NCBI GenBank assembly: GCA_028282325.1
Contig: JANQID010000051.1
Span: 1 to 64,000 of the forward strand
Direction: 5' to 3'
DNA from: Chloroflexaceae bacterium
GTDB lineage: Bacteria; Chloroflexota; Chloroflexia; Chloroflexales; Chloroflexaceae
DNA length: 64,000 bases
Shown: positions 1 through 64,000 of the stretch, piece after piece
How positions within the stretch are numbered: position 1 is the first letter of the stretch
Layout of the letters: each line of letters opens with the position of its first letter
Notes under the pieces: generated by a model
Told to the model about the DNA's origin: nothing
Databases searched by the model: none
What the model saw: only the letters and a program-made list of their open reading frames with translations
Translations under genes and position numbers: made by a program

Positions 1-2
1 TG

Positions 3-1220
3 GCCCCCGCGCTGCCGCTGCATCTCGTCGCCGATCTGGGCGCGCTCCTGGCTACGCGCGAACCGGTGCCGGTCGGCAGCGATGCGTACGCGGCATTTCT
101 GCGCGCTGCCGCCGTCACGCCGGCCGTTCGCGCCGCCCGCCTGATCGGCCTGCGCGACCCGGCGACGGTCGCGGCGCTGGCGTACCTTGCTCGCGGCGCG
201 CCCACGCTCGCCGATGATGCGACCTCGGAGACGCTCGACCTTGACCGCCGGCTCGCGCCGCTTTACGCGCACCTGCTCGACCGGTTGCGCGCGCTCGCCG
301 CCGCCGACATACACTTTCTGCACGCACTCGGCCCCGACGCGCTCGCCGCCGCCGACCTCGCCGATTTGCGCGCGATGGTCGAATTGCTCGAATTGCCGCC
401 GCTGGCTCACGATCTGTTCGGCGAGGCGCTGGCGTTCCTGCCCGCGCTCGCCGAGACCGGATCAGCGGTTGCCAGCCAGCTTTACGCAACTGACGGCGTC
501 GGCGGTCTGGCCCGGCATGGCAGCCTCGATATGGCGCTGCCCGGCGAATGGGCGCTGCCCGATGACCTGTTAGCATATCGTTTTCTCAACGGCGAATTGC
601 TGTATTATGGGCGCGAGCGCCCCCCCGAACAGCGCCGGACGCTGGTGTTGCTGCTGGTGCAGGGCGGCGACGCAATGGCCGGCGACGCCGATCTGCTGGC
701 GCGAGCCGCGGCGCTGGCTTTGGCGCGGGCCGCCGAAGCGCGCGGGGCGACGCCGCGCGTCGCCTGGTTCGACACGATATTGCACCCGCCGCAAGGGCTG
801 AGTCGACCTCGCGAGATTGCGGCGTTCATCCAGCAACAGTCGCGCGGCGGCGTCGATCTGCCGCGCGTGCTCGACGCCGCGCTGGCGCACGTACGCAGCC
901 AATCCGCCGATTACGCGCGGATCGAAGTGCAATGGCTCGTGCATACCCAGCTTGGGGCCGACCAACGCGGCGCGGTCGCCGTCCGGGCCCGACGGTTGCG
1001 CAGCCAGGCCGGCAGCAGCGCGCTGTTCCTCTGCGCCGGAGCAACCCCGACCGCGCCACCCCTGGCCGATATGCTGGCGCAACGCTGGGTCGCCCTGGGC
1101 AGCAACGCGCTCCACGATGCGCAGGAGCAGAAAGCAGCAATTCAGGCGCTGCGCAAATTGGCGCAACCGGAAGAACGCGAAACGACGCCAGGCGGCGCGT
1201 ATCACGCATCGATCACGTAG
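3..1220 (+). CDS. vWA-like domain protein, 5' end outside the window
   Basis: The frame is open back to the left edge of the window, so the gene starts upstream; the GTG at 66 is only the first internal start codon. The product is rich in Ala, Leu and Arg. From about position 640 it has a predicted beta-strand followed by GGDAM where the metal site (DxSxS) of a von Willebrand factor A domain would sit, then alternating helices and strands ending near position 1060, so the fold resembles a vWA domain with a degraded metal site. It is followed 43 bases later by another large gene on the same strand. vWA proteins of this kind often work with MoxR-type AAA+ ATPases, but that role is inferred here and could be wrong. 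Confidence 0.5.
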   Translation, partial: APALPLHLVADLGALLATREPVPVGSDAYAAFLRAAAVTPAVRAARLIGLRDPATVAALAYLARGAPTLADDATSETLDLDRRLAPLYAHLLDRLRALAAADIHFLHALGPDALAAADLADLRAMVELLELPPLAHDLFGEALAFLPALAETGSAVASQLYATDGVGGLARHGSLDMALPGEWALPDDLLAYRFLNGELLYYGRERPPEQRRTLVLLLVQGGDAMAGDADLLARAAALALARAAEARGATPRVAWFDTILHPPQGLSRPREIAAFIQQQSRGGVDLPRVLDAALAHVRSQSADYARIEVQWLVHTQLGADQRGAVAVRARRLRSQAGSSALFLCAGATPTAPPLADMLAQRWVALGSNALHDAQEQKAAIQALRKLAQPEERETTPGGAYHASIT

Positions 1221-1263
1221 GGGCCGACGGCGATTGCTGCAACCTGCATCTGGGAACAAAGCT

Positions 1264-3027
1264 ATGACCAACGATTACGCTATCAAGCTGCATGTGCTGA
1301 AAGCCGACGAGCCGCCGCGTTTCTCAGGGCTGCGCCGCGACGTCCGCGCGATGGTGGTCGGCGCCGAAGCGCTGGTCGTGGTGCGCGGGTCACGACGCCA
1401 GGCGGCGTTCCTCGCGGCGCTCAGCCGAACGCTCGATCTGGCGCGCGGCGTCACAATCGAGCGCGTCACGTCCGACCCGAAGCACGCCGATCTCGCGGCG
1501 ACGCTGACGCCGCCCGACGGCGACACACCGTCGTCGTTGTTCTTCGATACGATTCAACGTGCGCTGGCCGCCGCCCGGCTCGGCCCAACCCACGCGCAGG
1601 TCTACGTCGGCGACGGGCGCGTTTTTGTTCCCTACGCCGATCCCGCCGCGCCGTACGGCTATGATGCCCGCGGCGAACCGCCGACGACGGAGCGCACGCT
1701 GCTTCATCCCGACGGCTTGCGGGTACTGCCCACGGCGGAGCCGACGCCGATCCTCGACGCGCTGCTGGATCTGCCGCTCGAACCCGCCCCGCCGGCAGCG
1801 CTGTCTACGCTGGCCGTGTTGGCCGACCGTCGCCTGGCCGCGCTGATCGCCGGGTACGCCCTGCGCCACGGTCTGGGCTACACGGCCCGTTTCGTCGATT
1901 GGCGCCGCGGGGAGACGACAACCCCGGCGGCGCTGTTCGACATCGTGGCGAGCGAGGGGCGCGCCATTCCCGGCTTCGTCGGCGACTTCCTGCGCCGATT
2001 GCCGCGCACGGCGTTGCTGTCCGATGCACTCGAACCGGCGGATCTGGCGCACGAGCCGCCGCGCCGCATCCTGGTCGCCGCCGATCATCGCGCGCCGTTC
2101 TACTTGCCCCACGTCCAGGGCTTGCTGTCCGACACCGCGCTGCTAATCCTGGCAGCGCCGCCGTGGGGCGCTGCGCTGATCAGCCCGCCGCCGCCGCGCC
2201 AGCCGATGCAACAACTGGTTGACGTGGCCGCACCGGTCGCCGCACAGGTTACGATCGGCACGCACACGCCCGCACCGATGCATCTCGAACTGACATTCTG
2301 GCCCGACGCGGCGGCGCGCGGCCCGGTGCATGGCCTGCTGCTCGACGCCACGGCGATCGCGCGGTTACGCCGAATGGCGCGGCGACTGCCCGGCCCATTC
2401 TTCGCCAACGCACGGATCGCGCTCGGCGATGGCGTGGCCATACTGATCGCCGACACCACCTGCACGGCAGTCGCGGGCGTTCCCCTGGGCCAACCGTTGA
2501 ACCGAACCGAGCCGGCGTCGCTACTCGTGCCACGCGGCCTGCACCTGCGCCCCGCCCTACCGCCCGCCTTGCTCGCCACCGCGCTCGATCTGCGCCCGGA
2601 CACACTCACCGTGCTCACGCCGACGCGCCGCTATGACGCGCCGCTGGCAGCGTTCCAACCACTGAGCGCGCTACTGAAACTCGACGCGCCGGCGCAACCC
2701 GTCGCGATCACGCTGCGGCCCGGCCCGCTGCCGCCGCTCGATCTGAGCGACCTCGACGCCAACACGCCCACACCGCAACCAAATGCGCCCCCCGCACCGA
2801 CCACGTCGCCCGTGCCGCCCGCCGCTCCGTCGCGACGCGGCTTGCTCGATCGCGTGCTCAGCAGCAAAACCGCCGCGCCTGAACGCCCGCCGTTCGAGGA
2901 CGAACTGCGCCAGCGCGCCGACGAGCTGCGCCGCCGCGGCGATTACGGAACCGCCGCCGTTTTCTACGATTATCTGAACGAAACGCAGAGAGCGCTGGAA
3001 TGCTATCGGAAAGTGGTGGAGGGCTAA
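1264..3027 (+). CDS. Large uncharacterised protein, partner of the vWA-like gene
   Basis: This 587-residue protein starts at an ATG 43 bases after the preceding gene; upstream codons in the same frame overlap that gene and are not used. I do not recognise the family with certainty. It is mostly alternating short strands and helices, with repeated Pro/Ala-rich segments, no membrane segment and no signal peptide. About residues 495-520 form a Pro/Thr-rich linker, and the last 50 residues resemble one TPR-like helix pair (YGTAAVFYDYL ... ALECYRKVVE). The pairing with a vWA-like protein recalls the ternary MoxR-vWA-third-component conflict systems, in which the third component is often a beta-propeller. 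That assignment is a guess from context. Confidence 0.5.
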   Translation: MTNDYAIKLHVLKADEPPRFSGLRRDVRAMVVGAEALVVVRGSRRQAAFLAALSRTLDLARGVTIERVTSDPKHADLAATLTPPDGDTPSSLFFDTIQRALAAARLGPTHAQVYVGDGRVFVPYADPAAPYGYDARGEPPTTERTLLHPDGLRVLPTAEPTPILDALLDLPLEPAPPAALSTLAVLADRRLAALIAGYALRHGLGYTARFVDWRRGETTTPAALFDIVASEGRAIPGFVGDFLRRLPRTALLSDALEPADLAHEPPRRILVAADHRAPFYLPHVQGLLSDTALLILAAPPWGAALISPPPPRQPMQQLVDVAAPVAAQVTIGTHTPAPMHLELTFWPDAAARGPVHGLLLDATAIARLRRMARRLPGPFFANARIALGDGVAILIADTTCTAVAGVPLGQPLNRTEPASLLVPRGLHLRPALPPALLATALDLRPDTLTVLTPTRRYDAPLAAFQPLSALLKLDAPAQPVAITLRPGPLPPLDLSDLDANTPTPQPNAPPAPTTSPVPPAAPSRRGLLDRVLSSKTAAPERPPFEDELRQRADELRRRGDYGTAAVFYDYLNETQRALECYRKVVEG

Positions 3028-3037
3028 AGCAACGCGG

Positions 3038-3457
3038 CTACATCCACGGATTGACGATCGCCGCCCCGGAGTCGCGGAAATCGTCCGCGTTACGTGTAAC
3101 GAGTGAGAGGTTGCGCTGAAGCGCTTGCGCCGCGATCAGCGAGTCAATCGCCGCCATTCGCCGCCCGCGGCTTTCGAGCGCGCCGACGAGTTGGCCCCAC
3201 AGCAGCATCGTCGCGACATCAATCGACAAGATCCGCCCGCTGAATCGCACCAGCAATTCATCGTCGAGCCAGGCTGCGATCGCTGCGCGGCGGCGCGATT
3301 CGGGCAACTTCTCGATGCCTTTGCGGATTTCTCCGATAGTGATCACGCTGAGATAGACGTTTGCATCGTTAACGCTATCGATCCAGTTCACGACGCGCGG
3401 ATCGGGCTGGCGGGCGATTAACTCCGAAATGATGCAGGTGTCCAACAAATAGTTCAC
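3038..3457 (-). CDS. vapC: VapC-type PIN-domain ribonuclease toxin
   Basis: This 139-residue protein has the usual PIN toxin length. The first acidic residue is in the N-terminal LLDTCIISEL segment (D6), a conserved Glu lies in TIGEIRKGIE, and the third acidic site is in AAIDSLIAAQA followed by LVTRNADDF, which is the typical C-terminal PIN strand. Such proteins cut RNA, often initiator tRNA, using a cluster of acidic residues that hold Mg2+. The ATG overlaps the stop codon of the upstream antitoxin by four bases (ATGA), so the two are translationally coupled. All expected catalytic acids are present and there is no sign of decay. Confidence 0.88.
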   Translation of the reverse strand: MNYLLDTCIISELIARQPDPRVVNWIDSVNDANVYLSVITIGEIRKGIEKLPESRRRAAIAAWLDDELLVRFSGRILSIDVATMLLWGQLVGALESRGRRMAAIDSLIAAQALQRNLSLVTRNADDFRDSGAAIVNPWM

Positions 3458-3708
3458 AACGCGATGTCACCCCGCGTACCGCTGACATCACGCCGCAGGT
3501 CTAGGTCAGCATCAACTAGAGGCGAATCACGAAAAAACGTCGATAGCTTCGTGCGCGCAGCGATCATCGTGCGATAATCGGCATACGACAACACCACCGC
3601 CGTCTCCTCACCGCGCCGGGTTATGACTTGCGGCCCGTGGAGCATCGCCTCATCAACGACCTCGCTCAACTTGTTTTTGGCCTCTTGTAATTGCCAGATA
3701 CGTGACAT
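3454..3708 (-). CDS. Phd/YefM-family antitoxin
   Basis: This 84-residue protein begins MSRIWQLQEAKNKLSEVVDEA, the classic Phd/YefM N-terminus that binds DNA, followed by GPQVITRRGEETAVVLSYADY. The C-terminal tail is acidic and probably wraps the toxin. The start is the ATG at 3708 because a strong ribosome site (AGGAGG) lies just upstream; the longer frame up to 3759 would run into the promoter. It neutralises the downstream VapC-type toxin and probably represses its own operon through the inverted repeat at 3722-3736. Confidence 0.87.
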   Translation of the reverse strand: MSRIWQLQEAKNKLSEVVDEAMLHGPQVITRRGEETAVVLSYADYRTMIAARTKLSTFFRDSPLVDADLDLRRDVSGTRGDIAL

Positions 3709-3721
3709 AGGCCACCTCCTG

Positions 3722-3736
3722 TCTAGTCTGTCTAGA
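3722..3736. promoter_or_regulatory. Inverted repeat, probable antitoxin operator
   Basis: TCTAG (3722-3726) and CTAGA (3732-3736) form an inverted repeat between the -10 box and the ribosome site of the toxin-antitoxin operon. Its position at the transcription start fits autorepression by the antitoxin. This is an inference from position and symmetry only. Confidence 0.5.
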
Positions 3737-3764
3737 TTGTACTCATACCAGGAGTGCATGTCAA
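3736..3764 (-). promoter_or_regulatory. Sigma70-type promoter of the Phd/VapC operon
   Basis: Read on the minus strand, a perfect TTGACA (3759-3764) is separated by exactly 17 bases from TACAAT (3736-3741), 28 bases upstream of the antitoxin ATG. Confidence 0.75.
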
Positions 3765-3806
3765 GCGCCGATTCAAATAAAGCTTAAATAAAAGGTTAGG
3801 CTGTTA

Positions 3807-3861
3807 AGCCTGACGGGTTTTGGAAACATGTCAGGTCTTGGTATACGTCTTTAGGTATACC
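3807..3861. repeat. Two short palindromes after azlD
   Basis: An imperfect palindrome (3807-3838, arms AGCCTGACGGGTTT and AAACATGTCAGGTCT) is followed by a second one (3840-3861, arms GGTATAC and GTATACC). The first belongs to a repeat family also seen near 41527 and 59253. They lie between the convergent 3' side of azlD and the promoter of the toxin-antitoxin pair, and could end transcription, although no T-run follows. Confidence 0.5.
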
Positions 3862-3862
3862 A

Positions 3863-4159
3863 TCAAACCGCCAGCCGCAACAGCCAGAAGGCGATCATAC
3901 CAACCAAGACGCCGATCCAGAGTTGCCGGGTGCGCCAGATCGCGATGGCGGCGATAACGGCGGCAGCAAGGCGCACCGCCCACTCGCCCTGTTGGCCAGG
4001 CAGCGCCGGCGCCACCAGCGCGGCGAACACGGCAATCGGCACGAAGCGCAGAAAGCGCTCCCAAAACGGCGGCACGGCGACATCGCCCAGCAAGACGCCG
4101 GCGAGACGTGGTCCGTACGTCACCACAACCATCCCGGCAATCACTAGCAGCATATTCAT
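3863..4159 (-). CDS. azlD: AzlD-family membrane protein, small subunit of branched-chain amino acid exporter
   Basis: The 98-residue product starts at the ATG at 4159, which overlaps the azlC stop codon (ATGA). It has about four hydrophobic segments and the AzlD pattern TYGPRLAGVLL near the N-terminus and FVPIAVFAALVAPAL in the middle. Together with AzlC it forms a membrane pump for branched-chain amino acids or related compounds. The longer open frame to 4456 only shadows azlC. Confidence 0.85.
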   Translation of the reverse strand: MNMLLVIAGMVVVTYGPRLAGVLLGDVAVPPFWERFLRFVPIAVFAALVAPALPGQQGEWAVRLAAAVIAAIAIWRTRQLWIGVLVGMIAFWLLRLAV

Positions 4160-4881
4160 CGTCGTTCTCCCTCCGGCTGTGTTTCCATCGACTTGCGCGC
4201 CGCAGGCTCGCCGCCCGTCAGCCACGCACCAAGCAGACTGCCCAGCACGCTCGCGATTAGAATCTCCAGCCCGCTGGAGACGAACCGCGCCGCAACCAGC
4301 GCAACCACGCCGGCGAACAGGGCCGTAAACGCATCGACGCGCGTCTGAAGCAGCGGGATGAGCAAGGCCAGAAACGCCAGCGGAAAGATGAAATCCACGC
4401 CCAGACTGGCGGGATCGGGGATGCCCGCGCCGAGCAACGCCCCAATGAACGTACACGCATTCCAGACCGTGAACAGGCTGAGCTCAGCCCCCAGCAAAAA
4501 CGGGAACGTCGCCGCGCGAACCGTCACCGTCACGCCATACGCTTCGTCGGTCAGAAAGAAGGCCGCGATCAGTTTTTGGGGCCAGGTAAGCTGCACCTGG
4601 CGCCCCAGCGAGAGGCCATACAGCAAGTGGCGCAGATTGATCAGAAACGTCGCCAGAACAATCACCGCGCCCGACGCGCCCAGGCTGACCAGGCTCGCCG
4701 CGCTGAATTGCGAGCTGCCGGCGAACACCGCCAGACTCATCAGTTGCGTTTCGCCGATGGTCAAACCGGCGCTGCGTGCAGTGACGGCATACGCCAGGCC
4801 GAATGGGATGACGCCGAGCCAGAGCGGCATCAGCGCACGAAAGCCTGACCAGAACGCCCGAAACGTAGGGCCGGAAAGCAT
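4156..4881 (-). CDS. azlC: AzlC-family branched-chain amino acid exporter, large subunit
   Basis: This 241-residue membrane protein has the AzlC signature: GVIPFGLAYAVTARSAG near the start, FAGSSQFSAA in the second helix and NLRHLLYGLSL in the third. I chose the ATG at 4881, about 10 bases after GGAGG; a TTG at 4887 would overlap the stop codon of the preceding gene. The gene directly follows a GT39-like gene and is coupled to azlD, so three membrane-protein genes share one leftward unit. Substrate specificity cannot be read from sequence. Confidence 0.88.
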   Translation of the reverse strand: MLSGPTFRAFWSGFRALMPLWLGVIPFGLAYAVTARSAGLTIGETQLMSLAVFAGSSQFSAASLVSLGASGAVIVLATFLINLRHLLYGLSLGRQVQLTWPQKLIAAFFLTDEAYGVTVTVRAATFPFLLGAELSLFTVWNACTFIGALLGAGIPDPASLGVDFIFPLAFLALLIPLLQTRVDAFTALFAGVVALVAARFVSSGLEILIASVLGSLLGAWLTGGEPAARKSMETQPEGERR

Positions 4882-4883
4882 CT

Positions 4884-6575
4884 TCAACGTTCCTCCTCAG
4901 GAATATCATAGAGCCAGATCGACCTACCCACTCGCTCAACCGGCTCATAGGCCTTGAGCCAGGCGAAATGATCATACGGCGGCGCGCTCCAGCCGACCTG
5001 GAGGAATTTCACACTGATCGCGATCCAGCCCGTCGTTTTCTCATATGGAACCAGTTCGTGGCGCGGGGGAAAATCAAATCGATCCAGATCAAGGCCCAGA
5101 CTGCCGTTATAGGCGATCGCCACATTGGTCACGTTATGGCGCTTTAACGCGATCGACAGCCGCTTGAGATCCTGCCCCCAGTCGAGATCGCTATCGCCGA
5201 CGATCGTTTCGGGGCGCCCGCCCGCCAGTGGGTTGAAATAGGCCAGATAGTCCGGGTGCGCGACAAACGAACCTGTTACCTGCCAGGCCAACAAAACGAC
5301 CGCCAGCCCGGCGCCGGCGCGCCGCAGTCGGGGCTGCTGCCACAACCAGACCGCTCCATACCCGGCGACGATGGCCAGGAAAGGATAGACCGGGAGCGCC
5401 TGACGCACGCCGTTGTTGACATTGCCGGCAATGGTAATCGCGAAGACGCCGAACGCGGCGGCAATAGGAACGAGCCAGCGCGGCGGGGCGTCACCGGACA
5501 ACACACGACGCACAATCGCGAACCCGCCGAGCAGCAGCAGCGCCAGAAACGGCAGCGGCGTTTTGATCGCAAACGTCACGGGAAAGAAATACCACGACCC
5601 TTCGCTCTGAACGTTGCCGAGAAAGTAGGCCAGGTGTCCCTGGCTGTTGCGATCGAAGAAGCGATACAGACCGTAATACAATTCCGGCGCAGGGACAGGT
5701 GTCGCTTCGACGAAGGCGTATGCGCTGTCGTGGAAAGGCCCGGCGGCGATGACCATCGCTTCGATGTCCTCGGATGGCAGATTCACGGCCTCCTGGATCG
5801 AGCTATACGAAAAGCGATACCCGGCCCATATCGTGAGCAATCCCGCCGCCGCAACCAGAACCGCGCCACCGACCCAATGCCACAGCCGCGGTCGGGCATT
5901 GTCCGGCGCAGGGCGACGCAGCAGCCAGGCCACGCCATAGACCGCGCCGGTCAGGATGCCGGACGCGCCGAAAAACCCGATGGCCGAGAACTTGGTCAGA
6001 ATCGCAGCGCCCCCGGCCAATCCGAGCAGAACGCTTCGAACCACGGTTGGCCGATCGAGCCAGCGATCCAGGGCAAAGACCGCCGCTGCAACAAGCGCAG
6101 CGCACGCCATATCCAGCGTCGCCAGCCCGGCGTGGGCCAGCACAGGCGGCAGCGTGGTAAACAGCAGCAGCGCCGACAGGGCGGCGGCAATCCCGCCATA
6201 GCTGCGCGCCCACGCCGCGACCACCGCGCAGGCGATGATAAAAAACGCCAGCATGCCGCTACGGGCTAGGGTCAGGTTGTGTTCGTAGGCATCGTTTGTG
6301 TGTAAAATAGCGTTGCCCTCATCCCAAAAACCCCAGGCTCCGCTCTCGATGCCGGTTGATCGAACGCCGTCGAGGTAGGGAATCAGCGCACTGACCGCTC
6401 GCGCCAACGGCGGGTGAAACGGCTCATAAGTATAGCGTCCTTTGTCCAGCCATTCCATACCCGCCGCAATATGCGCCGGTTCGTCCCAGGTTTGCCAGAA
6501 AACGCTATAGGTCGCGGATATGCGCAACAGAGCGATGATAACCAGACTGGGGAGCAACAGATAACCGATTCGCAT
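4884..6575 (-). CDS. GT39/ArnT-like integral membrane glycosyltransferase
   Basis: This is a polytopic membrane protein of about 563 residues. The N-terminal outward loop contains TWDEPAHIAAGMEWL and the acidic and His/Pro residues (EPFHPPLARA) expected for a GT-C fold that uses lipid-linked sugar donors, as in ArnT and protein mannosyltransferases. About ten hydrophobic helices follow, then a soluble C-terminal part with GDSDLDWGQDLKRL, a pattern common in this bacterial family. The ATG at 6575 has GAGG upstream; a start at 6629 would overlap the hydrolase gene. The acceptor is unknown. It is co-oriented with the hydrolase upstream and azlCD downstream. Confidence 0.78.
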   Translation of the reverse strand: MRIGYLLLPSLVIIALLRISATYSVFWQTWDEPAHIAAGMEWLDKGRYTYEPFHPPLARAVSALIPYLDGVRSTGIESGAWGFWDEGNAILHTNDAYEHNLTLARSGMLAFFIIACAVVAAWARSYGGIAAALSALLLFTTLPPVLAHAGLATLDMACAALVAAAVFALDRWLDRPTVVRSVLLGLAGGAAILTKFSAIGFFGASGILTGAVYGVAWLLRRPAPDNARPRLWHWVGGAVLVAAAGLLTIWAGYRFSYSSIQEAVNLPSEDIEAMVIAAGPFHDSAYAFVEATPVPAPELYYGLYRFFDRNSQGHLAYFLGNVQSEGSWYFFPVTFAIKTPLPFLALLLLGGFAIVRRVLSGDAPPRWLVPIAAAFGVFAITIAGNVNNGVRQALPVYPFLAIVAGYGAVWLWQQPRLRRAGAGLAVVLLAWQVTGSFVAHPDYLAYFNPLAGGRPETIVGDSDLDWGQDLKRLSIALKRHNVTNVAIAYNGSLGLDLDRFDFPPRHELVPYEKTTGWIAISVKFLQVGWSAPPYDHFAWLKAYEPVERVGRSIWLYDIPEEER

Positions 6576-6612
6576 GGTGATGCCTCGCTGGCGCGCCGGA
6601 ACGCTGATCGAA

Positions 6613-7425
6613 TCAACAATGCCCGTCATATGACTGTCGCGCGAGAAACGCCAGAACGGTTTTGTTAAACTGATCCGGCTGATCGATCGGCGTCAGATGG
6701 CGCGAGTTGGAAATCACCGCCAGCTCGGCGCGCGGCATATGGGCCACAACTTCGGCCTTGGCCGCGATAGGGGTGTAATCTTGATCGCCCGTCACAAAGA
6801 GCGTTGGGCAGCGGATGTCATTGACGCGCCGGGAAACATCCCAGCCCCGTATCGCGCTCAAAGCCGCGCGATACGCTTGATCGTCGTTCATCGCCCACTG
6901 CACCATAAACGCCTGGCGCGCGGCGGCATATTCCGGCCCCGGCAGCAAATGCGTGCCGAGATACTCGCCCATCGCGTGCAGGCTGCGCCAGCGCAAGATG
7001 GCCACACGCCGCAGATAATTCACCACAATGCGCGCGCGATCGAGCAGATTCCCGACCAGCGGCTTGGGTACGCTATTGACGACCACCAGGCTCCGCACCA
7101 GATCCGGCGCATCGAGCGCCAGTTGCAGCGCGACCATACCACCTAGCGAGAGGCCGACGATATGCGCCGGGGCGATTCCCAGCGCATTCAGCAACTTCGC
7201 CGTATCGTCGGCCAACAGCGCGATGCTGTACGGACCGGGCGGGTGCGCCGATTGTCCGTGACCGCGCAGGTCGAAGCGCATAACCCTGTAATTAGCGGCA
7301 AAATGGGAGAGTTGTGAATTCCACGAGCGCGTACCGGCGCCGAGACCGTGGATCAACGCCAGCGGCGGCCCGTCGCCGGTGATCTCATAATAGAGGTCAA
7401 TGCCATTGATATGCAGAAATGACAT
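6613..7425 (-). CDS. Alpha/beta hydrolase
   Basis: The 270-residue protein has a complete alpha/beta hydrolase core: oxyanion segment IHGLGAGTRSW, RFDLRGHGQS, nucleophile elbow GLSLGG, Asp in TGDQDYT and His in SNSRHLTP. It resembles 3-oxoadipate enol-lactonase and general esterases, but the substrate cannot be assigned. It heads the leftward run that continues with the GT39-like gene. Confidence 0.87.
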   Translation of the reverse strand: MSFLHINGIDLYYEITGDGPPLALIHGLGAGTRSWNSQLSHFAANYRVMRFDLRGHGQSAHPPGPYSIALLADDTAKLLNALGIAPAHIVGLSLGGMVALQLALDAPDLVRSLVVVNSVPKPLVGNLLDRARIVVNYLRRVAILRWRSLHAMGEYLGTHLLPGPEYAAARQAFMVQWAMNDDQAYRAALSAIRGWDVSRRVNDIRCPTLFVTGDQDYTPIAAKAEVVAHMPRAELAVISNSRHLTPIDQPDQFNKTVLAFLARQSYDGHC

Positions 7426-7647
7426 GAGAAAGAGAAGCGAAATCCTGCTACAGAATCAGGCATGCCGGGCAAACTTACCTCTATCATACCACCATACTGC
7501 GATGCGGAACAACACAACAGGAGACGCAACGCCGCGCCTCCCGCACGTTATAATGTTCGCACAATCGCAAACACGTTATGTAATTCTACTTCGGCTCTAG
7601 CAGCCAGAAGTTATCGGTCAGCACCGATCTCCAGCTTCCTGCGTTGC

Positions 7648-8256
7648 TTATTGCATCGTACGCAACCACTCGACCAGCGCGCACACGTGGCGTTCAATCC
7701 GCGGCAACGCAGCCTCCGGACTGAGCAGGTGAGCGTCGCTGATGCGCCAGTAGGAGACATGTTCTTGCCAGCGTGGGAAACACTCTTCGACCAGGGGGCG
7801 ATGTTCTGCGGCATCGAGGGCAATAATCAAGAAGGCCGACTCCATATCCGCATCACAAACGCTTTGCGGCATGCGGTCGGCGCCGACAAGCGGAAAACCA
7901 CGCGCTTCCAAGGCGGTAATGATCACCGGTGCGATCGGGCCGACATTGTTGACGCCGCGTTCGATCGCCAGCCCGCGTGAGGTCGCCTGCCAGGAGAGGT
8001 TATACTTCCTGGCCAGTTCATTGAAGATCATCTCGGCGAAGCGGCTACGATAATAATTGCCGGTACAGAGGAACAACACCTGTCTTTGACAACGCGCTCT
8101 GGCCTCAAAAGTTTGCTCGCGCATACTGCGCGCATTTTCCTCGCGCGGGGTCGGAAAACGAAAAGCTGAGTATGCCGTATCAAGAACGGATATCATCCAC
8201 TCCCATACATTCCAGAAACCGCGCGTTCCTATTCTCATTCGCCGTTTCTCCATCAA
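7648..8256 (-). CDS. Low-molecular-weight protein tyrosine phosphatase-like protein
   Basis: The segment VLFLCTGNYYRSRFAE contains the CX5R phosphate loop of low-molecular-weight tyrosine phosphatases and related arsenate reductases. The family Asp near the C-terminus probably lies in RISDAHLLSPE. The N-terminal 60 residues before the loop are not part of the fold, so the true start may be further downstream, for example at an internal Met about 44 codons in. It is separated from mraZ by about 320 bases and is probably transcribed on its own. A phosphatase for an unknown phosphoprotein is the best reading. Confidence 0.7.
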   Translation of the reverse strand: MMEKRRMRIGTRGFWNVWEWMISVLDTAYSAFRFPTPREENARSMREQTFEARARCQRQVLFLCTGNYYRSRFAEMIFNELARKYNLSWQATSRGLAIERGVNNVGPIAPVIITALEARGFPLVGADRMPQSVCDADMESAFLIIALDAAEHRPLVEECFPRWQEHVSYWRISDAHLLSPEAALPRIERHVCALVEWLRTMQ

Positions 8257-8577
8257 CGGTATCGCATAATCGCCCGGTCAATGCGAACTATGCGCATCAA
8301 TCAGGCCGAGGAAGCTTTGTTATTGCCTTGATGCGCCACCGGCGATTCAGTATAACTAATCGTAGGGTATTTTTACACCCGAAGTATCCCACAGAAGTAT
8401 TATACCCGGTTTACGATTTTTTGGGCAGAGCGTTTCGAGATTGCGCGGAATGTGTGTGACGAGGGATAATCAGCCTGGCAGCAGCAAAGCCAGCTCTGCA
8501 TCGCACCGTTTTAAGGCGGCGCGACGCAGAGAGAACGCTGTAGTATACGACAATGAAACGAATGGTTGCGCACAAGG
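8257..8577. other. Intergenic region between the phosphatase-like gene and mraZ
   Basis: No convincing gene is seen. A TATAAT on the minus strand near 8400 and a second -10-like TATACT near 8352 could serve the phosphatase-like gene, but neither has a clear -35. A plus-strand frame of 95 codons overlaps the start of the phosphatase gene and has no ribosome site. Confidence 0.4.
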
Positions 8578-9009
8578 CTAGCCATTCAGCGGTTCGATAC
8601 GTTGCGCGATGAGGCTTCCCTGATCGACCAGGGCTTGCTGAACATGTTGCCAGCGCTCGTCAGACCATACCTCGAAGTAGGTGTCAAGCCCGGCAATAGC
8701 GACGCGCTCACCCAGTTCTGCATAGGTCCGCAAATTGCGCGGTATCGAGATTTTGCCTTCGGTATTTACATCTACCTCAATAGCGCCGGAAAGAACCAGG
8801 CGTCGCAGATTGCGAACATCGGCATTACCAATGGATAGCTCATTTAAGCGACGCACCAGCCTATCCCAGGTCGAACGCTTGAATACCTGCAAACAGCGGT
8901 CAAAGCCGCGTGTTAAAACCAACCCCCCGCTCGATTCATCGCGGAAGCGCGCCGGTATTTCCACGCAGCCTGTGTCATCGATGATTTGTTCAAATTCGCC
9001 GAGAAACAC
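8578..9009 (-). CDS. mraZ: MraZ-family transcriptional regulator
   Basis: The 143-residue protein has two AbrB-like repeats: FLGEFEQIIDDTGCVEIPARFR at the start and VDVNTEGKISIPRNLRTYAEL in the second half, ending in the MraZ strand YFEVWSDERW. MraZ binds DNA upstream of the division and cell-wall cluster. The first repeat has DTGCVEIP where most members have D.KGR..IP. The start is a GTG at 9009 preceded by AAGGAAG. In most bacteria mraZ heads the dcw cluster; here it lies 152 bases downstream of ftsZ and none of the other dcw genes follow. Confidence 0.85.
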   Translation of the reverse strand: MFLGEFEQIIDDTGCVEIPARFRDESSGGLVLTRGFDRCLQVFKRSTWDRLVRRLNELSIGNADVRNLRRLVLSGAIEVDVNTEGKISIPRNLRTYAELGERVAIAGLDTYFEVWSDERWQHVQQALVDQGSLIAQRIEPLNG

Positions 9010-9161
9010 ATGCGTACTTCCTTATAGTAAAGAATAATCCAGTTTGACCAGACATCGGAATGCGAACAACGCCTTCCTGATACTGAAACCTGACTGATGG
9101 AATGACAGAGCATGCCGGTCATACGACAGATACCCGCATCGCGGAGGACAGCTCGATCCGT

Positions 9162-10427
9162 CTATGATCTAGCTTCGCGGCTAAGATACAGCGACAAGAG
9201 CCGATTGTCGCCGCTATGAGCAGCTTGCGCAGGCAGTTCAGCCGGCTGCGCTTCAGATGCAGATGGCAGGGATTGTTGCTGTGAATTCTGCATATGTCGT
9301 TGGATCGCTTGTTCCGAGAAGCCAGTGGCAATGAGCGTAACTTTCACCTGATTCGGCGGCATATTCCGATCAAGCACGGCGCCGAAGATGATGTTCGCCT
9401 CAGAGTCAACCGCCTGGGCAATGATGTTGGCAGCCTCTTGCACCTCCAATAAGCCCAGATCTTCACCGGCGCTGACGTTGAAGATGACGCCGCGCGCGCC
9501 ATCAATGTTCGTCTCCAGCAAAGGGCTTTTGATGGCGCGTTTCACGGCTTCGACTGTACGATTGCTCCCACGCCCAATGCCCACGGACATCACGGCTGTG
9601 CCGGCCTGGCGCATAATCGTGCGCACATCGCCAAAGTCCACATTGATTAGACCATGCTGCACGAGCAAGTCAGAAAGCGCCTGCACGCCCTGGCGAAGCA
9701 CGCCATCGGCAATCATAAATGCCTGCGGGAATGTGGTCTCACGCGCAGCGACCTGGAGGAGCCGATCATTCGGAATAATGATCAGGGTGTCCACGACGGT
9801 ACGCAGTTGTGCGATCCCCTGATCGGCGACGCGCTGGCGGCGGCGTCCTTCAAAGCTAAACGGACGCGTGACCACTGCTACCGTGAGCGCGCCCTGCTCA
9901 CGGGCAAGCGCCGCGATGATAGGCGCGGCGCCGGTGCCGGTACCGCCACCCATTCCCACGGCGAGGCACACCATATCCACGCCGGCGAATTGCTCGTAGA
10001 GTGCTGCGCGGTTCTCTTCCGCCGCACATTGCCCAACGACCGGATCGCCGCCGCTGCCCAGGCCGCCGGTCAGTAGTGTGCCGATCTCGATCTGCACCGG
10101 CGCACGCGATCCACGAAGTGCTTGCATATCCGTGTTGACCGCGACAAACTCGACGTCCTGAATATCTGCGGCAATCATACGATCGACAGCGTTGCATCCT
10201 CCGCCGCCAACCCCTACCACCATAATGCGCGTATACGGATTGCTGCCAACGAAATCTTCCGGCGGCGGCAGACATTGCGAACGCATACCGTCGCGCGTCG
10301 TCGCGCCTGGCAGGTTCTCGGCCTGGCGCGAATCTCCGGTCGGTCGGTCATGGTTCATTCCCCTGGCTGTGGATAGAGAGGCAGGTTTTATCTGCCGCTC
10401 TGTACGGCGTTGTCTTCTGGATTTCAT
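9162..10427 (-). CDS. ftsZ: FtsZ, tubulin-like division GTPase
   Basis: The protein of 421 residues has the full FtsZ GTPase core: VVGVGGGGCNAVDRM, the tubulin signature GGGTGTG (residues 160-166), PFSFEGRRR, IPNDRLL and the catalytic T7 loop NVDFGDVRTIM. FtsZ polymerises into the division ring at midcell. The start is the ATG at 10427, which overlaps the stop of the amidase gene and has AGGAGG ten bases upstream, giving a basic, disordered leader of about 65 residues. The C-terminus is Gln/Ser/Ala-rich and ends LLSLYLSREARS rather than the usual IPAFLRR-like tail that binds FtsA and ZipA. The enzyme looks active. Tight coupling to an amidase, CHAT and NACHT genes is unusual. Confidence 0.93.
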   Translation of the reverse strand: MKSRRQRRTERQIKPASLSTARGMNHDRPTGDSRQAENLPGATTRDGMRSQCLPPPEDFVGSNPYTRIMVVGVGGGGCNAVDRMIAADIQDVEFVAVNTDMQALRGSRAPVQIEIGTLLTGGLGSGGDPVVGQCAAEENRAALYEQFAGVDMVCLAVGMGGGTGTGAAPIIAALAREQGALTVAVVTRPFSFEGRRRQRVADQGIAQLRTVVDTLIIIPNDRLLQVAARETTFPQAFMIADGVLRQGVQALSDLLVQHGLINVDFGDVRTIMRQAGTAVMSVGIGRGSNRTVEAVKRAIKSPLLETNIDGARGVIFNVSAGEDLGLLEVQEAANIIAQAVDSEANIIFGAVLDRNMPPNQVKVTLIATGFSEQAIQRHMQNSQQQSLPSASEAQPAELPAQAAHSGDNRLLSLYLSREARS

Positions 10428-12439
10428 CGCTGGATGACCTCCTGGGATATAAATGCCGGCTGGGCAAGGAAGATCCGGCCTGAACTGATGCGCCAACGCT
10501 GAGCTAACATTTTAAGCAGCCAGGCTAGCGTCTGAACCTGTTCGATATTCTGTCGATCGACGCCTTCTTCGACCGCAATCAATAACGATCCGTGGGGTAT
10601 ATTCGCCGACTGAGAAGCGCCAATTTCCTGAGCAAGCGTCACTGGCGCCGTTTCCGGCAGCAACTGAAAAATGCCGCCCGCCAGATCAACATAGTAATGC
10701 CATGCCGGCGTCGAATGATTAGCGTTGTTCGCCGACAGGGCGCTAAGCGAGCCGCCGACGGGTTGGAGCACGATGCGTTCAGCGTCCAGGTCGAGAGCGA
10801 GCGCGTCAATCTCGGTATGCGCGCTGAGATCGCAGAGTGCCGGGACCATGGCCGGTGCGCCAATCAAGACAACGCTGTCGGAGCTGGGATGGCGCGATGC
10901 ATCCGGGCTACCCGTCCCGTCCGCTGAAGCCGCGATTGATGGTTGATCGCCGCCCAGCAGGAGCGGCTGCGCACCTACATCGGCGAGCAACTCGGACAAA
11001 CGCTCGATGCGATTCGGCGCTTGTAGCGGCTGCCCGGTCTGCCATCCGGCAGGCGCGCGACAATAGGCGACATCACGCGCGAACGACATCATCACAATGC
11101 GCTGATCGCCAATGTTCGCCGTTTCGGCAGGACCAAGCGGCGCACCCAGTTCGCGCGCAAGCTGACAGAAAAGCGCCTCAGGATCAAACATCTGGCGCGC
11201 ACGGCGTTGGTAGAGCGCATCGAGAAGCATCTCGCGCAACTCGCGTGCGCTAGTCGCGTTCAGTTCGTACGCTGCTGCGGCATCCCCGTTGGCTGAGGAT
11301 TGCACCTGTTCTTCAAGGTCGCTCAGACGGATAATGGTGCGCCATTGCCCAACCGGCGAGCACAACGTATCGAATGCAAAGTGCTGGCATGCATACTGCT
11401 GACCGTCGCTGGTTGTTGCAGACAAGCGATAGTTTGGACTGATCGGAACGCCGAGTTCGTCCATATGTTGCAGGTAGTACTGGTGAAATGCCCAGTCCGG
11501 GCGGAATCCGTTCACTGGATCAGCGGTGCGAAACAGCATCTCTAGCAGCCCATCACGCAATACGCCGTCCGGGGTTGCACTCAACCGTTGGATATGTTCG
11601 AGCGCCGCAATGCCATCATCCAACCGCTCGAAATCAATGTACAGCAGATCGCCAGCGTAGGCTTCCACCACAAACGGCGGATGGTGCGCGATTGTCACTG
11701 CACGATCCTGGTCATTCTGCGACTCAGCACGCGAAGAAGCGCGGTGCGATCCATACCGCGTATGAACTTGATGGCCGGTGATTGCAGCGACGGGCATACC
11801 TAGTCGCTGGTCGGCGGCGGCGACGCCCAATAGCCAGCCTTCCGGCGCAGCCCCGCCGGCGACGCGGTAGGCAAATTCAACCAGCACACGGCGCAGGTGC
11901 TCGGCATCGATCGTGTCGGCAGGCGGCGGATCGTCAGGCCGGGTCGCGGCGGCATAAACATCGGCGGTAAAGCGCTCCCAGGGAAAACCGGCCGGATCGG
12001 TTTTGCGACGCGGGGCGATATCAAGATGGCGCACGAGCTGATTACGCGGGATCGCATACTCCGAGACAAGCCGCTTCGTCAACCAGACTGCGGCATCATA
12101 TTGCGCTTGTGGATACGGGTCGCGACCATTGTTCAGATTTTCCAGCTCGATACCGACCGAAATTGCATTGCAGCCATTGATGCGCTCGCCATCGACAACC
12201 CAGGAGCTTACACCGGCATGCCAGGCGATGTGTTTGTCATCAACAAACTGCGTGATCGTACCCTTTTTATCAATGTAATAATGTACGGATATTGGACGAC
12301 GCTCATCACCGCCTTGCCGCAGCCAGTGAAAATCACCCGGCGCTCGTCCGGCGGTTGCGTGCAGAACGACCATCCGAATCTGGCGTTCATCAACCGTTTG
12401 ATAATGCTTACGGGTCATAGATATGTGTTTGATCTCCAC
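10424..12439 (-). CDS. Two-domain N-acetylmuramoyl-L-alanine amidase (PGRP/AmpD type), second domain degenerate
   Basis: Residues 18-160 form an Amidase_2 domain. The zinc ligands expected from AmpD are present: H27 in VVLHATAG, H138 in VRHLDIAP and D148 in KTDPAG, with E98 in VGIELEN. Such enzymes cut the bond between muramic acid and the stem peptide. There is no signal peptide. The middle region (170-520) matches nothing I know. Residues 525-671 look like a second copy of the fold: HYYVDLAGGIFQLLPE parallels HYYIDKKGTITQFVDD, but the zinc ligands are gone. The GTG start has GGAGG upstream, 25 bases after the CHAT gene; the stop codon overlaps the ftsZ start. Confidence 0.8.
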   Translation of the reverse strand: MEIKHISMTRKHYQTVDERQIRMVVLHATAGRAPGDFHWLRQGGDERRPISVHYYIDKKGTITQFVDDKHIAWHAGVSSWVVDGERINGCNAISVGIELENLNNGRDPYPQAQYDAAVWLTKRLVSEYAIPRNQLVRHLDIAPRRKTDPAGFPWERFTADVYAAATRPDDPPPADTIDAEHLRRVLVEFAYRVAGGAAPEGWLLGVAAADQRLGMPVAAITGHQVHTRYGSHRASSRAESQNDQDRAVTIAHHPPFVVEAYAGDLLYIDFERLDDGIAALEHIQRLSATPDGVLRDGLLEMLFRTADPVNGFRPDWAFHQYYLQHMDELGVPISPNYRLSATTSDGQQYACQHFAFDTLCSPVGQWRTIIRLSDLEEQVQSSANGDAAAAYELNATSARELREMLLDALYQRRARQMFDPEALFCQLARELGAPLGPAETANIGDQRIVMMSFARDVAYCRAPAGWQTGQPLQAPNRIERLSELLADVGAQPLLLGGDQPSIAASADGTGSPDASRHPSSDSVVLIGAPAMVPALCDLSAHTEIDALALDLDAERIVLQPVGGSLSALSANNANHSTPAWHYYVDLAGGIFQLLPETAPVTLAQEIGASQSANIPHGSLLIAVEEGVDRQNIEQVQTLAWLLKMLAQRWRISSGRIFLAQPAFISQEVIQR

Positions 12440-12464
12440 AACGAGACCTCCTTAATAGTTGAAT

Positions 12465-12665
12465 TTAGGCATCCATCTGAACATCGCAGATCTCTCCGCC
12501 GTCGGACGCCTGAATCTGCTGATGCGCCGCGTCACTTGCATTGAGGGCCGCATTTGCGATACGACCATTATGCGTAGCCGTTGCCTGCTGCTCACCGGCG
12601 CCCCCATTGTGCATACGTATCGATTCAATACGACCACGAGAACGCGCTGTGATGATTTGACTGGA
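12465..12665 (-). other. Three tandem short repeats in the CHAT protein C-terminus
   Basis: The encoded repeats begin SSQIITARSRGRIESIRM, EQQATATHNGRIANAAL and HQQIQASDGGEICDVQM. Each predicts a strand-turn-strand unit with a central G-[RE]-I. The same unit, QQQIIATSGGRIAQVQQ, is in the neighbouring NACHT protein (16577-16645). Confidence 0.7.
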
Positions 12666-13916
12666 ACGAATGCGCGATGCCTGGCGCGGCGCCGCTTGCG
12701 GGCGCATATAGATCGGCTCGGTTCCCCGCGAACGCACATACACCGTGGGCACAAACCAGGACACCCGATCAGTTTCAGCAATATAGAGCGCTCGACGGGC
12801 GTTGCTCACCGCTTGCTGAACGCTCGCGCCTGTGGCAAGCTCGCGATAGAGGCTGCGACTGAAGCTGGCGGCTGCCATAGTGCGCACCGACAACTGCATG
12901 CCAACTACCAGCGGCACTCCGGCAGCGCTCAATGCCGGCCCAATGCCGGTGAGCAATGACTGATCCTGGCAACCGTCGGCGGCGGAGGGAGCGACCATTG
13001 CACCCTGGCATGCATGCAAAAACACCAGACGGGCCTGACTAAACAGGGTTGCGATCATGGCGACGTCGGTCCAGATACCCTGAGCTTTATCATCGAGTAG
13101 CAACGCTCCTTGTCCGGCGTGATAACGCCCATGCCCAAAGTAATGCACAATATCGGGCGTGGTCCAATCCGATTCAAGACGCAGCAGCGCCCGCCGCGTC
13201 GCCGGACTGACTTCCAAGATGGTCGCCTGTCCATTCTCCAACAGCGGCTTCCAGGCCGCCATTCGAGCCTCGCGTTCGATCTGACGCAGCTCCGGCGTTG
13301 TCCCGGCATGGGGGGTAATCGCCAGAATCCGCAACGGGTGGCTGGATCGATACGGAGGCGGCAATGCCTGAGCCAGATCAAGATGGCGCGTGAAGACGAT
13401 CTGACCGCCACGACTAAATAAGAGGGGTGTCGGCTCATCATCCCACAGGAGTTCCCAGGGCAACGCAGCCAGATCAATAGCATCGGCGGGAAAACACATG
13501 CTCAGCATAATCGGCTGAGCCAGCGCAACCGCATGGTCGCGCACTGTATTCAACGCCTGCTTGCCGACCGGATCAGATGTGAGCGCGCGATAGAGCGTTC
13601 GTCCAACCTGGCGCGGCGTATTGGCATGCACATGCCCCTCGGCGTTGTTCCACAACCCCAACCGTTCCAAACGCTCCTGTTCATCGAGCGTAAAAGCAAA
13701 GCGTCGGTGTTGTTCGATCGTCACCGGCGTTGGATAATACGGATCTTGCAAGACATCCAACGCCTTGAGAACCAGCGCCAGATCCGCACTATCGTAGGGA
13801 GGATTGACGATGCTCTGACGTACGCCGATGACATCCGCTTCCCAGCGCGCAATAGTTCCATCGGCAGCGTAACTGAACACGAGTTTGAGATCGATTGAAT
13901 GAGGCGTTCGAATCAT
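12465..13916 (-). CDS. CHAT-domain (caspase-like) peptidase with C-terminal repeats
   Basis: The C-terminal half of the core is a CHAT peptidase, a caspase relative. The catalytic His is H262 in VHYFGHG and the catalytic Cys is C303 in FLHACQGA (numbering from the ATG at 13916; a GTG at 13934 is a possible alternative). The N-terminal part includes ALPWELLWD, typical for CHAT proteins. After the peptidase, residues 418-483 hold three copies of a 20-residue pattern, Q-x-I-x-A-x-x-x-G-R-I-x-x-V. The NACHT protein encoded directly upstream has one copy of the same pattern. CHAT proteases are regulated executioners in several defence systems; the target here is unknown. It lies 35 bases after the NACHT gene. 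Confidence 0.85.
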   Translation of the reverse strand: MIRTPHSIDLKLVFSYAADGTIARWEADVIGVRQSIVNPPYDSADLALVLKALDVLQDPYYPTPVTIEQHRRFAFTLDEQERLERLGLWNNAEGHVHANTPRQVGRTLYRALTSDPVGKQALNTVRDHAVALAQPIMLSMCFPADAIDLAALPWELLWDDEPTPLLFSRGGQIVFTRHLDLAQALPPPYRSSHPLRILAITPHAGTTPELRQIEREARMAAWKPLLENGQATILEVSPATRRALLRLESDWTTPDIVHYFGHGRYHAGQGALLLDDKAQGIWTDVAMIATLFSQARLVFLHACQGAMVAPSAADGCQDQSLLTGIGPALSAAGVPLVVGMQLSVRTMAAASFSRSLYRELATGASVQQAVSNARRALYIAETDRVSWFVPTVYVRSRGTEPIYMRPQAAPRQASRIRSSQIITARSRGRIESIRMHNGGAGEQQATATHNGRIANAALNASDAAHQQIQASDGGEICDVQMDA

Positions 13917-13951
13917 CGTCGTATCCCTGTTCACTAGTATTTATTGCATAG

Positions 13952-16900
13952 TTAAGGCTTACGAACGCGTACGACGCGGAAGCCAAGCAGGTTATAGCGG
14001 TATCCTGGGTTGAACCAGTATCGTGCGCTGCACTCGAGGTAATCGGCTTTCCAGTTGAATGCCCCGCCACGAATGATCGGGCGGTCGTGCGGAGAGACTT
14101 CACGGCAAGGAGCCTGCTCGAACGGTTGCTCCCAGAGCGTTGCGGTCCATTCCCAGACGTTGCCCGCCAGATCGTGCGCTCCGCATACCGCCGGGCCATT
14201 TGGGAAACATCCAACCGGGGCGGGAGCGCGCAAGCCGATAGCTTCATAATTGGCCCGCTCCGAGTCGGGCGACTCATCGCCCCACGGATAGCGGCGGCGA
14301 TCTGTGTGCCGCGCCGCGCGTTCCCATTCCAGCGAGGTGGGCAATCGCAGTCTCTCGGTCGAAGAAAGCCAACCTTCACGGTGACCGATATGGGTCAACC
14401 AGTCACAATAGGCAACCGCTTCATACCACGACACGCCGACGACCGGCTGGGCCGGGCTATTAAATTGCGCAGTTTTCCACAAACCCGGCTGGTTAATCGG
14501 CCCCTCCGTCTCATCTTCAAGCGGTGAAGGCTGGCTGCCATTCTGCAAAAACGCCCAGCCGGAGGGCGTCCACCAGCGTTGCATTTCGTAACCGCCAGAA
14601 TCGACGAAGCGCCGATATTCCGCGTTGGTGACGGGATAGCGCGCGATCCAGCACATGTACGGCAATGTCACCGGTTGAAGATCGGCGCTGTGGATTGCAC
14701 CGTTGTTCCGGCCATTGTGATAATGGTTGTTCCGTGTCGGCTGATCGGCGCTATACCAGAAGTCGCCAGCTTCGAGTACACACCAGTAGGTTTCGCCAGA
14801 CACATCCTCAGCGTTGCTCTGGCCGAGAACGCGAGGATCGCCGAGCTGGCCCAACGTATGACCGCCGGCAACCCGCGTATTGAGCGGCGTCGCCGGATCG
14901 CGCAACGTGGCGATCAAGCGTACGACAACTTCCCGCCAGCCGCGCTGAGTTGCGATATTGACGCCAATATCGATCAGGCACTCGCTGGCGAGCACAACCG
15001 GACGGCCCCGTGTATCGGCAGTAGTCGGCGCAGCGAGCAAGTGCAGCAGGATGCGCTGGGCTTCGCGTTGGGGGGAAGCGGCGACCGCCAGCCGCAGCAC
15101 TTCGCGCCAGCGCGGATCAAGCACATAGGCATGCATCAATGCATCGGGATCAGGGATCGTCACCGATTCAACCAGACCGCGTGCAGCCAGATATTCTTCA
15201 AACGTCAAGTGAATAAACCCGAAACGACGATAGCCGCGTTCCTGGATCAGCCCTGTGTCGTGACGCATCAGCTCGATGAAATTGTGGGCCAGACGCCGTG
15301 CTTGCCCGCGTGACATGCCATCGGTCTGCATCAGTGTATCGGCAATATTCTTTTCCAAATCGCTTTGCTCGACTTCGCCGCCCGGCTGGGTGGCGTGAAT
15401 CCAGAGCGCAGCCGGGCCAAGCAGATTCACGACCAATCGCTCATCAATGCTCTCGTTACCGAGATACAGATTGATCTCGCGTCCGGAGAGCGAGCGGGTG
15501 CGATTCCAGGTCTCCGCCAGCGCTTCAACGCACAATCGATAGAGATCAACGCGCCGGTTGGGCAAGCGTGCGCCCTGATTGTGAATAAGCGCCAGGATGG
15601 TGAGCAAGAGCGGCTTGCGGGCCAGATCGGTAATCCCCGGATCGGCGAAGACCGCGCTGCTCAGCGAATTGGCGTGGATCTGAACACGGCGTTCGAGATC
15701 GACCTGGGCTTCCTGGCGTTCGCGCGCCGTCGGATTATTCGACAATGCCGAGGAGAACGCGCCCTCGTAAGTATGACTCCAGCGCTCAACAAAGAACCGA
15801 ATATCGTCATCGCTCAAAGGTTGGATCATCACGCGTGTGAACAATACCTCATCAAGCGGCGCATTGTCATAACCGGCGATCCGGCTGGTAGCAATAAAAC
15901 GATTGCCGAACTCATCCCATTCACGGACAAACGCCTCGATGCAATGGACAATATCCATTCGATCCATGCGCACCTCATCGAGACCGTCCAGCAATACCAG
16001 ACCGTAGCCACGCTCAAGCGCACACCGAAATAACGGAACGTAATCAGGTTGAGAGAGGCCGGTGTAATAGGCTTGCAGATAATCGAGCGGCGCAATATCC
16101 GCGTTGCCCGACCGCGACCGCGCCTCGGCGAATGCGGCTATCGGAAAAAAGATCGGCAGCCAGCTCTCGCTCAAACCCAGGCGCTCGTACATCTCTCCGT
16201 TTGCAAACGACAGCAAGATGTAGCGGATGAGGGTGCTTTTTCCTGTGCCGGGATCACCCAGCACAACGATTAAGGGAACGTCGCGAACATAGGTATGCAA
16301 CGGTGCGCTCGACGGCGGCGTCACCACATCCGACACATCCAATTCATAGCGTCCGAACCGCATCGTACGACGCTCTGGACGCCTGGGAGGCGTGGAATGC
16401 TGACAGGCCCCCGTAAGCGGCACATAGATGTCGGCGAGCGCCATACGGCTGACGTGGCGCACTTGCAAAACGCCGCGAACATCAAGCGTTCGGAAGGCAT
16501 CCAGCAGGAACGACCGATAGCGCACAAAGAGCGATGCCACATCGGGTTCAATGATCGGGGCGACGGCATAGAGATCGCCATGCACGATCGTTTGCTGCAC
16601 CTGGGCGATCCGACCGCCAGATGTCGCGATAATTTGCTGTTGCAGCGCTTTAGATTGCTCGCTCGCAGCATGATGCCGAAGCTTATCGATCAACGCGCGG
16701 GCGTCCTCATCGGGAAGCAGGTGGCGCAACCGTGGTTGCGAAACGACAGTGCGCGGCAAAAGCGTGCTCAGAAAGAGTCGCAGCGGCGGGGACACGACAT
16801 TCCAAGGAGAAATAGGCTCGGCCTGTTGGATTGCGCGGTAGCGCACGCGGTGGCGATACAGATCGAGCAGCGCCCCTGTATTGATCGCATTTCCCAGGAG

Positions 16901-17197
16901 CATCTCGCTGACGGCAAGCTGGCGAAAAGCGCGTGTGTCCGGTTGATCATCAGCCAGCAGATTCAGCGCGGCTTCAGCAGCCTGGCGATCGGGAAAATTT
17001 TTGCGCAGCATCGAAGCGGCACGATCCACAGCATCGGCAAATGCTTCGGCATAACGCGGTTCGCCCAAGCGAGCGACGCCACTGAGCGCGGCGTCGAGAT
17101 CGGCGCTCCGCGACTCATCGACTGACGCCAGACGATCGCGGAGCAGCGCAGCGGACTGAGCCAGATCATGGGCAAGGTTGCAGGCAAGATCACTCAT
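13952..17197 (-). CDS. NACHT NTPase (NLR-like) with C-terminal FGE-sulfatase domain
   Basis: The protein has 1081 residues from the ATG at 17197. Residues 1-180 are helical and unknown. Residues 186-207 carry the repeat shared with the CHAT protein. The NACHT NTPase follows: Walker A GDPGTGKS (314-321), Walker B LVLLDGLDEV (400-409), and RFIATSR after it (433-439). FIHLTFEEYLAA (660-671) is the typical end of a NACHT module, and a HEAT-like stretch follows. Residues 800-1081 are an FGE-sulfatase (formylglycine-generating enzyme-like) domain: YPVTNAEYRRF, GVSWYEAVAYCDWL, RLPTSLEWERAAR, NVWEW, IRGGAF, GFRVVR. In such fusions this domain probably senses a ligand. The start overlaps the stop of the small upstream ORF. 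A role as a defence sensor is inferred. Confidence 0.87.
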   Translation of the reverse strand: MSDLACNLAHDLAQSAALLRDRLASVDESRSADLDAALSGVARLGEPRYAEAFADAVDRAASMLRKNFPDRQAAEAALNLLADDQPDTRAFRQLAVSEMLLGNAINTGALLDLYRHRVRYRAIQQAEPISPWNVVSPPLRLFLSTLLPRTVVSQPRLRHLLPDEDARALIDKLRHHAASEQSKALQQQIIATSGGRIAQVQQTIVHGDLYAVAPIIEPDVASLFVRYRSFLLDAFRTLDVRGVLQVRHVSRMALADIYVPLTGACQHSTPPRRPERRTMRFGRYELDVSDVVTPPSSAPLHTYVRDVPLIVVLGDPGTGKSTLIRYILLSFANGEMYERLGLSESWLPIFFPIAAFAEARSRSGNADIAPLDYLQAYYTGLSQPDYVPLFRCALERGYGLVLLDGLDEVRMDRMDIVHCIEAFVREWDEFGNRFIATSRIAGYDNAPLDEVLFTRVMIQPLSDDDIRFFVERWSHTYEGAFSSALSNNPTARERQEAQVDLERRVQIHANSLSSAVFADPGITDLARKPLLLTILALIHNQGARLPNRRVDLYRLCVEALAETWNRTRSLSGREINLYLGNESIDERLVVNLLGPAALWIHATQPGGEVEQSDLEKNIADTLMQTDGMSRGQARRLAHNFIELMRHDTGLIQERGYRRFGFIHLTFEEYLAARGLVESVTIPDPDALMHAYVLDPRWREVLRLAVAASPQREAQRILLHLLAAPTTADTRGRPVVLASECLIDIGVNIATQRGWREVVVRLIATLRDPATPLNTRVAGGHTLGQLGDPRVLGQSNAEDVSGETYWCVLEAGDFWYSADQPTRNNHYHNGRNNGAIHSADLQPVTLPYMCWIARYPVTNAEYRRFVDSGGYEMQRWWTPSGWAFLQNGSQPSPLEDETEGPINQPGLWKTAQFNSPAQPVVGVSWYEAVAYCDWLTHIGHREGWLSSTERLRLPTSLEWERAARHTDRRRYPWGDESPDSERANYEAIGLRAPAPVGCFPNGPAVCGAHDLAGNVWEWTATLWEQPFEQAPCREVSPHDRPIIRGGAFNWKADYLECSARYWFNPGYRYNLLGFRVVRVRKP
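16577..16645 (-). other. Short repeat in the NACHT protein, shared with the CHAT protein
   Basis: The encoded segment ALQQQIIATSGGRIAQVQQ sits between the N-terminal helical region and the NACHT domain. It matches the CHAT C-terminal repeats at the Q, I, A, G-[RE]-I and V/I positions. Confidence 0.65.
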
Positions 17198-17457
17198 CAC
17201 AACGCCTCCTCCGCGACCGCGCATTCCTGGCTTAACAGATCACGCAGCAGTTGGGCGTCACGATCGGCGTGATCGCAAGACCGATCGACCGGAGGGCCCG
17301 ACCCGACAGCGTAAGAAGGCTGGTCGAACAACGCCTGCCGACTATCTGCGCCGAGCAGCGCTTGTAGGCGTTGCCGAGCGATATATGCACTTCCGGATCG
17401 AGCATCGCGACGAGCAGAGCGAGAGAGAGGCGAAAATTGATTGGATAAATGTCTCAT
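17197..17457 (-). CDS. Small hypothetical protein heading the NACHT operon
   Basis: An 86-residue protein is predicted from an ATG at 17457 with AGAGGA seven bases upstream. It is Arg, Ser and Ala-rich (RHLSNQFSPLSRSARRDARSG) and ends in an acidic helix. No domain is recognised. Its TGA overlaps the NACHT start (GTGATGA), which supports real translation and coupling. Confidence 0.6.
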   Translation of the reverse strand: MRHLSNQFSPLSRSARRDARSGSAYIARQRLQALLGADSRQALFDQPSYAVGSGPPVDRSCDHADRDAQLLRDLLSQECAVAEEAL

Positions 17458-18050
17458 CGTTAAGTCCTCTTTGGGTAGTTGATTGTTGCGCATACGCTCC
17501 TTAAAGCAAACACTTTCAGTACGCCTTTCAGGATGTTGTTCATGGCTGTATAGTAGATCCAGAGTGCAATTATGGGGTTGTTAATGAATACTTATTGGGT
17601 TATACTATATCACATAGTACTATCTCATGTCGAGTCATTTTTTAAGGAATCGTTAAAATCCGAAATGAAGCGCTCTACCCGACAGATCAAATCTCTATAC
17701 TTTCAGGGTTGCCAAAAGGCGCTTACTGGATTATACTATTGCTGGTAGTATCCTACTTGACCAGCTTTCGCGACAAACATCGGGCCACACTTCAAGGAAT
17801 ATGAAACAACCGCTGCCGGGGAGGTGATTGTAACAACCTAGAATCGTGAATTTCGCAACGGATTTGAAACGATCAAAGCTGTAACGATCCAGGGCCAAAT
17901 ATTCTGGCTTCAGCCGAGTTGTATTGATCGGCAACTGTGGAATTTCGTTGAGGGAGCGAAGTTTAACCGCAGAATCCAGGAGCTAGAGGGAGATGAGAGC
18001 AGGGGGCTTGACAAACAAGCTATAATGTATGTCCCGAAAGGAGCCCGTCT
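17458..18050. promoter_or_regulatory. Long AT-rich intergenic region between the divergent NACHT and membrane-protein genes
   Basis: No supported gene is present. Two similar AT-rich palindromes are seen: TACTAT-ATCAC-ATAGTA at 17603-17619 and TACTA...TAGTA at 17734-17750. On the minus strand TCGACA (17628-17633) and TATAGT (17604-17609), 18 bases apart, could form the promoter of the NACHT operon and would overlap the first palindrome. On the plus strand a TATAAT near 18022 precedes the gene at 18051. Confidence 0.4.
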
Positions 18051-18542
18051 GTGAACGATGCAGCAACTACTTTCAATCAAAAAGCCGTCCAAGAACCAAC
18101 ATCGCTGCTGGTCAACGTCCCCCTGACCGTATTTGGTTTATCGGTTGCGTATTCAACTATCTTAGGTTGGCTGGAACGACGGTATCCTATTAAGCCCGAT
18201 CATACGTGGGCCGAAGTGACAGGCGGCGTAATTATCACATTGGCGCCAGTTGCGCTAACGGCTCGAAAGTTTTCGCATCTTCATTGGAACACGTATGAAA
18301 CAGCGGTCTGGCGTTGCTTTTTCGCCTCCGGTATGCCAATTATTTTGTGGCAACTGGGCGAAGCAGTGATGCGTCAGATCGAACTGATGGAATATGCTGC
18401 GAGAAAAGATGCGGGGAGCAAGACAAACTATGCCGACGATACCACGACGATGGCCGGCAGAAGTAGAGGAAGAGCGCATCCAGGCCCTTGGTACGACGAA
18501 CGAAGCGACACAGAGCTTGCAAACGGCGCTGGAGAAGCTTGA
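18051..18542 (+). CDS. Small predicted membrane protein
   Basis: The start is a GTG at 18051 with AAGGAG seven bases upstream. Residues 19-120 hold about three hydrophobic segments (LLVNVPLTVFGLSVAYSTIL, GGVIITLAPVALTA, CFFASGMPIILWQLG). The last 40 residues, after the overlap with the next gene begins, look like low-complexity read-through, so the end may be poorly conserved. No family is recognised. It overlaps the next gene by 113 bases, an unusually long overlap. Confidence 0.5.
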   Translation: MNDAATTFNQKAVQEPTSLLVNVPLTVFGLSVAYSTILGWLERRYPIKPDHTWAEVTGGVIITLAPVALTARKFSHLHWNTYETAVWRCFFASGMPIILWQLGEAVMRQIELMEYAARKDAGSKTNYADDTTTMAGRSRGRAHPGPWYDERSDTELANGAGEA

Positions 18543-18924
18543 TCACGCTCGCGAGAAACTGAACTTGAACCCCGGCCTGGTGATAATACTTCTCGCCGAT
18601 GCAGACCGCCATGTTGCTGACGCTATGACGCGAACCGAGCGCATCCGACGCTATATGGTTCTCGCCAAAGCAAAACCGATTGATGGGCGATGGCCAATGG
18701 GCATTGTCCGCCAGCGTGATGAAATTGAAGCATCGGCCAATGGTGTACTTGACCTGCTCGATCAGGTCCACGATCTATCCGTTGAGGCACGGACAAAGGT
18801 CAACGTCAATCCGGTATTAGCCGAAGCCGCTCTTGCAGATATGGCTCAGATGCAGGCCCGATCACTAACCCTGGCCGAACGTATGGGACGTTTGCTGGTT
18901 GAGGCAGGCATCGGGCGCGATTAA
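18430..18924 (+). CDS. Hypothetical helical protein
   Basis: The 164-residue protein is almost entirely helical, with two related segments: EKLNLNPGLVIILLADADRHVADAMTRTERI and RTKVNVNPVLAEAALADMAQMQARSLTLAER. This suggests an internal duplication of about 75 residues. The ATG at 18430 has GGGGAG ten bases upstream; an earlier ATG at 18394 lies deeper in the previous gene. No family or function is recognised. It probably forms one unit with the membrane protein upstream. Confidence 0.55.
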   Translation: MPTIPRRWPAEVEEERIQALGTTNEATQSLQTALEKLDHAREKLNLNPGLVIILLADADRHVADAMTRTERIRRYMVLAKAKPIDGRWPMGIVRQRDEIEASANGVLDLLDQVHDLSVEARTKVNVNPVLAEAALADMAQMQARSLTLAERMGRLLVEAGIGRD

Positions 18925-19156
18925 AATGTAATATTATGTCAAACATATGAGGAGCGCGGATTTCTGGATCAGAAAGCGGATCTGTTCCGGGTTTTTTCCC
19001 TCCTCGTTGCGGCGGGTTTGATATGTTGCGCTATGTAATCTTGCACAGCATATCAAGCCTGCTGCTTTCTCCAAGTTAGCGCTCTCGGCATAATCATCTG
19101 GTTTCGACAATACTACAAAATTGTCGCTTGTATTTCGCACTACGGCGTGGTATGCA

Positions 19157-19201
19157 GCTAGCTCAAATGGTATAATACCTCTATTCCCGCACCCTGAGCT
19201 A
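19157..19201 (+). promoter_or_regulatory. Probable promoter and flanking inverted repeat of lutABC
   Basis: A TATAAT at 19171-19176 lies 40 bases before the lutA start. CTAGCTCA (19157-19164) and TGAGCTAG (19194-19201) flank it as an inverted repeat and could be an operator. No good -35 is seen. Confidence 0.4.
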
Positions 19202-19215
19202 GAAGGAGCCTCGCT

Positions 19216-19953
19216 GTGACTACCTCGCAGGGTCGCCGCGTCACCCTCTTCGTCACTTGCATCGTTGATAGCCTCTATCCTCAGATTGGTGAAGCAACGG
19301 TCGCAATCCTGGAGCGCCTCGGCATCACTGTGCATGTACCGCGCGGTCTGACTTGCTGCGGTCAGATGGCATTCAACGTCGGGTTTCGCGACGACGCCTA
19401 TGCTATCGCCGGGCGTACAATCGAAGTACTGCACGGCGACGACGATGTTGTCCTGCCTTCCGGTTCGTGCGCCGCGATGATCCGCCACCTCTACCCCGAA
19501 CTGTTTGCCGACTCGCCCCACGCAGCCGTCGCCGGTTATCTGGCCCGCCGCACGTATGAACTGACCGAGTACCTGGTCGATGTGCTTGGCGTAACCCAGG
19601 TAGGCGCACATTTCGACGGCGCTATCGCCTATCACCACTCGTGCCACGGCCTGCGCTTTCTCGGCATCAAGGATCAGCCGCGCAAACTGCTCGAATATGT
19701 CGCGGGAGCCAAAATCGTCTCGCTGGCCGGGCACGATGAATGTTGCGGCTTCGGCGGCCTGTTTGCGATCAAGCAGGCGGCGATTTCGGAGACGATGCTC
19801 GACCGCAAGCTGGCCAACATCGCCGCTTCCGGCGCCGATCTCGTCGTAATGGGCGATGCCAGTTGTATGACCCAGATCGCCGGCGGTCTCAGCCGCGCCG
19901 GTTCGCCGGTTAAAGCGCGCCACATCGCCGAAGTGCTGGCAAATAGAGTGTAG
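19216..19953 (+). CDS. lutA: LutA, iron-sulfur subunit of L-lactate oxidation complex
   Basis: The 245-residue protein has two cysteine-rich CCG motifs, LTCCGQMAFN and HDECCGFGG, each preceded by a His/Cys segment (VTCIVDSLYP, YHHSCHGLR). This is the LutA/YkgE pattern. With LutB and LutC it oxidises L-lactate to pyruvate in the cytoplasm, passing electrons through iron-sulfur centres. The GTG start has GAAGGAG upstream. It is the first gene of a three-gene operon, with 14 bases before lutB. Confidence 0.9.
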   Translation: MTTSQGRRVTLFVTCIVDSLYPQIGEATVAILERLGITVHVPRGLTCCGQMAFNVGFRDDAYAIAGRTIEVLHGDDDVVLPSGSCAAMIRHLYPELFADSPHAAVAGYLARRTYELTEYLVDVLGVTQVGAHFDGAIAYHHSCHGLRFLGIKDQPRKLLEYVAGAKIVSLAGHDECCGFGGLFAIKQAAISETMLDRKLANIAASGADLVVMGDASCMTQIAGGLSRAGSPVKARHIAEVLANRV

Positions 19954-19967
19954 GGGGTGGAGAAGTT

Positions 19968-21386
19968 ATGACAACACAAACGCTGTCTTTCTATAATCGA
20001 GTCGACGACGCCTTGCGCGATGGTTCGCTGCGAACAGCGCTGGATCGCGCAACCAGCCGGTTTATCGGCAACCGCGCCGCAGCGCTGGCCGCCCTCGCCG
20101 GCCCCGATGCGTTGCGCGATCAGGCCCGCGCGATCCGAGCCTATGCGCTGGCACACCTCGACGAATTATTGAACCAGCTAAGCGACAATGTTGAAGCGCA
20201 CGGCGGCCGCGTATGCTGGGCCGAAGACGGTGCCGCCGCCCGTCGCTACATCACCGACCTGGCGCGAGAACGCGGCGTGAAATCGATCGTCAAATCGAAG
20301 TCGATGGCCTCGGAGGAGATCCACCTGAATACAGCGCTGGAACAGGCCGGAATCGAGGTAATCGAGACCGATCTGGGCGAGTATATTATCCAGCTCGCCA
20401 ACGAAACACCCTCGCACATCATCGCCCCGGCTATCCACAAGACTCGCGAGCAGGTCAGCGCGCTATTTACGCAGCACCTGGGCGAACCGCCGACTGACGA
20501 CGTGCCCGCGATGACTCGCGCGGCGCGGCGGGCGCTGCGCCAACGCTTCCTGCGCGCCGATATGGGGATCAGCGGCGTCAACTTCGGCGTGGCCGACAGC
20601 GGCGCAGTGACGGTCGTTGAGAACGAGGGCAACGCACGCCTGGCCACAACCGTGCCACGCATCCACGTCGCGATTATGGGCATTGAGCGCATTGTCAGAT
20701 CGTTCGAAGATCTGGGCGTAATGTTGCAGGTGCTGGCACGCTCGGCCACCGGGCAGAAGCTGTCGGTTTACACATCGATCATCAGCGGCCCGGCTCGCCC
20801 CAACGAATCTGATGGCCCCGAAGAATTTCATCTGGTGCTGCTCGACAACGGGAGATCGCAGATTCTCGGCGGGAAGTACGCCGAGACGCTGATGTGCATC
20901 CGATGCGGCGCGTGCCTCAACATCTGCCCGGTGTACCAGGCGATCGGCGGCCATGCCTACGGCGGGGTCTACTCCGGCCCGATCGGCGCGGTGCTCACGC
21001 CGTTGCTCCAGCCCGATCTGCCCGAACAGCATACGCTGCCGTTTGCCAGCAGCCTCTGCGGCGCATGCCAGGAAGCATGCCCGGTGCGCATCGCCATCCC
21101 CGATTTGCTGCTGCGCCTGCGCGCCGATGCGGTGCAACAGGGCAAAGCCCCGCCAATCGAGCGTCTCGCAATGGAGGGCTATCGCGTGCTGATGACGAAC
21201 CCCGCGCTGTATCGGGCCAGCGGCAAGCTGGGCGGCATAGCCTCGCGAATGTTCGGACGCAAGCGACGCTTCCGTCAGATGCCGCCGCCGTTGCATCTCT
21301 GGACTCGCAAGCGCGACTTCCCGGCATTTCCCGCCGAAACCTTCACCGAGCGCTGGGAGAAGCGAAGGAAATCCGATGAACGCTAG
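19968..21386 (+). CDS. lutB: LutB, 4Fe-4S ferredoxin-like subunit of L-lactate oxidation complex
   Basis: The 472-residue protein has an N-terminal LUD domain (including VKSKSMASEEIHLN and GVNFGVADSGAVTVVENEGN) and a C-terminal domain with two 4Fe-4S motifs, CIRCGACLNICPVYQ and CGACQEACPVRI. This is the LutB/YkgF architecture. It ends with a basic tail and overlaps the lutC start by 11 bases, so the operon is translationally coupled. Confidence 0.92.
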   Translation: MTTQTLSFYNRVDDALRDGSLRTALDRATSRFIGNRAAALAALAGPDALRDQARAIRAYALAHLDELLNQLSDNVEAHGGRVCWAEDGAAARRYITDLARERGVKSIVKSKSMASEEIHLNTALEQAGIEVIETDLGEYIIQLANETPSHIIAPAIHKTREQVSALFTQHLGEPPTDDVPAMTRAARRALRQRFLRADMGISGVNFGVADSGAVTVVENEGNARLATTVPRIHVAIMGIERIVRSFEDLGVMLQVLARSATGQKLSVYTSIISGPARPNESDGPEEFHLVLLDNGRSQILGGKYAETLMCIRCGACLNICPVYQAIGGHAYGGVYSGPIGAVLTPLLQPDLPEQHTLPFASSLCGACQEACPVRIAIPDLLLRLRADAVQQGKAPPIERLAMEGYRVLMTNPALYRASGKLGGIASRMFGRKRRFRQMPPPLHLWTRKRDFPAFPAETFTERWEKRRKSDER

Positions 21387-22077
21387 CCGAGAACGTATGC
21401 TGGCCAACATCCGCGCCAGCCTGAACACGACACGCGCCACGCTCGATGTCGAAGCGACGCGTATGCCCCATACCGCGCCGCCGTTTGTGCATCGGCCCGA
21501 AGATGATCTGGTCGCGCAGTTCGCCGCCGAATTCGCAAAGCTTGAAGGTCAGACCCACCGTTGCGCCGACGAAGCGTCCGCGCTGGGGGTGATCGCCGAT
21601 ATCCTGCGCGCACACCACGCGCCATCCGTGATCGCCTGGGAACACGACAAGATCGGGCTGCCTGGTCTCGACGAGCTGTTCGCCGAATGCGGCGTGGTTG
21701 CGCTCGATCCGCACATCGTCGCGACGGATCGCAAAGAACGTTTGCAAATGCTCGAACCGGCGCCGGTGTGCATTTCCGGCGCGGATGTCGGCATCGCCGA
21801 GAGCGGCTCACTGCTCATTGCGCACGGCGACGGCAAGCCGCGGATCGCCTCGCTGCTCGCGCCGATCCACATCGCCGTGCTGCGGGCGTCGCAACTCGTG
21901 CGCGGCCTGGGCGAAGCCATCGCGCAAGTGCGCCAAGAACGCGGCGCGGACCTGTTCGCCGACGCCAGCAATATCACGCTGATCACCGGACCAAGCCGCA
22001 CCGCCGACATCGAAATGACACTGACGCTAGGCATTCACGGCCCGCGCGAGATGCATGTCGTGTTGATCGAAAAGTAG
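21376..22077 (+). CDS. lutC: LutC, LUD-domain subunit of L-lactate oxidation complex
   Basis: The 233-residue protein has the LUD domain hallmarks: SGADVGIAESGSLLIAHGDGKPR, HIAVLRASQLVRGL and LITGPSRTADIEMTLTLGIHGPREMHVVLI, the last being diagnostic for LutC/YkgG. It completes the lactate oxidation complex. The ATG lies within the end of lutB with GAAGG upstream. Confidence 0.92.
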   Translation: MNASRERMLANIRASLNTTRATLDVEATRMPHTAPPFVHRPEDDLVAQFAAEFAKLEGQTHRCADEASALGVIADILRAHHAPSVIAWEHDKIGLPGLDELFAECGVVALDPHIVATDRKERLQMLEPAPVCISGADVGIAESGSLLIAHGDGKPRIASLLAPIHIAVLRASQLVRGLGEAIAQVRQERGADLFADASNITLITGPSRTADIEMTLTLGIHGPREMHVVLIEK

Positions 22078-22182
22078 AGGCATTGTGCGTCCCTCTGACA
22101 AATCAGCGCCATAAGCATTTACAAATCGAGCGCCTGGGTGTATGGTGATGACAACTAATCCCTTGAATAAGGCAGGGTCTTT

Positions 22183-22767
22183 ATGACTGCTCTTTTGCGT
22201 TGGAACTCAGCCGATCTCGAACAGTTTCCCGACGATGGGAAGCGACGTGAAATTATTGATGGAGAACTTTATGTGTCTAAACAACCAAACTGGTATCACC
22301 AGGTGATTTGTATGCGCGTCGGCGGCGCCCTTGACGCCTGGAGCATGCCGGATCAGAAAGGAATGGCTGCCATTGCCCCCGGCTTGATCTTCGCCGAAGA
22401 TGACGATGTTGCGCCCGATGTGGTGTGGGCAAGTCGCGAACGGCTGGCCGCCATTCTGCGGGAGGGCAAGTTGTATGCTGCACCGGAACTGGTGGTCGAG
22501 GTGCTCTCGCCAGGTCCGCGAAACATTATGCGTGATCGCAAAACGAAATTGAAACTCTATGCACGGCGCGGCGTAGACGAGTACTGGATTATAGACTGGC
22601 CCAGTCGTACGGTTGACGTCTACTGTCGCGACGACGCCTTGCTCGTCCCTGCGATGACATTCCGGGGCAGAGAAATATTAACATCGCACATATTGCCGGG
22701 ATTTGCGTTGCCCCTGGAACGCCTATTCGCGGGACTTCCCCTCGGATCGGATGACAACGAAACCTGA
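22183..22767 (+). CDS. Uma2-family (DUF820) putative restriction endonuclease-like protein
   Basis: The 194-residue protein has the PD-(D/E)XK-type core of the Uma2 family: IIDGELYVSKQP, DVAPDVVWAS, PELVVEVLSPG, KTKLKLYARRGVDEYWIID. The acidic residues and Lys are in place. These proteins are common in Chloroflexota and cyanobacteria, usually of unknown role. The coding sequence overlaps the start of the next gene by 17 bases. Confidence 0.85.
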   Translation: MTALLRWNSADLEQFPDDGKRREIIDGELYVSKQPNWYHQVICMRVGGALDAWSMPDQKGMAAIAPGLIFAEDDDVAPDVVWASRERLAAILREGKLYAAPELVVEVLSPGPRNIMRDRKTKLKLYARRGVDEYWIIDWPSRTVDVYCRDDALLVPAMTFRGREILTSHILPGFALPLERLFAGLPLGSDDNET

Positions 22768-23734
22768 CGTCTACATCACCCGTCGGCTGCCTCAGCCCGC
22801 ACTCGACATCATCGCGGCGGCGTGCAACTATACGCTGTGGGACGACGAAGCCAGACCCGTACCACGCGACCTGCTGCTGCGTGCGATCCCCGATGTTGAT
22901 GGTGTGTTGACGCTACTCACCGAGCGCGTCGATGCCGAATTCCTCGCCGCCGCGCCGCGCTGCAAGGTTGTGGCGAATATGGCTGTCGGCTACGATAACG
23001 TCGATCTGGCGGCATTGAATGCCCGCAACGTCCTGTTGACCAACACCCCTGGCGTGCTAACCGAGACCGTCGCCGATCTGGCATGGGCGTTGCTGATGGC
23101 CACCGGACGGCGCGTTGTCGAAGGCCACACGTTGATCACAGCGGGCGGTTGGGCCGACTGGTCACCAATGTTTATGGTCGGGCAAGACATTCACGGCGCG
23201 ACGTTGGGCATCGTCGGCGCAGGACGCATCGGCGCCGCCGTCGCCCGACGAGCGCGCGGCTTTGCGATGAGGGTTATCTACCACAACCGCCGTCCTTCGC
23301 CCGCTATCGAAACGGAAACCGGCGCGGCGTATCGCACCCTCGACGACCTGTTGCGCGAGGCGGATTTTGTGGTCGTCTCCGTCCCATTGACTGACACGAC
23401 ACGCGGAATGTTTGGCGCTCGCGAGTTCGCCTTGATGAAAACAACAGCGGTGTTCGTGAATGTGGCGCGTGGGGCGGTGGTGCAAGAAATGGAGTTGTAC
23501 GAAGCATTACAACAGGGGCGTCCCTGGTCAGCGGGACTGGATGTCTTCGAGCATGAGCCAATTGGCGCAGACCATCCCTTGCTCACGCTGCCAAACGTTG
23601 TCGCCGCCCCACACATCGGCAGCGCGACAACGGCAACGCGCACGCGCATGGCCACCCTTGCAGCGACGAATCTCGTCGCCGCCGTAACAGGCCAACCGGT
23701 TCCCAATCCGGTGAACCTGGAGACAATCGGATGA
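22751..23734 (+). CDS. D-2-hydroxyacid dehydrogenase, glyoxylate reductase-like
   Basis: The 327-residue protein carries the Rossmann motif GIVGAGRIGAAVA, the catalytic Arg region VNVARGAVVQE, an acidic residue in GLDVFEHEP and the catalytic His in APHIGSAT. This pattern fits glyoxylate/hydroxypyruvate reductase, which reduces glyoxylate with NAD(P)H. I chose the ATG at 22751; the longer frame is read-through of the Uma2 gene. Its location next to lutABC suggests handling of small hydroxyacids, but the exact substrate is unproven. Confidence 0.87.
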   Translation: MTTKPDVYITRRLPQPALDIIAAACNYTLWDDEARPVPRDLLLRAIPDVDGVLTLLTERVDAEFLAAAPRCKVVANMAVGYDNVDLAALNARNVLLTNTPGVLTETVADLAWALLMATGRRVVEGHTLITAGGWADWSPMFMVGQDIHGATLGIVGAGRIGAAVARRARGFAMRVIYHNRRPSPAIETETGAAYRTLDDLLREADFVVVSVPLTDTTRGMFGAREFALMKTTAVFVNVARGAVVQEMELYEALQQGRPWSAGLDVFEHEPIGADHPLLTLPNVVAAPHIGSATTATRTRMATLAATNLVAAVTGQPVPNPVNLETIG

Positions 23735-23750
23735 CTTCAGGCCAGGCAAA

Positions 23751-24026
23751 TTACCTATGTTGGCGTATGTCGTGCAGCAACTTCCCTATTCCGATTGAGG
23801 CGAGCGCTGCCACACTCAGTTCAAGCGCCCGGATCAGCACCGTTGCCAATGTCAGGCTACGCAAAACCATCGAGGTAGTATAAAGATCCTCCCACGTCGC
23901 GGCATTCATATGATAACGCGGGCGCGCCTCGATCATCTCGTGTTCGAAATCTAGCCTGTCAAGACCATTGCCCGGATACGGAATATCTTCAACACTGGAG
24001 CCATATTCGCGTTCTACGAGAGTCAT
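23751..24026 (-). CDS. Small hypothetical protein with one membrane segment
   Basis: The 91-residue protein starts at an ATG with AAGGAG eight bases upstream. The N-terminal half is acidic and polar; residues 52-80 (LRSLTLATVLIRALELSVAALASIGIGKLL) could form one membrane helix. No family is recognised. It is convergent with the dehydrogenase gene. Confidence 0.5.
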   Translation of the reverse strand: MTLVEREYGSSVEDIPYPGNGLDRLDFEHEMIEARPRYHMNAATWEDLYTTSMVLRSLTLATVLIRALELSVAALASIGIGKLLHDIRQHR

Positions 24027-24220
24027 AACCACCACTCCTTTCTCGATGATGAGAGTAAGCTCGTCGCTGAGACGCTACTCGGTTCTCAGTTCATCACATT
24101 GAGGCGGCAAGCACTGACCCGAAATCAACGCGATCTTGCATCATAGTGCAAATTGGTTTACTCGTAGCATAACATACACACTCATCAGAGTCTAGAATCG
24201 ATCTCATTACGATATGTATC

Positions 24221-24359
24221 TACCAAACCATATGGGAGACACCGCATGGTGTCATTCTGAGCGCAGCGAAGAATCTCAGATTCCCACAACGCCGAGACCC
24301 TTCACGCTGCCTACGGCTCCGTTCAGGGTGACATGCGGCATACTCATCATCGTTTGGTA
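24221..24359 (+). repeat. MITE-like HSERSEES repeat, copy 1
   Basis: A 139-base element is bounded by TACCAAAC (24221-24228) and its inverse GTTTGGTA (24352-24359). The interior includes CATTCTGAGCGCAGCGAAGA, which in one frame reads HSERSEES. Copies 2 and 3 are at 55931-56070 and 59769-59894. It lies directly before the peptidase gene and is joined to it in one open frame. Confidence 0.75.
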
Positions 24360-24369
24360 TCATCCTCTA

Positions 24370-26079
24370 TTGAAACATCGCTGCGCCCGCTGTTATGGCG
24401 TCTTATGCAGCGTTTTGCTCTGGGCATTGCTGATCAGCGGCTGCGCCGGCAGCATGCCAAACGCGACGTTGATGCCCATCACGCCGAGCTTGACGCCGAC
24501 CGAAGCTGCGGCCACCGAGGCGCCCTCGCCAACGCACACACCAGGCATAACGGCAACGATTGCGCCATCTTCGACATCAACCGCTCAATCGCCTACGCCT
24601 TCCAGCGCCAACGGCAGCACTAACACCGGCGCCATGCTTCCGCCGACCATGTCCTTCGACGTCAACGCCCAAGCAGCCGCTTTATTGCCGGCATTCGCCG
24701 CCGACCTGGAACAGGCTGAGGACTGGGATCGCTATCAAATCAACGCGCGCCTTGATCCGGCGCTGCTAACCGTCAGCGGCGCGATGCGTCTGGATATGCG
24801 CAACCGCGCGGAAACACCGTTTTCCGCGATCTATTTCCATCTCTACCCTAACCACGCCGATTTCGGCGGTGGTATGCAAGTCAGCAACGTATACGTTAAC
24901 AATGAACCGGCGGCAACAACGCTCGAACAAAACAATGTCTTGCTGCGCCTCGACTTGCCGCAACCGCTGAATCCCGATGAATGGGCGACCGTAACCTTGA
25001 ACTTTCAAGCGCGCACGCAACGCAATGCCAGCCGCGATGCCTACGGCGCATTCAACCAGGAAGCCGGGGTCTGGGCGTTGGCGAATTTCTACCCGGTACT
25101 GAGCGTCTATGCCGACTCCAACACCCCTTACGACTTCACAGAATGGGATCGCCGCCCGGTAAGCAGCCGCGGCGACCTAGCCGTCACGACGACAGCATTG
25201 TATGATGTGACGCTAGACGCACCGCCGGACTGGATGTTGGTGACAACCGGCGCGCGCTACGACAGCGACGATTCGACGGCCCCGGAAGGATTGCGACGCG
25301 AACGTTTCGTCAGCGGACCGCAGCGCGATTTCTTCGTAGCGGCTCTGCAAGGCCTCGATCGCGCTAGCGCCGACGTGGACGGCACGCTGATCACCGCTTA
25401 CTATCAACCCGCCAATGCTGAAGCGGGACAAGCCGGTCTGGCGACGGCTGCGGCGGCGGTACGCGCCTACAACGAGCGCTATGGACGCTATCCGCTGACC
25501 GAGTTAGAAATTATCCAGGCGGCATTGATGGATTTTTTGGGAGTAGAATATCCCGGTGTGGTCCTTATCGACCAGGATCTTTACCAGCCGGGGAACCGCC
25601 TGCTAGAGACGACGGTTGCCCACGAAATAGCGCACCAGTGGTGGTACAACCTGGTTGGAAACGATTACCAGGGCGAACCCTGGATCGACGAAGGGTTAGC
25701 TAGCTATTCACAGATCGTCTTCTACGAATCGCTAGGCAACGACCAACTGGCCGAGGCCGAATTGCAAACATTTCGCAATTGGTATACAGGCGTGCGGGAA
25801 GCCGGACGCGACGATACAGCAGATCAGCCCGTAACGGCGTTTCAGGGCAATTACGTTGCGCTGGTCTATGCGAAGAGCGCACTCTTCTTTCAAGCGCTGC
25901 GCAATCAGTTGGGCGACGAGGTCTTTTTTCGGTTCCTGCAGGAATACTATGCAACCCATCGTTACGGCGAAGCGAACAGCGAAACGCTGCTCGCCGTCGG
26001 CGAGGATGTTTGCGCATGCAACCTTCAGCCGATCTACAATGCATGGATCGGCGGCGTTGCGCCGGTCAATATCCCTTGA
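24370..26079 (+). CDS. M1-family metallopeptidase, predicted lipoprotein
   Basis: From a TTG at 24370 the product has 569 residues with a lipoprotein signal: VLLWALLISGC is a lipobox with the Cys as attachment site. A Thr/Pro/Ser-rich linker of about 50 residues follows. The peptidase domain has HEIAHQWW (zinc ligands H418, H422, catalytic E419) and a third ligand E441 in WIDEGLASY, an 18-residue spacing typical of the M1/gluzincin family. It is probably outside the membrane and cuts peptides. The start is uncertain: the frame continues upstream through the repeat element (to 24214), and no good ribosome site is seen at 24370. Confidence 0.82.
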   Translation: MKHRCARCYGVLCSVLLWALLISGCAGSMPNATLMPITPSLTPTEAAATEAPSPTHTPGITATIAPSSTSTAQSPTPSSANGSTNTGAMLPPTMSFDVNAQAAALLPAFAADLEQAEDWDRYQINARLDPALLTVSGAMRLDMRNRAETPFSAIYFHLYPNHADFGGGMQVSNVYVNNEPAATTLEQNNVLLRLDLPQPLNPDEWATVTLNFQARTQRNASRDAYGAFNQEAGVWALANFYPVLSVYADSNTPYDFTEWDRRPVSSRGDLAVTTTALYDVTLDAPPDWMLVTTGARYDSDDSTAPEGLRRERFVSGPQRDFFVAALQGLDRASADVDGTLITAYYQPANAEAGQAGLATAAAAVRAYNERYGRYPLTELEIIQAALMDFLGVEYPGVVLIDQDLYQPGNRLLETTVAHEIAHQWWYNLVGNDYQGEPWIDEGLASYSQIVFYESLGNDQLAEAELQTFRNWYTGVREAGRDDTADQPVTAFQGNYVALVYAKSALFFQALRNQLGDEVFFRFLQEYYATHRYGEANSETLLAVGEDVCACNLQPIYNAWIGGVAPVNIP

Positions 26080-26194
26080 TGAGAGCAACCGACGAAAAAC
26101 GCAACGAAGGAATCGTTGCGTGCTATGCATTGCCCTCGCAGCCAGAGCCTCGACATATCAAGCCCGGCAACCGGCGAAGTATTATGTGGTATTG

Positions 26195-26233
26195 AGAGAC
26201 CAGGGAAAGCAGCGGCGCCGTTCCCTGGTCTCT
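26195..26233. terminator. Bidirectional hairpin between the M1 peptidase and HU genes
   Basis: AGAGACCAGGGAA (26195-26207) and TTCCCTGGTCTCT (26221-26233) form a perfect 13-base stem. A short T-run follows on the plus strand. It lies between convergent genes and can end both. Confidence 0.75.
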
Positions 26234-26242
26234 TTGTCAGGA

Positions 26243-26521
26243 CTAGTTGCTTTTGACAGATTCTTTGAGCGTGCTGCTGGCGCTAAACCCAGGCGTTTTG
26301 GTAGCCGGGATCTGGATCTTCTCACGCGTCTGCGGATTAACACCCTCACGGGCCTGACGGCTGCGCACCTCGAACGTTCCAAAGCCGGTCAGGGTAACTT
26401 TCTCGCCTTGCGCGAGGGTTTCAGCAATGACATCAAGCGCTGCATCGATGATTTGCTTGGTCTCCTTCTGCGAGATCCCTGTCTTTTCGGCAACGGCCTT
26501 AATGAAATCCGTTTTCTGCAT
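26243..26521 (-). CDS. hup: HU-family DNA-binding protein
   Basis: The 92-residue protein has the full HU/IHF pattern: KTDFIKAVAEKTG at the start, GEKVTLTGFGTFEVRSR, RQAREGVNPQT for the DNA-binding arm and KTPGFSAS in the C-terminal part. It bends and compacts the chromosome. The start is the ATG at 26521, which has GGGAGGAG upstream; the longer open frame to 26584 lacks a ribosome site. It is a single-gene unit ended by the hairpin at 26195-26233. Confidence 0.93.
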   Translation of the reverse strand: MQKTDFIKAVAEKTGISQKETKQIIDAALDVIAETLAQGEKVTLTGFGTFEVRSRQAREGVNPQTREKIQIPATKTPGFSASSTLKESVKSN

Positions 26522-26589
26522 CAGTGCAACTCCTCCCTGGATTGATAAACCATTAATATCCCTTTGTGATGCAGTATACAGCACTTGTC

Positions 26590-27061
26590 AAGTACCCTTC
26601 CTGATAAGAAAGCCATAAACGGTTTTTTTGGCTTTCCACTTTTGATCTTATGGCTTCACAAAGCCATAAAACTAGGTTAATAAAAAGTTTATAATAGAAC
26701 AGTCATCAATATAGACATAAGTGGGCAATAGTTCTAGATCGAATCGATATAGAATATGATTTGGAAGCGTTGTGCGGTGATAAGATTCTGCGTGCAGACG
26801 AGCGACGTGGGTATATGCAAGCGGCGCAAACAAGTGAGGTTATGTAAAATCATGGAGGAGGTGCATCGCCAGGCTAGAAGATCAAACGGCTGACCAATGC
26901 GCAATGGGAACGAACCGTTATCCTCCGACCTGGCTGATGCCTGGTCAAACTATAGCACTGACGTCAGCCAGAGTAAATAGCCCCATCGGAGGCGTTATCG
27001 TTAGTACTGCGAACGATGACCTCTGTTCCTCAGGTCATATTCGCGTCTCTACTCTTCCCTA
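26590..27061. other. Intergenic region with hairpins and a transposase remnant
   Basis: Two hairpins near the HU promoter share the word AAGCCATAA (26610, 26661; inverse at 26648). From about 26727 to 26848 the sequence reads in one frame as a coding remnant (IDIEYDLEALCGDKILRADE) without a start. At about 26880-26935 the frame KRLTNAQWERTVI matches the N-terminus of IS5/IS4-type transposases, then breaks off. No intact gene is present. Confidence 0.4.
26648..26669. repeat. Perfect hairpin upstream of HU
   Basis: TTATGGCTT (26648-26656), loop CACA, AAGCCATAA (26661-26669). A related weaker hairpin lies at 26608-26636. Possible operator or terminator; the role is unknown. Confidence 0.5.
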
Positions 27062-28435
27062 TTAATCGCGCAAGCGGGCAATCCTCGCTGCCAAACCGAT
27101 ATAGGTTTCCGGCGTCAGCGCCAGCATCTCGGATCGTATGGCCAGGTCAATATCCAGTTGCTCAATAAATGCGTGCAAGTCATCGAGCGTCAATGCTCGG
27201 CCGCGTGTAAACTCCTTCAACGCTTCATAAGGCTGCGGATAGCCGATGCGGCGCAAAATCGTCTGGATCGCCTCGGCCAGCACTTCAGGGTGGGCTTGCA
27301 GATCGTCGCGTAGCGCAGCCTTGTTGATCGCTACATTGGCGAGGCCTTTCATCATTCGCCGATAGGCGAACAGACTATAGCCAAACGCAATACCAAGGTT
27401 GCGCAGCACCGTACTATTCGACAGGTCGCGTTGCAAACGTGAGATCGGCAGTTTGCGGCTGAAGAATTCGAGCAGCGCATTGGCCAATCCCAGATTGCCT
27501 TCGCCATTTTCAAAATCGATTGGATTGACTTTGTGGGGCATCGTTGACGAGCCGACCTCGCCGGTTTGCACAGCCTGGATCAGATACCCATCGCTGACAT
27601 ACCGCCAGCAATCCTGACTCAAGTCGATCAAGATGGTATTGATTCGCTTGATCGCATCGCACAACGCAGCCAGCGCATCATGCGGCTCGATCTGAGTGGT
27701 ATGCATAATCGGTTCCAGGTCAAGCGAACGGACAAATGCTCGACTGAAAGCGATCCAGTCAACATCGGGCAGGGCGGCGACGTGAGCGGCGAACGTTCCC
27801 GTAGCTCCGTTGAGCTTGCCCGTCAGCTTGACGCCTGCCATATCGGCAATCGCCTTGCTGAGTCGATGAGCGAAGACGGCGAACTCCTTACCGATAGTCG
27901 TAGGAGTAGCCGGCTGGCCATGAGTCCGACTCAACATAGGAGTTTCAGCCTCGACGCGGGCAAGGGTATACAGGTGCGACGCCAGTTGGTTGAGCGCAGG
28001 CAGCAGCGCCAGATCACGCGCTTCACGTACAAGCAAGCCATAAGCGAGATTATTGACATCTTCGGATGTCAATGCGAAGTGAACCGCCTCGCGCCAATCG
28101 CTCAATCCAAGATCTGTCAGCCGTTCACGTAGCCAATACTCAACCGCTTTGACATCGTGATTCACACGGGCGTCCCATTCGGCGATCGCCTGGGCGTCAT
28201 TGGCGTTGAAATGACGATATAGCGCGCGTAATGCAGCCTGCTGCTGCGCTGCCAGCGGTTTAACAAACGTTGCACGCGGCGTTCGCGCCAGAAAGATCAG
28301 ATATTCCACCTCTACGCGTACACGATAGCGGAAGAGAGCCGCCTCACTAAAATACGCCTCCAGCTCAGCGATATTGGCCCGGTATCGACCATCGAGCGGC
28401 GAGATTGCCGCTAAATTGCGTTGTGTAGCGGTCAT
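27062..28435 (-). CDS. purB: Adenylosuccinate lyase
   Basis: The 457-residue protein begins close to the family hallmark ISPLDGRY and contains TSEDVNNLAYGL, SRTHGQPATPTTIGKE and the fumarase/aspartase superfamily signature SSTMPHKVNPIDFENGEG. It cleaves adenylosuccinate to AMP and SAICAR to AICAR in purine synthesis. The ATG at 28435 places the conserved start correctly; the frame upstream to 28537 runs into the terminator of tRNA-Pro. Confidence 0.94.
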   Translation of the reverse strand: MTATQRNLAAISPLDGRYRANIAELEAYFSEAALFRYRVRVEVEYLIFLARTPRATFVKPLAAQQQAALRALYRHFNANDAQAIAEWDARVNHDVKAVEYWLRERLTDLGLSDWREAVHFALTSEDVNNLAYGLLVREARDLALLPALNQLASHLYTLARVEAETPMLSRTHGQPATPTTIGKEFAVFAHRLSKAIADMAGVKLTGKLNGATGTFAAHVAALPDVDWIAFSRAFVRSLDLEPIMHTTQIEPHDALAALCDAIKRINTILIDLSQDCWRYVSDGYLIQAVQTGEVGSSTMPHKVNPIDFENGEGNLGLANALLEFFSRKLPISRLQRDLSNSTVLRNLGIAFGYSLFAYRRMMKGLANVAINKAALRDDLQAHPEVLAEAIQTILRRIGYPQPYEALKEFTRGRALTLDDLHAFIEQLDIDLAIRSEMLALTPETYIGLAARIARLRD

Positions 28436-28486
28436 AGCGTTTTCTCTGACAATATGCGCTAACGCATACAACAAATTGTTATCTAT

Positions 28487-28520
28487 ACAAAAGGGCCAGC
28501 CCCCATCGAGGCTGACCCTT
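28487..28520 (-). terminator. Rho-independent terminator after tRNA-Pro
   Basis: On the minus strand AAGGGTCAGCC pairs with GGCTGGCCCTT (one G-U pair) and is followed by TTTTGT. It lies about 25 bases beyond the tRNA 3' end. Confidence 0.75.
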
Positions 28521-28545
28521 GCAAGCCGTGGTAACACAGCTTTTC

Positions 28546-28622
28546 TGGTCGGGGCGACTGGATTTGAACCAGCGACCTCCTGAACCCCATTCAGGTGCGC
28601 TACCAGTCTGCGCTACGCCCCG
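28546..28622 (-). tRNA. trnP-GGG: tRNA-Pro (anticodon GGG)
   Basis: On the minus strand the acceptor stem arms are CGGGGCG and CGCCCCG, followed by A and an encoded CCA. The anticodon stem CCTGA/TCAGG encloses the loop ATGGGGT, giving anticodon GGG. The T-loop is GGTTCAAATCC. All stems pair. Confidence 0.95.
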
Positions 28623-28719
28623 TCCCGCACGCGAGAAGCTCCAAGTATGCGGCTCATTATAGCTTGGATGAAAAGGGTAGTCAAACGTCGCATCCCGCAT
28701 AAACTCCGCTGAGAGAGAA

Positions 28720-29598
28720 TTATGCATCATTCAATGCGCGCCATACCCGCTCCCATTCCGCCAGACTCACGGTCTCGGCGCGGCGGTCTGGCGAGACGCC
28801 GGCGCGCTCTAGCGCAGCGATGGCTTGCTCGCGAGGAATACGCCGACCCATCGCCGCCAGGCCTCCCGGCAATGCGTTCGAGAGTTTTTTGCGCGCCTGA
28901 AGAAACCCTGCTTTGATAATGCGAAAAAAGCCATCAACATCATCAACGGCCACGGCGGGATTCGGGCGAAGCCGCAAGCGCAGAATGGCCGAATCGACCG
29001 CCGGGTGCGGGAAAAAGCTGCTGGACGGCACACGCGCGATAATTTCCGGCTCGGCATAGAACTGAACCATATGCGCAAGCATGCTCAAATCTCCGGGCTG
29101 CGCGACAATCCGCGCGCCAACCTCATATTGCACCAGCACCACCATCATAGTCGGCGGCCATGTATGTTCCAGGAAATGCCGGAGTACAGGCGCCGTTATG
29201 GCATAGGGCAGATTGGCGACGACTTTATAGGCGCCTGATTCGCCGCCGACTTGTCGCAAGATATCGCGCGGCGACTGTTCAAGAATATCGCCCTGGATGA
29301 TGCGCAGCGATGCCGCGGCGATGGCATCGGCAAATTCGTGTTGCAAACGGTTGGCGAGGCGTCGATCCAACTCAATGCTGACAACGCATTTGGCGCTGCG
29401 AAGAAGCTCCCAGGTAAGCACGCCCAGACCAGGACCAACCTCAACGACCAGATTGGAGGGATCGAGTTCAGCGGCGGCAACGATAGCTGCCAGAACCTGC
29501 GGGTCAATCAAAAAGTTTTGCCCCATACCGCGGCTTGGCCGAATAGCTAGCGTGCGCAACGCAGCACGCACACGGGAGGGCGAAAGATACGGGTTCAT
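28720..29598 (-). CDS. rsmA: 16S rRNA dimethyladenosine transferase RsmA/KsgA
   Basis: The 292-residue protein has the SAM site VVEVGPGLGVLTWELL, the catalytic NLPYAIT motif and QNFLID at the start, which together identify KsgA/RsmA. It dimethylates two adjacent adenines near the 3' end of 16S rRNA in ribosome assembly. The ATG follows the sensor kinase stop codon with no gap (TAGATG), so translation is probably coupled. Confidence 0.95.
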   Translation of the reverse strand: MNPYLSPSRVRAALRTLAIRPSRGMGQNFLIDPQVLAAIVAAAELDPSNLVVEVGPGLGVLTWELLRSAKCVVSIELDRRLANRLQHEFADAIAAASLRIIQGDILEQSPRDILRQVGGESGAYKVVANLPYAITAPVLRHFLEHTWPPTMMVVLVQYEVGARIVAQPGDLSMLAHMVQFYAEPEIIARVPSSSFFPHPAVDSAILRLRLRPNPAVAVDDVDGFFRIIKAGFLQARKKLSNALPGGLAAMGRRIPREQAIAALERAGVSPDRRAETVSLAEWERVWRALNDA

Positions 29599-31413
29599 CT
29601 AGTGTTCAATAGGAACGACGACCTCGATGATTGTTCCTTCGCCAGGCGTAGAATTTAACTCGGCATACCCACCAACCAGCCTGGCGCGTTCATCGATATT
29701 CAGCAAACCAAAAGAGCCGCGTTTTTCATAAGAACGAAGCACCTTATTCCTATCGAAGCCCACGCCGTCATCTTTGACAACCGCCCGCAGCATATTCCCT
29801 TTGCGATTCAGCTGCACCCAGATACGGCTGGCCCGCGCATGTTTCAGCGCATTATTCACGCCCTCTTGAATGATGTTGAACAACGTCCCCTCGGTCTTGG
29901 TATCTAATGCTACATCTTCGACATCCTTCGTTTCGAGTACGATTTCTGTACCACTATTGGTATCGGCGGATTTGAAACGAGCCAGATACTGCTCCAATGT
30001 GACCTGGAGACCTTGAGTCTCCAATGCCAGGGGACGCAGCTCGAAAAGCATTGTGCGAACTTCATAAGTAGTGTGTTTGGCCAGTTCGCTGAGCTTGTCG
30101 AGTTCGGGAATTACGCGGGAAGGATCACGATCGAGCAATCGTTTGATAAACTCAACGTTCATCGTAATCGCCGCCAGCGTCTGTGCAGGGCCGTCGTGCA
30201 AATCGCGCGCCAGTTGGTGGCGAACTTCTTCTTCCTTCGAGATAAGCTTGTTGCGCTCTTCCTTGAGATCGAAAATAAGTTGTGCGTTTTGCAAAGCAAT
30301 GATCGCATAATTCGAGAGCGCGGTCAGCATATCGAGTTGTTCATTGGTAAAAGCTTTCGCGTGGCTGCTTGCGATAACTATCAGGCCATACGTTTGCAAT
30401 CCTGACCGCAGAGGGATCAAACAGGCGGCTTTGCACTGTTGAAAAGCGCCAATGGTTCGCAGATCCGGCTCCTGGCTAATGTCGGCGACGAAGCGCGGGT
30501 CTGCCGACCGCAACGTCGCAGTCAACAAGCCGCGACCAATCAAAATCTTTTGGTTCAAGTCTTTGACATCCACTTCGTGACCGACAGAGACATAGAGTTC
30601 GTCAGGATTCCCTGATGAAAGCAACACCACACCCGCTGTATAGGGCACGAGTTTCCGGCTTTCTTTCAACGCCGTTTCGAGAACATGATTGTGATCAATG
30701 GTCGTTGACAAAGCATAAGCCACTTCATAGAGGGATCGCATTTGATCGCGATACGAGCGCGCTTCATTCAATGCTTCATCAGTTTGTTGTTTGGCGATAT
30801 TCACGCTTCGCCGATTGCTCGCACTCCAATTCTCGGCCAATCCGCTGGTCAGCCAGGGTATTAAAATTAAGGTCAAACTGGGAAATAACAATGACACATA
30901 GTCCAGCCCGCCCAATGCCGATGATGGGGTTCCGATATTGGCTACGAGATTGGCTGCAACATAACATACCGCTGCGAAGATGCCTGAAACCAAGGTAATG
31001 AGTGTGGGATGGCGAATCGCCGCGTTGATTAACGGCAACAAATAGAGTGGAAACAAGACAGTCGTTCGATCACCTTCAAAGAGCGCTATGAGAGAGATGA
31101 AGATGATATCAGCGATATAGGAATAACTTAATAAAGACCCAAGCTGTGGAATGAATATCACAATGGTTATCAGCAAACTGAAACCAACATACCCCCAAAA
31201 TGTCAATATAGAGGGCGGGCTAGATTCGGAACCGCTGATGGAGATAGGCCAGAAAACGTTCTCTTTTCCGAACAAGGGAATAACCAGGAAAAGAAGAGCG
31301 ATAATGAACCATCGCGCAACCGTGTAAAATCGATCTCCGCCGAGCATTTGCCAGCGATCGTCCTGGTTGTGCAATGTCGAGCTGGTCGTCATAGTCCTCA
31401 ATCCGTCTCTCAT
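29599..31413 (-). CDS. Membrane sensor histidine kinase (GAF, HisKA_3, HATPase)
   Basis: The 604-residue protein has about five or six membrane helices in residues 30-215, a GAF-like domain (about 245-385), a dimerisation helix with the phosphoacceptor His in RHQLARDLHDGPAQTL and an ATPase domain with NIIQEGVNNALKHA, DDGVGFD and GSFGLLNIDERA. This HisKA_3 arrangement belongs to the NarX/DesK class, which normally signals to a NarL-type regulator. No such regulator is near. The start may be the ATG at 31392 rather than 31413. Its coupling to rsmA is odd. Confidence 0.88.
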   Translation of the reverse strand: MRDGLRTMTTSSTLHNQDDRWQMLGGDRFYTVARWFIIALLFLVIPLFGKENVFWPISISGSESSPPSILTFWGYVGFSLLITIVIFIPQLGSLLSYSYIADIIFISLIALFEGDRTTVLFPLYLLPLINAAIRHPTLITLVSGIFAAVCYVAANLVANIGTPSSALGGLDYVSLLFPSLTLILIPWLTSGLAENWSASNRRSVNIAKQQTDEALNEARSYRDQMRSLYEVAYALSTTIDHNHVLETALKESRKLVPYTAGVVLLSSGNPDELYVSVGHEVDVKDLNQKILIGRGLLTATLRSADPRFVADISQEPDLRTIGAFQQCKAACLIPLRSGLQTYGLIVIASSHAKAFTNEQLDMLTALSNYAIIALQNAQLIFDLKEERNKLISKEEEVRHQLARDLHDGPAQTLAAITMNVEFIKRLLDRDPSRVIPELDKLSELAKHTTYEVRTMLFELRPLALETQGLQVTLEQYLARFKSADTNSGTEIVLETKDVEDVALDTKTEGTLFNIIQEGVNNALKHARASRIWVQLNRKGNMLRAVVKDDGVGFDRNKVLRSYEKRGSFGLLNIDERARLVGGYAELNSTPGEGTIIEVVVPIEH

Positions 31414-31470
31414 AATTCGATTTCAAGATGAAGATAGGCGACTGACAACGCCAGAATATACCGAACGTAC

Positions 31471-31518
31471 TGTGGAGAGGTGACGAAACTTTGTTGTCCT
31501 TCCGTCAACCTCTCCACA
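31471..31518. terminator. Hairpin between mdh and the sensor kinase gene
   Basis: TGTGGAGAGGT (31471-31481) and ACCTCTCCACA (31508-31518) form a perfect 11-base stem, extended by GACG/CGTC inside. No clear T-run, so termination is only likely. Confidence 0.5.
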
Positions 31519-31555
31519 TGATCAGACCAGCGATATCCAGAAGACCGGTTCGTGC

Positions 31556-32509
<954 letters not shown>

Positions 32510-32573
32510 TTACGATGCAAGACATCCGGCTTGCCTCGCGGCGGCTACATCGCCAAAAGCATTGTATCATACC

Positions 32574-33545
32574 CTATCGTCTTGTCCGAGCAATCACACG
32601 CAGTTTTTCAAGCACGTCGGCAAGATCGTCTGGTAACGGCGCTGTAAATTCTCGCCACATTGCATCCGACGGCAACACAAAGCCCAATTTGTAAGCGTGC
32701 AAAAACTGGCGCTCCAGGCCGAATGACGCACGCGGTTTGCGAGGCGCATACAGCGGGTCGCCGAGCACCGGATGCTGAATGTATGCGCAGTGTACGCGAA
32801 TCTGGTGAGTGCGCCCGGTTTCGAGGCGCGCTTCGATCAACGTGTATGCGCCGAGATCTTCCATCACCCGATAATGCGTTCTCGCTTCCCGCCCGGAGGC
32901 CGTAACCGCCTGCCGCTTGCGATCGGTTGGATGCCGACCGATGGGCGCGTTGATGACGCCTTCAGGTTCTTTGAAGCGGCCCTCAACGACAGCGAGGTAA
33001 ACCTTGTGCATCGCGCGAGATTTCTGCTGCTCAGTAAGCGCATGCATAGCCTGGTCATTGCGCGCCGCTACAATTAAACCCGACGTACCCTGATCCAGAC
33101 GATGCACAATGCCCGGTCGCACATCATTTCCTAGCCGCAAATCAGGATACCGATAGAGCAAGGCATTGACCAGCGTGCCGCTGGCGTGACCCGGAGCGGG
33201 ATGGACAACCATGCCCGACGCTTTGTTCACCACAACGATATCAGCATCTTCGTAGACTATCTGCAGGGGAATATGCTCAGGTTGAATATCGGTCGTTTGA
33301 GGCAGCGGACGCCAGACCGTCACCTGGTCGCCAGCTTCGACAAGCTGGCTGGGTTTCACCTCGCGCTGATTGACCCGAATGTATCCTTCACTAATCAGTT
33401 GGCGCGCATACGAACGTGACATATCCGCAACTGAGAGGGCTACAAAACGATCCAACCGCGTACCCGCATAATTGGATGCAACGTGCAGAGCTACGACCTC
33501 CTCCGACACAACACCTTCCTTAAATCCCAAAGTTTGACTATGCAT
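32574..33545 (-). CDS. rluD: RluD-family 23S rRNA pseudouridine synthase
   Basis: The 323-residue protein has an N-terminal S4 RNA-binding domain (GTRLDRFVALSV ... VNQREVKPSQLVEAGDQV) and a catalytic domain with the family motif HRLDQGTSGLIV carrying the catalytic Asp. RluD makes pseudouridines in helix 69 of 23S rRNA. The start overlaps the end of lspA, a common arrangement in bacteria. The ATG at 33545 has no strong ribosome site, which fits translational coupling. Confidence 0.9.
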   Translation of the reverse strand: MHSQTLGFKEGVVSEEVVALHVASNYAGTRLDRFVALSVADMSRSYARQLISEGYIRVNQREVKPSQLVEAGDQVTVWRPLPQTTDIQPEHIPLQIVYEDADIVVVNKASGMVVHPAPGHASGTLVNALLYRYPDLRLGNDVRPGIVHRLDQGTSGLIVAARNDQAMHALTEQQKSRAMHKVYLAVVEGRFKEPEGVINAPIGRHPTDRKRQAVTASGREARTHYRVMEDLGAYTLIEARLETGRTHQIRVHCAYIQHPVLGDPLYAPRKPRASFGLERQFLHAYKLGFVLPSDAMWREFTAPLPDDLADVLEKLRVIARTRR

Positions 33546-34137
33546 CAACGCTGCTGCCAGCGACTTCTTTCTTTGTATCGCTGGATGACCCGACATCTTG
33601 ATCCAGCAACTCGCTCAGGAGCGCTCCATCGCGGGGCGACGGCGACTGATCCGGCGACAACGACTGCTCGCCCGCCAGGAGCAGGTAGACGGCAAGAATA
33701 GCCACCCCGCACGTAATTGCACTATCGGCCAGATTAAAGACTGGCCACCAGCCGACCTGGATAAAATCGACGACGTAACCGAGACGAATGCGATCAATCA
33801 CATTGCCAATCGCTCCGCCCTCAATCAATCCCAGGCTGACCTGTATAAAAGCGTTGTGATTAGGCAACTGCGTCCAATAGACATAGATAGCGCCGGCAGC
33901 GATCAACGCCGACGTAACAATGAAAAGTCCTGACATTCCCTGAAACAGGCTGAAAGCCACGCCCGTATTCTGCGAGAACACCAGACGCAGCCAATCGCCG
34001 AGCAATGGCCATGCATTGCGCAAAGGCTCTGGGCCAAGAGTGCGTACAATCCAGATCTTGCTGATCTGGTCAATACTCAGGACAACGACCCCAACAATAA
34101 AAGGTATGGCCCAGCGACGTTGTTGTTTATCTAACAC
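33538..34137 (-). CDS. lspA: Lipoprotein signal peptidase
   Basis: The protein has four membrane segments and the LspA motifs FSQNTGVAFSLF, GNVIDRIRLGYVVDFI and VFNLADSAI, containing the two catalytic Asp residues. It removes signal peptides from lipoproteins at the membrane; the M1 peptidase in this window is a likely client. I prefer the GTG at 34137 with GGAG upstream over the GTG at 34164. A hydrophilic Ser/Asp-rich tail of about 50 residues extends past the usual end. Confidence 0.92.
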   Translation of the reverse strand: MLDKQQRRWAIPFIVGVVVLSIDQISKIWIVRTLGPEPLRNAWPLLGDWLRLVFSQNTGVAFSLFQGMSGLFIVTSALIAAGAIYVYWTQLPNHNAFIQVSLGLIEGGAIGNVIDRIRLGYVVDFIQVGWWPVFNLADSAITCGVAILAVYLLLAGEQSLSPDQSPSPRDGALLSELLDQDVGSSSDTKKEVAGSSVDA

Positions 34138-34401
34138 TATTTCCGTACTCCACGCTGTTAACACTCAGCCTAAACGCATTGCGAAGACCAGGGCCGTGGT
34201 CGTCGCCCCGATCCACGATGCCTGGTTCGGAGTGCGTACGTCGCACATTCGACCCGATGAGATAGACCAAAGCCTGATCTAGCTATAAATTATAGCGCAT
34301 GTTACACTGATAGAGTATTCTCATATAGTGCCACGATATTGCTAGACTTGCAATCGCTCACGATGCGGTAACACCGAAATCATAAGCTTACATGTGTTTC
34401 C

Positions 34402-34430
34402 TTTGCAGCGCGGTTTAATCATGCTATAAT
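34402..34430 (+). promoter_or_regulatory. Probable promoter of tig
   Basis: TTTGCA (34402-34407) and a perfect TATAAT (34425-34430) are spaced by 17 bases, 150 bases upstream of tig. The rest of the 34138-34583 interval shows no gene or other feature. Confidence 0.55.
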
Positions 34431-34583
34431 GGCAGCCGTAAATTCATCAAAAGAGCCAGCCAGACCCTCCCATCGCCTGTATTATTCGATGCTATGAAGA
34501 CACATGTTGTATAGTATTTGTTGATTCTATGGTTCGGGTTTCCAAGCTGGATGTGACGTTCAAATCAGAATGGAGCGCAGGAT

Positions 34584-36053
34584 TTGGTAAAGGTTACGAC
34601 GGAACGATTGCCCAAAAGTCTTTTAGCTCTCGATATTGAACTTGATCGCGATCAGGTTGAGCGAGGTCTTGACCGGGCCGCCCGCCAATTTGCGCGGAAA
34701 TACACGATACCGGGCTTTCGCAAGGGAAAAGCGCCGCGTTTTATTATCGAAAATTATTTTGGGCGAGAGGCCCTCTTTGAAGAAGCTTCCGAAGATTTAA
34801 TTAATCGAGCTTATGCCGAGGCGCTGAAGCAGGAGCAGATCGAGCCGGTTGGTCCGGGTAATCTGGAAAAGATCGCATCAGCCGATCCGTTCACCTTTCG
34901 CATTACGGTGCCGCTGTCCCCGACTGTCACCCTGCCTGACTATCGTGCAATGCGGATGCCTCTGGATATTCAACCGGTGACTGATGCGGATGAGCAGTAC
35001 GCAATGGACATGATCCGTGATCGGCATGTAGCATTGCAAGAGCTAGAAGAGCCGCGCCCGGCGCAACAAGGCGATCAATTGGTCGTAAAGATGCGCTCGC
35101 TCGTTGATGGCCAACCATTGGAAGCAGAAGCCGATAATGAAGAGCTTGAAGACGCCACGCTTGTGCTAGAACCGAATCGTCTGGTTGATGAGCTATACCA
35201 TGGGCTGCAAGGCGCGAATGTCGGCGAGGAGCGTGAAATACAGGCGCAAATGCCTGACGATCATGCCAATGAACAGATACGCGGCAAACAAATAACCTTC
35301 AAAATCCAGCAAGTGGTGAGCATTCAGGCGCGCGTACTTCCCGATTGGGAGGAAATCCCCGGGCTCGAGGAATTTGAAGGCACGCTTGATGAGTTGCGCG
35401 CCAAGACGCGCGCCGATCTGGAAAAGGCGGCGCGCGACACCGCCGAACGCGCTCTGATCGACGCGTATATCACCCAATTGGCGGAGCAGACCGAGTATGA
35501 TATTCCGGATGTGATGATCCAAAATATGGCTGAAAATATGCTTCAAGAACAGGAGCAACAGCTTCAGCGCTATGGCATCACGATGGAGCAAATGCTGCAA
35601 TATCGCGGTCAAACCCAAGAGCAGGCCATTGCAGATTTGCTGCCGGAAGGCGAGCGCCAGTTGAAGCGAACGCTGGCGTTGCAAGAAGTATCGCGGCGCG
35701 AACGACTAGAGCTCGCTGAAGAGGATACCGAAGCCGAAATTCAAAACTTGCTCAAAGATTACGCGGAGGAAGAACGCGAGCGGGCAAAGCAGATGATGGA
35801 AGACCAGTTGCGCCAGATTGTGGCCAACGCCGTGATGGATCGCAAGCTGCGTGAACGGATTGTCGCAATTGCAACGGGAACTGCGCCTGAACTTGATGCT
35901 GAAGCGGCGGACTCAGCGTCAGACGACGATGGAGAGCCGGAGACGGTTGAAAACGCCGCGCCGGAACCCTCCTCGGTTGATCATGCTCAGCCGGCGGATG
36001 AAACAGCGCCGGTATCGTCTGCTGCCCAAACGTCAGATTCAGATTCGCATTGA
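34584..36053 (+). CDS. tig: Trigger factor, ribosome-associated chaperone
   Basis: The 489-residue protein has the ribosome-docking signature GFRKGKAPR near residue 45, a divergent FKBP-like middle region (about 150-245) and a long helical C-terminal chaperone domain. The last 60 residues are an acidic, Ser/Ala/Pro-rich tail not typical of the family. It binds nascent chains at the ribosome exit. The start is a TTG at 34584 with GGAG upstream. The order tig-clpP-clpX is widely conserved. Confidence 0.93.
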   Translation: MVKVTTERLPKSLLALDIELDRDQVERGLDRAARQFARKYTIPGFRKGKAPRFIIENYFGREALFEEASEDLINRAYAEALKQEQIEPVGPGNLEKIASADPFTFRITVPLSPTVTLPDYRAMRMPLDIQPVTDADEQYAMDMIRDRHVALQELEEPRPAQQGDQLVVKMRSLVDGQPLEAEADNEELEDATLVLEPNRLVDELYHGLQGANVGEEREIQAQMPDDHANEQIRGKQITFKIQQVVSIQARVLPDWEEIPGLEEFEGTLDELRAKTRADLEKAARDTAERALIDAYITQLAEQTEYDIPDVMIQNMAENMLQEQEQQLQRYGITMEQMLQYRGQTQEQAIADLLPEGERQLKRTLALQEVSRRERLELAEEDTEAEIQNLLKDYAEEERERAKQMMEDQLRQIVANAVMDRKLRERIVAIATGTAPELDAEAADSASDDDGEPETVENAAPEPSSVDHAQPADETAPVSSAAQTSDSDSH

Positions 36054-36185
36054 TGGGCCGGAAATCAGGTGCATCGGCGCAATGTTGCTTGACGATTCAC
36101 CACAAACCAGCATGATATGTATATTGAGGGTAATTGTGTTTACCCGATCTCCATGGACGTACAGGTGGTTAGGAGTTTGTGCATT

Positions 36186-36833
36186 ATGAAGTGGATCTCT
36201 CCCCTCGGCGCAGAATGGACTCAACCTCAACCCGAATCATTGATTCCTATGGTTGTTGAGAGCACGAGTCGCGGCGAGCGTGCATTCGATATCTACTCGC
36301 GTTTGCTCAAGGAGCGCATTATCCTTTTGGGCACGCCCATCGAGGATCAAATCGCTAATCTCATCGTTGCTCAGTTGCTGTATCTGGAAAGCGAAGACCC
36401 CGAACGTGACATCTGGCTGTATATTAACAGCCCTGGCGGCTCGATAACCGCCGGTCTGGCGATCTACGATACGATGCGTCACATTCGCCCCGACATCGCG
36501 ACGGTATGTGTAGGCATGGCAGGAAGCATGGCAACGCCGATCCTGGCGGGTGGTACGAAAGGGAAGCGCTATAGCTTGCCACACTCAACCGTGCATATGC
36601 ACCCGGCGGGCGGCGGCGCGCGCGGCTACGCCCCCGATGTCGAGATTATGGCCCGCGAGTTGTTGCGCGAACAGCAGCTCATTCGCGAGTTGCTGTCGCG
36701 TGACACCGGCCAATCGATTGATCGCATCGCCAAAGACTTTGATCGCGATTTGTTTATGACGCCAGAGCAGGCGCAAGAGTATGGCATTATCGATGAAGTG
36801 CTCAGTCGCGAAAAACCAACGAGCCAGGAGTAG
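36186..36833 (+). CDS. clpP: ATP-dependent Clp protease proteolytic subunit
   Basis: The 215-residue serine peptidase has the catalytic Ser in [14 protein letters not shown], the His in [11 protein letters not shown] and a downstream Asp in [42 protein letters not shown] is the usual N-terminal region. It forms the double-ring protease that works with ClpX. The ATG at 36186 has TAGGAG upstream; the longer frame from 36117 is unlikely. Confidence 0.95.
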
Positions 36834-36849
36834 CATACGCTATATGCCG

Positions 36850-36886
36850 CAACGGCGGAGGTTACGAAATCCGCCGTTGTCGTTTT
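36850..36886 (+). terminator. Hairpin with T-run between clpP and clpX
   Basis: CAACGGCGGA (36850-36859) and TCCGCCGTTG (36870-36879) form a 10-base stem followed by TCGTTTT. It may attenuate read-through into clpX. Confidence 0.65.
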
Positions 36887-36922
36887 ACAAGAAAACAAAG
36901 GCGTTGATGTTTGGAGGTCATA

Positions 36923-38233
36923 ATGACCCGTTCCCGCAGTAGTGGTCGCGGTTCATATATCTGTTCATTCTGTGGTCGCGGTCAGGACGAAGTTCAACGG
37001 TTGATCGCCGGCCCCGGCACCGTATTTATCTGCGATGAGTGCGTGGCGTTGTGCAGCGCGATCATCGCCGAGGAAAACGCGCAGCAGCAGGCGCCTGAGC
37101 CGCGTCGCAAGGTAGCGACTGGCTCGTCGTGGCTTCCCACGCCGCGGCGAATCCGCGAAAAGCTCGATCAGTATGTGGTTGGCCAGGATCGCGCAAAAGT
37201 CGTGCTGTCGGTCGCAGTGTACAATCACTATAAGCGAATTCAGGCCGGGGCGCAGATCGATGATACGGATCTGGCCAAGAGCAACGTGTTGCTGATCGGC
37301 CCGACGGGAAGCGGAAAAACGCTGCTGGCGCAGACCCTGGCGCGGGTGCTTGATGCGCCCTTTGCCATTGCCGACGCCACAGCGCTCACCGAAGCAGGGT
37401 ATGTCGGCGAAGATGTAGAAAACATTTTGCTCCGGCTGATCCAGGCGGCGGATGGGGATATCGAGCGCGCACGCAACGGCATTATCTACATTGACGAGAT
37501 CGACAAGATTACTCGCAAGGCCGATAATCCCTCCATTACTCGCGATGTGTCGGGTGAAGGCGTGCAACAGGCCTTGCTGAAGATCCTCGAAGGCGGCGTC
37601 GCCCATGTGCCGCCCTTGCCCGGGCGCAAGCATCCGCAGCAAGAGTATATCCCTTTCGATACCACGAACGTGCTGTTTATCTGCGGCGGAGCGTTTGAGG
37701 GCATTGCCGATGTGATCGCCAAACGAGTCGGCGGCAACGCAAAGATCGGCTTCCAGCACGATGCTGGCGAACGCATCGACATCGCCAGCCAAGAACGCGA
37801 TTTGCTTGCCCAGATCTTTCCCGATGACTTGCTGCGATATGGGTTCATCCCTGAGTTTATTGGCCGCCTGCCGGTGATCGTCGCACTGGAGCCGCTGGAT
37901 AAGCAGACGATGCTCAAGATCCTCACCGAGCCGCGCAACGCGATCATCAAGCAGTACCAGAAGATGTTTGAGCTTGATCGCGTTGAATTGGAAGTGACTC
38001 CGGACGGGTTGGAAGCAATAGTCGATCGCGCTATGCAGACAAGAACCGGCGCTCGCTCGCTTCGTACCACGATCGAGGACGTGCTGATGGATGTAATGTA
38101 CGAGATACCATCCCAGGAACATATCGGGCGCTGCATTATCAATGCCGAAGTCGTTCAGGGTCGCGGACATCCGATTATGGTTCCCCGCACCGAACGTTCC
38201 GACTATCGCCGCCGTCTAGATGAAGCTGTGTAA
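36923..38233 (+). CDS. clpX: ClpX, AAA+ unfoldase of the Clp protease
   Basis: The 436-residue protein has the N-terminal zinc finger ([10 protein letters not shown] ... CDECVALC), Walker A GPTGSGKT, Walker [11 protein letters not shown], the [23 protein letters not shown] region and the ClpP-docking IGF loop (KIGFQ). It unfolds substrates and feeds them to ClpP. The ATG at 36923 has GGAGG upstream. Confidence 0.96.
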
Positions 38234-38277
38234 TATCGCCCTCGTTCGATCTTGCCAGTTGCCATAGTGAGCCTTCT

Positions 38278-39021
38278 ATGCGCCCTTTCAAACGCATGCC
38301 CGATCGTGTAGCCGATGAAACGACGGTGCATCGTCGTATTCTCGTCGCTGATGATGACCCATCGATTGCGACGCTGATCCAGGTGACGCTCAAGGATCCG
38401 CGCTACGAGATTGTCCCGGTCAAGAATGGCCTAGAGGCACTGAAAGCATTTGAGGAGCAGGTCTTCGATGTGCTCATCCTCGACGTGATGATGCCCTATA
38501 TCGATGGGTTTGAGGCATGCGAGCAGATTCGCGCCCAGAGCGATGTTCCGATTATTATTCTCACCAGCCGCGATGGAACCGATGACATTGTGCATGGTTT
38601 CGAGCTTGGCGCCGACGATTACATCACCAAGCCGTTTAAAACCGCCGAGTTGATCGCGCGAGTCGAGGCCATTCTGCGGCGGCTGGAAGGCAACAAGCAT
38701 CGCAAAGCGCCGCCAATTGTGCGCGTCGCCGATATCGAGATTGACGAGCCGCGCCACCGCGTGCTTGTACGCGGCAAGGAAGTCAACCTGACTCCGATGG
38801 AGTTTGAGTTGTTGTATTTCCTGGCAGCTAATTCCGGCCAGGTATTTGATCGCGAAACGTTGTTCCGCGAGGTCTGGGGCTATGAATACGTTGGCGAAAC
38901 GAACCTGGTTGATGTGTGCGTGCGCCGACTACGCGAAAAGGTGGAGATCGAACCATCAAAACCACGCATTATCATGACTGTCCGCGGCGTAGGCTACAAG
39001 CTCAGTGATTCGAACGTATGA
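38278..39021 (+). CDS. OmpR/PhoB-family response regulator
   Basis: The 247-residue protein has a receiver domain with acidic pair DDD, phosphoacceptor in LILDVMMPYIDG, Thr/Ser in IILTSRDG and Lys in YITKPF, followed by a winged-helix DNA-binding domain (LTPMEFELLYFLAANSGQVFDRETL ... DVCVRRLREKVE ... IMTVRGVGYKL). No cognate kinase is adjacent; the kinase at 29599 is of a class that pairs with NarL-type regulators. It is followed closely by upp. Confidence 0.93.
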   Translation: MRPFKRMPDRVADETTVHRRILVADDDPSIATLIQVTLKDPRYEIVPVKNGLEALKAFEEQVFDVLILDVMMPYIDGFEACEQIRAQSDVPIIILTSRDGTDDIVHGFELGADDYITKPFKTAELIARVEAILRRLEGNKHRKAPPIVRVADIEIDEPRHRVLVRGKEVNLTPMEFELLYFLAANSGQVFDRETLFREVWGYEYVGETNLVDVCVRRLREKVEIEPSKPRIIMTVRGVGYKLSDSNV

Positions 39022-39024
39022 CCA

Positions 39025-39678
39025 ATGAGCAGTGCGACAACTCCTAATTCTCCACCGCCGGTTTATGTGTCCCAGCATCCGCTGGTACTGCATAAGCTGG
39101 CGTTGCTCCGCAGCATCCACACCGAACCGAAAAAATTCCGCGAGATGGTCCACGAGATCTCGCAGTTGCTGTTTTATGAGGCGACAAAGGATCTGAAGCT
39201 TGCCCCGCTGACGGTAGAGACTCCGCTGAGTAGCTGCCCCGGCTATGAGGTTGCCGAACGTATCGGCCTGATGCCGATACTGCGCGCCGGTCTGGGCATG
39301 TCCGAGGCGATCCTGGGGATGTTGCCGGTCGCCCATGTCTGGCACCTGGGGCTGTATCGCGACCACGAGACGCTCAAGCCGGTGACGTACTATAACAAGT
39401 TGCCCGATCACCCGGAAATCGATCTCTCGCTGGTGATTGATCCGATGCTCGCTACCGGCGGCTCCGCTGTCGCAGCAGTCAATATTTTAAAACGCTGGGG
39501 CGCCATTCGAATCAAGTTTCTCGGCCTGATTGCCGCGCCCGAAGGCGTACAAGCGTTGACCAGCGCGCATCCCGACGTGCCGATCCATCTTGCAGCTATC
39601 GATAACCATCTTGACGAGCACGGGTATATCGTTCCCGGTCTGGGCGACGCGGGAGATCGGCAGTTTGGCACGGGCTAA
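39025..39678 (+). CDS. upp: Uracil phosphoribosyltransferase
   Basis: The 217-residue enzyme has the PRPP-binding loop [21 protein letters not shown], the uracil-binding C-terminus [16 protein letters not shown] and [15 protein letters not shown]. It salvages uracil to UMP. It begins three bases after the response regulator stop codon. Confidence 0.95.
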
Positions 39679-39734
39679 GGTCGGCCCGTCGGCGCGAGAG
39701 ACCGCACAAGATATGGCGCACGAATGACTGATCG

Positions 39735-40853
39735 ATGGTAGTCATCGCCCTGCTGCTCACGTTTGGCATCGCCGCCACGCTCACGATGCTGCTCGCGCCG
39801 CCGGTTGCGCGTCTCTGTGAGCGGCGCGGCTGGCTGGCGTATCCTGGCCCCCGCAGCGTCCACCGCTCGCCTATGCCGACGGTGGGCGGCCTCGCAATTA
39901 TCGCCGGGTTCACCGGCGCGCTGCTGCTGTCTTTCGCCCTCGAATGGCTCGACCCCGCCCTTCGACGTTCACCCTATGAGCATCTGCGCCTGACGTTGTT
40001 GCTGATCGGCGCAACGATCGTTGCAGCGATCAGCTTTATCGACGATCTGCGCGATTTGCCGGCATTGCCGCGTCTGGTTGTGCATTTCGGGGCGGCGCTG
40101 GTCGCCGTCGGGCCGTATCTCTGGGATCCGACGCTCTATCCCGATGCGCTGGGCATGCCAACCGAAGCCCGCGGCATTATTCTCACCGCATTCAACTTCC
40201 CCTTCGTCGAGCAGGTGCATTTGCACAACCTCAGCCCCTGGATCGCCATTGCCGCAACGCTGATCTGGATCACTGGCATGCAAAACATGGTCAACTGGGC
40301 CGACGGTCTGGATGGGCTGGCCGCCGGCATTACGCTGATCGCCGCGTCGATGCTCACGATCCACACGCTGATGCTCAATCCGCCGCAAGTGACGGTGGGG
40401 TTGTTGCCGCTCGCGCTGGCCGGGGCGTGCGCCGGGTTTTTGCCCTTCAATTTTCACCCCGCGCGCATATTTATGGGCGATGTCGGCGCGATGACGCTGG
40501 GCTATGTGCTGGGCGTGAGCGCGATCATCGGCGGCGCGAAGCTAGCGACGGCGCTGCTGGTGATGGGCGTGCCGCTGATCGATATGGCCTGGCTGATCGT
40601 CTGGCGCACGCTGCACGGGCGCTCGGCGGCCCGCGCGGGACGCGATAACCTGCATATTCGCTTGCTGGATATGGGCTTTTCGCAACGCCAGATCGTGGCG
40701 TTCTACTACATATTGAGCGCCGCATTCGGCGGCATCGCCCTGCTCGATGTGATGACCCCGGCGGCCAAGCTCGGCGCGCTGGCCGTGCTCGGCATCCTGG
40801 TGCTGAGCGTGCTGATCTATGCCTCGACCCGCCCAACGACCGCCCGCAGCTAG
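39735..40853 (+). CDS. MraY/WecA-like polyprenyl-phosphate sugar-phosphate transferase
   Basis: The 372-residue membrane protein has about ten helices and the conserved cytoplasmic motifs of the family: SFIDDLRDLP, NWADGLDGLA, ARIFMGDVGAMTLG and the His-containing DNLHIRLLDMG. It transfers a sugar 1-phosphate to a lipid phosphate at the membrane. The motif pattern is closer to WecA/TagO than to MraY, so a teichoic acid-like or exopolysaccharide role is possible. Confidence 0.87.
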   Translation: MVVIALLLTFGIAATLTMLLAPPVARLCERRGWLAYPGPRSVHRSPMPTVGGLAIIAGFTGALLLSFALEWLDPALRRSPYEHLRLTLLLIGATIVAAISFIDDLRDLPALPRLVVHFGAALVAVGPYLWDPTLYPDALGMPTEARGIILTAFNFPFVEQVHLHNLSPWIAIAATLIWITGMQNMVNWADGLDGLAAGITLIAASMLTIHTLMLNPPQVTVGLLPLALAGACAGFLPFNFHPARIFMGDVGAMTLGYVLGVSAIIGGAKLATALLVMGVPLIDMAWLIVWRTLHGRSAARAGRDNLHIRLLDMGFSQRQIVAFYYILSAAFGGIALLDVMTPAAKLGALAVLGILVLSVLIYASTRPTTARS

Positions 40854-40973
40854 CGCCGCCCCCGCCCCGTTTGCCCAATGCGCCCCTGAAACGCCGATCC
40901 TCGCGGCGAGATCATGGTAAGATTCACCATGACAAACGCAAGACAAAGCTATCATAAATAGAGGGGTATCCAA

Positions 40974-41465
40974 GTGATCCGACGCATCGAACCCGGCCCG
41001 GGGCAGGAATCCGTTTGGGATTATCCTCGCCCGCCGCGCCTGGAGGAATCGACGAAGCATATTCGAGTGGCCTTCAACGGCGTTGTGATCGCCGACACCA
41101 AACGTGCGATGCGCGTGCTGGAGACCAGCCACCCGCCGACGTTTTATCTGCCGCCGGAAGACATCGCGATGGAATATCTGCTCAACACGAGTCGCGTTTC
41201 ACTCTGCGAGTGGAAGGGCCAGGCGCAGTATTACACGATCACCGTCGGCGACAAGCAGGCGCACAACGCCGCCTGGCGCTATCCCGCCCCAACCGCCGCG
41301 TTCGCGCCCCTGCGCGATTATGTCGCGTTCTATCCCGGCATGATGGACGCATGCTACGTTGATGATGAGCAGGTGCAGGCACAGGAGGGCGACTTCTACG
41401 GCGGTTGGGTGACAAGCGACATCGTCGGGCCGTTCAAGGGCAGTCCGGGCACGTGGGGTTGGTAG
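40974..41465 (+). CDS. DUF427 family protein
   Basis: The 163-residue protein matches the DUF427 pattern: IRVAFNGVVIADTKRAMRVLET, PPTFYLPPEDI, CEWKGQAQYYTI, WRYPAP, YVAFYPGMMDACYVDDE, QEGDFYGGWVTSDIVGPFKG. The function is unknown. A GTG start at 40974 follows GAGGGG. Confidence 0.87.
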   Translation: MIRRIEPGPGQESVWDYPRPPRLEESTKHIRVAFNGVVIADTKRAMRVLETSHPPTFYLPPEDIAMEYLLNTSRVSLCEWKGQAQYYTITVGDKQAHNAAWRYPAPTAAFAPLRDYVAFYPGMMDACYVDDEQVQAQEGDFYGGWVTSDIVGPFKGSPGTWGW

Positions 41466-41921
41466 CGCACATCGCGCTGATCGGCTTTCATCGCCAGCCT
41501 GGTGCAGATGAACACTCGCACAAAGATCTGGCAGGTTTGGGAAATCTGTCAGGTCTGACATAGCTGTCGCAAGCATCGCTCCGCGATTCAGTTCCGCAAA
41601 ACGCCTCCTGTCCGCACACGTTTCTTGCCGTCCCAATTGCCGCCTCCGTTCTTCACGCGCCGGATTCATCGAATTGTCGCCGCACAATCTTGTATAGCAT
41701 GTTATACTGTCGGGAACGCTGCATACCGGGGACGGAACAGCAGCATACTATGCGTGGCGCGCCATTTCAAAATCGACGCAGAAACGCAATCACAAAACGC
41801 CCCTTTTCGTTACTAATAACTCAGAGCGCTTGTTCATCACGCTAACCATAACGAACAAGCACCGTTGAAATGCGCCCGAATTTGAGCGCATGCTTTGGGA
41901 TTTGAAGTTTGGGGAGTTGTG
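41466..41921. promoter_or_regulatory. Intergenic region upstream of the CRISPR operon, with several inverted repeats
   Basis: No gene is supported. It holds the palindrome GTATAGCATGTTATAC (41692-41707, one mismatch pair), an inverted repeat GCTTGTTC/GAACAAGC (41828-41835 and 41853-41860), and ATGCGC/GCGCAT (about 41870-41891). A short imperfect palindrome of the CTGTCAGGT family lies at about 41527-41561. A -10-like TATACT overlaps the first palindrome. These may control cas transcription. Confidence 0.45.
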
Positions 41922-42944
41922 ATGACTCAAGATGCGATCGCGATCGATGCCGCCCGATTCGAGTTGCCGCCGACTTTGCCGATTCTTTGCGCACGGGTGA
42001 CGCTGCGCTTGCTTGAAGATGCCGCGTTGCCCGGATACAAAGGCGCAATGTTGCGCGGCGGCTTTGGCTATGCTTTCCAACGCGCCTCGTGCCCGCGCGC
42101 CTGCTGGAACGTCTCCGACCGTTGCGTCGCCGATATGATCTGCCCGTATCGCTGGGTGTTTGAGACGCCGCACCCGCCCGATGTCAGCCATTTGCACGAT
42201 CTGCGCGATGTGCCGCGCCCCTTTGTGATCGAGCCGCCCCTGGATCGCCGCGCCGATTATCGTTCCGGCGATGCGCTGGAGTTTGGCCTGACGCTGATCG
42301 GGCGCGGGATCGATTATCTGCCCTATTTTCTGTTTGGCTTCGAGGAGCTTGGCCGCGCGGGGTTGGGCCGCCAGCACGCCCGCGCGCGACTCGAACGGGT
42401 TGAAGCGTTGCGCCCCTGGCACATCGCCGGTCAGACGATCTATCAGGATGGCCGGGTGCAGCCGGACACTGATCTGACCAGTTTTAGTCGCTCGCCTTTG
42501 CTGTACTCCGCGAACGCGATCACCGGGCGCGCCGCGCATCTTCCCGCCGATCTGCGTCTCACGCTGCATACACCGCTGCGGGTGAAGGCGCGCGGCGCGT
42601 TTATCGAGCGCATCGAGCCGCCGGCGCTGGTTCAATCGCTGTGCTGGCGCCTGAGCGCGCTGGCGACGTTCCACGGCGGCGGGCCCTGGCCGGTCGATCA
42701 CCGCATGCTGACGGAGCAGGCGCGCGACATCGTCGTTGAGCAGGAGCAGGTGCGCTGGCTGGATTGGGAGCGCACTTCGATGCGCGGCGAGCGCTCGCGT
42801 CCGATGAAGCTCGGCGGCATTGTCGGCAGCGCGACGCTGCGCAACGTCCCGCCGGATCTGCGCACGCTGTTGCTGACGGGCAGCCTGGTGCATGTCGGTA
42901 AGGCGGTTGTGTTTGGGCATGGGCGGATTGAGGTGCAGGGATGA
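41922..42944 (+). CDS. cas6: Cas6, CRISPR precrRNA-processing endoribonuclease
   Basis: The 340-residue protein has an N-terminal ferredoxin-like part (ALPGYKGAMLRGGFGYAFQRA) with a Cys-rich stretch CPRACWNVSDRCVADMICPY, as in the large Cas6 proteins of type III systems, and the C-terminal Gly-rich loop LVHVGKAVVFGHGRIEV. It cuts the precursor crRNA within repeats. The start is the ATG at 41922 after GGGGAG. It is the first gene of the locus, 120 bases before cas10. Confidence 0.87.
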   Translation: MTQDAIAIDAARFELPPTLPILCARVTLRLLEDAALPGYKGAMLRGGFGYAFQRASCPRACWNVSDRCVADMICPYRWVFETPHPPDVSHLHDLRDVPRPFVIEPPLDRRADYRSGDALEFGLTLIGRGIDYLPYFLFGFEELGRAGLGRQHARARLERVEALRPWHIAGQTIYQDGRVQPDTDLTSFSRSPLLYSANAITGRAAHLPADLRLTLHTPLRVKARGAFIERIEPPALVQSLCWRLSALATFHGGGPWPVDHRMLTEQARDIVVEQEQVRWLDWERTSMRGERSRPMKLGGIVGSATLRNVPPDLRTLLLTGSLVHVGKAVVFGHGRIEVQG

Positions 42945-43064
42945 GGCGGAAGTGTGCGCATTTGTGACGGGGCGGGATGGTAGAGTGAGCGTGTACACGT
43001 GTGTGACGGGGCAGCATAGGACGTGAGAGTGACAGGAGCGATTCTGACAAATTGAGGATAGACA

Positions 43065-45161
43065 ATGAACAGTATTTCTGATTTTGCACCGGCAATCGCC
43101 GCCTGTTTCGACTATGACCATACGCTTGATCGCGACAAGCTCATCAAAGCAATTCATGAGTTGTTCGATAAAGAAAAGCCAATTCCTGATTCACAAGAGA
43201 TGTTGAGCAAACTTGACGCAAATCTCAACGCACTCACGGGAAAACGTAGGATCGCTCTGATCTACGGCGGGGCGACGAAGATCAAGGATTACGTCTTCGA
43301 AGCGCCGAAGCTGCCGGAGATTCGCGGGGCGAGCGCGCTGCTGGACTGGGTGAATGAAGTTGAACTTCCCAGGCTTTGGGACGCCCATAAGCCAAAAGAG
43401 TTTGCCGAGAAAGGCATTGTCTACGCCAGCGGCGGCAACATTCTGGCCTTCGCGCCCGCGAGCAAAGGCCAGTCACTGGCAACCGACATCGAGCGCTGCT
43501 ACACCGAACAGACCCTGACTGCCAACAGCGTCGCTGTTTACGAAACTTTTGGTTTGCTAGAGTTGCGTTATGGACGCAATCCGCTCAGTTACTGGGTCGA
43601 AGAATTCGAAGAGCACTGGAAAAACCCGGAATTGCAGCCGATACTAGCGCAGTACTACTATGGCAACGCCAAAGACACACCAGCTGATCGATTTTACCGT
43701 CGCAAGGCCTTTGGAGAATTAGTGGCTGTTCTCGCGACGAAATTCAATCGGCGGCGTGACGAGAAGGCATATGCTGGCGAACCGCGCAACGTGCCGTTCT
43801 ACCCAATGATCCCATGGGCCGAGAAGTGCGATAGCAGCGATATTCGCCCGGCGGTCTGGAGCGGGACGATCGGCGATGAAGCTGCCCCGCGCCAGATGAG
43901 CGAGCCGTCGGCCCGCAAGCGTGCGGTTGGCCAGGCAGTGAAAAGAGACGAAGCACGAACGACACGCTGGTTTAGAGAGGCCTTCAAACATTGGCAGGTG
44001 CCGAGCGACCTGCAGTCGTGGGAACAGCAATGGGATCAACATCTTGAGGATGTTCAGGATTCAGCCTATGCTCAAGAATTTAAGCGATTAACTGCTGCGG
44101 GCCATAGCATTAAGCCACCGCAAGATCTGGGGGAGATCGGCCAGGCATCTTCACCTGGGAGGTATGTTGGAATCATTTATGCTGATGGTAACAACGTCGG
44201 GCGGCTGATCGCCACACAAAAAACACCGCAAGAATACCACGACAACTCGCTTATACTACGTAATGCTGCAAAGAATGCGGTGTTCTGCGCATTGGCGAAG
44301 CACTTGACACCGAAGCATGTGCGAACCGGTAAGAATCAGGATCGTTGGATGCATCCTTTTGAGATACTCGCCATTGGCGGCGACGACCTCATCTTGATCG
44401 TCCCGGGAGACAAGGCGTTTGATGTTGCCCTGACTATTGGCCTGGAATTCGAGCAGAGACTAGCCGGAGACTTACCCGTTCTGCACGATGCGCTGTCTGC
44501 GACAGAGTACAAACAACGTTACAGCGCTGGCACCCCTGTTATTCGCGACAACTACACTCCTTCCATCGGCCTCTCGGCAGGCGTGATTGTTGCCCAGGAG
44601 AACACGCCGATCTTCTTTTTGCGTGACCTGGTCGAAGAGTTGCTCAAGAAGGCCAAGAGCCTGGCGAAGCAGAATGTCAAGCAGGGATATTTTGGCGGCG
44701 CGGTGGATTTTATGGTGCTCAAGTCGATCACCATGGTCACAGATGACATCAAGACCTTCCGCGAGGCCGGTTTGGGGGATGGTGATGTTCGTAAAGACGA
44801 GCCGCTCCGCCGCCTGACGGCGCGCCCATATACCTGGCATGAGTTTGCCGGCCTGCTGGAAACGATCCGGGAGTTAAAGAAAGCAAACGTACCACGCTCG
44901 CAACTCTACCGCATCCGGCGCGTGATGCAGGAAGAGACGCAGCACAGCACGATTGCCAGCACGATGGAATACCTGTATACACGCGTGCGGATGCGTCGCA
45001 CACTGGCCGATAAGCTTCAGGAGGTGATCGAACAGAATTGGCGCGCCGGAACGCTAACGAGCAACAACAATCGCCTCTCGATCCCGCCCTGGCTGCCGCT
45101 CGGCAGACAGAGCTGGGAGACGATCTGGCCCGACCTGATCGAGGCGTACGATATGACGTGA
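43065..45161 (+). CDS. cas10: Cas10-type large subunit (III-D/Csx11-like), cyclase site intact, no HD domain
   Basis: The 698-residue protein has the first palm region at residues 62-135 (ALIYGGATKIKDYVFEAPKL, GASALLDWVNEVELP) and a second with IYADGNNVGRL (371-381) and the GGDD motif (438-441). GGDD makes cyclic oligoadenylates from ATP when target RNA is bound. The HD nuclease domain of many Cas10 proteins is absent. In the segment CDSSDIRPAVWSG ... MSEPSARKR (255-286), three of the four Cys expected from Cas10 zinc motifs are replaced. The layout suggests subtype III-D. Cleaving DNA is unlikely; signalling to the Card1-like nuclease fits best. Confidence 0.9.
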   Translation: MNSISDFAPAIAACFDYDHTLDRDKLIKAIHELFDKEKPIPDSQEMLSKLDANLNALTGKRRIALIYGGATKIKDYVFEAPKLPEIRGASALLDWVNEVELPRLWDAHKPKEFAEKGIVYASGGNILAFAPASKGQSLATDIERCYTEQTLTANSVAVYETFGLLELRYGRNPLSYWVEEFEEHWKNPELQPILAQYYYGNAKDTPADRFYRRKAFGELVAVLATKFNRRRDEKAYAGEPRNVPFYPMIPWAEKCDSSDIRPAVWSGTIGDEAAPRQMSEPSARKRAVGQAVKRDEARTTRWFREAFKHWQVPSDLQSWEQQWDQHLEDVQDSAYAQEFKRLTAAGHSIKPPQDLGEIGQASSPGRYVGIIYADGNNVGRLIATQKTPQEYHDNSLILRNAAKNAVFCALAKHLTPKHVRTGKNQDRWMHPFEILAIGGDDLILIVPGDKAFDVALTIGLEFEQRLAGDLPVLHDALSATEYKQRYSAGTPVIRDNYTPSIGLSAGVIVAQENTPIFFLRDLVEELLKKAKSLAKQNVKQGYFGGAVDFMVLKSITMVTDDIKTFREAGLGDGDVRKDEPLRRLTARPYTWHEFAGLLETIRELKKANVPRSQLYRIRRVMQEETQHSTIASTMEYLYTRVRMRRTLADKLQEVIEQNWRAGTLTSNNNRLSIPPWLPLGRQSWETIWPDLIEAYDMT

Positions 45162-45186
45162 CGCCGCTGCTTGAGGAGAAGGAACA

Positions 45187-45867
45187 ATGACACAGTTGAG
45201 CATAAGCCTGACGGTGATCAGCGAGACGGCCCTGAGTGTCGGCGCGGGCGGCAGTGCCGGGACGATTGCCGACAAGAGTGTTGTGCGCGACGGCTGGGGC
45301 CGCCTGGTCATCCCCGGTTCGCAGGTGAAGGGCAAGGCGCGCTGGGCAGCCGAGCAGATCCTGCGTAGCCTGGGTCGGGATATTCCCGCGCCCTTCGACG
45401 AAGCTGCGCGCGTCGAGCAAGACAACCCGGTGCGCGCTATCTTCGGCAGCCCCAACCAACGCTCGCCGCTGTGTTTCGCCGACCTGGTGGGTGTGGTTGG
45501 CCCGGTTGACCAGATTGACAGCCTGCGCGATAACCTGGAGCAGCAGCGCAGCCAAGTGCGCCCATCGGTCTCGATCAACCGACGGCGCGGCACCGCCGAG
45601 GACGCACGATTGCTCTTCCAGGAGATTGGACTGGAGGGCGCCCGATTCTACGCGGAGGAGGCCATTAGCGGCGCAATGGACAATCTAGGACACGTCGCGC
45701 TGCTCTGGGCCGCGCTGTGCCTGTCTACTCGCTGGGGTGGGGCAAAGTCGCGTGGATTGGGATGGGCGCGCGTCGATGTCACGATGCAATATGATGGCAA
45801 CATCGTAAAGCATGAACAACTTGAACAGGCACTTCGTGATCTGGCGGCACGAGAAGGGAGTTCCTGA
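45187..45867 (+). CDS. Csm3-like Cas7 RAMP subunit 1
   Basis: The 226-residue RAMP has GAGGSAGTIADKSVVRD near residues 20-35, PGSQVKGKARW (a variant of the SSLKG helix) and the C-terminal Gly-rich KSRGLGWARV. An Asp in ADKSVVRD aligns with the Csm3 residue that cuts target RNA. INRRRGTAEDARLL is shared nearly exactly with the next gene (INRRRGTAEDQRLY). Its stop codon overlaps the next start (ATGA). Confidence 0.85.
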   Translation: MTQLSISLTVISETALSVGAGGSAGTIADKSVVRDGWGRLVIPGSQVKGKARWAAEQILRSLGRDIPAPFDEAARVEQDNPVRAIFGSPNQRSPLCFADLVGVVGPVDQIDSLRDNLEQQRSQVRPSVSINRRRGTAEDARLLFQEIGLEGARFYAEEAISGAMDNLGHVALLWAALCLSTRWGGAKSRGLGWARVDVTMQYDGNIVKHEQLEQALRDLAAREGSS

Positions 45868-47114
45868 TGAAACATATCACCATACATATCACTGCCCGCT
45901 CGCCACTCACCTTCCCAACCCGCAAGCCGGGAACACAGTTTCGCACAAGCCTGCCTTATGTGCCGGGCACAGCAATCTATGGCGCGCTGGGCATGGGACT
46001 TGGCGAACAGAATCGTTTTGACCCCGAACTATTCAGTAACATCCGCTGTCACAACGCCTATCCGGCGTACCCCGACGATGCGTGGGTGCGTCCGCTGCCA
46101 GCGACCGCAATTCAGCCCAAGGGCGCCGAAGTTCACGAGGCGATTGACTCGCTGGTGGCGCGGGTGTGCTGGGAGCGCCAGCAGCCTGCCGCGCTGATCT
46201 ATGCGCCGACCGATGATGAAGGACGACCCTGGGAAGCGGCTGGACCGAAGTTTTATACCCTGAAAGGTGGAAAGATCGCGACACGCAAGGTGACGCAACG
46301 TACACTGACGCGCGTCTCGATCAACCGGCGGCGCGGCACGGCGGAAGATCAGCGTCTCTACTCGCTGCTAGCGATCAACGAAGTGACCACCCATAAAGAG
46401 GATGACAAGAAGTGGCTTGAGCCGACCCGGTTTCGCGGCAGCCTGGTAATACCCGATAACACGCCTGCCGAGATCGAGACCGCGCTGCGAGCCATCACGC
46501 ATGTGGGCGGGCGGCAGACGAGCGGGTTAGGCGCGATTGAACTCGCGCTGTCGGAACAGCCGGCGGGCAACGATATATCCGACACATCTATTCAGGAGCG
46601 CGTACGCAACCTGACCAGGCGCTTTCAGAAACAGGTTGCGCTCTACACAGACCTTGGGGGTAGCGGGTGGATTGATGCGCAGGGCAACGAACAGATGATT
46701 GCCGACGAGTCCATCTTCACCGTCAACCTGCTCTCCGACGCGATCTTGCTTGAACACGGCTGGGTTCCCACGAACGAGTTGAGCGGGTCGATGTTAGAAG
46801 CATATACCCGCAAGGAGGACTACCCCGGTCTGAAAGCGCGCCTGATCCGCGCGTTCACAACAACCAGCATCGTCGGCGGCTGGAATGTGAGCTGGCAGCG
46901 GCCCAAGCCGACTGACGTGGCAGTGAATATGGGCGGTGTGTTCGTGTTCCAGGCCGAGCACCCACTCGAACAAAAAGATTATGAAGCGCTGGAACGCCTG
47001 CAACTCGACGGCATCGGCGAGCGGCGCGCCGAAGGCTATGGGCAGGTGCAGATATGCGATGACTTTCACGTGATGAAGAGGGAGGAATCCAATGAGCACA
47101 CTCGATCCGAATAA
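45867..47114 (+). CDS. csx10: Csx10-like RAMP (Cas5-like subunit of III-D)
   Basis: The 415-residue protein starts with a RAMP fold (ITARSPLTFPTRKPGTQFRTSLPYVPGTAIYGALG), holds a middle segment RVSINRRRGTAEDQRLYSLL, RQTSGLGAIEL as one Gly-rich loop and GIGERRAEGYGQVQI as a second at the end, so two RAMP domains are fused. Length and pattern fit Csx10 of subtype III-D, which caps the crRNA 5' handle. It overlaps the small subunit gene by 23 bases. Confidence 0.78.
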   Translation: MKHITIHITARSPLTFPTRKPGTQFRTSLPYVPGTAIYGALGMGLGEQNRFDPELFSNIRCHNAYPAYPDDAWVRPLPATAIQPKGAEVHEAIDSLVARVCWERQQPAALIYAPTDDEGRPWEAAGPKFYTLKGGKIATRKVTQRTLTRVSINRRRGTAEDQRLYSLLAINEVTTHKEDDKKWLEPTRFRGSLVIPDNTPAEIETALRAITHVGGRQTSGLGAIELALSEQPAGNDISDTSIQERVRNLTRRFQKQVALYTDLGGSGWIDAQGNEQMIADESIFTVNLLSDAILLEHGWVPTNELSGSMLEAYTRKEDYPGLKARLIRAFTTTSIVGGWNVSWQRPKPTDVAVNMGGVFVFQAEHPLEQKDYEALERLQLDGIGERRAEGYGQVQICDDFHVMKREESNEHTRSE

Positions 47115-47601
47115 ACTGCGGCGCGAGCTGTTGTTGGAACGGTCGATCAAGCAGCAGTTCGATGCGTTGGTCGGACGGGCGAACACAACGGCCGCGAAAC
47201 TCAAGTCCAACAACAAAATGGAGGAGAATCAGTTGCGCAACCTGCTCAACGTTGCGATGGAGTCGCGCTCGGTTGAGGTGGTGATCAACTTTATTCGCTA
47301 CCAGATTGGGCGAAACGAAAGTGCCTGGCAGAAAGATAAAGACGAATTTGGTCGCACTGTCATCAGAGACATTCGTACATTCGTTGCTGGATTAGCAGAC
47401 AACGTGGTTGGGTATCTCAAAGACAGCAGCATTTCCGAAGCTGAAGCCGAGGCTCTGCGTTCTGAAGCCTCCATCCGGCTGATGCAGCTCTATCTGGGCT
47501 ATCTCAACCGCGCGTTCTACTACGGTAAGAAAGCAAATGGCTTTGAACATTTGAATGAGATCGCCGGGAACAATGCGAAGGAGGCCGCCAATGCCAAGTG
47601 A
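47092..47601 (+). CDS. Small helical subunit (Cas11/Csm2-like)
   Basis: The 169-residue protein is helical throughout (LRRELLLERSIKQQFDALVGRANTTAAKL, VEVVINFIRYQIGRNESAWQKDKDEFGRTVI, IRLMQLYLGYLNRAFYYGKKA). The last helix resembles the Csm2/Csx10-associated small subunits, which line the target-binding groove. The assignment rests on size, composition and position between csx10 and a cas7-like gene. ATG follows GGAGG. Confidence 0.7.
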   Translation: MSTLDPNKLRRELLLERSIKQQFDALVGRANTTAAKLKSNNKMEENQLRNLLNVAMESRSVEVVINFIRYQIGRNESAWQKDKDEFGRTVIRDIRTFVAGLADNVVGYLKDSSISEAEAEALRSEASIRLMQLYLGYLNRAFYYGKKANGFEHLNEIAGNNAKEAANAK

Positions 47602-48457
47602 GCCGATCTACTCATTCTCCACCCTACGCAACCGCCTGGCGGTGCGCGGAAGCCTGGTTGCACTCACGGCGCTGCGCATTGGGGCGGGCCGCGCTAGCGA
47701 CGTGACCAGCAACGATCTGCCTGTGCTGCGTGACGCGCTGGGCGCGCCGTTCATTCCCGGCGCATCCCTCAAAGGCGCGTTCCGCGCGCGCGTTGAGGCG
47801 CTGGTGCGATCCGTTGCACCGACTGAGGCACTCGATCTGGAGGAGATCGAAGAGTGGCAGCGCACAACCATTGCGCAACTGAAGCAGGACGAAGACATTC
47901 AAGATGATCGTTCGTTGAGCGCGGCGATCTGGAAACATTCCTCACTCATCGATCTTACCTTCGGCGCACCCTGGATCGCCGGGCGGATCTTCTTCAAGGA
48001 CGCGCTGGTGGATCGCTCGCTCTGGTTCAACCAGTTTGAGACGCGCAACGGTGTGGCGCTCAACCGCGACACCGAGACGGCTGAGGATCAGCGACTCTAC
48101 GACTACGAAGTCGTACCGGCGGGGACGCGCTTCGACTTCGAGTTAGTGCTGGAGAACGCCGACGCGTGGCAACTGGGAATGATCCTGCTTGCACTCAAGC
48201 CCTGGGAGCGCGGCGAGGTGCAGATCGGCGGCTTTCGCTCACGCGGGCTGGGATATGTGCAGCTGGTAGGTCCGAGCGACCACACCGAGCCGGAGATGCG
48301 CTACAGCGAGATTACGAGCATTGATGATGTCCTGAGTCTGCTTGCAGATGGTGGCGGCACGCCAGTTGACGCCACACAATCAGCGGCGTGGCGTGCGGCG
48401 TTTGTGGCGGCGCTGCGCGATCCCAAAACAGTACGAGAGGAGGCCGCCAGTGCATAA
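47591..48457 (+). CDS. Csm3-like Cas7 RAMP subunit 2
   Basis: The 288-residue RAMP has LTALRIGAGRASDVTSNDLPVLRDALG, FIPGASLKGAFRARVE and GGFRSRGLGYVQL, which is a canonical Csm3 outline. The Asp in SNDLPVLRD is the likely target RNA-cutting residue. The ATG at 47591 has AAGGAGG upstream and overlaps the previous gene by 11 bases. The end overlaps the next start. Confidence 0.86.
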   Translation: MPSEPIYSFSTLRNRLAVRGSLVALTALRIGAGRASDVTSNDLPVLRDALGAPFIPGASLKGAFRARVEALVRSVAPTEALDLEEIEEWQRTTIAQLKQDEDIQDDRSLSAAIWKHSSLIDLTFGAPWIAGRIFFKDALVDRSLWFNQFETRNGVALNRDTETAEDQRLYDYEVVPAGTRFDFELVLENADAWQLGMILLALKPWERGEVQIGGFRSRGLGYVQLVGPSDHTEPEMRYSEITSIDDVLSLLADGGGTPVDATQSAAWRAAFVAALRDPKTVREEAASA

Positions 48458-49505
48458 AGCAACGTTTCTCGAAGGCACGATCACCTTCACCATCCATCCC
48501 GACGGGCCGGTGCTGGTCAAGGCGGGCGAAAGTGGCGGAGCCGATCCGACCCTGCCAGACATGGAGTTCGTGCGCACGAAGTTCCGCACCCGGGACGACG
48601 ACGCGGCGACACATATCCGCGGCGGCGTCTACATCCCCGGCCCGTCCTTGAAAGGTGTTATTCGGGCCCAGTGCGAGCGGATCTGCCGGTCGCTGGACAG
48701 TGAAGAACGGCAGCAGAAGCAGTTGGAGCAGCGCCGCGCATTTGGCGATGACAAGGTCGTGCCCCTGTCTGACAATCCGCTCGGCGAAGGGACGCGGTAC
48801 AAGAAGTTTGATGATATGGCCTACAGTTCAGGACGCGCAATCGAGGCAATGAAGCTGGATGGAAGAGATCGTACAGCCGTTGCCTACCGCCGCTCATCGT
48901 TTGTCAGCCAGATGTTCGGCCACACCAGCCTGGCCGGGCGCATCCGCTTCGCCGACGCGTATGGCGAGGGCGTAATCACCGAGGAGCGCAACGGCGTTGC
49001 GATCGACCGCGTGTACGGCTCGGTGGCAGTCGGCCCGTTCAACTACGAAACGGTTGTTGCCGGGAGCTTCCCGACCCATATCAACTTCAAGAATATCACG
49101 CTGGCGCAGCTGGCGCTGCTGGGCTTGGCGCTGCGGGACCTGGCCGACGGTCGGGTCGCCCTGGGTTTCGGCAAGTCGCGCGGGCTGGGGCGAGTGAAGG
49201 TGACTTTTGGCAGTCTGCTGTTGCGCTACCCGGCCTGTGAACTGCAGGACGGCACAGTGAGCCTGCTAAACGGAACCAGGGCGTTCCCGGCAACAAAGCT
49301 GGCAGGTGTTGGCGCCTTCGTCGCCGACCCGGCCTACAGCTTTCCGGAGAACGACAGCGTTGACCTGCCCACAGAACCAGCACTGGCCTACGAGGCTGAC
49401 CAGGATCGCGGCATCGGCGTGACACTGCGGGCGAACGGCGATGCACACGTCAGAGCGATCTGGAGGGTATGCATGCCGGCCTGGAAACGGGAGATCGGGC
49501 TATGA
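48450..49505 (+). CDS. Csm3-like Cas7 RAMP subunit 3
   Basis: From a GTG at 48450 with GGAGG upstream, the 351-residue protein has HPDGPVLVKAGESGGADPTLPDMEFVRT, YIPGPSLKGVIRAQCERICRSL and VALGFGKSRGLGRVKVTFG. Its C-terminal 90 residues after the Gly-rich loop are an extra region without a known match. Acidic residues (GGADPTLPD) are present near the expected RNA-cutting site. It overlaps both neighbours by a few bases. Confidence 0.84.
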   Translation: MHKATFLEGTITFTIHPDGPVLVKAGESGGADPTLPDMEFVRTKFRTRDDDAATHIRGGVYIPGPSLKGVIRAQCERICRSLDSEERQQKQLEQRRAFGDDKVVPLSDNPLGEGTRYKKFDDMAYSSGRAIEAMKLDGRDRTAVAYRRSSFVSQMFGHTSLAGRIRFADAYGEGVITEERNGVAIDRVYGSVAVGPFNYETVVAGSFPTHINFKNITLAQLALLGLALRDLADGRVALGFGKSRGLGRVKVTFGSLLLRYPACELQDGTVSLLNGTRAFPATKLAGVGAFVADPAYSFPENDSVDLPTEPALAYEADQDRGIGVTLRANGDAHVRAIWRVCMPAWKREIGL

Positions 49506-49999
49506 GTAATGGGTACATCTATCGAGTAGCTGACATTACTGCTGACCGACTCCGTGAGATCGTTACTCAGATTGTTGGCGCGTCAGGATGGACCTTCGGC
49601 GGCGCATCGGTGTGGGATTTCGACGCAACGCTTAAAGACGTGCGTCAAAATCTTCGCCTGATTACACCATTTGATACGAACCAAACACTTGATACGCAGG
49701 GTGATTTCGGACACGCTTTCTCAACCAAAGCCGAGGTGCGGTGGAAGCGCACTGGGAAAGATAGTTATGATGTGCTGATCCTAAGCGAGACTGCGCAGAC
49801 CATTCAAGGAGCCTACGAAGTTCAACCCGAACGGCTGGATAACGCGCAAGGAAAGTTGATCAAAGACCGATGGCATACGAATGAACCAGGAGCAAACGTG
49901 ACGATCATTCAAACGGACAATCGTCCAGGCATCCGCTATGTAACCTATTCCACACCACAGGGGACCGTGCAGTTTATGCGCTACAAGGAGGTGAAGTGA
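49502..49999 (+). CDS. Candidate Csx19-type III-D accessory protein
   Basis: The 165-residue protein begins MSNGYIYRVADITADRLREIV and is rich in beta strands (GHAFSTKAEVRWKRTGKDSYDVLILSE, GIRYVTYSTPQGTVQFMRYKEVK). No RAMP Gly-rich loop is present. Its place inside a III-D operon and its size fit Csx19, whose role is not known, but I see no decisive motif. It is coupled to the next gene by TGATG. Confidence 0.5.
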   Translation: MSNGYIYRVADITADRLREIVTQIVGASGWTFGGASVWDFDATLKDVRQNLRLITPFDTNQTLDTQGDFGHAFSTKAEVRWKRTGKDSYDVLILSETAQTIQGAYEVQPERLDNAQGKLIKDRWHTNEPGANVTIIQTDNRPGIRYVTYSTPQGTVQFMRYKEVK

Positions 50000-50970
50000 T
50001 GAGCCACGGTGATAGAAATCGCGGTGGTGGGTCGTTTGAGCCGCCCTTGCCGAAACCCTACGAGTTCGTGCCGCTACCGCAGCAACGCCCGAAACTGAAG
50101 ACGCCCGCTGGGCACCAGCACTACCAGCAGTTGAATGGCACGCTGCACGCGGCACTGATCGTCCACTCACCGGTGCATGTGGCATCGGGTTTGCTCGAGC
50201 AGACACAGGACCGGCAGTACCCGATGGTCAAGGCCCATTTCCGGGTTGAAGGTCGGCTGGCCATCCCGGCGACCTCGCTGAAGGGTTGTATCCGCAGTAT
50301 CCTGGAGGCTATCTCGCCCTCCGGCGTGGCTATCACACGTGCGCGCCCCGTGCCGCGCGAAGCTGAGTCCTCCTATACGCCGAACCAACTCGACGTAGCG
50401 CAGCGCATATTCGGCGCGCTGGGCTACCAAGGCCAGGTGCGCTTCAGCGACGCGCTAATCGAGCCGGCGAACGCGCGGCCGGAGATAACGCCCTCCGTCC
50501 AACTCTTCCGCCCACGGTCCGAGTCAGTGGACACCTACTTCGACGGACAGCGCTTGAAGGGTCGCAAGTTCTATATGCATGGCAAGCCGGCGCGCGGCAA
50601 CCTGCCTCTGGAGACATGCCCGGTGCAGAGCCGCTTCAGTTTTCGGGCGGACTTCGCCAACCTGACACGCGGCGAACTGGGACTATTGCTGTATGCGCTG
50701 GGGTTAGGCCAGCCGAATTTGTGGCCCAAACTTGGCGGCGGCAAGCCGGCCTGCCTGGGCACAGTCGAGGTTGTCGATGCACGCCTGGAGGTGCTGGATC
50801 CGCGTACGGCCTTCACCGACTTCGATGTTACTCCTCAGGCCCAGGATCTCGAACCGCTGTTGGAGGCGGCGAAGAGCGAGAAACTTCTGCTGGAGGAGCA
50901 GGTGCAGCGTCTGGCAGGCGTACTGAAATGGCCGCGCGAGGATCGATCGTGCCCGGATCGGAGTTATTGA
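49999..50970 (+). CDS. Csm3-like Cas7 RAMP subunit 4
   Basis: The 323-residue protein has LHAALIVHSPVHVASGLLEQ, AIPATSLKGCIRSILEAI and GLGQPNLWPKLGGGKPACLGTVEV, which is a RAMP outline with a longer insertion around GQRLKGRKFYMHGKPARGN. The N-terminal 45 residues are Pro/Gln-rich and extra. No Asp is seen at the usual cutting position other than in QTQDRQYP. A ribosome site AAGGAGG precedes the ATG. It ends the compact part of the cas operon. Confidence 0.82.
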   Translation: MSHGDRNRGGGSFEPPLPKPYEFVPLPQQRPKLKTPAGHQHYQQLNGTLHAALIVHSPVHVASGLLEQTQDRQYPMVKAHFRVEGRLAIPATSLKGCIRSILEAISPSGVAITRARPVPREAESSYTPNQLDVAQRIFGALGYQGQVRFSDALIEPANARPEITPSVQLFRPRSESVDTYFDGQRLKGRKFYMHGKPARGNLPLETCPVQSRFSFRADFANLTRGELGLLLYALGLGQPNLWPKLGGGKPACLGTVEVVDARLEVLDPRTAFTDFDVTPQAQDLEPLLEAAKSEKLLLEEQVQRLAGVLKWPREDRSCPDRSY

Positions 50971-50983
50971 CATCACTGTGAAG

Positions 50984-51240
50984 GTAGTGCCGTCTTCAGG
51001 TAATTGAAGACTGTGGACCGCCTAAAGGCGGCACTACGCGAGATCTGAGAGCACCTAGCGCCGTCTGCAGGCGGTGGTGACGAACAACACGTAGTACCGT
51101 CTTTAGGCGGTGGCAGAGCCGTCAGGCGATTAGACTGTGGACCGCCTGAAGGCAGCACCACGCGAGATCGAAGAGGAGGACCGCCTGAAGGCGGCACTAC
51201 GCGAGATCTGAGAGCACCTAGCGCCGTCTGCAGGCGGTGG
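50984..51240. repeat. Cluster of REP-like palindromes, left flank of the RAYT gene
   Basis: At least six palindromic units with core CCGCCT-AAGGCGGCACTAC or its inverse are seen (for example 50984-51000, 51018-51037, 51057-51077, 51091-51113, 51142-51161, 51181-51200). A 61-base block at 51018-51078 recurs with one mismatch at 51181-51241. Further units lie at 51860-51880, 51961-51980 and 52041-52062 on the other side. Confidence 0.85.
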
Positions 51241-51249
51241 TTCAGTTCA

Positions 51250-51894
51250 ATGCCGTTCTACGAGTACCGACAACTTACCCCTGATGAACAGCGTGCCCTC
51301 CTTGAGGAGCGGATCAGGCGAGGTTTGCCCTGGCACCGTCCGCCCCATTTGGAACAGGGAGCCGGGTACTATTTGTTGACGGCTGCCGTGTACGAACATA
51401 AGGCGCTGATTGTCCCTGAAGAACGACGCGACCATTTTCAAGATGCCCTATTATCCGCTTTCAACCAGTCGGAGATCGAAGCGGTTGCCTGGGTTGTCCT
51501 GCCGAATCATTACCACATTCTTGTCCAACTCACATCTCTACGGAGAGTTGCGCCGATCTTTAACCGTCTGCACGGGCGAACCTCCCGACAGTGGAATATA
51601 GCAGACAACCAGCCGGGCCGGAGAGTCTGGTATCGCTATAGCGACCGCAGCATACGCGATGAAAGACGCTTTTATCGCGCGCTCAACTATATTCATACGA
51701 ACCCGGTGCATCACGGTTATGTTCAGCGCTCCCGCAACTGGCGCTGGTCAAGTCTGGAACGCTATATTGAGACACTGGGACTGGAATGGCTTGAGACAAC
51801 CTGGAGAGGCTATCCTGTCGATGATTTCGGTTCGGGATGGGACGATGATGGAGAAGCGCCGCCTAAAGGAGGCACAACAGAGGGTGTCACGTAG
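51250..51894 (+). CDS. REP-associated tyrosine transposase (RAYT, IS200/IS605-like Y1 family)
   Basis: The 214-residue protein has the HUH motif in LPNHYHILVQL (H87, H89) and RALNYIHTNPVHHGYV, whose Y147 is the likely catalytic Tyr. RAYTs are single-strand endonucleases that cut and join REP palindromes. The C-terminal residues GEAPPKGGTTEGV are encoded by a REP unit itself. REP palindromes flank the gene on both sides, making it a complete REPtron. It interrupts the cas operon. Confidence 0.88.
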   Translation: MPFYEYRQLTPDEQRALLEERIRRGLPWHRPPHLEQGAGYYLLTAAVYEHKALIVPEERRDHFQDALLSAFNQSEIEAVAWVVLPNHYHILVQLTSLRRVAPIFNRLHGRTSRQWNIADNQPGRRVWYRYSDRSIRDERRFYRALNYIHTNPVHHGYVQRSRNWRWSSLERYIETLGLEWLETTWRGYPVDDFGSGWDDDGEAPPKGGTTEGVT

Positions 51895-52117
51895 GAACGT
51901 CCTCCCAGCACCTGACGACAACACAATGGCGCAGAGCCTGAGCATATATGAGGAGTACTTAGTAGCGCCTTCAGGCGGTCTTCTCCCTTCCCAAAGCCTG
52001 GTGACGGCAGATAGTGGAGTGGCTGGGCGGGAGGAGCACCGTAGTAACGCCTTCAGGCGGATTCACAGCAGTACAACCTATATCATACCTGCCAATACCA
52101 AGGGGGATCAAGAATCC

Positions 52118-52723
52118 ATGGACATTCAGCTAGTCTTGGGTATTATCACTGCTGTTTTTACAGGGACAATAGTTGTACTTGGGGGAAATCGAGGATTAAT
52201 CGATCTGGGTTTGTTTTCAAGAGTTGTCTATCAGCATACAGAATCGCTGCGATGTAAAGATTTGTATTGTCAGGGGGTTATCATAATCAATTTGGGTTTT
52301 AGGAATGCCAAAGATGTTTCTTTGCGATTAGACTGTCGTGGAGTAATAGAGGATGTCTATGTCCGAACTCGAGACTCAAGGGTAAATTACAAGGTGACCG
52401 AAGGTGGCGAAGGCGCGAACTATGTAGTGATACATCTAGACACAATCACACCTCACAGAAATAGGATAAGTGAAGCGATTATTGTTTCTGTTGCTACAAA
52501 AGAGACAGATGGAATTGCAAACACAAAGATTTTATATAATCAAAACAAGCCAGGAAATGAGCTGGTAAAATATTATGAGAGACCATTACGTGACAGCCTG
52601 GCAATTCTGATGGGTTTATGTGCAGGCTTATGGATTATTTTCGGTAATCAGGCAGCCATATATGTGGGGATTATCGTTACTCTTGTGGTCATTGCAAATT
52701 GGCTCATCGTCCGAAAAAAGTAG
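52118..52723 (+). CDS. Unknown membrane protein with a beta-rich middle domain
   Basis: The 201-residue protein starts at an ATG after AGGGGG. One hydrophobic helix lies at residues 3-24 (VLGIITAVFTGTIVVL), a polar beta-rich region of about 120 residues follows, and two helices lie near the end (LAILMGLCAGLWIIFG, AAIYVGIIVTLVVIANWLIV), ending RKK. The DNA is clearly more AT-rich than its neighbours, which suggests recent transfer. No family is recognised. Its place in a type III locus makes a membrane effector possible, but unproven. The longer open frame from 51659 is not used. Confidence 0.6.
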   Translation: MDIQLVLGIITAVFTGTIVVLGGNRGLIDLGLFSRVVYQHTESLRCKDLYCQGVIIINLGFRNAKDVSLRLDCRGVIEDVYVRTRDSRVNYKVTEGGEGANYVVIHLDTITPHRNRISEAIIVSVATKETDGIANTKILYNQNKPGNELVKYYERPLRDSLAILMGLCAGLWIIFGNQAAIYVGIIVTLVVIANWLIVRKK

Positions 52724-52757
52724 GATAGGGAGGCTTTTTCAGCCTTCCCTATCCTCG
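52723..52757 (+). terminator. Terminator hairpin after the membrane protein
   Basis: GGATAGGGAGGCT and AGCCTTCCCTATCC pair almost perfectly around a short T-rich loop, directly after the stop codon. Confidence 0.65.
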
Positions 52758-52984
52758 AGAATTTTACTAGGCTGTGAAATACTTTCTGTAAGCCTCTATT
52801 CCTAAGACGACTACGCATATGAGACGAACTAAGTAAGGGTATGTGCTAACCATATTATCCAAGACAACTACGATCTCAGGCGGACTCATAGACAACTCCT
52901 TGTCTTATACGTTTGCTGATTGTTAAGTTCACGAGCGTTGAAGCCCGCATAGAAATTATATCACACGGTAGGAGGAGTTACAAG

Positions 52985-53161
52985 ATGGTGCACATAGCAT
53001 GGTTACTTGACTCCAGAGGACTTGTATGGTACTTTCTACACAATGCACAGTCGCGTCTCCGCCCCGCTATGAAGGGGTTTGAGACGAACAAAGTACTGGT
53101 GTTTGCTGCACCATATTGTCCGTTCCAGGCGCGAAACGTGCAAACTGTAAAAGAGTCCTGA
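52985..53161 (+). CDS. Possible 58-residue small protein
   Basis: An ATG at 52985 has an excellent ribosome site (AGGAGGAG) and a 58-codon frame beginning MVHIAWLLDSRGLVWYF. No domain is known. The frame runs through the CRISPR-repeat-like palindrome at 53055-53085, so it could be chance. The rest of 52758-53150 shows no other gene. Confidence 0.35.
   Translation: MVHIAWLLDSRGLVWYFLHNAQSRLRPAMKGFETNKVLVFAAPYCPFQARNVQTVKES
53055..53085. repeat. Solitary CRISPR-repeat-like palindrome
   Basis: A 31-base segment has GTCTC and GAGAC at the ends and CCCC/GGGG arms around a short loop (CGCCCCGCTATGAAGGGG). This shape and length match typical CRISPR repeats of type III loci. No second copy is seen in the window. 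Confidence 0.4.
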
Positions 53162-53188
53162 ACTATCCCAAGATAGTTCAGGACTCTT
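53151..53188. terminator. Strong bidirectional hairpin upstream of the 53218 gene
   Basis: Arms 53151-53167 and 53172-53188 form a perfect 17-base stem around the loop CCAA, followed by TTCTTTG on the plus strand and by TTTTAC on the minus strand. It separates the Card1-like unit from upstream genes. Confidence 0.75.
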
Positions 53189-53217
53189 TCTTTGTTCAAA
53201 AATGGAGAGGATAGAAT

Positions 53218-53802
53218 ATGGACGGGTATACAGCCGAAACACTCGCCGCCGATCTGGCCGGCGCGAAGGTTGATCCGAACGAGGCGCAGAAGGCGCTGGC
53301 CTACCTGCGCAAGAATCGGGACGAGAAACAGTTCTTTGCCTACCTACGCGCCATTGTCCAGGACGGGCGCGCGGTGATCCGGTCGGGCCGGACGCTGGAC
53401 TACTACCGGAACCTGCTCACTGCCTGCGAGCGACACTTGCGCGGCATGCCCGCCGACGAGATGGCACAGACGCTCGGCTGGGCTATTCGGCTGCTGCGCT
53501 ACTACAAAGCAGTGCCGGATGCGGCACGGAAAGAACATAGTCAGTTGCCAGTGGATCCTAAGCAGCAGATCATCACTGATTTTATCCAACGGGTGAACTC
53601 TATGGTTCCCAAAGATGTACCAGGGGCACTGCCGAATCTGGCTAATCAAATAGAGCAGCTATCTGTTAGCGATAACCTGAAACGCCAAGCGGCTCGGGCG
53701 GTGGTCGAGAAGGCTGATCTCCATATTAATCGGAAGAAGCTGCAAGGGAAACGCTGGTTTCAAAAGCTCCGCGAGTTTCTAGACACAGAACCGCCAGTGT
53801 GA
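53218..53802 (+). CDS. Unknown helical protein in the type III locus
   Basis: The 194-residue protein is helical, with basic patches (KALAYLRKNRDEKQFFAYLRAIV, DYYRNLLTACERHLRG, LGWAIRLLRYYKAVPDAAR). GGAGAGGA lies before the ATG. No enzyme motif or known domain is recognised. Two bases separate it from the end of the reading frame that precedes the Card1-like gene, so both probably share a transcript. Confidence 0.7.
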   Translation: MDGYTAETLAADLAGAKVDPNEAQKALAYLRKNRDEKQFFAYLRAIVQDGRAVIRSGRTLDYYRNLLTACERHLRGMPADEMAQTLGWAIRLLRYYKAVPDAARKEHSQLPVDPKQQIITDFIQRVNSMVPKDVPGALPNLANQIEQLSVSDNLKRQAARAVVEKADLHINRKKLQGKRWFQKLREFLDTEPPV

Positions 53803-53868
53803 TTGAGAGATTGCTGTCAGTACCGGCTATTCATAGTGCTTCTACAAGTATACGAGGAGAATATGGCT

Positions 53869-55071
53869 ATGCCCCAACGTGCTTTACTCATTTTGATTGG
53901 CGGTCGCCAGATACCCAACTTGCTAACTGCACAGTATTTGAAGCCTGACATCATTGTGCCCATCGCATCGCACGAAGCTTTGCGCTCAGGTGATGCGTGG
54001 TCCAGGATTGAACCTGCACTCAGACAGTTGTGTCCACAAGGACTGGAAGATCCCATAGAAGAAGACTCCCTGAGGGTCGACGCCTTCGATATCGAAGCTA
54101 TTCATACGGCTTGTCGGAATGCCCTAAACAAATATCCTGAAGCTGCATGGGTATTCAACGTCACCTGTGCAACCACCATTATGAGCATTGGTGCATACGA
54201 GGTCGCAAGGCAAGTTGGAGTATCGGTCTGGTACCTTGACACAGCCAGTCGCCGGGTAGTCACTCTGGTCGGGACTCCACCTGAGGAAAACCTGTATCAT
54301 CTCAAGGTTGCCGACTATATGGACGTGTACGGACGACGGCCTGAAGGATCGGATGCTCCTGATCATCAATTGACAAGCTTTGCACAACGGTTAGCACAGC
54401 AACCGCAGGAGGCGATGGCGTTTCGTGATGCACTCCGCAATGCAGGTCTCAACCAGAAAAGATCCAGTGCAGCACATAGCGGAACCATTCCTTCTTCTTC
54501 TGCATTTATGGACTTCTGCGAATTAGCGGTGGAGGCAGGTTTGATTTCAAGTTATCAATCGTTGCCATCGCAGCAAATCCGATGTGACATAACAGGAAGT
54601 GAACTATGGAAATATGTTGATGGAGACTGGTTAGAGGTTTATGCCTGGTCGGTCGCGCGTGACGCAGGATGCTTTGACGACTACCGTCACAGCCTGCGCT
54701 TACCGATCATATCTTCTGAAGAAACTGCTAGTAATGAAGTAGATCTCGCTGCTACACATATGGCATCTCTTTTGATCGCCGAATGCAAAACCGAGAAGGA
54801 ACCTTTTAGTGTCAGGCATTTAACCAAATTGCACGCAATCGCGGCGATGGTCGGCGGAGATTTCGTTTCAAGGCTTTTTATTGCCAGCCAGTCAGAACAT
54901 TTTTATCGTAGCCATCCCGGTCGATCTCAGTCGTATGACAACTTTTGTAGTCAGGCACGCGCACATCAGATCGTCGTTGTGACAGGGGAGCAATTGAGCA
55001 ATCTTGGTGAAATCCTGAGGCGCGAAGCCGGTGCTGATCCTAAGCAGCGGTCAACCTATAGTTCTCGGTAA
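53869..55071 (+). CDS. Card1/Can2-like CARF-domain nuclease (DUF1887)
   Basis: The 400-residue protein has an N-terminal CARF-like fold (LLILIGGRQIPNLLTAQYLKPD, VFNVTCATTIMSIGAYEVA) and a C-terminal PD-(D/E)XK nuclease: E256 in GDWLEVYAW, D292 in NEVDLA and E305-x-K307 in LIAECKT. This is the DUF1887/Card1/Can2 pattern. Such enzymes bind a cyclic oligoadenylate made by Cas10 and then cut nucleic acids without sequence choice. I prefer the ATG at 53869 (nine bases after GGAG) to the one at 53863. Confidence 0.87.
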   Translation: MPQRALLILIGGRQIPNLLTAQYLKPDIIVPIASHEALRSGDAWSRIEPALRQLCPQGLEDPIEEDSLRVDAFDIEAIHTACRNALNKYPEAAWVFNVTCATTIMSIGAYEVARQVGVSVWYLDTASRRVVTLVGTPPEENLYHLKVADYMDVYGRRPEGSDAPDHQLTSFAQRLAQQPQEAMAFRDALRNAGLNQKRSSAAHSGTIPSSSAFMDFCELAVEAGLISSYQSLPSQQIRCDITGSELWKYVDGDWLEVYAWSVARDAGCFDDYRHSLRLPIISSEETASNEVDLAATHMASLLIAECKTEKEPFSVRHLTKLHAIAAMVGGDFVSRLFIASQSEHFYRSHPGRSQSYDNFCSQARAHQIVVVTGEQLSNLGEILRREAGADPKQRSTYSSR

Positions 55072-55155
55072 TACACGGAATTGTATTTCTGTAGCAGTTG
55101 TGATTTTGCTAGCAAGCAGTAAATTTCACGAGGAAAAGGTAGAACAAATTCAAAC

Positions 55156-55628
55156 CTAGCTCCAATAATAGACGTCGCGGTTCTCAACCGTCAGGGCTTC
55201 AGCCTGCAGCTCACACAATAAACAATGATCAGCACTTACAAAGGCCAGCGCCGGATGCCCGGCAGCGACAAGTGTATGGTTCACGATCACCGCTGACGCC
55301 AAATGCACAGAATCATAGGAACGCAAGGCGTGTCGCTCAAGAATGATTTGCGATTGCTCGATCACGGCAGCCGTCAGTTCGACCAATATGTACTGACTGA
55401 CGCACAAAGATTAAAGTCTGCCGCTATGCGAGCATAGTCGGACGCATCAAGCGACGCCTCACGTATTCGGCGGTTCAATGCGCTGTAAACCTCAACCATG
55501 CCGATGCGCGCAGTTGTTATGGCGTTACCGGCAGGTGGAGCGGCCAGCGCCTGAAACCAGGCCGAGCCGCTCTCTGCAATATGCCGCTTCACCAGCGCGC
55601 TGCTGTCGGCATAGAAATGCGCCATCAA
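55156..55628 (-). pseudogene. PIN-domain toxin with a frameshift
   Basis: The N-terminal half (55374-55628: MAHFYADSSALVKRHIAESGSAW ... RIAADFNLC) and the C-terminal half (55156-55407: QYILVELTAAVIEQSQ ... LRSYDSVHLASAVI ... FVSADHCLL) together make one VapC-type PIN protein. The frame is lost near 55392, apparently by an extra TG (CTTTGTGCGTC). All acidic residues are kept on the two pieces. It may be a recent mutation, a sequencing error or programmed shift. Confidence 0.75.
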
Positions 55629-55924
55629 CGCCCCTCGCGCTCCTCAATGATCAGATCAGAGAGGGGACGACCGGCGGTGATGCGGCGCGCCAGCGCGCTA
55701 CGCTCGCCCTCCGACAGCGGTAGGGTCTGGGAAAGGGTCTGTATCGGCAGCGCCAACCCAGCCTCAATCAACGCCGTGCGTATGCGCTGCCGTTCAATCT
55801 CAGCAGTAGCAGCGGCAGGCGGAATCGTAATTGAAACCTGTACCTCGGTATGCTCCGGCAGATCCAGTGCAGTCAGGGGTCGCAGCACGCCGTTCTCAAA
55901 GACGGCGATTATGGTTTGGTTCAT
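55625..55924 (-). CDS. DUF104/AF2212-like antitoxin
   Basis: The 99-residue protein begins MNQTIIAVFENGVLRPLTAL, the hallmark of the DUF104 antitoxin family, and continues LPEHTEVQVSITIP. The C-terminal part is basic and helical. The ATG at 55924 is seven bases from the end of repeat copy 2. It overlaps the start of the PIN gene. Confidence 0.82.
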   Translation of the reverse strand: MNQTIIAVFENGVLRPLTALDLPEHTEVQVSITIPPAAATAEIERQRIRTALIEAGLALPIQTLSQTLPLSEGERSALARRITAGRPLSDLIIEEREGR

Positions 55925-55930
55925 AGACGC

Positions 55931-56070
55931 TACCAAACAATAGATGGAGACACCGCATGCGGTCATTCTGAGCGCAGCGAAGAATCTCGGATTCCCAGGT
56001 CATCGAGACCCTTCCCTCCGCCTGCGGCTCCGTTCAGGGTGACATGCAGCATACGCATCATCGTTTGGTA
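55931..56070 (+). repeat. MITE-like HSERSEES repeat, copy 2
   Basis: A 140-base copy with ends TACCAAAC (55931-55938) and GTTTGGTA (56063-56070). It lies directly upstream of the DUF104 antitoxin gene and in the intergenic space up to 56283, which holds nothing else recognisable. Confidence 0.75.
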
Positions 56071-56283
56071 GCCTCCTTTTGCTCAGTATACCACGACAGC
56101 ATTCGTTTGATCGTCATTGACAAATGGAATACGCTTCAGCGTATTGTGAATATCCCCGCGTCGGCGTATCCGCGCATTTACGCAACGGCGTTCAACGACT
56201 TCCGCGGAGGGGTTCCTGTGGTATAGTGAAATTGACGCACGACCTGCCGACGAGCGGTGCAACACGGCGAGAGGAGCAGAGCG

Positions 56284-56523
56284 ATGGCCAGCGAAATGAC
56301 CCCGGAACAACAACGGGAGTGGATGCAGCAGTGGCGGCGGGCAGCCGTCGCGCTGGAACAGGTCAAACGCGACGAACTGGCGCGGATGACCGATGCGGAG
56401 GCGCTGGCAGCCGCAGATGACCTGCTGGCGCTCTCAGAACATGCCTATCGCGATCCGCGCTACGAAACCTACTCTGGACTAATTGAGCAGCAGCGTATCT
56501 TTCATCAACGACGTACGCAATGA
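56284..56523 (+). CDS. Small hypothetical protein, partner of a nucleotidyltransferase
   Basis: The 79-residue protein starts at an ATG after GAGGAG and is helical (MTPEQQREWMQQWRRAAVALEQVKRDEL). It overlaps the next start (ATGA). Its pairing with a nucleotidyltransferase resembles type IV-like toxin-antitoxin modules, in which this would be the antitoxin. That role is inferred. Confidence 0.6.
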   Translation: MASEMTPEQQREWMQQWRRAAVALEQVKRDELARMTDAEALAAADDLLALSEHAYRDPRYETYSGLIEQQRIFHQRRTQ

Positions 56524-57081
56524 ACCGCATTTATACCGCCGCCTATGCACTTCAACAGTTTTGTATGCGACAAGGCTGGTCATTTTGCTTTATTGGGGGC
56601 ATTGCCGTGCAACGCTGGGGACAACCCCGCCTCACTCGCGATGCTGACCTGACGTTGCTGGTCGAGTTCGGCACCGAGGACGCCTTTATTGATGCACTTC
56701 TCGACCAATTCGCTTCCCGTGTGCCGGATGCCCGCGTATTTGCCCGCGCGACTCGCGTACTGCTGCTACGCGCCGTCAATCGTGTGGCGCTGGACGTGGC
56801 GCTGGGCGCGACACCTTTTGAGGAGCAATCGATACCAACGTGCAAGCTGGTATCCGATCAGTCCGCGACGAAAACTGCTCACCTGCAGCGCCGAAGATCT
56901 GATCGTGCATAAGGCCTTCGCCAACCGCCCCCAGGATTGGATCGACATCGAAGGCATCATCATACGCCAGGGGGATCGGTTGGACATTCCCCTCATCTGG
57001 GAAGAGCTCACGCCGCTGGTCGAGTTGAAGGAAGAACCGGAGATTATCGCGCGGCTGCAGCAGCAGTTTGAGCAGAGATAG
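56520..57081 (+). pseudogene. AbiEii/DUF6036-like nucleotidyltransferase with a frameshift
   Basis: The first frame (56520-56840) has FCFIGGIAVQRWGQPRLTRDADLTLLV, a nucleotidyltransferase core of the AbiEii type, and ends in RVALDVALGATPFEE. From about 56845 the family sequence continues one frame over (SWYPISPRRKLLTCSAEDLIVHKAFANRPQDWIDIEG). A single-base change near CGATACC would restore one protein of about 187 residues. Confidence 0.72.
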
Positions 57082-57233
57082 TATGCCCGGCAAGCAGCTA
57101 CTTCGTATCCCTGCTGAGCGTGTGCCCCATCCCAGAAACCCTACCGCCGCGTTACGAGATCGGCGAGATCGCAGCATTGCAATCGATACGCGACGCGGCC
57201 CGCCGACGCAGAGGGTGAGCCGCGCCCATACAT

Positions 57234-59123
57234 CTACGACTCCAGCTTAGAGGCCACGCTAGCCGCCGGTGGAATCTCCACTCGCACATAATGCTCAAAC
57301 AAATCGGCGGCGTTCGTCACCGCATCCGAGTCGCCGATCAGCGTAAGCTTGTCGCCGACGGCAAGCATGGTTTTGCCGTGAGGCACAAAAAGCTTGTCCT
57401 GCCGCCGGATAATCGCGATCAGCACATCGCCTTCCAGCGTCAGGTTCTTCAGCGGCTTGCCGACCAGCGAGCCGTTGTGCAACTCCGCCTCGCGCACCTC
57501 TTTGCCCGAATCCAGGTCGGTCAGCAGGCGCAGCGTGCTGGGGCGGCGCAGCAGATTGTCGAGCGCCATCACCGCCACCGCATTGGGGCTCATCGCGCGG
57601 ATTCCCAGGTCGTTGAACATCTTGACATTCGAGGCATCGTTGACCCGCGCCACCAACTCCTTGACGTTAAAGCGCGTGCGGGCAAGCTGGCACACCAGCA
57701 GGTTGGTGCGATCGCTGGGCGTCGTCGCCACCAGACCGCGCGCACGCTCGAGATTCGCCTTGCGCAAGATCTGCTCCTGGGTGACATCGCCGATCAACAC
57801 CGAAAGACCGAGCTCGCGCGCAGTGGCGATGCCTTCCGATTCGCGATCGACCAGGATCACCTCTTCACCCTTATTCTGAAGATGCAGCGCCAGATCACGT
57901 CCTAACGGATCGGCGCCCACTATTACCGTCAACATTGGCTGCACTCCTAGCAATCGGGCAATCCACGACGTGGTAAAGCTTTGCACCACCACCGTCCCGA
58001 TAATAACCATAAAGACCAACCCGACCAGCGCATCGCTGCCGGCATGTTGCGCATCTTCCAGGCGCAATACGGCAAATGTTGCGAACGAGGCCGAGACAAT
58101 GCCGCGCGGACCGACTGCCGCGATAAACAGCTTCTCGCGCCATTGCAACGATGTCTGGAATGTTGAAACCCACACGCAGATCGGACGGACGACCAATATC
58201 AGCGTCATAACCGTGGCAATGCCGCCCCAGCCGATCTGAGCCAGATCGGCGAAACGCAGGCGCGCCGCGAGTAGCACGAAGATAACCCCGATGCCAAGCT
58301 GGGTCAGGTCGCCTTTGAAGTTGTGGACCTCGTCTTCGTGCGGAAAGCGCACATTCCCGATCACAATGCCGGCAACGGCGGCGGCGGCGATCCCGGCTTC
58401 GGCGGCGATCGTTTCCGCAAACGCGAAGATCGCCAGCGCGCCGCCGAGGGCGCTCAAGCGCGTCAACTCGCTGTTGGTCGTCTGACCGACATAGCGCAAT
58501 CCCATTCCCAGCATCAGGCCGCCGCCAATGCCGATCAATGCGCCGCCGCCGACGCGCACAATCCAATCGGTGAAGCCTTCGAGCGGCGCCTGCTGAGCGA
58601 TCAAAGCTTCCAGCACAACAACCGCCAGCACAGCGCCGACGGCATCGATTAGCACGCCTTCAGCCATCAAAATGGTTTTGAGCTTTTGTGTCACCGCCGC
58701 GCGCCGCATCAGCGGGTTGATGACCGTCGGGCCGGTGACGCAGACCAGCGCGCCAAACAGCAGCGCCAGCGGCCAATCGAGACGCAAGAACAACCAGGCT
58801 GCGCCGGCCGCCAGCAATGTTGTCACCATACAACCGATGGTGACAAGGTTGCGAACCACCTGCGACACCTGGCGCAAGTAGCTCAAGTCGAGCGCCATAC
58901 CGCCTTCAAACACGATGATCGCGACCATCATTGGGATAATGACGCGCAATCCCGCTCCCAGGGCTTCGGGATCGACCAGATGCAACATTTCCGGGCCGAC
59001 CAGGACGCCTACTCCCAGCAGGGGCACAATCGCGGGGATTTTGAGATGCTCGGCAATGACCTGCGTTCCGATGCTAACCGCGATCACCAGGCCCATCATT
59101 ACAAGTAGATCATGTGCATCCAT
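57234..59123 (-). CDS. CPA-family sodium/proton antiporter with TrkA regulatory domains
   Basis: The 629-residue protein has 11 to 13 membrane helices in residues 1-400, including LLGVGVLVGPEML, FEGGMALDL and GPRGIVSASFATFAVL, which are typical of CPA1/NhaP antiporters. A TrkA_N (RCK) domain with TVIVGADPLGRDLALHLQNKG follows at about 400-515, then a TrkA_C domain (LTLEGDVLIAIIRRQDKLFVPHGKTMLAVGDKLTLIG). It probably exchanges Na+ or K+ for H+ under nucleotide control. A single-gene unit. Confidence 0.88.
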   Translation of the reverse strand: MDAHDLLVMMGLVIAVSIGTQVIAEHLKIPAIVPLLGVGVLVGPEMLHLVDPEALGAGLRVIIPMMVAIIVFEGGMALDLSYLRQVSQVVRNLVTIGCMVTTLLAAGAAWLFLRLDWPLALLFGALVCVTGPTVINPLMRRAAVTQKLKTILMAEGVLIDAVGAVLAVVVLEALIAQQAPLEGFTDWIVRVGGGALIGIGGGLMLGMGLRYVGQTTNSELTRLSALGGALAIFAFAETIAAEAGIAAAAVAGIVIGNVRFPHEDEVHNFKGDLTQLGIGVIFVLLAARLRFADLAQIGWGGIATVMTLILVVRPICVWVSTFQTSLQWREKLFIAAVGPRGIVSASFATFAVLRLEDAQHAGSDALVGLVFMVIIGTVVVQSFTTSWIARLLGVQPMLTVIVGADPLGRDLALHLQNKGEEVILVDRESEGIATARELGLSVLIGDVTQEQILRKANLERARGLVATTPSDRTNLLVCQLARTRFNVKELVARVNDASNVKMFNDLGIRAMSPNAVAVMALDNLLRRPSTLRLLTDLDSGKEVREAELHNGSLVGKPLKNLTLEGDVLIAIIRRQDKLFVPHGKTMLAVGDKLTLIGDSDAVTNAADLFEHYVRVEIPPAASVASKLES

Positions 59124-59948
59124 AGCGATGTTGGATCCTTATACTGACACTATTGAAAGCTCTCGTCGGAATACCCTTTGACAGATGATCTGTCAGGCGT
59201 CTGGAGAGGCGGAAATTCTGGAGAGTCTAACAATCAATCCTACGCAACAGAGAAACCTGTCAGATGCACCCATGAGCGCCGGAATGTCCCAGAAAAGCTC
59301 CGGCGTCGTCTCTGACAGGTTTCGCGGTCTGAACAATGCAGATAGGACTGCTCTATCCTAGCTTTACACTACTTTATCAAACGTATCTATCTACTACATA
59401 AACGTTCATATTCTCCGCTTATAATAAACGCTCGTTTCATTGTAAGTCGATATATGGCAATTTCGCAAACCCCGCGCCACACTCGCCAGGGCATGTGCAA
59501 AGTCCGAATCGACCGGCATCCCGAGTATGAGGATATAAGCGTTCCTCGATACGCGCTGCATACTATTCGGGATGCTCACACTCCGCCATACCTGCAAGGT
59601 CCATCGATAACAATCGGCTCATCTTGCCAAACATACCCGGTCAAGTTAGCGTAGCGTGCTATAATGAGCGGCGAGTTCTAGCAATCCTACACCATAGGGA
59701 CGCCTGCCATAGATGCCATAAGCGCTCGCATGGGGCAACAATGCTCTGGGCGCGCCTGAACAGGATGCTACCCATGCCGCATGTCACCCTGAACGGAGCC
59801 GCCGGCAGCGTGAAGGGTCTCGGCGTTGGGGGAATCTGAGATTCTTCGCTGCGCTCAGAATGACCCCATGCGGTGTCTCCCATATTGTTTGGTAGCAACC
59901 CGCACAACTCAGCTAAGGGTTGCTCTATGTCGCCGAAGGAGTTTTTGC
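59124..59948. other. Long intergenic region with palindromes
   Basis: No supported gene. A perfect palindrome lies at 59179-59195 (TGACAGAT, G, ATCTGTCA). A long hairpin lies at 59253-59322, with outer arms AAACCTGTCAGA and TCTGACAGGTTT and inner arms CGCCGGA and TCCGGCG. A TATAAT near 59660 has no clear -35. MITE copy 3 fills 59769-59894. Confidence 0.5.
59769..59894 (-). repeat. MITE-like HSERSEES repeat, copy 3
   Basis: This copy is inverted relative to the other two. Its intact end is GTTTGGTA (59887-59894). At the other end about 13 bases are missing, so one terminal arm is reduced to GGTA. Confidence 0.7.
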
Positions 59949-61016
59949 ATGCGTCACGTGCGCGCGCTTATGCTGGGCATCGCTCTGATTGCGTTGATGG
60001 TTGCGTGCTCCGGCTATGTTGCGTTGAGTGAGATCCAAGCCCCGGCCTCAGCCAGCGACGAACCGGTTGAAATTGAGATTGAGGAGGGCGATACAACCAG
60101 CCAGATAGCCACCCGGCTCCGTGCTGCCGGACTGATTCGTCAGCCGGTGGTTTTCACCCTGCTGACTCGCTTGAAGGATCTTGACGGCAAGCTACAGTCG
60201 GGGCGCTATATGCTACGCCCCAATATGACAATCGGCGAGATCCTGGTCGCTTTACAGAGCAGCCCGGTTGATGAAATCCAGGTTACGATACCCGAAGGAC
60301 TGCGGCTGGAGGAAGTCGCGGCGATTATAGGCGCCACCGAGATTGTGAGCGAAGCCGAATTTATCGACGCAGTCCGCGATGCCGACTCGTTCGCATCGCA
60401 ATATTTTCTGCTCTCCTCCCTGCCGGCAAACGCTTCATTGGAAGGATACCTTTTTCCCGATACCTATCGCTTCGCCGCCACGGCCAGCATCACCGAAGTG
60501 GTGGACATCATGGTTAACCGATTTGTCGAGCGATATCAAACCATCGAGCGCGAGGTGCGCGTGCCAGATGCGACGGCTCAAGAGATTGTGACAATGGCGT
60601 CGATTGTGCAGCGGGAAGCCGCGTTGGTCGAAGAAATGCCCCAGATCGCGGCGGTGTTCTGGAATCGCCTCAAGCCCGAATATAGCGATGAGACGGGCGG
60701 GGGCAAGTTGCAGTCTGATCCAACGGTGCAATATGCGCTCGGCTATAGCGTCGCCGAGCAGACATGGTGGCGCAAAGATTTGACTATCGCCGACCTGCAA
60801 ATCGACAGCCCATATAACACCCGCACGCAGCCTGGACTGCCGCCCGGCCCGATCAGCAACCCGGGGCTGGAGGCATTGCGCGCAGCGGCGCAACCCGACG
60901 AAAGCGCGGATTATCTGTATTTTGTGGCGAGCTGTGCGAAAGACGGTTCGCACAACTTCGCTGTCACGTTCGAGGAGTTTCAGCAGTACGAAGCCGAGTG
61001 GCTGGCGTGTCAATAA
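59949..61016 (+). CDS. mltG: MltG-like endolytic murein transglycosylase
   Basis: The 355-residue protein starts at an ATG after AAGGAG and has an N-terminal signal or membrane helix (RALMLGIALIALMVACSGY; a lipobox-like VACS is visible). The YceG/MltG domain follows with the LysM-like part and the catalytic Glu in MASIVQREA. LEGYLFPDTYRF and LQSDPTVQYALG are conserved. It cuts nascent glycan strands at the membrane. It is followed by aroE after 34 bases. Confidence 0.92.
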   Translation: MRHVRALMLGIALIALMVACSGYVALSEIQAPASASDEPVEIEIEEGDTTSQIATRLRAAGLIRQPVVFTLLTRLKDLDGKLQSGRYMLRPNMTIGEILVALQSSPVDEIQVTIPEGLRLEEVAAIIGATEIVSEAEFIDAVRDADSFASQYFLLSSLPANASLEGYLFPDTYRFAATASITEVVDIMVNRFVERYQTIEREVRVPDATAQEIVTMASIVQREAALVEEMPQIAAVFWNRLKPEYSDETGGGKLQSDPTVQYALGYSVAEQTWWRKDLTIADLQIDSPYNTRTQPGLPPGPISNPGLEALRAAAQPDESADYLYFVASCAKDGSHNFAVTFEEFQQYEAEWLACQ

Positions 61017-61050
61017 TCGCCGGCTGCGCCGTTGCGGAAAGCGTGCCGTT

Positions 61051-61914
61051 ATGCATCACATTGTTGGTTTGATCGGAGATCCCGTTGCGCATAGTCGTTC
61101 GCCCGCGATGCACAACGCAGCATTTACCCACCTGGGCATCGATGCGCATTACGAAACCTGGCGCACGCCCGCCGCCGAGCTATCCGTGCGAGTGCAGGCG
61201 TTGCGCGATCCCGCGTACCTGGGCGCCAACATCACGTTGCCGCATAAAACGGCGGTCATACCGCTGCTCGACGAGCTGGAGCCGGAAGCCGCGCAGATCG
61301 GCGCCGTGAATACGATCTTTAAACGCGCGGATGGCGCGCTGGTCGGCGCAAACACCGATGCCCCGGCGCTGCTTGACGCGCTGCGTGAAGAGGGCGACTT
61401 CACACCCGCCGGGCAGTCGGTGATGGTGCTGGGCGCCAGCGGCGCCGCCCGTGCCGCGGTCTACGCGCTGATCAATGCTGATGCGGCGCAGCTGATTGTT
61501 GTGAATCGCACCCTTGAACGCGCCGAAGAACTGCTGGTCGATGTCATCGAAACGCTCACCGATTACCACGATGCGCCGTTTGACGACCGGACGCTGCCGC
61601 GACTTACGGCCCTGGCGCTTGACGGCCCGGACGTAGGCGATACGCTCGCGGCGTGCTCGCTGCTGATCAATGCCACATCGCTGGGTTGGCATAATGATGA
61701 GACGCCGCTGCCCGATCCGCCGATCGCGCCGGGCGCGCTGGTCTACGATATGGTGTATCGCCCGACGCGCTTGCTGCACGATGCTTCTGCGCGGGGCGCG
61801 CGGACGCTGGATGGCCTGGGGATGCTCATTCGCCAGGGGGCACTGGCGTTCACGCGCTGGGTTGGGCGCCCCGCGCCGCTCGATGTGATGCGCGCCGCGC
61901 TGAAGGACGCGTGA
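61051..61914 (+). CDS. aroE: Shikimate dehydrogenase
   Basis: The 287-residue enzyme has GLIGDPVAHSRSPAMHNAAF, NITLPHKTA with the catalytic Lys, NTDAPALLDAL and the NADP-binding GASGAARAAVYAL. It reduces 3-dehydroshikimate in aromatic amino acid synthesis. I chose the ATG at 61051; the upstream frame overlaps mltG. Confidence 0.93.
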   Translation: MHHIVGLIGDPVAHSRSPAMHNAAFTHLGIDAHYETWRTPAAELSVRVQALRDPAYLGANITLPHKTAVIPLLDELEPEAAQIGAVNTIFKRADGALVGANTDAPALLDALREEGDFTPAGQSVMVLGASGAARAAVYALINADAAQLIVVNRTLERAEELLVDVIETLTDYHDAPFDDRTLPRLTALALDGPDVGDTLAACSLLINATSLGWHNDETPLPDPPIAPGALVYDMVYRPTRLLHDASARGARTLDGLGMLIRQGALAFTRWVGRPAPLDVMRAALKDA

Positions 61915-61918
61915 TGCT

Positions 61919-62659
61919 ATGCAATTCTTGCTTGTCTTCATCGGCGGGCTTGTTCTGGGCGCGCTGCTCAACGTGGTCATCATTCGTTTGCCGCGCGAGA
62001 AACGACTGCTCGGCTGGCCGCGCTGCACGCGCACCGGTGAACCGCTGGCATGGCTGAACCTGCTGCCGATGATCGGCTGGGCGCTGCAAGGCGGACGCGC
62101 ACGCAATGGCAAGCGACTGCACTGGATTTATCCGCTGATCGAAGCGCTCACCGCGACGACGCTGACGCTGCTATATGCCCGATATGGCTTCTCGCCCGCG
62201 TTTTTCTACCTCACGTTCGTCAGCGTTGTGCTGATCATTACCGGCGCTATCGATTGGCTGCACCGTTTCATCTATACATTTATCATTCTGGGGGCGACAG
62301 TTCTCGCGCTGGTTTTTGGCCGGCTCGCCGGTATGAACCTGATAGATGTCGCGTTGGGAGCGCTGGTCGCGGGAGGCGTTTTTACGATCTTTTTTATGCT
62401 CGCGCGGGTGATGTTTCCCGGCGCCGGAGCGCCGTTCGGTCTCGGCGATGTTTACTTGGGTATTTTCATCGGCGCGGCGGTTGGCCTGGGGCATCTCGCG
62501 TCAGCATTATTCTACGGCATGTTGATGGCCGGCATCGTGGCAGCAGGGATTATCGTCGCCCGACGGCTGCAACCCGGTCGCCCGTTGCCCCAATATCTTT
62601 CCTACGGCACATATCTATGTCTGGGTGTCATCGTATACACTGTTGCGTGGGGTCTGTGA
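61919..62659 (+). CDS. A24-family prepilin leader peptidase
   Basis: The 246-residue membrane protein has about seven helices. The two catalytic Asp residues are in ITGAIDWLHRFIY and PFGLGDVYLG. The N-terminal region has one Cys (RCTRTGEPLAWLNLLP) where many PilD proteins have two CxxC pairs, so the zinc site is lost. It cuts leader peptides from type IV pilin-like proteins at the inner membrane. Confidence 0.87.
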   Translation: MQFLLVFIGGLVLGALLNVVIIRLPREKRLLGWPRCTRTGEPLAWLNLLPMIGWALQGGRARNGKRLHWIYPLIEALTATTLTLLYARYGFSPAFFYLTFVSVVLIITGAIDWLHRFIYTFIILGATVLALVFGRLAGMNLIDVALGALVAGGVFTIFFMLARVMFPGAGAPFGLGDVYLGIFIGAAVGLGHLASALFYGMLMAGIVAAGIIVARRLQPGRPLPQYLSYGTYLCLGVIVYTVAWGL

Positions 62660-62703
62660 CGCCGCATCCAGCCAAAGACCTGACAGATATGAGATGCTAA
62701 AGC

Positions 62704-63561
62704 ATGAGCAAAACTATGCCCAATCCGCCTCCGCCGACTGCTCCTTCCGTCATCGGGCTGCTTCCAGCCGGCGGCATTGCGGCGCGCATCGCACCGCTGC
62801 AATGCAGCAAGGAGATTTACCCAATCGGTTTCCGTCAGGTTGCGACCGCATCAGGCGCGAGCTGGCGTCCGAAGGCCGTCGCCCAATATGTGTTGGAACG
62901 TATGCGCCTGGCGGGCATCACACGCTCGTACTTCATTTTGCGCAGCGGCAAATGGGACATTCCGGCTTATTTTGGGGACGGAACAATGCTCGATATGAGC
63001 CTCGGCTATCTGATTATGAACAAGCCATACGGTTCGCCCTACACGCTTGACCAGGCCTATCCCTTCGTCCAGGATTCGCTCGTCGCGTTGGGCTTCCCCG
63101 ACATTATCTTCGAGCCGGCAAACGCGTTCGCCGCCCTCATCGCCCGCCGGGAAGCCGCCCAGGCCGATGTCGCGCTGGGACTATTCCCCACCGACCAGCC
63201 GCACACCGCCGACATGGTTGACGCTGATGAGCGCGGGCGGGTGCGGCGGATTGCGATCAAGCCCGCGCAGACCGAACTGCGTTACACCTGGATGATCGCG
63301 GTCTGGACGCCTCGATTTACCCATTTTCTGCATGAACGGCTGGCTGAAATCGACGCAACGCGCGATCCGCTGACCAATGAGCGCCTCGGCGTGACGCGGC
63401 AAGAGGTGTACGTCGGCGATATTATTCAGACCGCGATCAACGCCGGCTTCCGCATCGAGTCGGTGACGTTCCCCGACGGATGGTGCCTGGACATTGGCAA
63501 TCCGGCCAATCTGATCGCAGCCACGCAACGCTTCGCCGAGCTTGCCGCACCGCCCGCATAG
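62704..63561 (+). CDS. NDP-sugar nucleotidyltransferase-like protein
   Basis: The 285-residue protein has GLLPAGGIAARIAPLQCSKEIYPIG at its N-terminus, which is the nucleotide-binding loop of glucose-1-phosphate thymidylyltransferase relatives, and GDIIQTAINAGFRIESVTFPDGWCLDIGNPANL at the end. The usual GxGTR loop is altered to GGIAARI. It probably activates a sugar or is a regulatory relative. Confidence 0.78.
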   Translation: MSKTMPNPPPPTAPSVIGLLPAGGIAARIAPLQCSKEIYPIGFRQVATASGASWRPKAVAQYVLERMRLAGITRSYFILRSGKWDIPAYFGDGTMLDMSLGYLIMNKPYGSPYTLDQAYPFVQDSLVALGFPDIIFEPANAFAALIARREAAQADVALGLFPTDQPHTADMVDADERGRVRRIAIKPAQTELRYTWMIAVWTPRFTHFLHERLAEIDATRDPLTNERLGVTRQEVYVGDIIQTAINAGFRIESVTFPDGWCLDIGNPANLIAATQRFAELAAPPA

Positions 63562-63583
63562 CATCGACCCGATTCCGGCGGCA

Positions 63584-64000
63584 TCAATCCGCAGTGTCGG
63601 AGGAAGCTTCTCCCGCTTCGATCGCGCGCACTTTGCTCTGGCGCTGCGATTTGCGCACCGGAGCTTCGAGCGCGCCATGCTGGAGCAGTGCGGCGTCGAT
63701 GGCCATATTCTCTTCTTCGATTTGATGAGCGTAGGATTCGAGCGCAGCGCTGCGGCGATGGCGCAGGGCCAGCGGCGCGAGGCGTTGAATATCCTCGACC
63801 GTCGCTTCGCTGCGAAAATCGGCGGCGGCGCGGGCGCGCGCGGCTTCGAGCAACGCAATCTCGGCGCGATGCGAAGGAACACGCAAGTGCTGGATAATCG
63901 CGAGCGCCAGCTCCTCGATCTGGTTGGGGATGACGACGTGGGGCAAAATTTCACGCGCCATCGCGACCTCATCGCGCAGCGCGGCGGTCTGCTCGCTGTA
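63584..64000 (-). CDS. MoxR/BchI-type AAA+ ATPase, C-terminal part only
   Basis: The frame is open to the right edge of the window, so only the end of the gene is visible. It contains the lid pattern of magnesium-chelatase and MoxR-type ATPases: AREILPHV, LRVPSHRAEIALLEAARARAAADFR and VEDIQRLAPLALRHRRS. Such ATPases act with vWA proteins. A 40-residue acidic, basic mixed tail follows the lid. Confidence 0.8.
   Translation of the reverse strand, partial: YSEQTAALRDEVAMAREILPHVVIPNQIEELALAIIQHLRVPSHRAEIALLEAARARAAADFRSEATVEDIQRLAPLALRHRRSAALESYAHQIEEENMAIDAALLQHGALEAPVRKSQRQSKVRAIEAGEASSDTAD

What the first reader, a model, noticed from the sequence alone, without database searches (positions are those of the whole stretch)
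12465..16645. Shared short motif in the NACHT and CHAT proteins, possibly an amyloid-type signalling motif
The CHAT C-terminus has three repeats of Q-x-I-x-A-x-x-x-G-[RE]-I-x-x-V and the NACHT protein has one copy just before its NTPase. In fungi and some bacteria, NLR proteins and their effectors, encoded side by side, share short amyloid motifs by which the activated NLR templates the effector. The Q/I-rich strand-turn-strand pattern with central Gly fits that idea.
Basis: partly seen in the sequence, partly recalled or inferred. Interest (0 to 1): 0.8.

Follow-up and report, generated by a model that had tools for sequence, protein, structure and literature searches.

The report
Shared β-rung motif couples NACHT to CHAT
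A bacterial NLR-like sensor and the caspase-like protease encoded next to it carry the same short repeat, which probably stacks like a functional amyloid so that the activated sensor switches the protease on; this adds a new motif type to a known class of bacterial immune signalling.

Summary
In this Chloroflexales genome a CHAT protease gene (12465-13934, -) and a NACHT-FGE gene (13952-17224, -) lie 17 bp apart. The CHAT tail has three copies, the NACHT N-terminal region one copy, of Q-x-[IVA]-x-A-x(3,4)-G-x-[IV]-x2-[VIA]. The sharing is conserved: 17 of 17 evaluable CHAT relatives with tandem C-terminal copies have an adjacent NACHT-FGE gene, and all 12 readable NACHT N-termini carry the motif; five CHAT relatives without a NACHT neighbour lack it. 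In one genome a NACHT from another clade carries the motif type of its CHAT partner. The motif also sits on a BELL-like protein and a small adaptor beside NACHT genes. With an alignment, AlphaFold2 folds the tail into three stacked β rungs, one per copy (pLDDT 81.5). One copy on the receptor and two or three on the effector is the layout of fungal NWD2/HET-S and close to bacterial BASS systems. Amyloid templating is the best reading but untested; rung stacking without a fibre is the main rival. Interpretation largely supported; a new variant of a known kind.

The parts
12465..13934 (-). CHAT (caspase-like) protease gene, 489 aa, predicted effector
   Evidence: ORF; PF12770 E=1.7e-26, aa 109-389; PADLOC 'chat' E=4.7e-68; HxxGHG and ACxxA motifs conserved across relatives, H268 and C309 invariant
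12768..13610 (-). CHAT domain
   Evidence: Pfam aa 109-389
12468..12737 (-). C-terminal tail of CHAT (aa 400-489): variable linker, then three motif copies; modelled as three beta rungs
   Evidence: alignments; AlphaFold2 with 16-row alignment, pLDDT 81.5, pTM 0.63
12612..12665 (-). motif copy C1 (SSQIITARSRGRIESIRM)
12540..12593 (-). motif copy C2 (EQQATATHNGRIANAALN), degenerate at two hydrophobic positions
12474..12524 (-). motif copy C3 (HQQIQASDGGEICDVQM), fits the strict pattern
13935..13951 (-). 17-bp gap between NACHT and CHAT; same order and strand in the relatives, so probably one operon
13952..17224 (-). NACHT-FGE receptor gene (1090 aa as listed; probable true start ATG at 17197, after GGAGGAGG, aligned with MSDLA starts of orthologs)
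   Evidence: ORF; PF05729 E=4.9e-8 and PF03781 E=5.5e-44; start context; alignment
16574..16645 (-). motif copy N1 in NACHT (LQQQIIATSGGRIAQVQQTIVHGD, aa 194-217)
16670..17224 (-). N-terminal domain of NACHT (about aa 1-185), no Pfam family
15773..16273 (-). NACHT NTPase domain
16235..16258 (-). Walker A GDPGTGKS (aa 323-330)
13967..14656 (-). C-terminal FGE-sulfatase / C-type-lectin-fold domain, predicted sensor
   Evidence: PF03781 aa 857-1086; fold class of DGR-diversified sensors (PMC10907252)

Best explanation
This is a two-gene NLR-effector pair. The FGE/C-lectin domain of the NACHT protein senses an unknown trigger and the NACHT NTPase oligomerises (inferred from the families). Oligomerisation brings many single motif copies together; these nucleate a beta-solenoid, one rung per copy (rung fold predicted, nucleation inferred). 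That template converts the flexible CHAT tail, whose two or three tandem copies form the next rungs. CHAT domains are thereby clustered and activated by proximity, and cleave targets, probably as an abortive-infection or cell-death response (inferred). Shown here: the shared, conserved, co-lost and swappable motif and its modular spread. Predicted: the stacked-rung fold. Inferred: amyloid templating, protease activation and biological role.
For: Motif conserved in CHAT tails and NACHT N-terminal regions of about 15 orthologous pairs from 7-8 genera, while the CHAT linker before it varies in length and sequence. Profile-profile P = 5.7e-7 between effector and receptor copies; leave-lineage-out hits at the same site in 15 of 15. 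17 of 17 evaluable CHAT relatives with tandem motifs have an adjacent same-strand NACHT-FGE gene, and 12 of 12 readable NACHT N-termini carry the motif; five relatives 48-50% identical without a NACHT neighbour (four titled Chloroflexus) have none. Partner swap: the G013 NACHT belongs with 100/100 support to the clade of short-motif NACHTs, yet has the long motif of its CHAT partner. Modularity: in L171 a 193-aa BELL-like protein and a 146-aa adaptor each carry two C-terminal copies beside two NACHT-FGE genes with related motifs. A shorter motif sub-type is shared by other NACHT/CHAT neighbours. AlphaFold2: three beta rungs, pLDDT 83-95 in the motif blocks, pTM 0.63; its weak structural neighbours are beta-solenoids, including the CsgA (Z 4.6) and HELLF (Z 2.8) fibrils. 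One copy on the receptor and two on the effector is the published HET-S/NWD2 layout (PMC4518210); BASS motifs are reported with CHAT effectors too (PMC7889193).
Against: No fibril or seeding data. AlphaFold2 over-predicts beta-solenoids for (near-)perfect repeats (PMC11795689); here copies are imperfect and a single-sequence run gave helices at pLDDT 66, so the beta fold comes from the alignment, but this is no proof. Structural matches are weak (Foldseek best E 0.3; Z below 5). Within the long-motif family, receptor and effector copies are not significantly more alike in cognate than in non-cognate pairs (permutation p 0.09-0.27, n = 8). The motif is not at the extreme N-terminus of NACHT, as in classic BASS receptors. 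Loss in Chloroflexus may be one phylogenetic event, so co-loss may count once.
Confidence: 0.6

Rival explanations
1. The motif is a homotypic rung-stacking or beta-augmentation interface in a finite complex: the NACHT rung caps or extends a pre-folded solenoid tail of CHAT inside a ring-shaped signalosome, with no self-propagating amyloid.
For: AlphaFold2 already folds the monomeric tail into a compact three-rung solenoid; best structural matches include ordinary beta-helical proteins; NACHT proteins form closed oligomers (established family knowledge). Explains conservation and co-loss equally well.
Against: Copy numbers and gene layout match HET-S/NWD2, where the mechanism is templating; effector copies are tandem, C-terminal and behind a variable linker, as in prion-forming tails.
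Confidence: 0.25
2. The tail regulates CHAT in cis (autoinhibitory or substrate-like), and the NACHT copy mimics it and displaces it, by competition rather than assembly.
For: The tail follows the protease domain directly; the NACHT copy resembles one tail copy.
Against: Does not explain two or three tandem copies, or the same motif on BELL-like and adaptor proteins without a CHAT domain, or its position at the CHAT N-terminus in L114 and L108.
Confidence: 0.08
3. The motif is a generic beta-helix or linker repeat, and its presence in both genes is coincidence or ordinary protein structure.
For: Beta-helix-like model; weak profile hits (E 0.005-0.013) in a long secreted protein of G025/G014.
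Against: Those hits are at chance level; strong hits are confined to NACHT/CHAT/BELL-like/adaptor proteins; perfect association with NACHT neighbours; pattern statistics.
Confidence: 0.04

Closest known systems
Bacterial amyloid signalling sequences (BASS; Dyrka et al. 2020, as summarised in PMC7889193 and PMC8086366)
   Same: Adjacent NLR and effector genes; short shared motif on the NLR side and at the effector C-terminus; multicellular (filamentous) bacteria; BASS motifs also occur, less often, with CHAT; BASS4 is often repeated on the effector side.
   Different: Main effector is CHAT, not BELL; receptor motif lies at about aa 190-215 behind a helical domain; effector carries two or three tandem copies; assignment to one of the ten families not testable here (profiles not held; the primary paper is not in the library).
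NWD2/HET-S and HET-s-related amyloid motifs (PMC4518210)
   Same: One copy on the NACHT receptor, two or more pseudo-repeats at the effector C-terminus, unit of about 21-23 residues, beta-solenoid (here predicted) with one rung per copy, adjacent genes.
   Different: No hit to the Pfam HET-S model; bacterial; effector is a CHAT protease, not a HeLo pore-former; three copies in the window.
DGR-diversified NACHT-CLec/FGE antigen sensors of multicellular bacteria (Dore et al. 2024, PMC10907252)
   Same: NACHT fused to a C-terminal FGE/CLec sensor, filamentous Chloroflexi included; that paper notes N-terminal extensions without characterised domains; one relative (L089/L210) carries the motif and a DGR.
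   Different: No template repeat for the window receptor in its own genome and its FGE end is conserved; amyloid motifs are not discussed there beyond citing Dyrka et al..
Effector-associated domain (EAD)/Death-like/TRADD-N adaptors (Kaur et al. 2021, PMC8195603)
   Same: Same logic: a homotypic adaptor links a STAND NTPase sensor to a protease effector.
   Different: Those are folded domains; this is a short tandem beta motif with no Pfam match.

Membership tests
BASS-type amyloid signalling pair | NLR-like gene and effector gene adjacent | tested here: met
   17-bp gap in the window; 17 of 17 evaluable relatives
BASS-type amyloid signalling pair | same short motif on the NLR N-terminal side and the effector C-terminus | tested here: met
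   note that the motif is at aa 194-217, not at the very N-terminus
BASS-type amyloid signalling pair | effector with BELL or, less often, CHAT or TIR domain | tested here: met
   PF12770 E=1.7e-26; literature statement PMC7889193
BASS-type amyloid signalling pair | sequence match to one of the BASS1-10 profiles | not testable with these tools
   profiles and primary paper not held; no Pfam family in the tail
BASS-type amyloid signalling pair | beta-arch/beta-solenoid fold | tested here: inconclusive
   AlphaFold2 three-rung model, pLDDT 81.5; known AF2 bias for repeats
BASS-type amyloid signalling pair | motif forms amyloid and cross-seeds partner | not testable with these tools
   needs experiment
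BASS-type amyloid signalling pair | multicellular/filamentous host | tested here: met
   hits titled Chloroflexales: Ca. Chloroploca, Ca. Viridilinea, Oscillochloris, Chloroflexaceae; filamentous lifestyle from PMC10907252
HET-s-related motif (HRAM) | match to the Pfam HET-S motif model | tested here: not met
   no such hit at E<=1 in either protein or in the tail alone
HET-s-related motif (HRAM) | one copy on the NLR, two pseudo-repeats on the effector | tested here: met
   two copies in most relatives, three in the window and G013; layout from PMC4518210
DGR-diversified antigen sensor | template repeat with adenine-specific differences to the 3' end of the gene | tested here: not met
   for the window gene: no second copy found in the own genome (draft assembly). 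Met for paralog L118 and for L089

The most novel reading that the evidence does not exclude
In filamentous Chloroflexales, hypermutable (DGR-diversified) NACHT-FGE receptors signal through a prion-like beta-solenoid relay to caspase-like CHAT proteases: an antigen-sensor repertoire plugged into an amyloid cell-death switch. One locus (L089/L210) has all parts in a row: NACHT with motif and variable repeat, reverse transcriptase, template repeat, CHAT with three motif copies.
Probability: 0.35. Interest if true: 0.85.

Novelty: new variant of a known kind. Interest (0 to 1): 0.62.

Why it matters
It would give a clean system for a stated open question, whether prokaryotic NLRs signal by amyloid templating in defence: a two-gene pair with a 14-residue core motif, natural loss (Chloroflexus) and natural partner swap (G013), and a protease rather than a pore-former as output. 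It also offers a reading for the uncharacterised N-terminal extensions of DGR-diversified NACHT sensors, and shows HET-S-like stoichiometry (one rung on the receptor, two or three on the effector) outside fungi.

Tried and rejected
AlphaFold2 on the tail without an alignment gave low-confidence helices; kept only as a control. A test for concerted divergence of receptor and effector copies inside the long-motif family was not significant. No template repeat for the window FGE end was found in the genome, and the FGE end is conserved in orthologs, so the window receptor itself is not called a DGR target. Hits in the secreted protein of L173/L174 and in G067, G037, G096 and G138 were dismissed as chance-level. 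A PDB sequence search with the tail profile found nothing (best E 0.31). HET-s itself did not appear as a structural neighbour; only HELLF, CsgA and FapC fibrils did, weakly, so no fold identity is claimed. BLASTP between the L171 BELL-like protein and L276 failed; the link rests on reciprocal single-genome hits at E 3e-4 and 1.8e-4. Papers sought for this motif in Chloroflexi gave none.
Full report
Observation. The two genes are as described: CHAT (12465-13934, minus; PF12770, E=1.7e-26) and NACHT-FGE (13952-17224, minus; PF05729 and PF03781). The probable NACHT start is 17197, where GGAGGAGG precedes ATG-AGT-GAT and the protein start MSDLA matches the orthologs. The CHAT tail has three motif copies and NACHT one. 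The NACHT copy (aa 194-217) precedes the P-loop (aa 323) by about 106 residues.

More than chance. The relaxed pattern is expected 0.006 times in the two proteins and occurs four times; in 409,755 residues of ORFs from the window and related loci it occurs 17 times, 16 of them in paired CHAT or NACHT proteins. The local alignment of CHAT tail and NACHT N-terminus beats all but 4 of 5000 shuffles. A profile of effector copies matches a profile of receptor copies with P = 5.7e-7. Effector HMMs built without the lineage under test put their best hit on the motif in 15 of 15 NACHT proteins; in ten of these at most one shuffle in 400 does as well, in two (G025, G014) four and two do, and in three (G026, G002, G018) the score itself is weak.

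Conservation in pairs. Searches of 61 relatives found orthologous CHAT and NACHT genes. Their CHAT tails end in two copies, for example ARQMVLARGGQIRALRIQGRAGSAQRVVALDGGHISGVSMEDRS, and their NACHT proteins hold one, for example GQSIVATSGASIAQVRQTIVHGDLY. The linker between CHAT domain and copies varies greatly. Named loci include Ca. Chloroploca, Ca. Viridilinea, Oscillochloris and other Chloroflexales. Of 18 CHAT relatives with tandem C-terminal copies, 17 have an adjacent same-strand NACHT-FGE gene and the eighteenth is cut by its contig end; all 12 readable NACHT N-termini carry the motif. Five relatives at 48-50% identity without a NACHT neighbour (four titled Chloroflexus) have a different tail. 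This co-loss may be a single event.

Partner swap. In G013 (L089/L210) the CHAT ortholog, with three copies, sits beside a NACHT only 32% identical to the window's. In a tree of the NTPase core that NACHT falls, with 100/100 support, among NACHTs several of which carry a shorter motif, yet it has the long motif QQAIQASDGSQIDHVRQ. The motif type follows the effector, as expected of a pairing code.

Modularity. A profile of the tails finds, outside the CHAT orthologs, one locus in the neighbouring family f3 (L171): a 193-aa BELL-like helical protein and a 146-aa protein, each ending in two copies, beside two NACHT-FGE genes with related motifs near their N-termini. The 193-aa protein and a 211-aa Chloroflexus ORF with a BELL-like helical layout (my reading) find each other at E 3e-4 and 1.8e-4, which is suggestive only. 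A different CHAT protein in Ca. Chloroploca sp. Khr17 (L172) also ends in two copies. Outside the order nothing convincing appears among 400 genomes of the phylum. A shorter motif is shared by NACHT and CHAT in L114 (VQQKMEAETITHAQQ with VQQKIAGRRVRGVTQ) and in L108. Other BELL-like/NACHT pairs share yet other motifs (L301, L302/L303), as expected of BASS systems.

Fold. With 16 aligned tails AlphaFold2 gives three repeated strand sets, E25-31/E40-43, E48-54/E59-66 and E72-77/E82-89, one set per motif copy, mean pLDDT 81.5, pTM 0.63. The weak structural neighbours are beta-solenoids and functional-amyloid fibrils: antigen 43b, CsgA (Z 4.6), HELLF (Z 2.8), bactofilin. AlphaFold2 is known to produce false beta-solenoids for near-perfect repeats (PMC11795689). 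Here the copies are imperfect and the single-sequence run did not give beta structure, which makes that artefact less likely but not impossible.

Mechanism. Receptor sensing by the FGE domain, NTP-driven oligomerisation of NACHT, nucleation of a stacked beta structure by clustered single copies, recruitment of CHAT tails and proximity activation of the protease is the simplest chain (inference from the families). One copy on the receptor and two on the effector is the published layout of NWD2/HET-S (PMC4518210), and BASS motifs are reported with CHAT effectors (PMC7889193). Catalytic His and Cys of CHAT are conserved in all relatives. Trigger, substrate and outcome are unknown.

Membership. 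It meets the architectural features of BASS systems; the sequence-family test could not be run because the ten profiles are not held. It is not an HRAM by Pfam. Hence 'new variant of a known kind': it works like BASS and HET-S, and is probably an additional motif family with tandem copies on a protease effector.

Link to hypermutation. In the own genome a paralogous NACHT-FGE (contig C49, L118) has a reverse transcriptase, a template repeat and a variable repeat with mismatches mostly at template adenines; L089/L210 shows the same in a motif-bearing NACHT whose CHAT partner follows. DGRs acting on NACHT sensors in multicellular bacteria are known (PMC10907252). The window receptor itself shows no template repeat.

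Noticed in passing
L118 (G000:C49:28000-37338), RT 1983-3170 (-), TR about 1468-1547, VR 3224-3304: Diversity-generating retroelement in the window's own genome, targeting the FGE end of a NACHT paralog (57% identical to the window's NACHT); 12 of 18 mismatches lie at template adenines.
   Followed up: partly
L089 / L210 (CALANA010000220.1), NACHT 1129-4245, RT 4381-5463, TR 5903-5987, CHAT 6762-8219: All in a row: DGR-diversified NACHT-FGE with the motif, reverse transcriptase, template repeat, CHAT with three motif copies; 13 of 18 mismatches at template adenines.
   Followed up: partly
L114 343-3288 and 5033-6361; L108 6179-19209: A shorter shared motif (about Q-x-[MI]-x-A-x-x-[IV]-x-x-[AV]-x-Q) in NACHT-FGE proteins and near the N-terminus of the neighbouring CHAT proteins.
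   Followed up: partly
L171 4243-11213 (family f3, same order): Four neighbouring genes with the motif or a relative of it: BELL-like 193 aa, small 146-aa adaptor, and two NACHT-FGE receptors.
   Followed up: partly
L301 332-3535 with 3820-4473; L302 1-3318 with 3718-4278; L303 1-3813 with 4640-5200: BELL-like effectors beside NACHT-like P-loop genes sharing other motifs (TQIITGHSNVGVAIAGNQYGHIFIG / HNQIIGGNANVGTALAGDLHGNLTIG; YNIVIAEATGVAIGDGARVEQ / YNVRIDKASGLAIGDNARVEQ): probable further BASS pairs in Chloroflexales.
   Followed up: no
L172 265-1587 (Ca. Chloroploca sp. Khr17): An unrelated CHAT protein ends in two copies of the long motif, next to a second CHAT gene and an nSTAND1-WD40 gene; no receptor copy recognised there.
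   Followed up: no
L118, L120, L117 (NACHT paralogs) and L108 17221-19209 (CHAT): N-termini with a hydrophobic Ala/Gly-rich helix (EPLTTALLATITAAAGAIAGGIAEAVGDDVW...), possibly integrated membrane-active domains; the homologous N-terminal domain of the window NACHT lacks the hydrophobic stretch.
   Followed up: no
window 24220-24341, 55930-56077, 59774-59895: Three related copies of a ~120-150 bp repeat (86-96% identical, one inverted), possibly ends of a mobile element.
   Followed up: no
window 51015-51078 and 51178-51241: Direct repeat of 64 bp, 98% identical.
   Followed up: no
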